A DNA stretch of 30,107 bases from a virus. Shown here one piece after another: positions 1-30,107 of this stretch. The notes below the pieces were generated by a model. That model was not told the DNA's origin and searched no databases. It saw nothing but the letters and a program-made list of their open reading frames with translations. Numbering within the stretch: position 1 is the first letter of the stretch; each line of letters opens with the position of its first letter. Both the position numbers and the translations under genes were made by a program. The stretch covers positions 1 to 30,107 of IMG/VR virus record IMGVR_UViG_3300010354_000386. One strand, written 5' to 3'.

Positions 1-503
1 GCACCACCTCCGCCTCCACCTCCTTGTCCTGCAGAACCATCTGCTAGGTAAGACCCACCGTCTCCGCCAGCACCATCATACCCACCAGCTCCGCCACCAC
101 CGGCTGCACCACCGGCACCAGTGATTCCTCCTTTGCCACCGGGACCTCCGCCTAATCCTCTAAATCCCCCTCCGAGAGCATTATTAATAGTTTGTCCGCC
201 GCCCCGTCCTCCGTATCCTGCTACTGTTAAATTACTAACAAAGTAACTATCTCCGCCATTGCCGCCTGCGCTGTTATCATTGGCTGTTCCACCAGCTCCT
301 ACTATCACCGTATAGGTTGTTCCCGGAACTACAGTGTAATAGTTAATGAATCCGGTACCGCCGCCACCTCCCCCAGAATCACCATATCCAGCATAGCTTC
401 CGCCACCGCCGCCACCGACACATAAAACATGTACTTTGGTTATGCCGGCAGGTGCAGTCCAAGAGTAAGTACCCGGACTAGCAAATACTTTAGCCTTCAA
501 CGG
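1..503 (-). other. Glycine-rich adhesin-like C-terminal domain of the giant protein (continues off window)
   Basis: From residue about 4874 the protein reads FASPGTYSWTAPAGITKVHV, then long glycine runs alternating with TYTVIVGAGG and SYFVSNLTVAGYGG. This is the glycine-rich tail-fibre domain common in marine phage fibres, and polyglycine segments of this type form the receptor-binding tips of some T4-like adhesins. The codons are mainly GGT/GGA/GGC. The domain, and possibly the gene, ends beyond the left edge. Confidence 0.75.
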
Positions 504-3500
504 TTCTGGATCCGGTAATGTAATAACATCAGGTTTTAGATATTGAATGTTTAGTATGCCGCCGGTGGGCACTGTGAAAGGATATGTAACGCCTGGACTA
601 ACAGGTAACGAAGTAGACGTAATTGGCGCTACGGACCCGTAACGTCCTCCCGGTAACACTACACTAGTAATTATAGTATCTTCCCCATTACTACCGCCTA
701 AATATTCTTCGTACAAGGTATTTAAAACGCTATAAACTTTAGCAGTAACTGGAGGAGTAGTGTAGTCGCTACCCCAACCCGTGCCCGATTTTAGTTTATC
801 TATGCCAGATTTTAACCTGATTCTAGAAACATAAGTGGTTTCTGTTAATGTATTATTATCATAAGACCTGTGAATAAAAGATACATTACTACCATTGGTT
901 ATACGTGTGTCAGGTAAGGTGTCAAATTGGGCTTGAGCAGCAGACTCAATAATTACACTAGGCACATTGCCAATGGCGCTATCAGTTACTGTAGCAAAGG
1001 TCGGTCCGGTCACTAAATCCCCAGTTACCCAGGTAGTTTGCCAATCTAGATTAGCAGCAATACCGTTCGCCCCCCGACCAGAAACCTGAATCCTATTAAC
1101 ACCGGCTGGTATAGTTATAGAGTTTGAAGTAGTAAAGGTGTTAGAAATCAATGTATAACCAGTAGGCACAGTTAAATTACTAAATGTAAAATTCAAAGTA
1201 GGCATAGGCAAACTAGGCACAACTACTGCATTGCCACCGCGTAAACGCAGATTAAAGTGAGAGAAGTAAATTGCTTCGTCGGTTTGTGCCTGATCATGAC
1301 CTAAGTAAATATTAGCACTAAACGAGCTACTATTACTAGCGACCCAATTTGATTCAAAAACAACATACCCATTGTTGTTAACATTTTGAGCATATGGTGC
1401 GTAGCTATAATCGGCCCGCACAAATACATTACTAATAAACAAGTTTGTTGTATAATTTGGTGGGTTAACACTGTCTTTGGTAAATTCAGCGTAGACTGTA
1501 TTATTAAATGTAATCTTGCTGGTTTCGTTGTCTAAACTATCAACAAAATGCATAATTAAGCTAACTTTCTTTTCCTCGTGCGGCGGCAAGTTGTCTAAGT
1601 TCAAAATATAGCTTCCTGGTGTGGGGCCGTGCATATTTACTTCGCCTAACCCTGTAACAGATTCCATGGCATGCGTTTTGGTTTTGGACCATAGTCCTGC
1701 GTATTGATTTGCGCTAGCACCTTCGTAATAATAGCCAGGAATTATATTTGTTATGCTAGTAACACTGGTAGTCGGAACATTGACTATAATGTCACTGTTA
1801 CCAGACCTTGCCAGAATATTAGCTGTAATTGATCCTTCAGTCAGGATTACCTGAAACACTTGTGTATTGCCAGTAATCGGCTGAGTCCCGATCTGAATAG
1901 TGCCACTGGTACTGGTTACTGGTAAGTTATAAGAATAACCTAAATTACTTGCTCCAACAATACCTGTATTTGAAAATAGCGTAATAGTTCCTGGATCTAC
2001 TGCATACCAACTAACTGTGACATTACCGGGAGCGTTTGAAGGTGCGGTCCAATTGAAAGCAAAAGTATTTCCCCCAAATCCACTGGCACTGACCGGAGTA
2101 ATGGTCCACGATCCAATTGGTGTAGGGGGCACAGGTTTAGTATAATCAGTTTGATATGTGGTACTAGCTCTCGCTGTACTAACATCTTCAACAAAAGATC
2201 CTGATATATGATTTAAAGGCGTACTAGTTCCTTGATATCCGCGACGAATCTGTTGTAAACTATTACCAGACTTAGCATAATATGCGATACGCTCACCATT
2301 GACTAGTATAACACCCGGTGTTACACTTACTACAGTATTGCCCGACATAACTGTAACCGGAGTTGTTAGCTTTGTTCCGTCAGTTACTTGTATATTACTA
2401 CTAAAAATAAACACCGGTTGTGCCAATATTGTAGTACTAGCAGCAGTGTATGCGGTTCCGGTCATAGTGTCATTGATATCTTTGAAGAATCTAAACCCAC
2501 TTGTTCCTGCTGCTTCTTGTATCTTTACTGTAAGTGAATCAAATACTCTGCCAGGAACTAGTTCTTCTGGACTACGTGTTAACGCTTCAGACACGAATGT
2601 CCCACCACTGACTCTAATATTGCCAGCACTAATGCCAGCGTTTGATCCAAAAGTGTCACCAATTAGTATAGTATCAGGATCACTATCTTCACTTGTAACC
2701 GCACTGGCAGATTGCAAACCAGAAACTAATGTTGCTAATGTCTTAGGTATATCTTCGTTAAACCCATTACTGACATACAAGGCCATAATACGATCATTGG
2801 CGTTATCAAATACGCTATGATCTATTAATTCAGTAACTGAGCCGTAGGGAAATTGATTTGCAGTTGTTCCCGGAGGAATTAAGTAATCTGTTTTAAATTC
2901 GTAAGGACGATTTTCATAGCTTACTCGTTGTCCTGCAATATAACTAATTCCTTCGGCCCAATCAGTTACCGAGCTAGTAAACCTAATACGATCAAATTTA
3001 ATAATAGTTTTAATTTTTCTAGTCAAACTATTAGTTAATACCGGCGCTAAGGACAATGATTTAGGTATTCGTTCGCCAAATAGCATACCAATTGGTCTCT
3101 TGGCCACTACCCAGGCACTGCTGTTCCAGTACCAGGCCTTATTTTTGTAAACCAGTGATTGGCCCGGAATCGGGTTAGATGGAAAACTTATTGGAGATCC
3201 TAGTGTATAAATTCTTGGATAAGCTTCTACCGGAACCAATTTTGTCTGGTAAAGATTAAATTCTAATCTGCAATATGAGTCAGAATTGTTATTGGTAAGG
3301 CCTGTGTAATTTTCGATACCGTTCCCTTGACCGCAGCCAGGAATACCTATCAGTATATACCCGGATCTGTATTTAAAATCGGTACTATTACCAAAAACTT
3401 CTAAACTTGCACCACAACGATACATAGCTTGTTCTAAGCCACCGGTTAATCTATTAGATTGCGGTTCGTCGTAGGTATGTACAACTACAATAAAATCGCT

Positions 3501-6500
3501 GCTGGTATAGTTAAGATCTATGGCCATTGCTTTGTCTTGGCCACTGGTTCCAAAAACATCGTAGGATTTAGTGAATACCACTTTCCCGTCGGTTCGTCTG
3601 ATACGATGCATAGTATAACTTCTAGTCCCAGTGTTAAATAAGCTAGTGCTATTGCCACTTTCATCGATACTATATAAACCAAAAGCTAAATTACCCGTAG
3701 TACCACCTACTGTATCGCTTAACCCTTGACTAACTACTACAAATTTATTAATTCTATAATCAGTAAGTCGATCACCACCGTTATTGATAACATGTAGACT
3801 AGGAGTAGCTGTATAATTACCTCCTACATTTGATACCAGAGTGCCAATTACGCTATATGGACTAGAAACTCCTACTATAGCTGTTACTTGTGCATCAGGC
3901 CCATTGTTACTATCTGTGCGAGTCACTACAATAGCAGGAGGTGCCGAAGTACCATTGTATAAACCTTGATAATTGTAACCGGAATTGACAACATTCACTG
4001 ACTCTAATTCATATCTGTGGTTCTTTAACCAATCTTGATATCGAGGTTGTTGCAGTAGAACTTCATCGTGCGGGTATTCTCCATTGGGGCTACGAAACTG
4101 CTCTACTGTAAGATCCCAGGTTGCAGGTAAATCAAAATCGCTAACACTAACTCTATTAAGATCGATGTCGGTGTAAGTTAATTTGTATTCTCTAATTTTG
4201 GTTCTATAGGGTTTAACTTCATTGATATACTCTGCAAAACTTTGTTGTCGATCTTTGATATACCCAGGAATTTGCTTTAATCCATTGACATTATGATTTA
4301 CACTAATAAAACTAGTCTTAAAGAACCAATCTATATATTTTTGTTCACCTAAAATAAAATCCATTACGTAATACAGTAGCTTGTTCCATTCGATCGCTAG
4401 TGCATCAACAAAAATTTCTTCTTGCAAAGCCTTTAAGATATATCTAAATTCTTTATTAGTGTCATAATCGAATCCTAATGTGTCAAATCGATCACTATCA
4501 TAGCCCCAAAGACGATATAAGTCTTCGCTTAACTGAAATGTTCCTTGGTCGATACCTACAAGTTCGCCGATTAATTGATTATCTACAGTTCGATATCTGT
4601 ATAACTCTGTATTAGAATACTGATCTAGATCCACACCATAATTTATATCACTATTGTTTAATGTTGCTGTATTAAGGACTCTAACTATATCACCTTCAAC
4701 TAAAGATATTTTGTATAATTCTTTATTATTAAGAGCAACATGGTTGCTTACAGTGTTTTTATTATAGCCATTGGCATACCAATCTGTAGTCGACCAATAC
4801 TTAGCAACATCAAATCCTTGTCTTTTTATCAAAATATAGCCGAAATAATTATACCTCTTAGGCGATAACTGTGAGACTACAGCTCTAATTAACGGATAAT
4901 CTTTAGTAAAATCAGAGTAATCAAAAACATAGGATTGTTGATTAGTCTTTAATAGCACTAACTGATATATAGTCCAATAAAACCCATTGCGCTCATCGTT
5001 TAAGACTAAGATCCTTAAATTATTAATTGGCATAGGATCTTCTAAATTATTAAAAGTACCTACTGTTTGATCATACCAGTTTTCGTTCGGTCTTTGACTA
5101 GCCCACAAATTTCCTGACAGATTTTGAGTCTTGCTGACTAATGGGTATTTTCTTAATACCGAATTTACATATTTTACTACATTTTCTTTTGCAAGATATT
5201 GATTAATTACTGCACTTTGTCTTGGAAAACTTTCAATCCCATATCTACGTTGTTGTGGTAAAGTTAGATCTGGTATACTATTATCAAATTGATCTATACC
5301 AGACACACTGTCAATTAACTTTTCAACCAGATACGCAGGCCATTGGCTTTTAACATTACCTTCTTGAACCAGTGCAAAATCACTGTGTACTATGTTATCA
5401 CTAAGTTTTCTTTTACTACTTAAATATAAAATAGTATCATCGGAATTTAAAAATTGGCCAACGTTAAATAATGCAATAGCATTCTGTTTAATAGCTGCCA
5501 TAAACGGTATATTCTGCGAAATAGGATTTTCAATAATATCTTTTAAAGCAGCAGTACTATGAACTTTACTTAAATTAGTTTTTTTACTACGGTTCTTTAC
5601 CCAGAAGTAATACTTACTTTTATATCCTCCGCTATTTTCATCTATATAGACCTTTTCGCAATATGCACTATCATCCGGGTACATGGGGATACCATCGATA
5701 TTCAATGACACATGCACACTAGGAATAACATCGCTTTCAATCCATTCGTAAACTTCAATTTCACTGCCCGGAAATAGTTTACCCCAGTTACGCCCTCTGC
5801 TATCCAGTGCCCCATATTCGTAATAGATGAATCGACAATTATCAATATTCCACCAATAGTTGCCCTTTACCTCAGGTCCCCAGAAATATGTTTCACTAAA
5901 TCCAATTGAGTTAGAGAGATTAGTAGATTTGTTGTATACCGCAGGATCAGCACTCAAGGTATAGTCAATGTCTTGTTGTGCTGTTCCTAATAGCCTGCCT
6001 TTAGCAGGATCGTATAAATCTAATCTGGCTAGTACTCTCTTTTGTTTATTACTATACAAGTACAGATTATTAACACTGTCAATATCTACCAATGGAGTTT
6101 CTTTTCTTACAGAACTAAATTTCCAAATTGGAGTACTTTTTACCTCAACGTACTCTACCACAGTGGCAATATTTCCAAAGTCTCTACGACGGCTTCCTAA
6201 CGATAATGCTTCAAAACTGCTTTTTATTGCATTCTCTACATCGCTTAAACTCACAGTTCCTTGTTGTACCAAGCTCACATAATAATCGTATGTTCCAGAG
6301 TCTGGAGCCCGGTCTAAATATAGATAAAAGAATTTTTCAATCTGTATTGCAGATTCTTCTTGCTCATCAACTTCTTCAATGGTATAGTACAGATCTTCTT
6401 GATCACCTAACCCACTTATATTAAAATGTATTTGCTCATTAATGCCAACTGTACTAATAATAGAAACGTCATCTACAGTGATTTCACCGCAACTAGTAGC

Positions 6501-9500
6501 TGTAATATCGTACTTTTCTGTATAAATTACATCAGTGTTGACTATTTCTATGTTACTAAACCTGTCTAACTGACCTTTAAATACTTCCCATCGACCAAAT
6601 CCATTATCGTCGATATAGATAAAATCATTATATTGCCACCCATGTTTAGGATTAGCTGCGTCTCTATGATCCACTGTGGCATAACGAAGAGGTTGAAAAT
6701 CAAAATGACTAGCTTGGGTATCTATTTCGTTAAACTGCAAATATCTTGTGGTTTGAGATGTACCTTGTACAGTGACACTGTTACTGTCTGACGATAATAC
6801 TACATACAATCCGTCAAAGATAGGTAGGAAATCTCTTACAAAAATTAAATCTCCTATATGATAATCATGATTTTGTCCAAAAATAAAATCAAATCGATTA
6901 TCTAAATTTACACGAGCACCAATGATGTATCCAGAATTTTGGTACATTCTGTAAACTTGCCAATCTTCGTTAAAATCTTTAGCTACCCAAATTTTGTAAC
7001 CATTGGTATATCGTTGTATGTCTTCGGAAGCAATACTAAATTTAGTTATATCAAATACTAGTTCATCAACTTCTTCTAGTAGTACGTATCCTGCACTTTT
7101 AACATCATTCTCAAAATTCTTAGAAAAAGCTCGGTTCCGATCTCTTATAACCTTTTTGATTGCCGGAGCAATAGCGTGTTTAATTAGAGCGCGATATCCT
7201 TCTTGAATCGGATATACCGGATCAATCAGAAAGTAATTTTTCCAGTCTGGAATATTAGTAGTATCTGCTATATAATCGCCATTGGTTATAGCCACTTCAC
7301 GCATGGCATTAATATACAATTGTAGACGATTAGTTCTATTCCAATTTACACGAGGATCAGGCAAACTATTAGCGTTAACTAAATCCATATTAGGTTGTGT
7401 AGGAAGCACCCAAACAATAATTTTATTCCTGGGTAAAGAACTTCTTAAAGAAGAAAGATTTTCTTTATATTCAGCTACTGAAATATTTCGTTTAGCATCA
7501 TTTAACCCATGGTTAATAATTACAATGTCAGCTTCAATACTGTCTGGCCATTTTTCATTGGCTCCGTCGGTGCCTTTTAAAAGATCTCGAGCTGTACTGC
7601 CCCCTACACTTCTTGTAGTAATAGCGACAGCAACATCATTTTCTAATTCTTGGTACAGCAATATGTCAGGAGGAAACTCTACTCTATTAATAGATCTATT
7701 AATTTTGCCTAATCCTTCTCCGGCTTGGGGCTGACAGCTTAGGCCGTACTCTATAAAGGTACTAGATAGTACTGTATCTTCTCCTTCATCATAATCTTCA
7801 ATGGTATAGTATAGATTTTCACTATCTTCTATTCCGGTGATACTAAACCTTATAAAAATTCTAGACTTATTGTTTAGTGCGGCGGTTACTATTGTTACTA
7901 ATTTGCTTCCAACTTGATTTTGATTTAGAGCGTCTGTGGAATTAGGAGTTTCAATTTCTAAAGTTAGATTTTCAGCTGGTAAGACAGAATTTACTATTAT
8001 TCTAAATGGTTGCCCTGGAATTAAAGTTCGTATAGCAGTATCTGCCAATGAGCTTACACTTAGTTGCGACTCCGATTCCCCGGCTGGTTCAATGACATAT
8101 TCTAAATTTTCAAAATCAATTAAACTACCTATATCAAATATCAATTTAGAGCCAATGGTCTCAGGCTGGTATATTAGATCATTCTTTTCGTTTAAAGTTC
8201 TAATGCCGTAACTGCTTTGACCAAAAACATCAACGTCGTAACTAAAATTTTCTACTGCCGTAATACTGTAGGCTACTAACTCAGTTGGTTCCTGGCCGCA
8301 CATAATACCATCACCAAACATTTCAATTTTGGCTAATTTAAACTTATTCTCTTCACCGTTTTTTCTAGTTTGTTTAGACAAACCAGACTCATTGCGATTT
8401 AAAAACAGTTTATTGTCGTAATCGTAAGGTCTTAAAATTAATTGATTAGGATATATAGTGTTAATTTCTGCGTTTTCACTTTGCTGTTTGAAATCTAAAA
8501 ATTCAAACACCATTGGATTTCTATTAATGAGATTTTCGGAGATTGGAACAGAAATTTCTGGATTTACGTCGATACCACCGAATACCCCAATTCTAGCACC
8601 CCATTCTTCGTAAATCTCTATATCGTTATTGATATTATCAAAATCGCCACGTGCTAAACCGTCGATAGCACTATAGGTACCTTTATCGCGTATATAACCT
8701 TGATAAAATTTAATTTGACTAGTTTCATTTAGTCCCAAGTCGGTAAGGTACGATCTTGACCTGTACCCGATTAAGCTGCCACTGAACTTGGTAAATTCTT
8801 CATACAACGGCAAATTATCTATGTCATAAATTTCTTCTAGTCTATCAGCTAACTGAGCAAAATTTGGTGTAATCCCCGATTCTATTATACTATCTAATTC
8901 TTTCCAGTAATTCAAATTGAATATATTACTAGATTCAATTTTTTGAATAGCAGTGTATACCTTATTTTTATAGGTTACAATGTCTCCTTTATTATATGTT
9001 TTATTAACAATCCAATCTGGGGCAGATTTGTCAGTATACACGAAACCCGGAGGCATCAATGTGCCGTCCCAGAGATTTGTTTTGCTGCCAACTAGCTTCA
9101 TTCTGAATTGTCTATTACCTACAACTTGATTATAGATCAGATCGTTAAACACAGTTATATTGTCAAATACTAATACATGTTCAAATTCGACAATGTTTAC
9201 ATCAGCCAACGCAATTGTTTGACCACTTACAGTTTTTATGGTAGTAACTTCACCATCGCGCAGTAAAGTAAAATCTGCTCGTTTAATGCTGTTAAAATTA
9301 GCACCTAATAGTCTAGACTGGTATAATTGATTAGTGATTTCATCTACGAATCCATCTGTGCTAGCAATGCTCAATTTATCAATAACAGGACTTAATACTA
9401 AGACATTACCAGTGTCCCATCCTTGCATACTCCAAGTTAAAAACTCGCGAGCACTTAAGATCCAGTCTTTAGCAACTTGTAATATCGTATCGTATTGATC

Positions 9501-12500
9501 AAATATAAATCCTTGAGCGATCAAGAATCGCTGATAACCGACTAAAAAATCAACCACTTGCTGATCATTATTAAATTCGAAACCGTAGGGAATAATAATC
9601 TTTTCTGATCTAAATTCAGTAAAAATAGTAGCTCGACGATCTAAGACATCAATAGTGTAGCTGTTTCCAGCAGTTTCACTTGGAATTATCGTAAAGTAAG
9701 GATACCTTTGGTCGTAACCAGTCACACTATACCCATTGCTAGTTTTTTCGATAATTACTGCACTGTAAACAGCGCGGTCAACCGGAACACTTTTATTCAA
9801 ATAAATTTGATAGTTTTCATCTGGGATAATAACACTTTCAGCTCTACTATCGGGTGCAAACTGTTCTGCAAATACATTAATATATTTTTTATCACTAAAC
9901 CCGCCCAACTTATGCGTTAAATTAACCGACAAACTAGCTAGTTTTCTATTAAGATACGCTATTGGCTCAATCCCCAAATTAGTTAGATATCCGTGTATCC
10001 AATTTATATAACTAGCACTTCGTTGAGAAGTCTCCCCGACTTGTTCCCCATTAAGTACAAAACTAGATGAATTAGGTCTTTTACTATTAGCCTCTAGTAC
10101 AAATTGTCTACTATCGTTAATAGATCTTTTATAATATCTAGTAATATCGATGTTTAGTGCAAAATATCTAGCAGGTTTCAATAGTGCCATTGCTCGTTGT
10201 AGAGCAAATGGATATTCACTACTGCGACGCCATGCAGTTTCAGCTGGGCCGTGATCTCCAATTACGTAGTTTCTTGAAAAAGTACTGGAATCATTGGCTC
10301 GAATCATTAAATCTATCGGAGCAATTAGATTACCGCTGGTATCAACAGGTACCATATTACTGAAACCAGATCTTCTAAATGTCTGAGTCGTTACGGGGGC
10401 ACCCGGTATTGAAGGATTTTGGGTATAGCCTTCAGAAACTGCTATAATTAATGCACTACGTTTAACAGGCTCAGTCCATGAGTAGTAGGTGTCCCACCAA
10501 TTTGGTTTGATGCTGTGCCCAAGCATTTCCCAGGGATGGGTATGAGGCCTGTCAGTGTCGTAATAAAAACGGTAAATACCTCGCCAATGCCCAGGCAAGT
10601 TATTACCTAATTCATTTTGTGATCTGCTGTAATTGTATGTAAACCCATTGGTAGCAGTGTATTCAGTATTGGCTGCGTAATCTAAATGATTGAACCCTGC
10701 CCACTTTAAAAATTCGCTGTTAATTACTCTACTGTATTCGGCCGGGGTATAATCTGTTCTACGATATCTGCCAGGGATTACACTGTGAATATCGAATCTT
10801 TCAGCATCATAAGTTACTTTTAAATTATTGTAGATCCTAGTTTCTATCTCTAGTATTAAGTCATCTCGATAATCATTAAAAGCAATAGTTAGACTACCGT
10901 CGTGCCCTTGTATTACATTAACACCACTGTCCCCTAATGTATTATCAACAAATTTGCCAGGTATAAATTTTGGATATAGCCCTAACTTAGTTGGCGTTTC
11001 CGGAATATAACAACCTTCCGTGTTACGATAAAATTTAATTACTATTTCGTCATTAACTTCTAGGTCAATGTTACTAGCAATGGTTAATATAGTATCTACC
11101 ACTGTGTATTCTATATCTTTTATTAATAGACGATTATTTAAATAAACTAAATGTGCATCAAAATCTGAGGCACGAATAGATTCTGTATTAAATGTTTTGT
11201 TGTTATTATTATATACAGTTAAACGTAGCTCGTCGCCAGTCTTTCCGTAAGCTAACATGTCACTATAAAAGAAAGCAAAGTCACTGGGCGTCTTATCTTT
11301 ATTGAAATTGTATAAAATATTGTCTACAATATCGGGTATGTTATCGTCGGTGATATCTTTTCTTGACAAAGTAGTTTCTAAAAATTTATTTTTAAATCTA
11401 GTATACTCGCGTCGAGCATAATCAAGACTACTTAAAAGATTAGCTTTTTCGTCTACTAAAAACAAAGCACTGTACATCACAGGAGCACTATGTTGAAGTA
11501 TAGTGCCACCTCGGTTGTTAAGGTCAAATTTATAGATATTACTAATACCCAGTGGTTTACCTACTAGTCCTTGTAGGTTTTGCGCTATTCTTTCCAAATG
11601 ACTACGCATTTGCCCGTGAGTTAGTATAGTGATATCTTGGTTTTGACTGTTAAATTCTAAATTTTGAGGGATTTGGTAATACCCGAAATCAGTTTGTGGC
11701 GCAGCAATAAGTATATCTATTTTGTCATTAGAAACAAGATAATCTGGATTGATCTTAATAGTATTTCTTATACCTAATTTTGTAAAACTATATATAAGTG
11801 ACTTTCCAGGTTCTGGTGTAACATATTGATTATTAATGAACAATTTAACATTGGGTTCAACATCCGGGCCCAGTCTTTGAGGAAAAGGTTCTACGTCAAT
11901 ATCAAAATAACTAGTGTATCCGTCGTAAACATGAGAAATATGCTGCAATTGATTAGTGGGATCAACTTGATATCTAAAAGGCTGATAAGATTGAGCTTCT
12001 AGGCTATTTTTAATAGTAGTTTCGAATGCTGCTAGAGCAAACGCACCTTGCACTGAATACAACGGCAATTGACTAGTAATGGTGTTATCTAACTCGGTTT
12101 GTGTAGGATATCTTCCAAGGTAATTAACATAAATTGTGTTAATTTCCTGCGTCAAAGATCTTGTAGTAGAATTATTAACAGTAGGGGTTAAAGGTAGTCC
12201 TTGAATAGGCTTTAGCTCATTGTGCCCAACTGTGGACCAAACCGTTAATTTAATACAGTCCGAATCGCCTAATCCGGTATTTTTTCTTATAAACCCTTGA
12301 TTAATCGGCGCTGTAGTAGCCAATAGTAATCCGTTACTATACCCTCGATATTCAAAAATATCAATATCAAAGTTATTAACGAATTCTATGTCTCCAATGA
12401 ACCCACTGATATTATTATATTTTATCCCAAATCCTAATTCTGGATCCGGTACCGTCGACCCACGTTGATAAGAGAATAACTTGGTGCCGATAAATTTACT

Positions 12501-15119
12501 GTCTCTAAATACTAAACTATTATCAGAGTATACTGAACGTTTGTTATTGTAAATTAATACCTCACCTAAACTAAGATTAACTACATTTAGGTTACTGGTT
12601 CCTAAGAATGTAGCTGTATTATCTGTTACTATATCAAATAATGGTTCTTGATTAGGGTGTGTTTTTTGTTGTGATTCGGCCCAAGAATAAATTACTTGCG
12701 GTGTGTAAGATTCTGGATCTGCGTAAATTTCTCTATTCCAATGGTACATTTTACGTTGGTTAAATGTTCTTTGGGGTTGATCAATTACGTCCGGCCCTGT
12801 AACATATACACAATGAAACAATGTAGCAGTATGTTTAATTTTTAAATTTATTGTGGCTTTTTTGACCTTTAGCCCTGCCGCATCCATTAAATCTACTGTT
12901 AAGGGGCGATCGAGAGCAATAGAAGTATCAGAGTAAATAACCGCCACTCTTCCCAAGTAAAGGTTGGAATTAGTGAATAAACTATCACCAACTGACAACT
13001 CGGTGAAGAAATTAGTCAGGTTAGAGCTATTTCTTGCAACAATATTAGTACGTCCGGTTATTCCATAAACTAATCCACTTAAAGTCGAGTCGAATGTGGA
13101 GGCTGTGCTGTGATCAGCTAAGTCAAGTAAGTATACTCTCTGTCTAACAGCAGCATCGATATCATTGTTAAAAATAGCTGTTTGACCGGGCTTTACATTG
13201 TGCCCTAATCTTGTCGACAAGATCGAAAACTGCGTACCTTGAACTTGAGTAGTGATGTCGGTTAATTTAACCAAATCGCCATCAAAAATGATCTGCGTGT
13301 CCTGGTCAAAAAAGAACGATACAGTATCTAAAAATTTTCTACCATGGTTGTATAACTGCAAATCAGGTTCGAACTCAATTATAGGTCTTACTGCCTTAGT
13401 AAAACTTTCATCGAAAATTGTTACTGGAGAAAATCTTCTTAAAGTATTGATTACATCAACATGCACCCATCTATTAGACCTTGACCAAGAGTTATAATCC
13501 ATGCTAGCACGATTGATAGTAACATAGTCTGGTGCAATTTTAGATATACCAAAGTCAAAAATTGTTTGCGGAGGTATATTGCTAAAAGGTACTGCATCTA
13601 ATAGCTTAATAGATTTCCCAACACCTTCTACTATAAATTCTTTAAATCGATACTGCGCCGGGCTTACTGTATTATCAAAACGAACTTTTAGGCCATTGAT
13701 AAATTCGACTCCGTCAGGACTAGTATATGATACCGATCCTAAGATATCATTTAGCACATTAATTGCAGGTCGGTTATTAATGATCCTAATTTGCCCAACA
13801 GTATTATCTTTATCATTTTGGTAATACAAAATATCCAATGGACTAGTAACCGTTGGTGCCACATCAAGAGCTGCAGAATTTCTTGTAAATTCAAACCCTT
13901 TGTATTTTCCACTGGTGACTTGCACACGCACGTTGGCATCTAAATTTTTAACCAAAGTATATTCTATACGTACATTACCGCTTGAATATGTCACTGTTCT
14001 AGCACGATAAATCCCGCGTCTTTGGTCCACTGTTAAAGTAGCACCAGACCGAGTCACCCAATCTGAATTATTAGTACTGTTACTAGTGAATATTACTAAC
14101 TTATTATCAGGATATATACTAGTATTAGACCACACTGCATTGTCACTTAAGGTAAAAGTTGTATCGATGGCTAAATCTACTACTACAATATCTGAGTTTA
14201 AGGAATTTATTTGTTCTAGTTTATCAGGAATATTAATAGTAATATTACCACTGCTAATACCATTATTGCTAACACCTGCAATATTCCTGACACTGACATT
14301 ACTTGATAGTCGTCGTCCAGTTGAACCGGGTTCAGTTTGAATCCATAAGTTTCCCTGCCCAATGGCATGGTTCACAGTAAATTTATATTCTGTGTTTCTA
14401 ACAATTAGTATAGTTGGATTTAAACACTGTCCAGTAGGACCGCTGTTAGCTGCTGTGTAACCCTTGGCACGAAAGTCTACTATCTCAGCAGCTGAATATC
14501 CGTTGTACAACAATGCCGATTCTGTTATGCTATTTCTATTAAACCAGTCAATCTGTTGTTCTTCAGTAAAACCGCCCCAGGTCGCCGGTAATAAAATGTT
14601 ATCACATCCTACACTGGTAATATAACTTGTACCATTTTTTGTAAAGACAATTTCCGACTGTTGCACAGGATAAAGACTACCTATATTGATCGCAGGTAAA
14701 TCAATATCGTTAATCCAACGATAATTGGTGAAATTTACAAATTTATCTAAATCAATATGCGGATCAAAATTATAATATTCGCTATCAAATAGTCGATTGT
14801 GATCATTGGCAACACCGCCGTAATAATTAATCTTGTTAATTAAATCTGGGTAAGTTACTAACAAATCAATATTATCTTTTTGATCTTTAGTTAACACTGC
14901 AGGTTCAAGCTGATAATTTTGACGCTGGTCAGAATTTTCTAAAATAAAATTATCTGTAGGGCGAACCGATGAACTAAATCTCCTACCAATGAAACCGTTG
15001 ACTTTTTTAAGATTAGGTTCACTGATTAATTGATCAAGCGTACTGCCTAAAAACTTTCTATTTGTATCGCTGCGAAATATCTCCGGAAGGAAATTTATAG
15101 TTTTTCTAGTAACGGCCAT
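1..15119 (-). CDS. Giant baseplate/tail-fibre-like structural protein, at least 5,039 residues, 3' end outside window
   Basis: I read every in-frame codon from the ATG at 15119 to the left edge and found no stop, so the product exceeds 5,039 residues. A TGGAA Shine-Dalgarno-like element lies 7 nt before the ATG, 11 nt after the gp6 stop. The N-terminus (MAVTRKTINFLPEIF, then an LDQLISEP stretch) resembles the start of large structural proteins of marine T4-like phages. Modules in order: DUF4214-like (993-1042), CBM5/12-like (2035-2072), degenerate SGNH hydrolase-like (about 2452-2650), DUF4214-like (2927-2979), a GYNYQGLY-type beta segment near 3,750, CBM5/12-like (4053-4075), Ig/fibre-like beta regions, and a glycine-rich domain (4874 to the edge). 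In T4, gene 7 (about 1,030 residues) follows gene 6, so by position this could be a gp7 equivalent fused to adhesin domains. I infer a virion protein at the baseplate edge that contacts the host. The open frame is certain; the role is inferred. Confidence 0.88.
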   Translation of the reverse strand, partial: MAVTRKTINFLPEIFRSDTNRKFLGSTLDQLISEPNLKKVNGFIGRRFSSSVRPTDNFILENSDQRQNYQLEPAVLTKDQKDNIDLLVTYPDLINKINYYGGVANDHNRLFDSEYYNFDPHIDLDKFVNFTNYRWINDIDLPAINIGSLYPVQQSEIVFTKNGTSYITSVGCDNILLPATWGGFTEEQQIDWFNRNSITESALLYNGYSAAEIVDFRAKGYTAANSGPTGQCLNPTILIVRNTEYKFTVNHAIGQGNLWIQTEPGSTGRRLSSNVSVRNIAGVSNNGISSGNITINIPDKLEQINSLNSDIVVVDLAIDTTFTLSDNAVWSNTSIYPDNKLVIFTSNSTNNSDWVTRSGATLTVDQRRGIYRARTVTYSSGNVRIEYTLVKNLDANVRVQVTSGKYKGFEFTRNSAALDVAPTVTSPLDILYYQNDKDNTVGQIRIINNRPAINVLNDILGSVSYTSPDGVEFINGLKVRFDNTVSPAQYRFKEFIVEGVGKSIKLLDAVPFSNIPPQTIFDFGISKIAPDYVTINRASMDYNSWSRSNRWVHVDVINTLRRFSPVTIFDESFTKAVRPIIEFEPDLQLYNHGRKFLDTVSFFFDQDTQIIFDGDLVKLTDITTQVQGTQFSILSTRLGHNVKPGQTAIFNNDIDAAVRQRVYLLDLADHSTASTFDSTLSGLVYGITGRTNIVARNSSNLTNFFTELSVGDSLFTNSNLYLGRVAVIYSDTSIALDRPLTVDLMDAAGLKVKKATINLKIKHTATLFHCVYVTGPDVIDQPQRTFNQRKMYHWNREIYADPESYTPQVIYSWAESQQKTHPNQEPLFDIVTDNTATFLGTSNLNVVNLSLGEVLIYNNKRSVYSDNSLVFRDSKFIGTKLFSYQRGSTVPDPELGFGIKYNNISGFIGDIEFVNNFDIDIFEYRGYSNGLLLATTAPINQGFIRKNTGLGDSDCIKLTVWSTVGHNELKPIQGLPLTPTVNNSTTRSLTQEINTIYVNYLGRYPTQTELDNTITSQLPLYSVQGAFALAAFETTIKNSLEAQSYQPFRYQVDPTNQLQHISHVYDGYTSYFDIDVEPFPQRLGPDVEPNVKLFINNQYVTPEPGKSLIYSFTKLGIRNTIKINPDYLVSNDKIDILIAAPQTDFGYYQIPQNLEFNSQNQDITILTHGQMRSHLERIAQNLQGLVGKPLGISNIYKFDLNNRGGTILQHSAPVMYSALFLVDEKANLLSSLDYARREYTRFKNKFLETTLSRKDITDDNIPDIVDNILYNFNKDKTPSDFAFFYSDMLAYGKTGDELRLTVYNNNNKTFNTESIRASDFDAHLVYLNNRLLIKDIEYTVVDTILTIASNIDLEVNDEIVIKFYRNTEGCYIPETPTKLGLYPKFIPGKFVDNTLGDSGVNVIQGHDGSLTIAFNDYRDDLILEIETRIYNNLKVTYDAERFDIHSVIPGRYRRTDYTPAEYSRVINSEFLKWAGFNHLDYAANTEYTATNGFTYNYSRSQNELGNNLPGHWRGIYRFYYDTDRPHTHPWEMLGHSIKPNWWDTYYSWTEPVKRSALIIAVSEGYTQNPSIPGAPVTTQTFRRSGFSNMVPVDTSGNLIAPIDLMIRANDSSTFSRNYVIGDHGPAETAWRRSSEYPFALQRAMALLKPARYFALNIDITRYYKRSINDSRQFVLEANSKRPNSSSFVLNGEQVGETSQRSASYINWIHGYLTNLGIEPIAYLNRKLASLSVNLTHKLGGFSDKKYINVFAEQFAPDSRAESVIIPDENYQIYLNKSVPVDRAVYSAVIIEKTSNGYSVTGYDQRYPYFTIIPSETAGNSYTIDVLDRRATIFTEFRSEKIIIPYGFEFNNDQQVVDFLVGYQRFLIAQGFIFDQYDTILQVAKDWILSAREFLTWSMQGWDTGNVLVLSPVIDKLSIASTDGFVDEITNQLYQSRLLGANFNSIKRADFTLLRDGEVTTIKTVSGQTIALADVNIVEFEHVLVFDNITVFNDLIYNQVVGNRQFRMKLVGSKTNLWDGTLMPPGFVYTDKSAPDWIVNKTYNKGDIVTYKNKVYTAIQKIESSNIFNLNYWKELDSIIESGITPNFAQLADRLEEIYDIDNLPLYEEFTKFSGSLIGYRSRSYLTDLGLNETSQIKFYQGYIRDKGTYSAIDGLARGDFDNINNDIEIYEEWGARIGVFGGIDVNPEISVPISENLINRNPMVFEFLDFKQQSENAEINTIYPNQLILRPYDYDNKLFLNRNESGLSKQTRKNGEENKFKLAKIEMFGDGIMCGQEPTELVAYSITAVENFSYDVDVFGQSSYGIRTLNEKNDLIYQPETIGSKLIFDIGSLIDFENLEYVIEPAGESESQLSVSSLADTAIRTLIPGQPFRIIVNSVLPAENLTLEIETPNSTDALNQNQVGSKLVTIVTAALNNKSRIFIRFSITGIEDSENLYYTIEDYDEGEDTVLSSTFIEYGLSCQPQAGEGLGKINRSINRVEFPPDILLYQELENDVAVAITTRSVGGSTARDLLKGTDGANEKWPDSIEADIVIINHGLNDAKRNISVAEYKENLSSLRSSLPRNKIIVWVLPTQPNMDLVNANSLPDPRVNWNRTNRLQLYINAMREVAITNGDYIADTTNIPDWKNYFLIDPVYPIQEGYRALIKHAIAPAIKKVIRDRNRAFSKNFENDVKSAGYVLLEEVDELVFDITKFSIASEDIQRYTNGYKIWVAKDFNEDWQVYRMYQNSGYIIGARVNLDNRFDFIFGQNHDYHIGDLIFVRDFLPIFDGLYVVLSSDSNSVTVQGTSQTTRYLQFNEIDTQASHFDFQPLRYATVDHRDAANPKHGWQYNDFIYIDDNGFGRWEVFKGQLDRFSNIEIVNTDVIYTEKYDITATSCGEITVDDVSIISTVGINEQIHFNISGLGDQEDLYYTIEEVDEQEESAIQIEKFFYLYLDRAPDSGTYDYYVSLVQQGTVSLSDVENAIKSSFEALSLGSRRRDFGNIATVVEYVEVKSTPIWKFSSVRKETPLVDIDSVNNLYLYSNKQKRVLARLDLYDPAKGRLLGTAQQDIDYTLSADPAVYNKSTNLSNSIGFSETYFWGPEVKGNYWWNIDNCRFIYYEYGALDSRGRNWGKLFPGSEIEVYEWIESDVIPSVHVSLNIDGIPMYPDDSAYCEKVYIDENSGGYKSKYYFWVKNRSKKTNLSKVHSTAALKDIIENPISQNIPFMAAIKQNAIALFNVGQFLNSDDTILYLSSKRKLSDNIVHSDFALVQEGNVKSQWPAYLVEKLIDSVSGIDQFDNSIPDLTLPQQRRYGIESFPRQSAVINQYLAKENVVKYVNSVLRKYPLVSKTQNLSGNLWASQRPNENWYDQTVGTFNNLEDPMPINNLRILVLNDERNGFYWTIYQLVLLKTNQQSYVFDYSDFTKDYPLIRAVVSQLSPKRYNYFGYILIKRQGFDVAKYWSTTDWYANGYNKNTVSNHVALNNKELYKISLVEGDIVRVLNTATLNNSDINYGVDLDQYSNTELYRYRTVDNQLIGELVGIDQGTFQLSEDLYRLWGYDSDRFDTLGFDYDTNKEFRYILKALQEEIFVDALAIEWNKLLYYVMDFILGEQKYIDWFFKTSFISVNHNVNGLKQIPGYIKDRQQSFAEYINEVKPYRTKIREYKLTYTDIDLNRVSVSDFDLPATWDLTVEQFRSPNGEYPHDEVLLQQPRYQDWLKNHRYELESVNVVNSGYNYQGLYNGTSAPPAIVVTRTDSNNGPDAQVTAIVGVSSPYSVIGTLVSNVGGNYTATPSLHVINNGGDRLTDYRINKFVVVSQGLSDTVGGTTGNLAFGLYSIDESGNSTSLFNTGTRSYTMHRIRRTDGKVVFTKSYDVFGTSGQDKAMAIDLNYTSSDFIVVVHTYDEPQSNRLTGGLEQAMYRCGASLEVFGNSTDFKYRSGYILIGIPGCGQGNGIENYTGLTNNNSDSYCRLEFNLYQTKLVPVEAYPRIYTLGSPISFPSNPIPGQSLVYKNKAWYWNSSAWVVAKRPIGMLFGERIPKSLSLAPVLTNSLTRKIKTIIKFDRIRFTSSVTDWAEGISYIAGQRVSYENRPYEFKTDYLIPPGTTANQFPYGSVTELIDHSVFDNANDRIMALYVSNGFNEDIPKTLATLVSGLQSASAVTSEDSDPDTILIGDTFGSNAGISAGNIRVSGGTFVSEALTRSPEELVPGRVFDSLTVKIQEAAGTSGFRFFKDINDTMTGTAYTAASTTILAQPVFIFSSNIQVTDGTKLTTPVTVMSGNTVVSVTPGVILVNGERIAYYAKSGNSLQQIRRGYQGTSTPLNHISGSFVEDVSTARASTTYQTDYTKPVPPTPIGSWTITPVSASGFGGNTFAFNWTAPSNAPGNVTVSWYAVDPGTITLFSNTGIVGASNLGYSYNLPVTSTSGTIQIGTQPITGNTQVFQVILTEGSITANILARSGNSDIIVNVPTTSVTSITNIIPGYYYEGASANQYAGLWSKTKTHAMESVTGLGEVNMHGPTPGSYILNLDNLPPHEEKKVSLIMHFVDSLDNETSKITFNNTVYAEFTKDSVNPPNYTTNLFISNVFVRADYSYAPYAQNVNNNGYVVFESNWVASNSSSFSANIYLGHDQAQTDEAIYFSHFNLRLRGGNAVVVPSLPMPTLNFTFSNLTVPTGYTLISNTFTTSNSITIPAGVNRIQVSGRGANGIAANLDWQTTWVTGDLVTGPTFATVTDSAIGNVPSVIIESAAQAQFDTLPDTRITNGSNVSFIHRSYDNNTLTETTYVSRIRLKSGIDKLKSGTGWGSDYTTPPVTAKVYSVLNTLYEEYLGGSNGEDTIITSVVLPGGRYGSVAPITSTSLPVSPGVTYPFTVPTGGILNIQYLKPDVITLPDPEPLKAKVFASPGTYSWTAPAGITKVHVLCVGGGGGGSYAGYGDSGGGGGGTGFINYYTVVPGTTYTVIVGAGGTANDNSAGGNGGDSYFVSNLTVAGYGGRGGGQTINNALGGGFRGLGGGPGGKGGITGAGGAAGGGGAGGYDGAGGDGGSYLADGSAGQGGGGGGG
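2895..2963 (-). other. CBM5/12-like motif 2 in the giant protein
   Basis: Residues 4053-4075 read DWAEGISYIAGQRVSYENRP followed by YEF, which fits W.....Y..G..V.Y....Y. It is weaker than motif 1 because the usual Asp after Gly is Gln and no closing YW is seen. A second glycan-contact site or a structural remnant are both possible. Confidence 0.35.
6183..6341 (-). other. DUF4214-like module 2 in the giant protein
   Basis: Residues 2927-2979. IEKFFYLYLDRAPDSGTYDYYV followed by a helical stretch ending SSFEALSLG fits DUF4214 better than module 1 does: LYLDR.PD, then a YY and a terminal S.E helix. It directly follows the third copy of the YYTIE repeat, so repeat plus helical module form a unit of a kind seen in cyanobacterial and phage surface proteins. 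Confidence 0.55.
6374..6389 (-). repeat. 16-bp direct repeat, copy B (encodes LYYTIEE repeat)
   Basis: This is identical to 7796..7811. It encodes ISGLGDQEDLYYTIEEVDEQ (around residue 2911), directly before DUF4214-like module 2. A more diverged third protein copy, SLIDFENLEYVIEPAGES, lies near residue 2340 (about 8070-8140) without the 16-bp identity. Confidence 0.8.
7170..7766 (-). other. Degenerate SGNH/GDSL hydrolase-like domain in the giant protein
   Basis: Residues about 2452-2650. Block I reads IEYGLSCQP where the family has YGDSxT: the nucleophile Ser2461 remains, but the preceding Asp is Leu2460. A PPDILLYQEL helix follows. Block II is VGGSTARDLL (Gly2506-2507), block III is NHGLND (Asn2540), and a KIIVWVLPTQP strand follows. 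Block V is LIDPVYPIQEGY, where the family has DxxHP: Asp2633 is kept but the catalytic His is Tyr2636. The fold is probably SGNH, as in phage and bacterial glycan esterases, but the triad is broken as read. It may bind a glycan rather than cleave it. Confidence 0.65.
7796..7811 (-). repeat. 16-bp direct repeat, copy A (encodes LYYTIED repeat)
   Basis: The 16 bases cttcaatggtatagta are identical to 6374..6389 and in the same reading frame. They encode the core of a protein repeat, ITGIEDSENLYYTIEDYDEG (around residue 2437), that immediately precedes the SGNH-like block I. Confidence 0.8.
8899..9017 (-). other. CBM5/12-like carbohydrate-binding motif 1 in the giant protein
   Basis: Residues 2035-2072 read DWIVNKTYNKGDIVTYKNKV, then YTA, and end in NYWKEL. 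This is the W.....Y..GD.V.Y....Y.A......YW layout of chitin/cellulose-binding CBM5/12 modules, about 40 residues long. In a phage structural protein it would be a candidate surface-glycan contact. Identification is by motif only, and such small modules are also found as structural decorations. Confidence 0.5.
11994..12143 (-). other. DUF4214-like module 1 in the giant protein
   Basis: Residues about 993-1042. The core IYVNYLGRYPTQTELD matches the DUF4214 pattern (LY..LLGR.PD..GL, then a helix ending in S.E); the segment ends with NSLEA. DUF4214 is a short helical domain common in bacterial surface proteins and seen in phage structural proteins. Its function is not established. The match is by eye, and the Arg-Tyr-Pro replaces the usual Arg-x-Pro-Asp. 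Confidence 0.45.
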
Positions 15120-15130
15120 TGTTTATTCCA

Positions 15131-18100
15131 TTAGATCCCAATGCTTCTGTTTGTATTGGCTAGACTCTGATTTAGTTGACTGGCATTTATACTACTAATT
15201 ATCTCTACATCATTTACCGTAGCTGCGCTAATAATAATCTCATTGGGCTCGCTGTTGATTTGATATAACTCACCAAAGTTTACATCTGGATCTCTTGGTA
15301 CTATTACAATACTTGCCACTTTAGGAGTTAGTTCTTTGTGTAAATATGCCGCTAATTCGCTAAAATAAAAAATTTCCCCGAAATCCCAGTTTTCTATAGA
15401 AAAATATGTGTTTACTGCGTTTATTACACTGCTCTTAACATCTGTGTCACTAAGGCTTAAGTTTGGATTTTTAATTACCTTGAACACAGCTTGCAATGTC
15501 ATATCTGCTTTTGGACCAAACAAAGGTTTAAATACTGCACTATGGAATACCATAGTATCACTGATAGGTTTATATTTTTCCAACCCCGAGTAATCGATTT
15601 GTAATTCTGTGCTAGTCGGAGGAACAGGCTCTGGTATACGTCCTGTTATATCCTGAATGTATTGTCTATAACTTTGATTATAAGCACTGTTTAAAACATA
15701 AACATCTACAATGTTGCTAATATTAGGATCTACACGATGTGTATTAGGACTATTGTGTCGATACTGAAAGTTTACATTTTGAATACCCAATTCCCATTTG
15801 TATCTCTCAGTTCCTGCAATTACGTTTAATGGTAAACTAAAAACTTTTTGTCTTGAACTATTTAATTGAACTTTATAAAATTCTTTAGTGGTGCTAGCGA
15901 AAAATAGCTGCCCAACATCATAATTTCTAATCACCGGTAGTGCAGCAGTAATTACGCTATAACTAGTAATAACTTCGTCGATATCAAGTAGTCTCCAAGT
16001 TTTATATCTGTCGTATCTACTTTCAATTAACTCAAAGAAAATAAAGTTTTCACCGGTAGTAAATGTAGTTAAAACCGGATTATTCTCTGTTACTGTAGTA
16101 GTTTTTCCAGTGTATCCATTGACCCGTAGTACGGCAATATCAGATTTTGATATCCCGTTCGCTAATAACACATCTTCCCCAATTTGGTTATCATTATACC
16201 AACGAATTTTCTGGGAAGTTAATAACGTAGCCCAATTAGCTGGTAAAATCATAGTTACACTAGATTTAGACTCAGAGCCAACTATGTTCTCAAATAGAAA
16301 AGGATCATCCGGTATACCATCGTCATTGGTATCTGCCAATGTCACATAAATGCTTTTGTTTTCAATAAATCCATCATTTCTTCTTACTTCTTTGTGCACT
16401 TCCCAAATAAAATCTCTAGTTAGTGACACTGGCAATTTAGTATCAGCATCAAGCACTACATTATTTTTTAAGATTTTAATATGATCTTTAATGGTGCTAT
16501 TGTTAAAGCTGTCGTAAACTTGAAGACTACGATCATAAAAAAAGTTTGTTTCATTACTGCTATGGAAAACATATCTTAGCTGTCGATTTTTTACAAGGTA
16601 ATTTTTTGCAACAGAATTGTATTCAAATAAAACATAAATGTTTTGATCATATTCCAATCCACTTTCTACTGTAACCCAATTTGGTAATATTACATCATAC
16701 CCAAGACTTGGGCTTTTTAATATTGTATCAGCTACATACTTAAGACCAAATGAAGAATAGTTGCCTATTAAATCAATCATCTTTCCCCGGACCGATTCGG
16801 GCAATTGATTATTAAACTTTGGTATTACACTGTGTGCAATTGCACCATTGGGAATTTTTTGATTCACTGTAATTGGGCCTTGGCCATTGGAAAAATTGCC
16901 TTGGCCATTGTTATAACCATCACCTCTTACTGACATTATGGCCGCAAATAATTCTGTTTTGTCGTCAGGATTTTTAGCCGGTCCGGGAACAATATTATTA
17001 GTACTATTAAAATGATAGTTGTCTGGGCTTACAAATTTAACTAATGCACCAACTTCAACAAAAGAAAAATTGTTATACTCACTATTTTTACTCAGTGGTA
17101 TAGGGCGTCTATTGATCATAAAATATCCTGTAGCCGAGCTATCGCCGATACTACTAAGATTCCAAGATATATTAGTTTTAACTTGTCCGTCACCATAATT
17201 ACTAACTATAATTTGGCCACTGATTGATGCATTATATTGACTTACATAATAATAAGTTACACTATTTTGAAATGTACCAATGGCATTAGTTGTATTCCAT
17301 TCAATAACACCATTTTCTGTGCCGTTATTAATTACATCGACTACTGAATCATCAATACCAGTGGTAGCAAATTTTTTAATCCATAGCGGATTTCCGGGAG
17401 CAGCAACATCTAGTCTAAGTATATCACCTACTTTTAAACGTATAACAGGATTATAAGGATTTAAATTGTTACTAAAATTATAAACTACTCTATTAGATAC
17501 TGTTAAGTTAGTTACAGTGTAAAAATAATTTTTTCGACCAACGTTGACTGCCACGAATTGATTGTTAATGGAGTTTGTACTTGCACCATATTCTAAATAG
17601 TTAGTAGTTCCTGTAGTGTAAATTGTGTAGGTTTCTCCTTCAATCATTTCCTGTGCAGGTATTGCCACTGGTGTAAATGTTTGCAAGACCACGGTATTAT
17701 AATATCGATGCAGAGTTTCTCTACTGCGTAATATATCCCCCTCGATTTGATTAAACAATACTTTTTGAATATCACTTCGATTGTTAAAAGTGAAGGTAAA
17801 TGAATCTGTAATATTTTCTCTATATAACACTCCGTCTGAACCAAATACATTAGTGCTACTATACTTGCCAGTAGTATCTAATACATCTAAATATCGACTA
17901 AGACCAGAACTAGTACGATTAACTGCTTTAACTTTTACTATGCTGCTGTAATTGGTATATGGTAAAATATTATAATCCTCGCCGGTTATCATACGATTTT
18001 GTGTATAATATTGCTGAGGAGCTTTTTGTTTAATAGCGTCTGCGGTTTCTCTTGCACTGGCATTAGTCACTGTGTATCTTAGACTGGCTCGGAGAGTTAC

Positions 18101-19276
18101 CGTTTCAACTCGATTACGTCTACTAACATAATCTAAACTAATTTCAACTCCTTGTAGCTCGTCGGGTGTAATTTTATAAGTTAGTCCATTACTGCTTCGA
18201 TAATATAGTCTGAAACTGCCGCTAGGAATATTCGTAAAAACCCCGTCACCAAAAACTAGACTAATTTGATCGTTTACTCTGCTGTTAACCTGATATAAAT
18301 TTTTATCGTCTTGACTGTTGTAAATTACATTAACGCCGGTCACTGCCGGTACACTATTCCATAAACTGTCTGTTCTATTAGCACTATCTAAACTATATAA
18401 CCATACATCTGAATCATTTATGTTATTGCTATCTATGTTAATTACTTTATTTGGTACTACTTCGTCTATAGTAAAATCAATATTTTTAAGTTCGCCTTGC
18501 TTGAAATACATAAAATACCCAGTACCATCACTACTGTTTCCCATACTGTCATTCATGTATAATATATTAAATGCTTTTCCAATATCCGGGGCTTGTTCGT
18601 AAACAAAAGTTTTACCCAGTGCAGTAGCACTAACAATTTCAAAAATCATATCTTGATTGTCTACTGCTCCTGTAAATCGATATACAGGAATCACGTTACG
18701 TGTAATGTTAATGCCGTATTCTTCGGTTCTGATGCCGTTAATAGTAGCTCGATTGCCCGGGCGCCCAATTCTTTGTGTACTAACCATACACGAATTTAAA
18801 ATAGCTGTAAATTGTTCTAACCAATTTTCATTACTAGCATCAGCCCAGTTTACAACTAAACTACTCAAATCATTACCGTCGCTGTCTAATATTTGTTCTG
18901 TGGTACTAATACTATCAATTTTCAAATAACCATGAGCTGATATATTTCTTTTAGGATTGTAACTTACAAGCCTAGCTAATTTTAATATACTATCCCTGCG
19001 TTCCGCAGTGTCGATAAAATTTTCTCTTGCATTCATGTCTGCTCTAAAAGCAAGACTTTGTCCAAAAAATGCAATAAGATCAATCAAAGCAATAAATTCT
19101 GAACTTTCTGTATAATCATTGAAATCTTCCGGATAGTTACGTTTGACATAGTCAATCATAGTCTTGCGTAAAGTTTCAAAATCATAAGCAGTGAAGTCGG
19201 CTTCTCGGAAAGTTTGATAGACTTTCTTCCAATTTTCTGCGCTGAGTAATCCGGTTTGTCGTGGAATTATTGCCAT
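15131..19276 (-). CDS. 6: Baseplate wedge subunit, gp6-like, enlarged
   Basis: This 1,381-residue protein is about twice the length of T4 gp6 (about 660). The N-terminus has the family signature: FIALIDLIAFFGQSLAFRAD, then ARENFIDTAERRDSILKLA and VSYNPKRNISAHGYL (about residues 62-118). The C-terminus (VFKPLFGPKADMTLQ through NWDFGEIFYFSELAAYLHKE) is the other conserved gp6/gpJ-type region. In T4, gp6 dimers form the inner ring that ties wedges together around the hub. The middle 900 or so residues are beta-rich and carry no motif I recognise, so they look like an insertion. It begins 52 nt after gp25 with its own late-promoter-like element and AGGT upstream. It ends 11 nt before the giant gene. 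Confidence 0.85.
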   Translation of the reverse strand: MAIIPRQTGLLSAENWKKVYQTFREADFTAYDFETLRKTMIDYVKRNYPEDFNDYTESSEFIALIDLIAFFGQSLAFRADMNARENFIDTAERRDSILKLARLVSYNPKRNISAHGYLKIDSISTTEQILDSDGNDLSSLVVNWADASNENWLEQFTAILNSCMVSTQRIGRPGNRATINGIRTEEYGINITRNVIPVYRFTGAVDNQDMIFEIVSATALGKTFVYEQAPDIGKAFNILYMNDSMGNSSDGTGYFMYFKQGELKNIDFTIDEVVPNKVINIDSNNINDSDVWLYSLDSANRTDSLWNSVPAVTGVNVIYNSQDDKNLYQVNSRVNDQISLVFGDGVFTNIPSGSFRLYYRSSNGLTYKITPDELQGVEISLDYVSRRNRVETVTLRASLRYTVTNASARETADAIKQKAPQQYYTQNRMITGEDYNILPYTNYSSIVKVKAVNRTSSGLSRYLDVLDTTGKYSSTNVFGSDGVLYRENITDSFTFTFNNRSDIQKVLFNQIEGDILRSRETLHRYYNTVVLQTFTPVAIPAQEMIEGETYTIYTTGTTNYLEYGASTNSINNQFVAVNVGRKNYFYTVTNLTVSNRVVYNFSNNLNPYNPVIRLKVGDILRLDVAAPGNPLWIKKFATTGIDDSVVDVINNGTENGVIEWNTTNAIGTFQNSVTYYYVSQYNASISGQIIVSNYGDGQVKTNISWNLSSIGDSSATGYFMINRRPIPLSKNSEYNNFSFVEVGALVKFVSPDNYHFNSTNNIVPGPAKNPDDKTELFAAIMSVRGDGYNNGQGNFSNGQGPITVNQKIPNGAIAHSVIPKFNNQLPESVRGKMIDLIGNYSSFGLKYVADTILKSPSLGYDVILPNWVTVESGLEYDQNIYVLFEYNSVAKNYLVKNRQLRYVFHSSNETNFFYDRSLQVYDSFNNSTIKDHIKILKNNVVLDADTKLPVSLTRDFIWEVHKEVRRNDGFIENKSIYVTLADTNDDGIPDDPFLFENIVGSESKSSVTMILPANWATLLTSQKIRWYNDNQIGEDVLLANGISKSDIAVLRVNGYTGKTTTVTENNPVLTTFTTGENFIFFELIESRYDRYKTWRLLDIDEVITSYSVITAALPVIRNYDVGQLFFASTTKEFYKVQLNSSRQKVFSLPLNVIAGTERYKWELGIQNVNFQYRHNSPNTHRVDPNISNIVDVYVLNSAYNQSYRQYIQDITGRIPEPVPPTSTELQIDYSGLEKYKPISDTMVFHSAVFKPLFGPKADMTLQAVFKVIKNPNLSLSDTDVKSSVINAVNTYFSIENWDFGEIFYFSELAAYLHKELTPKVASIVIVPRDPDVNFGELYQINSEPNEIIISAATVNDVEIISSINASQLNQSLANTNRSIGI

Positions 19277-19293
19277 GGTTGTACCTAGTATTA

Positions 19294-19301
19294 TATTTAT
19301 C
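19294..19301 (-). promoter_or_regulatory. Candidate phage late promoter element upstream of gp6
   Basis: On the minus strand, GATAAATA followed by TAAT matches the T4 late -10 element TATAAATA at 7 of 8 positions. It sits 17 nt before the gp6 ATG, in the only gap of notable size (52 nt) inside the operon. The leader would be short, about 10-12 nt, with AGGT as ribosome site. AT-rich background makes chance matches easy. Confidence 0.4.
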
Positions 19302-19328
19302 GGATCAGAAAACTATGCATATTATACG

Positions 19329-19700
19329 TTAACCTGCACGAGCTAGCTGGTCTCTATCAAATTGCATGGTTAATCTTTCGGTCTGATTCGAGGGTACATA
19401 AGTTAATACCAATTCCAATTTTATGCCATTGGTAAATTCTGTAATCACAACATTTTGCATGATGATCCTTGGATCATAACTGGCAATGCGCTGTACATCT
19501 GCTGTTATAGCATCTTTAACGGCGTCCGTGAAAGGGTCAAACAATACATCCCATATTATGGTCCCGAAATTAGGGTTCATAAGTTTTTGACCTTTACGGA
19601 TATGAAAATGATTAAACAAATCTTGTCTAATTAAGTCAAAATCAGTTAAACGAAATTTTCGTATTCTATTATAGGTACTAAATCCAGTGTATATTGACAT
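19329..19700 (-). CDS. 25: Baseplate wedge subunit gp25 (GPW/gp25 family)
   Basis: The 123-residue length is typical of T4 gp25. It shows the GPW/gp25 pattern: an N-terminal IRQDLFNHFHIRKGQKLMNP, then FGTIIWDVLFDPF (about residues 46-58), DAITADVQRIASYDPRI, and a terminal pair of beta strands (GIKLELVLTYVPSNQTE). In T4, gp25 is part of the wedge core and contacts the first sheath ring, helping to trigger contraction. The family resembles lysozyme only in an old name; no enzymatic site is seen. It sits 15 nt downstream of the gp5-like gene. Its ribosome site is weak: AAGG lies about 12 nt from the ATG. Confidence 0.9.
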   Translation of the reverse strand: MSIYTGFSTYNRIRKFRLTDFDLIRQDLFNHFHIRKGQKLMNPNFGTIIWDVLFDPFTDAVKDAITADVQRIASYDPRIIMQNVVITEFTNGIKLELVLTYVPSNQTERLTMQFDRDQLARAG

Positions 19701-19715
19701 AATATATATTTAACC

Positions 19716-21995
19716 TTATGCTTTGTTGCCTAGCGTCTCAACGCCATACCGTCCTCGATTAAAATACGACGAGCCAGTTGTGTTATTAGCATCTTGGCCT
19801 GCTCCAGTATTACGCCAATTTTTAGCACCAGTACTGCCTAATAGGTGTGCGGTCTGCAACATGCCTCCTACTATGCCCGGATCGTCTTCGGGTTTAATAG
19901 CACCATTCTTTACCATTCTATCATAGTTTAATTTGGTATTAGCATACATAGCATTTTCTTGTGCGCTAGAATTATTTTTAAAATCGTCTTTACTACTAAC
20001 TCCTTCTTTACCAGTCCAAGCTGCCGGGTCATCTAACGCCTTATTTCCTCCTTTGGAGCCGCCGTACTGTTCGTAAGCCGCTCGACTAATATATCCAGCA
20101 TCAACTAGAGCAGCAGCACCCATCTGATATCTGCCTACAAAACCATATTGATTTTCTGCTTTATAGTCTCCTCCACTTTCATTATAAGAAATTTGTGTCA
20201 TTAGACCACGAGCCTGTTCTTTACTTAAGTTTCCTACTCCGCCCGGGGGATTAGGGGTATCATTACGTTTTAACAACAAGTCTGGAGCTCCTCTAGTTAG
20301 TGGACTAGCATTGGCAGATTGAATTCCTGGGTCAGTGCTACGAGCTGCATCCTGCGTAACTACATAATTGCCATTGCTATCAACCACTGGTTGACCTTGA
20401 GAATCTTGAACTACATTTGACGGAGCACTTACTGGTGTGGCACTGTTATATAGATCGTTTTCTTGATTTTCGGAATCTTGTGCAGCGTTACTAGTACTAC
20501 TAACTGTACCAGCTTGTCGTGGCCATGGCTCGTGCGTAGGAATTATACGACTAATACTTTTAATTTTGTCTGGCACGATTTCCCATTTGAGCTTGTTTTT
20601 CTCAGTGTCGGCTGAACTAAAAACCGGTAAATCATCAGGTTGATCTACTTTAGGACCTCTCAGCCATCCAAATTTTACTACCCTATTGTCTCCGGTGCTG
20701 CCGCCAACGCCACCAAACAACGAAGTAGTTACTGTTTTGTTATTACTGTTAAGCTCCATTCTTTTATTTGAAAATAGCCTTAAAATATTGTCAGACGTAA
20801 TAGATGTATTAGTTTTACTATGTAGTTCAATTTGACCAGAAGCTCCTAGTTTTAATTGAGAAGCATAGGTACGATGCACTTGACCAGCTCTTTGATTAAT
20901 ATTTCGACTGCTTTCGATATCTACATTTCCTTTAGTACGTAATTTAAAATCACCACCGACTTCGAGATTGAAATTATTATCTACATGAAGATTGAGATCT
21001 TTTTTAGTTCTGATATTCACGCTATTACTAGCATAGACATTCAGCATACCATTATTAGTAAATTCTAAGTAAACACTGCCATTGCTGTTTATTATGTATA
21101 AAACACGTTCTTCATCGTCTAGAAGTATTTCGTGTCCACTTGCACTACGCCAACGTGTTAGATTAGTTTTATTATCTTGATCACCATCGTCCATAACAAA
21201 GGTATGCCCGCCAGTTCTAGACCTAATGGTTCTTTGTTTTTCGTCATCAGAGAACTTAGGATACGGTTGTCTATATGGTCTTCCTGGTGAACTGAAACCA
21301 AATGCTGTACTAGGTGCTTCCCGTTGACTAGTGGATTTTACGGAACCGCGATTTTTGGTTAACTTTGTTCTATCTAACCCTTGTTCCAATAGTATTTTTA
21401 CTTGAGGCTCATGCAAAGGCTTTTTTTGTGTAGTGAAATCATTATAATTAAATTCACTGGCAGGTTGGAACTCGTTCAGCTCAGTCACCGGATAAAATTC
21501 TCCAGGTTCAATGGCTTGGCCTAATTCGGGATCTTCAATCCTTTCTATGGCAATTTTGTCGCTAGCACCAATGGCTGGGATCATATGATGCCCCAATTGA
21601 TTTAACATACCGGCAAACCAAATTCCTCTATTAGGGTCACCGGCAATGAACAAACATACTACCAAGTTATTAAGATCCGGTACAGGGAACCACATACCGT
21701 AAGAATGTTGAACCTTGCTGAAACTGTTTTGACCATTGGCCCAACCATCATCATTTTTTTGTGAGGTAGTGCCTATATAAGGACTTGCATAAAACACTGT
21801 AGTCCAGTTTCTGCTATTATCCTCATCGCCGCCGAAGTCTGGTATCCAAACTCGAAGTCTACCTAAGCGAGTAGGATCTCTATTATCTTTAACCATGCCT
21901 ACATAAGGTCCTGGGTCATATCTAAAAGTACCTGTGTTTTTTTCCAGGTAAGGCGGTAATTTCCGACTCGACGGTCTATCTTGATTAATTGCCAT
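19716..21995 (-). CDS. 5: gp5-like baseplate spike with C-terminal lysozyme/transglycosylase-like domain
   Basis: 759 residues. Residues about 27-135 form the OB fold of gp5/VgrG spikes (YVGMVKDNRDPTRLGRLRVW). Residues about 275-425 are the repetitive, Asn- and Ser-rich beta-helix (for example VNIRTKKDLNLHVDNNFNLE) that makes the piercing needle. A low-complexity Ser/Asn/Gln linker (about 495-585) leads to a lysozyme-like domain at 590-755, with SYNESGGDY (candidate catalytic Glu606), FVGRYQMG and GMLQTAHLLG, as in SLT-type murein hydrolases. In T4 gp5 the lysozyme lies between OB fold and needle; here it follows the needle. Its role is to pierce the outer membrane and cut peptidoglycan during injection. 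It starts 3 nt after the hub gene stop. Confidence 0.88.
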   Translation of the reverse strand: MAINQDRPSSRKLPPYLEKNTGTFRYDPGPYVGMVKDNRDPTRLGRLRVWIPDFGGDEDNSRNWTTVFYASPYIGTTSQKNDDGWANGQNSFSKVQHSYGMWFPVPDLNNLVVCLFIAGDPNRGIWFAGMLNQLGHHMIPAIGASDKIAIERIEDPELGQAIEPGEFYPVTELNEFQPASEFNYNDFTTQKKPLHEPQVKILLEQGLDRTKLTKNRGSVKSTSQREAPSTAFGFSSPGRPYRQPYPKFSDDEKQRTIRSRTGGHTFVMDDGDQDNKTNLTRWRSASGHEILLDDEERVLYIINSNGSVYLEFTNNGMLNVYASNSVNIRTKKDLNLHVDNNFNLEVGGDFKLRTKGNVDIESSRNINQRAGQVHRTYASQLKLGASGQIELHSKTNTSITSDNILRLFSNKRMELNSNNKTVTTSLFGGVGGSTGDNRVVKFGWLRGPKVDQPDDLPVFSSADTEKNKLKWEIVPDKIKSISRIIPTHEPWPRQAGTVSSTSNAAQDSENQENDLYNSATPVSAPSNVVQDSQGQPVVDSNGNYVVTQDAARSTDPGIQSANASPLTRGAPDLLLKRNDTPNPPGGVGNLSKEQARGLMTQISYNESGGDYKAENQYGFVGRYQMGAAALVDAGYISRAAYEQYGGSKGGNKALDDPAAWTGKEGVSSKDDFKNNSSAQENAMYANTKLNYDRMVKNGAIKPEDDPGIVGGMLQTAHLLGSTGAKNWRNTGAGQDANNTTGSSYFNRGRYGVETLGNKA

Positions 21996-21998
21996 ATT

Positions 21999-24356
21999 TT
22001 AAAAATCCAAATCTGTTACTGTGCGTGGTTGTACTAGGTCAAAACCCGTACGTAATCTAATCTCTTCGGCTGTAGGAGGAATTACTAACTCACCACCGCG
22101 TTCAATAATTTCTCCACCGGAACCATAATCATCCTGTACAAAACTTTCATCACTGAGCCCGGGATTTTTAACTGGCTTATCACCGTAAAACCCTCCCGGT
22201 TGTGCCTCCGCGTCTGCACTATTCGAGTCAGACGTTGATTCTCTTTGAGAATCCTTAGATGAGCTGGAGGTGTCCTGTTCAAAAAGTCTAATCATGTCTA
22301 ATGTTTGAGTAAAATTGCCTCTCTCAAAAACATTTTCTACACTAATAATTTTATATTTTCCGCTAAAACTGTTTTGACCTCGGGCATCATCAAAATCATA
22401 TAAACCATTTTCTTGGTTAACATCCTCGGGGGTCCTAAAAAATAAATTAGCGTGTATTTCCCCAGCATCCATAACAATGCTGGTACCTGATCCTTGCCCG
22501 GGAGGATAATATACTTCGTCTTGCTTAACTAAATCAGGATCTCCAACAATACGCAATTTAACATTCAACATGTCTCCGCGACTGCTGCTCATCATTGATT
22601 CTTTAAGATCCGTTGCTTCTATACTTTTTCTGTTAACCGATTTTTGTGCAGTTTGAGATTCGCTTTGAATAGGCACTGGTAAAATTTTTAAGGGATCGAT
22701 TTTATCACTGCGGCCAGCGCTGAGTTCGTCGTCTTTAGCTTCATCACCTTTAGCTTCTGGATTTGGTTTGTGTATAGTAACTTTTTCATTTTTTAATTCT
22801 AGTGCAGTAATAGCTACATAAAACATAGCATTAAAATCAATATCTAAAGACAAAACATCTAAATTTTTACCGGTGTACAAATAATTGTATTCTTTTTCCA
22901 CAGTTTTAGGAGTGCTGCGTCTTACGTGTGGACTTTTTTGATTAAAATAACTATATTCTTTAACATGGTATGTAATAATTTTTTTGTAGGTTTTTCTTAT
23001 ACTATCATATTCACCGGGAACAAATTCTACAGTAGATAAGATCTTATGCGATTTCATTGGGTTAGAATCTACCGAGTCGGTGGGTTTAATTTGGTTTTGA
23101 TAATAACTACTTGAAAAAATCATACTGTTAATTACATCAATAATGCTTTGACCGGCATTAATTCTAGTGGTTAATTTATTAGTTTCTATTTTGGCAGTGT
23201 CCGAGGGTACGCTAGTTAAGGGTGCCCCACCACTGCTTTTGGGCACCAAAGTGGCACTACCGATACTGTCATCAAATTTAAATTTATATTCGTCTGCTTG
23301 TTTTTGATGATTTTTATCAACCAATTTCTTTTGCCAAGCATTCATTGCCGCAGCATAGCTATTTGCCTGGCTGACTTGACGATCTTTTTCGGAAGTTTCG
23401 TTGACCCCAATTCCTAAATCTTCATTATCTACTAAAACTTGCTCACGTTCAGGAACCCCAACATTACCGCTGCTGCCGCCACTGTCAAAAAAATCATTAA
23501 GGTTTTTGGCGTCAATTTCTAAATTAATAGGTGTAGTGGCTATGCTTTGTAACATAGCCACACGGCTCATTGGAATAGCTGATACGGAATATTCTGTACC
23601 CCGATTGGTTATTTTAATTTTAATATCAATGATTTTAATAGCGAATCTCTTAGATAATTCTGTAATAGGAGTAGGCGCAGGACCATCATCAGTGTTAGCA
23701 AAAAAATCAATTTTTATCACAAAAGGCATCTGGTCCCACGATAAAATGTCTGCTTCTTTGGCTACCTGCAAGATTTTATCTAGTAGTGTAATACTGTAAG
23801 GTTCTACTATAGTAAAAGAAAGATCAATGACATTGGTTCCGCGAGTGTTATTATTATGCCCAATGATAGTGGTCATTTTAAAATTTTCAAAATACATATC
23901 ACGTTCGAATCTGGCATTACGTACCATATCAACATCATTTCGCCTACCGGCACTGGCAATTAAAACTTCCCCATCTTTAGCAATAAATTCTTCTCCGTTA
24001 ACCACTACTTCGTTATACTTACTAAGACTCAGATAACTTAGACTAATACCGTAGGTATAATTAACATATTCGTGTAAAGGATTTGTTCGTGCTTCTGAAG
24101 CATTACTAGAATTTTCATTGGTACTTTGTACCTGTTGTTCTACAGTTCTAGTACTAACCTGTTCATCAAAAAAACCATCTTGTGTAACTGTACCAAAATT
24201 TGTGATTAGTCCGTCGGGTGTATTTCTAGTTTCATTTTGTATAAGTTGTCTTTGCTCTTGCTCACTGAGACGATCAGCAATTAATCCTTCCATTAAAGCT
24301 GCAGATCTGCTACCAGCATCTTGTTTTTCTTCTAGAGCTGTTCTGAACTCTGCCAA
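21999..24356 (-). CDS. Probable baseplate hub protein (gp27-type), TTG start
   Basis: 785 residues, starting at TTG. An AGGAG six bases upstream, and the close fit with the gp53 stop (one base between), support this start over the internal ATG at residue 22. The N-terminal 80 residues are Gln/Glu-rich and probably disordered. Beta-rich domains follow (YTGISLSYLSL-type region near 100; VIDLSFTIVEPYSITLLDKI near 177). Near the end, YKIISVENVFERGNFTQTL and DMIRLF resemble the last strands of gp27/gpD-type hub proteins. Its position directly before the gp5 spike fits a hub that holds the spike. It is about twice as long as T4 gp27 (391), so gp27 is a functional guess from position and the C-terminal motif. 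Confidence 0.6.
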   Translation of the reverse strand: MAEFRTALEEKQDAGSRSAALMEGLIADRLSEQEQRQLIQNETRNTPDGLITNFGTVTQDGFFDEQVSTRTVEQQVQSTNENSSNASEARTNPLHEYVNYTYGISLSYLSLSKYNEVVVNGEEFIAKDGEVLIASAGRRNDVDMVRNARFERDMYFENFKMTTIIGHNNNTRGTNVIDLSFTIVEPYSITLLDKILQVAKEADILSWDQMPFVIKIDFFANTDDGPAPTPITELSKRFAIKIIDIKIKITNRGTEYSVSAIPMSRVAMLQSIATTPINLEIDAKNLNDFFDSGGSSGNVGVPEREQVLVDNEDLGIGVNETSEKDRQVSQANSYAAAMNAWQKKLVDKNHQKQADEYKFKFDDSIGSATLVPKSSGGAPLTSVPSDTAKIETNKLTTRINAGQSIIDVINSMIFSSSYYQNQIKPTDSVDSNPMKSHKILSTVEFVPGEYDSIRKTYKKIITYHVKEYSYFNQKSPHVRRSTPKTVEKEYNYLYTGKNLDVLSLDIDFNAMFYVAITALELKNEKVTIHKPNPEAKGDEAKDDELSAGRSDKIDPLKILPVPIQSESQTAQKSVNRKSIEATDLKESMMSSSRGDMLNVKLRIVGDPDLVKQDEVYYPPGQGSGTSIVMDAGEIHANLFFRTPEDVNQENGLYDFDDARGQNSFSGKYKIISVENVFERGNFTQTLDMIRLFEQDTSSSSKDSQRESTSDSNSADAEAQPGGFYGDKPVKNPGLSDESFVQDDYGSGGEIIERGGELVIPPTAEEIRLRTGFDLVQPRTVTDLDF

Positions 24357-24357
24357 C

Positions 24358-24660
24358 TCAAACTCCTAGTGCAGTGGTCAAACTAGGCCCATGTGGGACA
24401 TATATTAGCTTACCGGATACAAAATCATAGATAGGATCTTTAAGCACATTAGGATTTCTGGCTGCAAAAACCCACCATAAACTGCTTTTACCATATAAGT
24501 CGTGTGCCAGTAAATCTGGACGATATTGATAGATACTATTAATTCTAAAAACTGTATCTATTTTATTTTTAGGAATTTCTCTAAAATTTAACACGTCTAA
24601 AAAATTACCAAAAGTTTTGGTAGTATAATAAGGGCTATATTTGCTGTATTCTGCAGCCAT
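24358..24660 (-). CDS. 53: Baseplate wedge subunit gp53-like
   Basis: 100 residues, about half of T4 gp53 (196). The diagnostic core is YQYRPDLLAHDLYGKSSLWW followed by VFAARN, then DPIYDFVSGKLIYVP, a LysM-like end. This compact form is common in marine T4-like phages. In T4, gp53 clamps neighbouring wedges to each other around the hub. Its ATG overlaps the stop of the preceding gene (TAATG), which implies translational coupling. Confidence 0.8.
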   Translation of the reverse strand: MAAEYSKYSPYYTTKTFGNFLDVLNFREIPKNKIDTVFRINSIYQYRPDLLAHDLYGKSSLWWVFAARNPNVLKDPIYDFVSGKLIYVPHGPSLTTALGV

Positions 24661-25574
24661 TAGATAAATCCTTTATTCACTAGTCTTCCTTGAGCAAAAT
24701 CTTCTAAATTAAACCCAGCAATATTTTTCTTACTGTACACAGGTTGAAGTGTTACCGATAATTTAGTCACTGTAGGAATCCTTGTAGTAGATCCGCCCAA
24801 TGGCACAGTCTGTACTACATTATCAAAGTTATTACCTATAGCAATCGAATCACTGGATCCAGAATTTTCTATGTAATCTACATCTGCTGGCATTGTATGG
24901 GTAAATTGAGTAACCACACAAGGTAATTGTTTAAAAATATGTTCTCCATAACCGTTTAAGTAAACCAATGGCGGAGGATTGCCTGCTGTAACTGAGCTAG
25001 TATCTTGTCCGAAAAACATTTTAGTTACTGATCTAAAAAAGTAGATACATGCCAATATATAGTCTGCTTCTTTTTTAGTTTGTGCAGTAAAATCACCATT
25101 GATACTAATTGCAGATACGTCACTGTTTTCATAAATAGGTTGTGAGTAATTGCTATGTGTGAATCTCTGCATGGAGTAATTAGTAGTATAACTTACAGTA
25201 ATTTCAGGAGTATAAGGAAATACCACGCCATTGGTAGATTGCAACGGCGTAAGAATACCGTTTTTAAATAAATCAAGGTTTGGAGACGTACTAATTCTAA
25301 CTTTCCAATCCTTAGATCTTCCACCCTGGGACTCATTATAAAATTGTACATTAACTTCCGCTGGACCATATGTATTGTTACTAACGCCGCCGGGCAACAA
25401 TCCAGACGCAAACAATCTTTCTCGCGATGGATCAGTGCCATAGTATGAGCTACTCGACCGTGAGTCGACTAATACACCTCCCAAGTTGGTGTATCTTTGT
25501 TTGTTACTTTGTTCCCACGAACTCCTTTCACGTAGAAAATTGTTCTCAGCTCCAGCGAATACGTCTGATTCCAT
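24660..25574 (-). CDS. gp48/gp54-like tail-tube initiator/baseplate junction protein
   Basis: 304 residues, close to T4 gp54 (320) and gp48 (364). Recognisable stretches are DWKVRIS (89-95), GVVFPYTPEITVSYTTNYS (116-134), RFTHSNY (137-143), ISINGDFTAQTKKEADYILA (156-175), RSVTKMFFG (181-189) and PADVDYIENS. This pattern is shared by tube-initiator proteins that sit on the hub and start tail-tube assembly. As first gene of the structural operon it has an AGGA element 7 nt before the ATG and a late-promoter-like box about 24 nt upstream. I cannot separate gp48 from gp54; only one is present here. Confidence 0.6.
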   Translation of the reverse strand: MESDVFAGAENNFLRERSSWEQSNKQRYTNLGGVLVDSRSSSSYYGTDPSRERLFASGLLPGGVSNNTYGPAEVNVQFYNESQGGRSKDWKVRISTSPNLDLFKNGILTPLQSTNGVVFPYTPEITVSYTTNYSMQRFTHSNYSQPIYENSDVSAISINGDFTAQTKKEADYILACIYFFRSVTKMFFGQDTSSVTAGNPPPLVYLNGYGEHIFKQLPCVVTQFTHTMPADVDYIENSGSSDSIAIGNNFDNVVQTVPLGGSTTRIPTVTKLSVTLQPVYSKKNIAGFNLEDFAQGRLVNKGFI

Positions 25575-25597
25575 GCAGTTTTCCTAATTAGTATAAT

Positions 25598-25605
25598 TAT
25601 TTATT
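25598..25605 (-). promoter_or_regulatory. Candidate T4-type late promoter for the structural operon
   Basis: Minus-strand AATAAATA matches the late consensus TATAAATA at 7 of 8 positions. It lies 23 nt before the ATG at 25574, which would give a leader of about 15-20 nt carrying the AGGA ribosome site. T4 late promoters consist only of this -10 element, recognised by gp55, and gp55 is encoded divergently from the same 100 bp. Confidence 0.55.
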
Positions 25606-25619
25606 GCCGACTAAATCGG

Positions 25620-25648
25620 TTGATTTCGTTGAAAAAGTTTGTTAAAAT
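25620..25648 (+). promoter_or_regulatory. Sigma70-like promoter upstream of gp55
   Basis: TTGATT (25620-25625, 4 of 6 to TTGACA), a 17-bp spacer and TAAAAT (25643-25648, 5 of 6 to TATAAT) point rightward. The predicted start near 25655 leaves just room for the Shine-Dalgarno at 25662. It is probably the early, host-polymerase promoter for gp55 and the recombination genes behind it. Confidence 0.6.
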
Positions 25649-25661
25649 CTACTACAGTAGG

Positions 25662-25668
25662 TAAGGAG
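25662..25668 (+). promoter_or_regulatory. Ribosome binding site that fixes an ATT start for gp55
   Basis: TAAGGAG is a near-perfect complement to the 16S rRNA 3' end. Seven bases later, at 25676, is ATT in the gp55 frame. The gp55 frame is closed by TAG at 25658 and has no ATG, GTG, TTG or CTG between that stop and the TTG at 25850. Confidence 0.7.
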
Positions 25669-25675
25669 AAATAAA

Positions 25676-26548
25676 ATTAAACACAATTACCTTAATAACA
25701 AAGATATACTAAAAGAGATACACCGTAGCAAAAATACATATTGCAGCTATAGTGATCCTGATGTTGCCGACTATGACCTTATTGTACATAATGTACTAGA
25801 TATTACTCCAGACATAATACAAATAGCCAAAGAACATCGCGCAGATCGATTGGCCAGACTTGAAGTAGATCAAGCTGCTGCTCGTGGCGAAAAAAGAAAA
25901 TTAGAAGAGTTTGCTATCCCTGTTGCTAAAATTAAACAAACCGATGTGGTATTTCGAGTAATGACCTGGGAGCATGTACCTGTTCTGCAAGAAACGCCTA
26001 AGCGAGTCAAGTCCACTGAGCCAATGGATGATGAAAGTATTTACATTGAATACGAGGATACAGAGCCTGCTAGCCCAGGACCTACCAAATATGTTAAATG
26101 CAACTTTCCTCCATTCCAACACTACAGAGTCACCTCACGTGGCAAACCTTATTGTGTAGGAAAAAGCCATTGGGTTGGAGACTTAGAAACCGGGCAATGG
26201 TCGAGAACACACGGCAATATGACACGCACACTGGCTTTTATGTTCGTGAAATTATGTGAACGCTATGCTACCCGGAGTAATTGGCGTGGATATACTTACA
26301 ACGACGAAATGCGTAGCCAAGCCTTGCTACAACTAAGCCAAATTGGACTACAATTCGATGAATCCAAAAGCTCCAACCCCTTTGCCTACTATACTGCTGC
26401 TATCACTAATAGTTTTACTCGTGTACTTAATATAGAAAAACGTAACCAAAATCTCAGAGATGATATCTTAGAAATCAATGGATTCAACCCTAGTTATACC
26501 AGACAAGGTATGAACGTTGGTTACAACAATGACGGCGATCATGACTAA
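25676..26548 (+). CDS. 55: Late-transcription sigma factor gp55, ATT start
   Basis: 290 residues if started at ATT 25676. A TTG at 25850 would cut off 58 residues, including HNYLNNKDILKEI, which aligns with the start of T4 gp55 (NYVNNKELLQAI as I recall it). The conserved sigma core is near the C-terminus: RYATRSNWRGYTYNDEMRSQ, then QFDESKSSNPFAYYTAAITN and FTRVLNIEKRNQ, corresponding to region 2 that binds RNA polymerase and the late -10 box. About 120 residues between the N-terminus and this core are not in T4 gp55 (185 residues). The end, GYNNDGDHD, lacks the hydrophobic clamp-binding tail (SLDFLYE-like) known in T4. It directs transcription of the divergent structural operon. A rare start codon could keep its level low. 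Confidence 0.85.
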   Translation: MKHNYLNNKDILKEIHRSKNTYCSYSDPDVADYDLIVHNVLDITPDIIQIAKEHRADRLARLEVDQAAARGEKRKLEEFAIPVAKIKQTDVVFRVMTWEHVPVLQETPKRVKSTEPMDDESIYIEYEDTEPASPGPTKYVKCNFPPFQHYRVTSRGKPYCVGKSHWVGDLETGQWSRTHGNMTRTLAFMFVKLCERYATRSNWRGYTYNDEMRSQALLQLSQIGLQFDESKSSNPFAYYTAAITNSFTRVLNIEKRNQNLRDDILEINGFNPSYTRQGMNVGYNNDGDHD

Positions 26549-26592
26549 CGTAAATCGTAGACTTTTGCTATTAGAGATTGTATACTAGTTTA

Positions 26593-27606
26593 ATGAATCT
26601 ATTCAAAAAAGCTGCGGTTTTTACCGACATACACTTCGGTCTTAAGAGTAATAGTCAAATACATAACGACGATTGCTTAAACTTTGTTAAGTGGGCTACC
26701 AAAACTGCTCAAGAACATGGTTGCGAAACAGCCATGTTTCTCGGCGATTGGCACAATAATCGAGCCAGTATAAATATCGTGACGCTAATTTACAGCCTAC
26801 GTGCACTGGAACACCTTAATGCCAATTTTGATCAAGTGTATTTTATTCCTGGAAATCATGATCTTTATTATCGCGATCGTAGAGATATCCAATCCGTGGA
26901 ATGGGCGAAACATCTTTCAAATGTCCGAATAGTCAATGACTGGTTTGAACAAGATGATGTAGTTATAGCCCCTTGGCTTTGCGGGGACGACTACAAGCGT
27001 ATCCCAAAATTACAAGGTCGGTACTGCTTCGGTCACTTCGAACTGCCCGGATATCTTATGAATGCCATGATTGCCATGCCGGATCACGGGGAAGTACGTA
27101 GAGAGCATTTTGGTGGATTCGATCATGTGTTCACAGGACATTTCCATAAACGTCAAACACAACGCAATATTACGTATATTGGTAACTGTTTCCCACATAA
27201 CTATGCCGATGCCGGCGACGATGAACGTGGCTTAATGATCCTAGAATGGGGTCAAGAACCCACGTATCATGCTTGGCCCGAGCAACCTGTATACCGTGTA
27301 TATGACCTTAGTACTGTATTAGATAATCCTGCAGGCTTGCTTAAACCTAACACTCATGCTAGAATAAACTTGAACATTGATATTACCTATGAAGAAGCTG
27401 GGTTTTTACGTGATACTTTTATGACTGAGTATGGTTGTAGGGAAATTAAACTTATTCCTAATACACAGGCTGATCTAGAAGCACAGGTCATATTGGGTAA
27501 TATCACATTCCAAAGCGTAGATCAAATTGTAAACAGCTCGTTGACTGCAATAGAAAGCAATCAATACAATAACAACTTACTACTAGAAATTTATAGAACT
27601 CTTTAA
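26593..27606 (+). CDS. 47: gp47-like recombination nuclease subunit (Mre11/SbcD family)
   Basis: 337 residues from the ATG at 26593, matching T4 gp47 (339); a TTG 15 nt upstream is possible but unnecessary. All phosphoesterase motifs are present: DIH (12-14), GDWH (51-54), GNHD (87-90), GHFE (147-150) and GHFH (182-185), which bind two metal ions. With gp46 it resects DNA ends for recombination-dependent replication. It follows gp55 by 44 nt, with no strong Shine-Dalgarno, and its stop overlaps the gp46 start (TAATG). Confidence 0.93.
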   Translation: MNLFKKAAVFTDIHFGLKSNSQIHNDDCLNFVKWATKTAQEHGCETAMFLGDWHNNRASINIVTLIYSLRALEHLNANFDQVYFIPGNHDLYYRDRRDIQSVEWAKHLSNVRIVNDWFEQDDVVIAPWLCGDDYKRIPKLQGRYCFGHFELPGYLMNAMIAMPDHGEVRREHFGGFDHVFTGHFHKRQTQRNITYIGNCFPHNYADAGDDERGLMILEWGQEPTYHAWPEQPVYRVYDLSTVLDNPAGLLKPNTHARINLNIDITYEEAGFLRDTFMTEYGCREIKLIPNTQADLEAQVILGNITFQSVDQIVNSSLTAIESNQYNNNLLLEIYRTL

Positions 27607-29372
27607 TGATCACAGTAAAATCAGTCACAGCACGTAATTTTCTCAGTGTAGGCAATGTAACACAAAGCGTTAATCTTAACCGAAACGATCTTACCCTAAT
27701 CTTAGGTGAAAATCTAGACCTAGGTGGCGACGATGCTGGTGCTCGTAATGGCACTGGTAAATCAGCATTACTGAATATTGTTAGCTATGCACTATATGGA
27801 TCAGCACTGACTAATATTAAAAAGGATAACTTAATCAACAGGACCAACGACAAAAACATGTTGGTCACTGTGGAATTTGAAAAAGACGGTGTTGATTATC
27901 GTATTGAGCGTGGCCGCAAGCCTAATATACTTAAATTCTATGTAGGTGGGCAAGAGCAGCAGGCCGCAGACGAAAGTCAAGGAGACAGCCGAGAAACACA
28001 AGCTGCTATTGAAAAATTGTTGTCAATGAGCCATACTATGTTTCAACACATAGTGGCTCTTAACACATATACCTTGCCTTTCCTTAGTTTGCGTGCCAAT
28101 GAACAACGAGAAATCATCGAGCAGTTGTTGGGTATTACTCTACTAAGCGAAAAAGCTGATACTCTTAAAGAGCGTATCAGAGCCAGCAAAGAGGCTATCA
28201 CACAGGCCGAAGCAGACATTCGCGCTCAAGTTGACGCTAATAAGCGAATCGAAGAACAAATCGCTGCACTAGAGCGTAGACAAACCTTATGGCTACAAAA
28301 ACATGCCACAGATGTTGAAGAATTGCAGTTAGCCTACAATCAACTCAATCAAATTGACATTGATGCAGAAATAGCGGCGCATAGAGCCTTATCTGATTAT
28401 AGTCAACGTCAACGACAAATTGCACAAGTTACAGCAGATATTCGTAGAACAGAAACTGAAATCACACGCGAACATAAAACTCTGGCTAGGCTTGATCGAG
28501 AGATCACAGATCTCGAAAATCACAAATGTCATGCCTGCGGGCAAGATTTCCATGATGCTCGACAAGCTCAAATATTAGAAGAACGTAAACATGATCGAAT
28601 TGAAAGTGACCGCTTAATAGGCGCTGCCGAAGCAGAGTTCACACAATTGCAAGCGCAACTTGCTGAATTGGGTAATCTAGGTACTCAACCCACAGTATTT
28701 TATGATCGTGAAAGTGATGCAATCGAGCATCGTGCTACATTAGCAGGATTACAGCAACAAATTACATCTAAAACAGCAGAAACCGATCCTTATGCAGAAC
28801 AAATTGCAGAAATGCGTACCACTGCTCTAGTAGAAATTAGTTATGACAAGATAAACGGACTAGTACAGGTTCGCGAACATGAGGAGTTTTTATTAAAGTT
28901 GTTAACTAATAAAGACAGCTTTATTCGCAAGAAAATTATTGATCAGAACTTGAATTACTTAAATACAAGACTTAGTTATTACTTGGAGAAAATTGGCCTA
29001 CCACATCAAGTAGCGTTCAAGAATGATCTAAGCGTGGAAATAACTGAGTTAGGTAGAGATTTGGATTTCGATAATTTATCCCGAGGGGAACGAAACAGAC
29101 TAATACTGAGCCTAAGCTGGGCATTTCGCGATGTATATGAAAGTTTATATCACAAAATGAATCTACTCTTTGTTGATGAATTGGTAGATTCAGGCTTAGA
29201 TGCTTCTGGAATGGAAAGTAGTTTAGCTATTCTAAAGAAGATCAGTAGGGATGCCCGAAAGAGTATTTGGCTAGTAAGTCATAGAGACGAGCTAGTTAGC
29301 AGGGTTGGTAATATACTGCGTGTGACCAAACAAAATGGTTTCACAACGTATAGCACCGAGGTAGAGGTTTAG
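27606..29372 (+). CDS. 46: gp46-like recombination nuclease ATPase subunit (Rad50/SbcC family)
   Basis: 588 residues (T4 gp46 about 560). Motifs: Walker A in ARNGTGKSALLN (Lys52, Ser53), preceded by a small acidic Gly/Asp insertion; coiled coils around 170-290 and 310-400; zinc hook CHACG (Cys308, Cys311) at the hairpin tip; ABC signature LSRGERNRL (491-499); Walker B LLFVDE (520-525); D-loop SGLD; switch His559 in WLVSHRDEL. It is the ATP-driven partner of gp47, clamping DNA and dimerising through the hook. It is translated by stop/start overlap from gp47. Confidence 0.95.
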   Translation: MITVKSVTARNFLSVGNVTQSVNLNRNDLTLILGENLDLGGDDAGARNGTGKSALLNIVSYALYGSALTNIKKDNLINRTNDKNMLVTVEFEKDGVDYRIERGRKPNILKFYVGGQEQQAADESQGDSRETQAAIEKLLSMSHTMFQHIVALNTYTLPFLSLRANEQREIIEQLLGITLLSEKADTLKERIRASKEAITQAEADIRAQVDANKRIEEQIAALERRQTLWLQKHATDVEELQLAYNQLNQIDIDAEIAAHRALSDYSQRQRQIAQVTADIRRTETEITREHKTLARLDREITDLENHKCHACGQDFHDARQAQILEERKHDRIESDRLIGAAEAEFTQLQAQLAELGNLGTQPTVFYDRESDAIEHRATLAGLQQQITSKTAETDPYAEQIAEMRTTALVEISYDKINGLVQVREHEEFLLKLLTNKDSFIRKKIIDQNLNYLNTRLSYYLEKIGLPHQVAFKNDLSVEITELGRDLDFDNLSRGERNRLILSLSWAFRDVYESLYHKMNLLFVDELVDSGLDASGMESSLAILKKISRDARKSIWLVSHRDELVSRVGNILRVTKQNGFTTYSTEVEV

Positions 29373-29441
29373 TGGGACGAACAAACAATATTACACAATG
29401 AAAAAGATAATAAGCTAGAGTAAGCTACCCACAAAAACCTC
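29364..29441 (+). other. Possible long-range stem at the gp46 3' end
   Basis: GAGGTTTAGTGGG (29364-29376), spanning the gp46 stop codon, can pair with CCCACAAAAACCTC (29428-29441) through 12 base pairs with one mismatch and one bulge. The loop is about 51 nt and contains two copies of TAAGCTA. There is no U-run, so it is not a classical terminator. It may act in mRNA stability or be chance. Confidence 0.3.
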
Positions 29442-29466
29442 GACTCAAGTATAAGTAAAATAATAG

Positions 29467-29973
29467 ATGCCATCAAAAAGTAAGAACAAAGGAAGTAGTT
29501 TCGAACGTGACGTAGCCAAGCGGTTAACAGACTTGTTTGGCGAAAGTTTCATTCGTGTTACTAATTCTGGTGCTTACATTGGTGGTAAAAACACAGCAAG
29601 AAAAGACAATTTATCAGAAGCACAAATTAGGCACAGCAAAGGTGACATAGTACCAGGACCCAGTTTTGGTCGTATGAACGCTGAAGCAAAAAATTACGCA
29701 GATTTTCCATTTCATCAATTATTCACAGGCTCATGTAAACAATTAGACGGATGGATTGAACAGATGTTAGAGGTAGCTGACAAGGGTGATTTTAACATTC
29801 TGTTCATGAAGTTCACACGCAAAGGCACATTCGTAGTAGTACCACATAATCAAAACTGGGACCAAACCCTTAGCTCATTCACTTACAGATCAAGACACCA
29901 CGTCTGGCAAATATTCGATCTAGAACAATTCCTTAACAACAACCGAGAATCAATCGCGGCCTTGTGCCGTTAA
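29467..29973 (+). CDS. PD-(D/E)XK nuclease, probably Holliday-junction resolvase-type
   Basis: 168 residues. KGSSFERDVAKRL (Glu13), RVTNSGAYIGG, GDIVPG (Asp60) and NAEAKNY (Glu73, Lys75) give the E...D...EXK layout of Hjc/RecB-type nucleases. The rest is a Trp/Phe-rich alpha-beta tail (KGTFVVVPHN, VWQIFDLEQF). Placed after gp47-gp46, a role in resolving recombination or replication branches is likely, replacing T4 gp49, which has a different fold. No strong ribosome site precedes the ATG. A restriction-like or repair nuclease is the alternative. Confidence 0.7.
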   Translation: MPSKSKNKGSSFERDVAKRLTDLFGESFIRVTNSGAYIGGKNTARKDNLSEAQIRHSKGDIVPGPSFGRMNAEAKNYADFPFHQLFTGSCKQLDGWIEQMLEVADKGDFNILFMKFTRKGTFVVVPHNQNWDQTLSSFTYRSRHHVWQIFDLEQFLNNNRESIAALCR

Positions 29974-30107
29974 CATGCAATAAGGTTTGGTCGGGGCTGC
30001 TCGACTCCCATTGAGGCTGTATTCGTTTACCGTCAGATCTTGGGCATTGCGAGGTAAGAAACTAACTTTAGGTCTCAAATGGTTACGGCTCTGTGAAAAA
30101 GCGACAA
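29950..30107 (-). CDS. C-terminus of an unidentified protein entering from the right edge
   Basis: The minus-strand frame is open from the right edge to TGA at 29952-29950, 51 full codons. It reads like a normal protein end (LRPKVSFLPRNAQDLTVNEY, ending LTAQGRD). It would run convergent to the nuclease gene and overlap its last 24 nt. The opposite-strand frame over the same bases is also open but implausibly rich in Arg, Leu and Trp. I do not recognise the product, and the start lies outside the window. Confidence 0.4.
   Translation of the reverse strand, partial: VAFSQSRNHLRPKVSFLPRNAQDLTVNEYSLNGSRAAPTKPYCMLTAQGRD

Follow-up and report, generated by a model that had tools for sequence, protein, structure and literature searches.

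Gene content of the window

The window analyzed here, a viral DNA fragment of 30,107 bases that makes up its IMG/VR record exactly, carries on the minus strand a run of genes for virion proteins. Read toward the giant gene described below, the run comprises a phrog_12050 virion structural protein, a gp53-type baseplate wedge subunit (24358..24660; phrog_7145, whose neighbour in CBB is annotated gp53), a phrog_11190 virion structural protein, a gp5-like baseplate hub and tail lysozyme (19716..21995), a gp25-like baseplate wedge protein (19329..19700), and a gp6-like baseplate wedge protein of 1,381 amino acids (15131..19276). The other strand encodes a gp55-type late sigma factor starting with TTG (25850-26548, plus strand; phrog_12791, E = 5.8e-63), gp47/gp46-like nuclease subunits, and a RusA-like resolvase. 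The gp6 of the window is enlarged, its counterparts measuring about 1,150 to 1,200 residues in relatives and 660 in T4, and its first 530 residues are conserved.

The giant gene begins with an ATG at position 15119, 11 bases downstream of gp6, whose stop lies at 15131, and extends on the minus strand to position 3 (3..15119), where it is cut by the contig end. It spans at least 5,039 codons; the 5,039 sense codons visible contain no stop, and half of the fragment is this one unbroken gene, as the preliminary description had stated. The other five frames hold between 245 and 682 stops each over the same interval, which excludes chance as the origin of the open frame. The visible residues correspond to a mass of 563 kDa. 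The T4 gene order is 53-5-6-7-8; since the giant gene directly follows the run gp53-gp5-gp25-gp6 on the same strand, it occupies the position of T4 gene 7, and this earlier assignment stands.

A single gene of a widely distributed family

The giant protein matched the family phrog_10938, labelled "virion structural protein," with an E value of 5.6e-267 over three stretches, and the same family was matched by all ten relatives scanned. Relatives are encoded at 66 IMG/VR loci, and tblastn with the N-terminal third of the protein gave matches in 57 phage records, while a search of the same type with the RaK2 version gave 60. No internal stop was present in the frames of the larger IMG/VR contigs (21 of 21), and the 18 complete IMG/VR relatives are single closed frames of 3,884 to 5,369 amino acids. 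In isolates resembling RaK2, PA5oct, Atu_ph07, and SCTP-2, the giant is one uninterrupted coding sequence directly after gp6, with a length of 3,313 to 4,555 amino acids: 3,313 in XacN1, 3,326 in RaK2 (ORF070), 3,333 in PBECO4, 3,339 in Serratia phage BF, 3,340 in CBB (CBB_236), 3,807 in SCTP-2, 3,857 in PA5oct (gp355), 4,449 in Atu_ph07, and 4,555 in Phosso. The order after gp25-gp6 in these isolates is that of the window, and the RaK2-, PA5oct-, and Atu_ph07-like giants also lie on the same strand relative to gp6. The giant of the window is orthologous to the "virion structural protein" encoded after gp6 in these four kinds of phages; its family is known and widespread but has hardly been studied, and the window protein is one of its large members. 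The earlier view of a little-studied class of virion protein agrees with this, as the family is known but uncharacterized; no structure, copy number, or function of its giants was found in the literature searched.

A middle segment of the giant, scanned against viral contigs, recovered the nearest relative, L101, on a contig of 44,436 bases; the C-terminal 1,220 residues gave no match in such a scan, the patterns being too specific. L101 matches residues 892-5039 of the window protein; across the 4,145 codons aligned, nearly without gaps, identity is 67%. In every 300-codon bin, pN was 0.15-0.26 and pS 0.70-0.80, synonymous sites being near saturation, and the low pN and high pS also cover the middle and C-terminal modules. 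These values indicate purifying selection throughout the codons compared, 892-5039. Because the record is no longer than the window, the end of the giant gene cannot be read from it; the L101 frame supplies the estimate, as it closes 114 residues past the point where the window is cut, which predicts a full length of about 5,150 amino acids. The window protein is in this respect longer than the RaK2-, PA5oct-, and Atu_ph07-like giants and ranks with the longest virion proteins in its family; its relatives are found in no fewer than 60 sequenced phage records and in many metagenomes. An assembly or frame artefact merging several genes, which the preliminary description had itself raised and to which the contig end inside the giant gene might point, can practically be dismissed, since in independent contigs and isolate genomes these collinear blocks lie within one closed frame each and L101 aligns over its full compared length; on these sequence comparisons, the giant frame is one real gene.

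Conserved blocks and variable segments

The block comparison took in the 18 complete IMG/VR relatives and five isolates. Local alignments were collinear in every relative for residues 5-140, 430-670, 813-944, 1130-2236, 2990-3335, and 3434-3800, with about 25 to 48% identity. The N-terminal block (residues 5-140; 14700..15107, minus strand, as for all features of the giant gene given below) showed 31 to 48% identity across the 18 complete relatives and five isolates. It is followed by the block of residues 430-670 (13110..13832), the longest block (residues 1130-2236; 8412..11732), the block of residues 2990-3335 (5115..6152), and a block of residues 3434-3717 (3969..4820) marked by Q-IDW-FKTSF and, further on, EVKPYRTKIREY. 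The spacing of anchors among relatives hardly changes in some segments and differs widely in others: the segment 2180-3060 measures between 293 and 1,619 residues, and the stretch beyond residue 3640 between 525 and 1,758. The size differences within the family therefore stem from modules between and after the conserved blocks. The RaK2-, PA5oct-, and Atu_ph07-like giants share this architecture of collinear blocks separated by variable segments with the giant of the window.

Domain models and predicted folds

The piece submitted to the Pfam scan began at residue 45, and positions were shifted by 44 to obtain full numbering. The scan bore out the modular nature of the chain that had been noted before. 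A CBM5/12 chitin-binding-type module (PF02839) was found at residues 2036-2063 (8931..9014) with 41.7 bits against a cut-off of 26.2; it was present in nine of the ten relatives scanned, and FG-GAP repeats were present in three. A GDSL/SGNH-like module occupies residues 2268-2650 (7170..8318), with the Pfam fold match at 2498-2644, block I at residue 2268, about 200 amino acids inserted after block I, and the GLND motif present. Block I reads FGDG instead of GDS (residues 2268-2271), the nucleophilic serine being replaced by Gly2271, and block V has DPVY in place of DxxH (residues 2633-2636), the catalytic histidine being replaced by Tyr2636; both replacements recur in L101. Judged by these motifs, with the catalytic serine and histidine replaced, the module is probably a binding or structural relic. 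The esterase-like module of the preliminary description accordingly lacks these two catalytic residues, and an active esterase was rejected on this ground. An ILEI-like module (residues 3837-3928; 3336..3611) scored 26.2, just under the Pfam cut-off of 27. The C-terminal glycine-rich module (residues 4882-5038; 6..476) matched Gly_rich_2 with 41.9 bits and also phrog_863, "tail fiber assembly." Neither Gly_rich_2 nor ILEI was found by the Pfam scan in the ten relatives; the GDSL-like module, the ILEI-like module, and the glycine-rich C terminus occur in the window giant and L101 and are absent from the other compared relatives.

AlphaFold prediction of residues 1120-2240 resulted in a poor model with a mean pLDDT of 54, for which fold searches returned small-domain matches only, and the model of residues 2980-3800 was likewise poor (mean pLDDT of 52), with no fold match above a Z score of 5. 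Within the first model, a small β domain formed by residues 1294-1365 (11025..11240), with a local pLDDT of about 80 in poor overall surroundings, resembles the tailspike TSP4 of phage CBA120 (residues 187-250; Z score of 8.6 over 64 residues at 1.9 Å) and gp10 of the T4-like phage KP1 (Z score of 7.5). According to a profile of this domain, relatives carry up to four copies. For residues 2031-2078 of the predicted model, the similarity is to CBM5/12 domains, one of them from the baseplate of Agrobacterium phage Milano (Z score of 8.6). A docking role of the gp10/TSP4-like domain is a lead offered by the predicted model, as such Z values can come from common arrangements. gp7 and the wedge proteins of CIS did not stand out among the matches listed in the fold searches, a result that excludes nothing given the poor models. 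A sequence search of the PDB with the block profiles gave nothing beyond CBM5/12 and one tailspike module.

Fibre-type modules and separate fibre genes

The preliminary description had read the chain as a wedge protein and a host-recognition fibre fused into one. The C-terminal modules of fibre type, that is, the Gly_rich_2 module with its match to phrog_863, fit such a fusion. However, directly downstream of its giant, L101 retains separate fibre genes: after a 206-residue phrog_11259 protein come a 394-residue fibre with an S74 chaperone, a 1,325-residue protein that matches a family of long-tail-fibre connectors, and other large proteins, among them a glycine-rich one of 2,115 residues. Moreover, some of the variable modules separate conserved collinear blocks in the central part of the chain, which is at odds with a simple joining of two proteins, and the modules in question, Gly_rich_2 and ILEI, were detected by Pfam in none of the ten relatives scanned. 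We therefore regard the fusion as improbable; as L101 keeps its fibres, the giant appears to carry fibre-type modules in addition to them.

Association of orthologues with the virion

Mass spectrometry of virions identified the CBB orthologue, CBB_236, from 21 unique peptides covering 7.7% of its sequence (PMC5259590), and inspection of the CBB record confirmed that it is the 3,340-residue gene adjoining gp6. In phAPEC6, gp245 (381.9 kDa) was found in virions with 17 unique peptides and is listed next to the baseplate wedge protein gp244 of 131.2 kDa (PMC7247149); the masses computed for the corresponding pair of the related phage PBECO4, 383 kDa for the giant and 131.2 kDa for gp6, match those of gp245 and gp244. 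PA5oct gp355 is marked in its sequence record as found by ESI-MS/MS. By analogy with these orthologues, in which virion association has been seen wherever tested, the giant of the window would be a virion protein as well.

The published peptide coverage of the orthologues is low, at 7.6 to 7.7%, and does not show an intact chain, which leaves some room for a polyprotein, i.e., one long translation product that a phage protease would cleave to give several proteins of the virion; other jumbo phages do process virion proteins (PMC13282480). Against this stand the phAPEC6 and CBB tables, which list the protein by gene product and without fragments, and the spread of conserved blocks all along the chain. 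Processing of this kind seems unlikely to us.

Relationship to T4 gp7

Like the giant, T4 gp7 (1,032 amino acids) is encoded directly after gp6, but it is five times shorter than the window protein and shows no significant sequence similarity to it. In hhalign comparisons with a profile of seven T4-type gp7 proteins, none of the giant's blocks gave a match, tblastn revealed no gp7 homology, and hhalign against the other T4 baseplate proteins (gp5, gp6, gp8 to gp12, and gp53) yielded nothing significant. As a control, gp6 of the window gave a weak match to T4 gp6 (P = 0.0012) and a clear one to its cyanophage counterpart (97% probability). Homology to T4 gp7 is thus undetectable by profile comparison, the one signal being a weak match to cyanophage gp7.

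Marine cyanophages of the T4-like type carry giant genes right after gp6 too, which are annotated as gp7 or baseplate wedge initiator and in a few records as "structural protein." Their products measure 3,045 amino acids in S-CAM3, 3,274 in S-RIM44, 3,884 in S-CAM9, 4,120 in S-SCSM1, 4,225 in ACG-2014f, 6,619 in S-SZBM1, 6,817 in ACG-2014d, and 7,312 in P-SSM4. Translation of the gp7 gene of Prochlorococcus phage P-SSM4 (L117:45-21983) gave a single frame of 7,312 residues without internal stop; its core motif is located at residues 699-716. The size of the window giant is hence striking but not unprecedented, the cyanophage genes at the same locus being longer, and it is not exceptional for the gp7 place. 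The S-SCSM1 giant carries a true gp7 core, with 48% identity over 58 residues to a Vibrio gp7 and a probability of 95% by hhalign. While the cyanophage giants resemble the window giant in being single huge frames right after gp6 of a T4-related phage, they contain a recognizable T4 gp7 core, for which the jumbo-phage family gives a weak match.

This match lies in the FYQG-x-KGT segment (residues about 2085-2190; 8550..8867), which is invariant in the family and a candidate remnant of the gp7 core. The invariant FYQGxIxxKGT, at residues 2138-2148 of the window protein, resembles the gp7 core motif xFYxxKG[TI]xxxxxxLFxxL, which reads DFYSTKGIEASYKFLFKVL in T4. When a family profile of the segment was compared with 62 frames and their reversals, cyanophage gp7 ranked first and was aligned at the core motif, with an E value of 0.07; in 2 of 150 trials, a column-shuffled profile scored as high at the same sites. 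The link is suggestive only, because the motif had been picked by eye before the profile test. A further value, P = 0.006 for the C-terminal block against cyanophage N termini, was set aside as probably reflecting matches between repeat modules.

Repeat-type modules are indeed shared by cyanophage and jumbo-phage giants: in L102 (frame from about 1764), a 123-residue module at residues 2438-2550 is 45% identical to residues 1428-1550 of P-SSM4 gp7. Such sharing suggests module exchange between the two groups of giants. Outside repeat modules, no collinear similarity between them was found.

Proposed role of the giant protein

The protein very probably sits in the tail baseplate. Whether it is gp7 there can be argued from either side. 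It could be an independent, jumbo-phage-specific peripheral baseplate protein, such as a spoke or fibre scaffold, that came to lie after gp6 by chance, the gp7 role being filled otherwise. This would agree with the lack of significant gp7 homology, with the resemblance of the assignable domain to tailspike and gp10 attachment domains, and with the unspecific label of phrog_10938. On the other hand, the place after gp6 is kept from T4 and the cyanophages to all jumbo isolates examined, the cyanophage giants at that place carry the gp7 core, and the KGT segment of the family matches this core. We consider an independent origin a serious possibility, albeit a rather doubtful one. We consider a relationship to gp7 most likely; it is backed by the position of the gene and by a weak match of motifs, significant homology not having been found.

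The explanation we favor, and judge probable, is one real baseplate protein gene of a T4-related jumbo phage, encoding a wedge protein in the role of gp7 that has grown by module insertion. We infer its wedge position, copy number, and module roles as follows. The giant would join gp6 in each baseplate wedge as gp7 does in T4, and by analogy with T4 six copies would be present per baseplate. It would have grown by insertion of modules between conserved blocks. The gp10/TSP4-like domain and CBM5/12 may dock other baseplate and fibre proteins, while the glycine-rich C terminus, the CBM, and the dead GDSL fold may touch or bind glycans of the cell surface. If the giant is gp7, these phages assemble their baseplate wedge around a chain five times as large as in T4, which would partly account for how oversized their baseplates are.

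More tentatively, and with somewhat less than even confidence, the gp7 place may be regarded as a hot spot at which unrelated T4-like lineages have repeatedly enlarged a wedge protein of about 1,000 residues to a scaffold of 3,000 to 7,000 residues by inserting docking and glycan-binding modules. The gp7 core of the jumbo phages would then be the KGT segment near residue 2146, buried between large insertions. To the known family, the present analysis adds the map of conserved blocks and variable modules, a prediction of the full length, the observation that the esterase motif is dead, a connection to published virion proteomes, and the parallel with giant cyanophage gp7; the map is now sufficient to pick fragments for structural work.

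In the RaK2-like phages (L005, L007, L100, and L107), an ATP-dependent protease gene, ClpA-like in the CBB annotation, adjoins the giant gene on the opposite strand.
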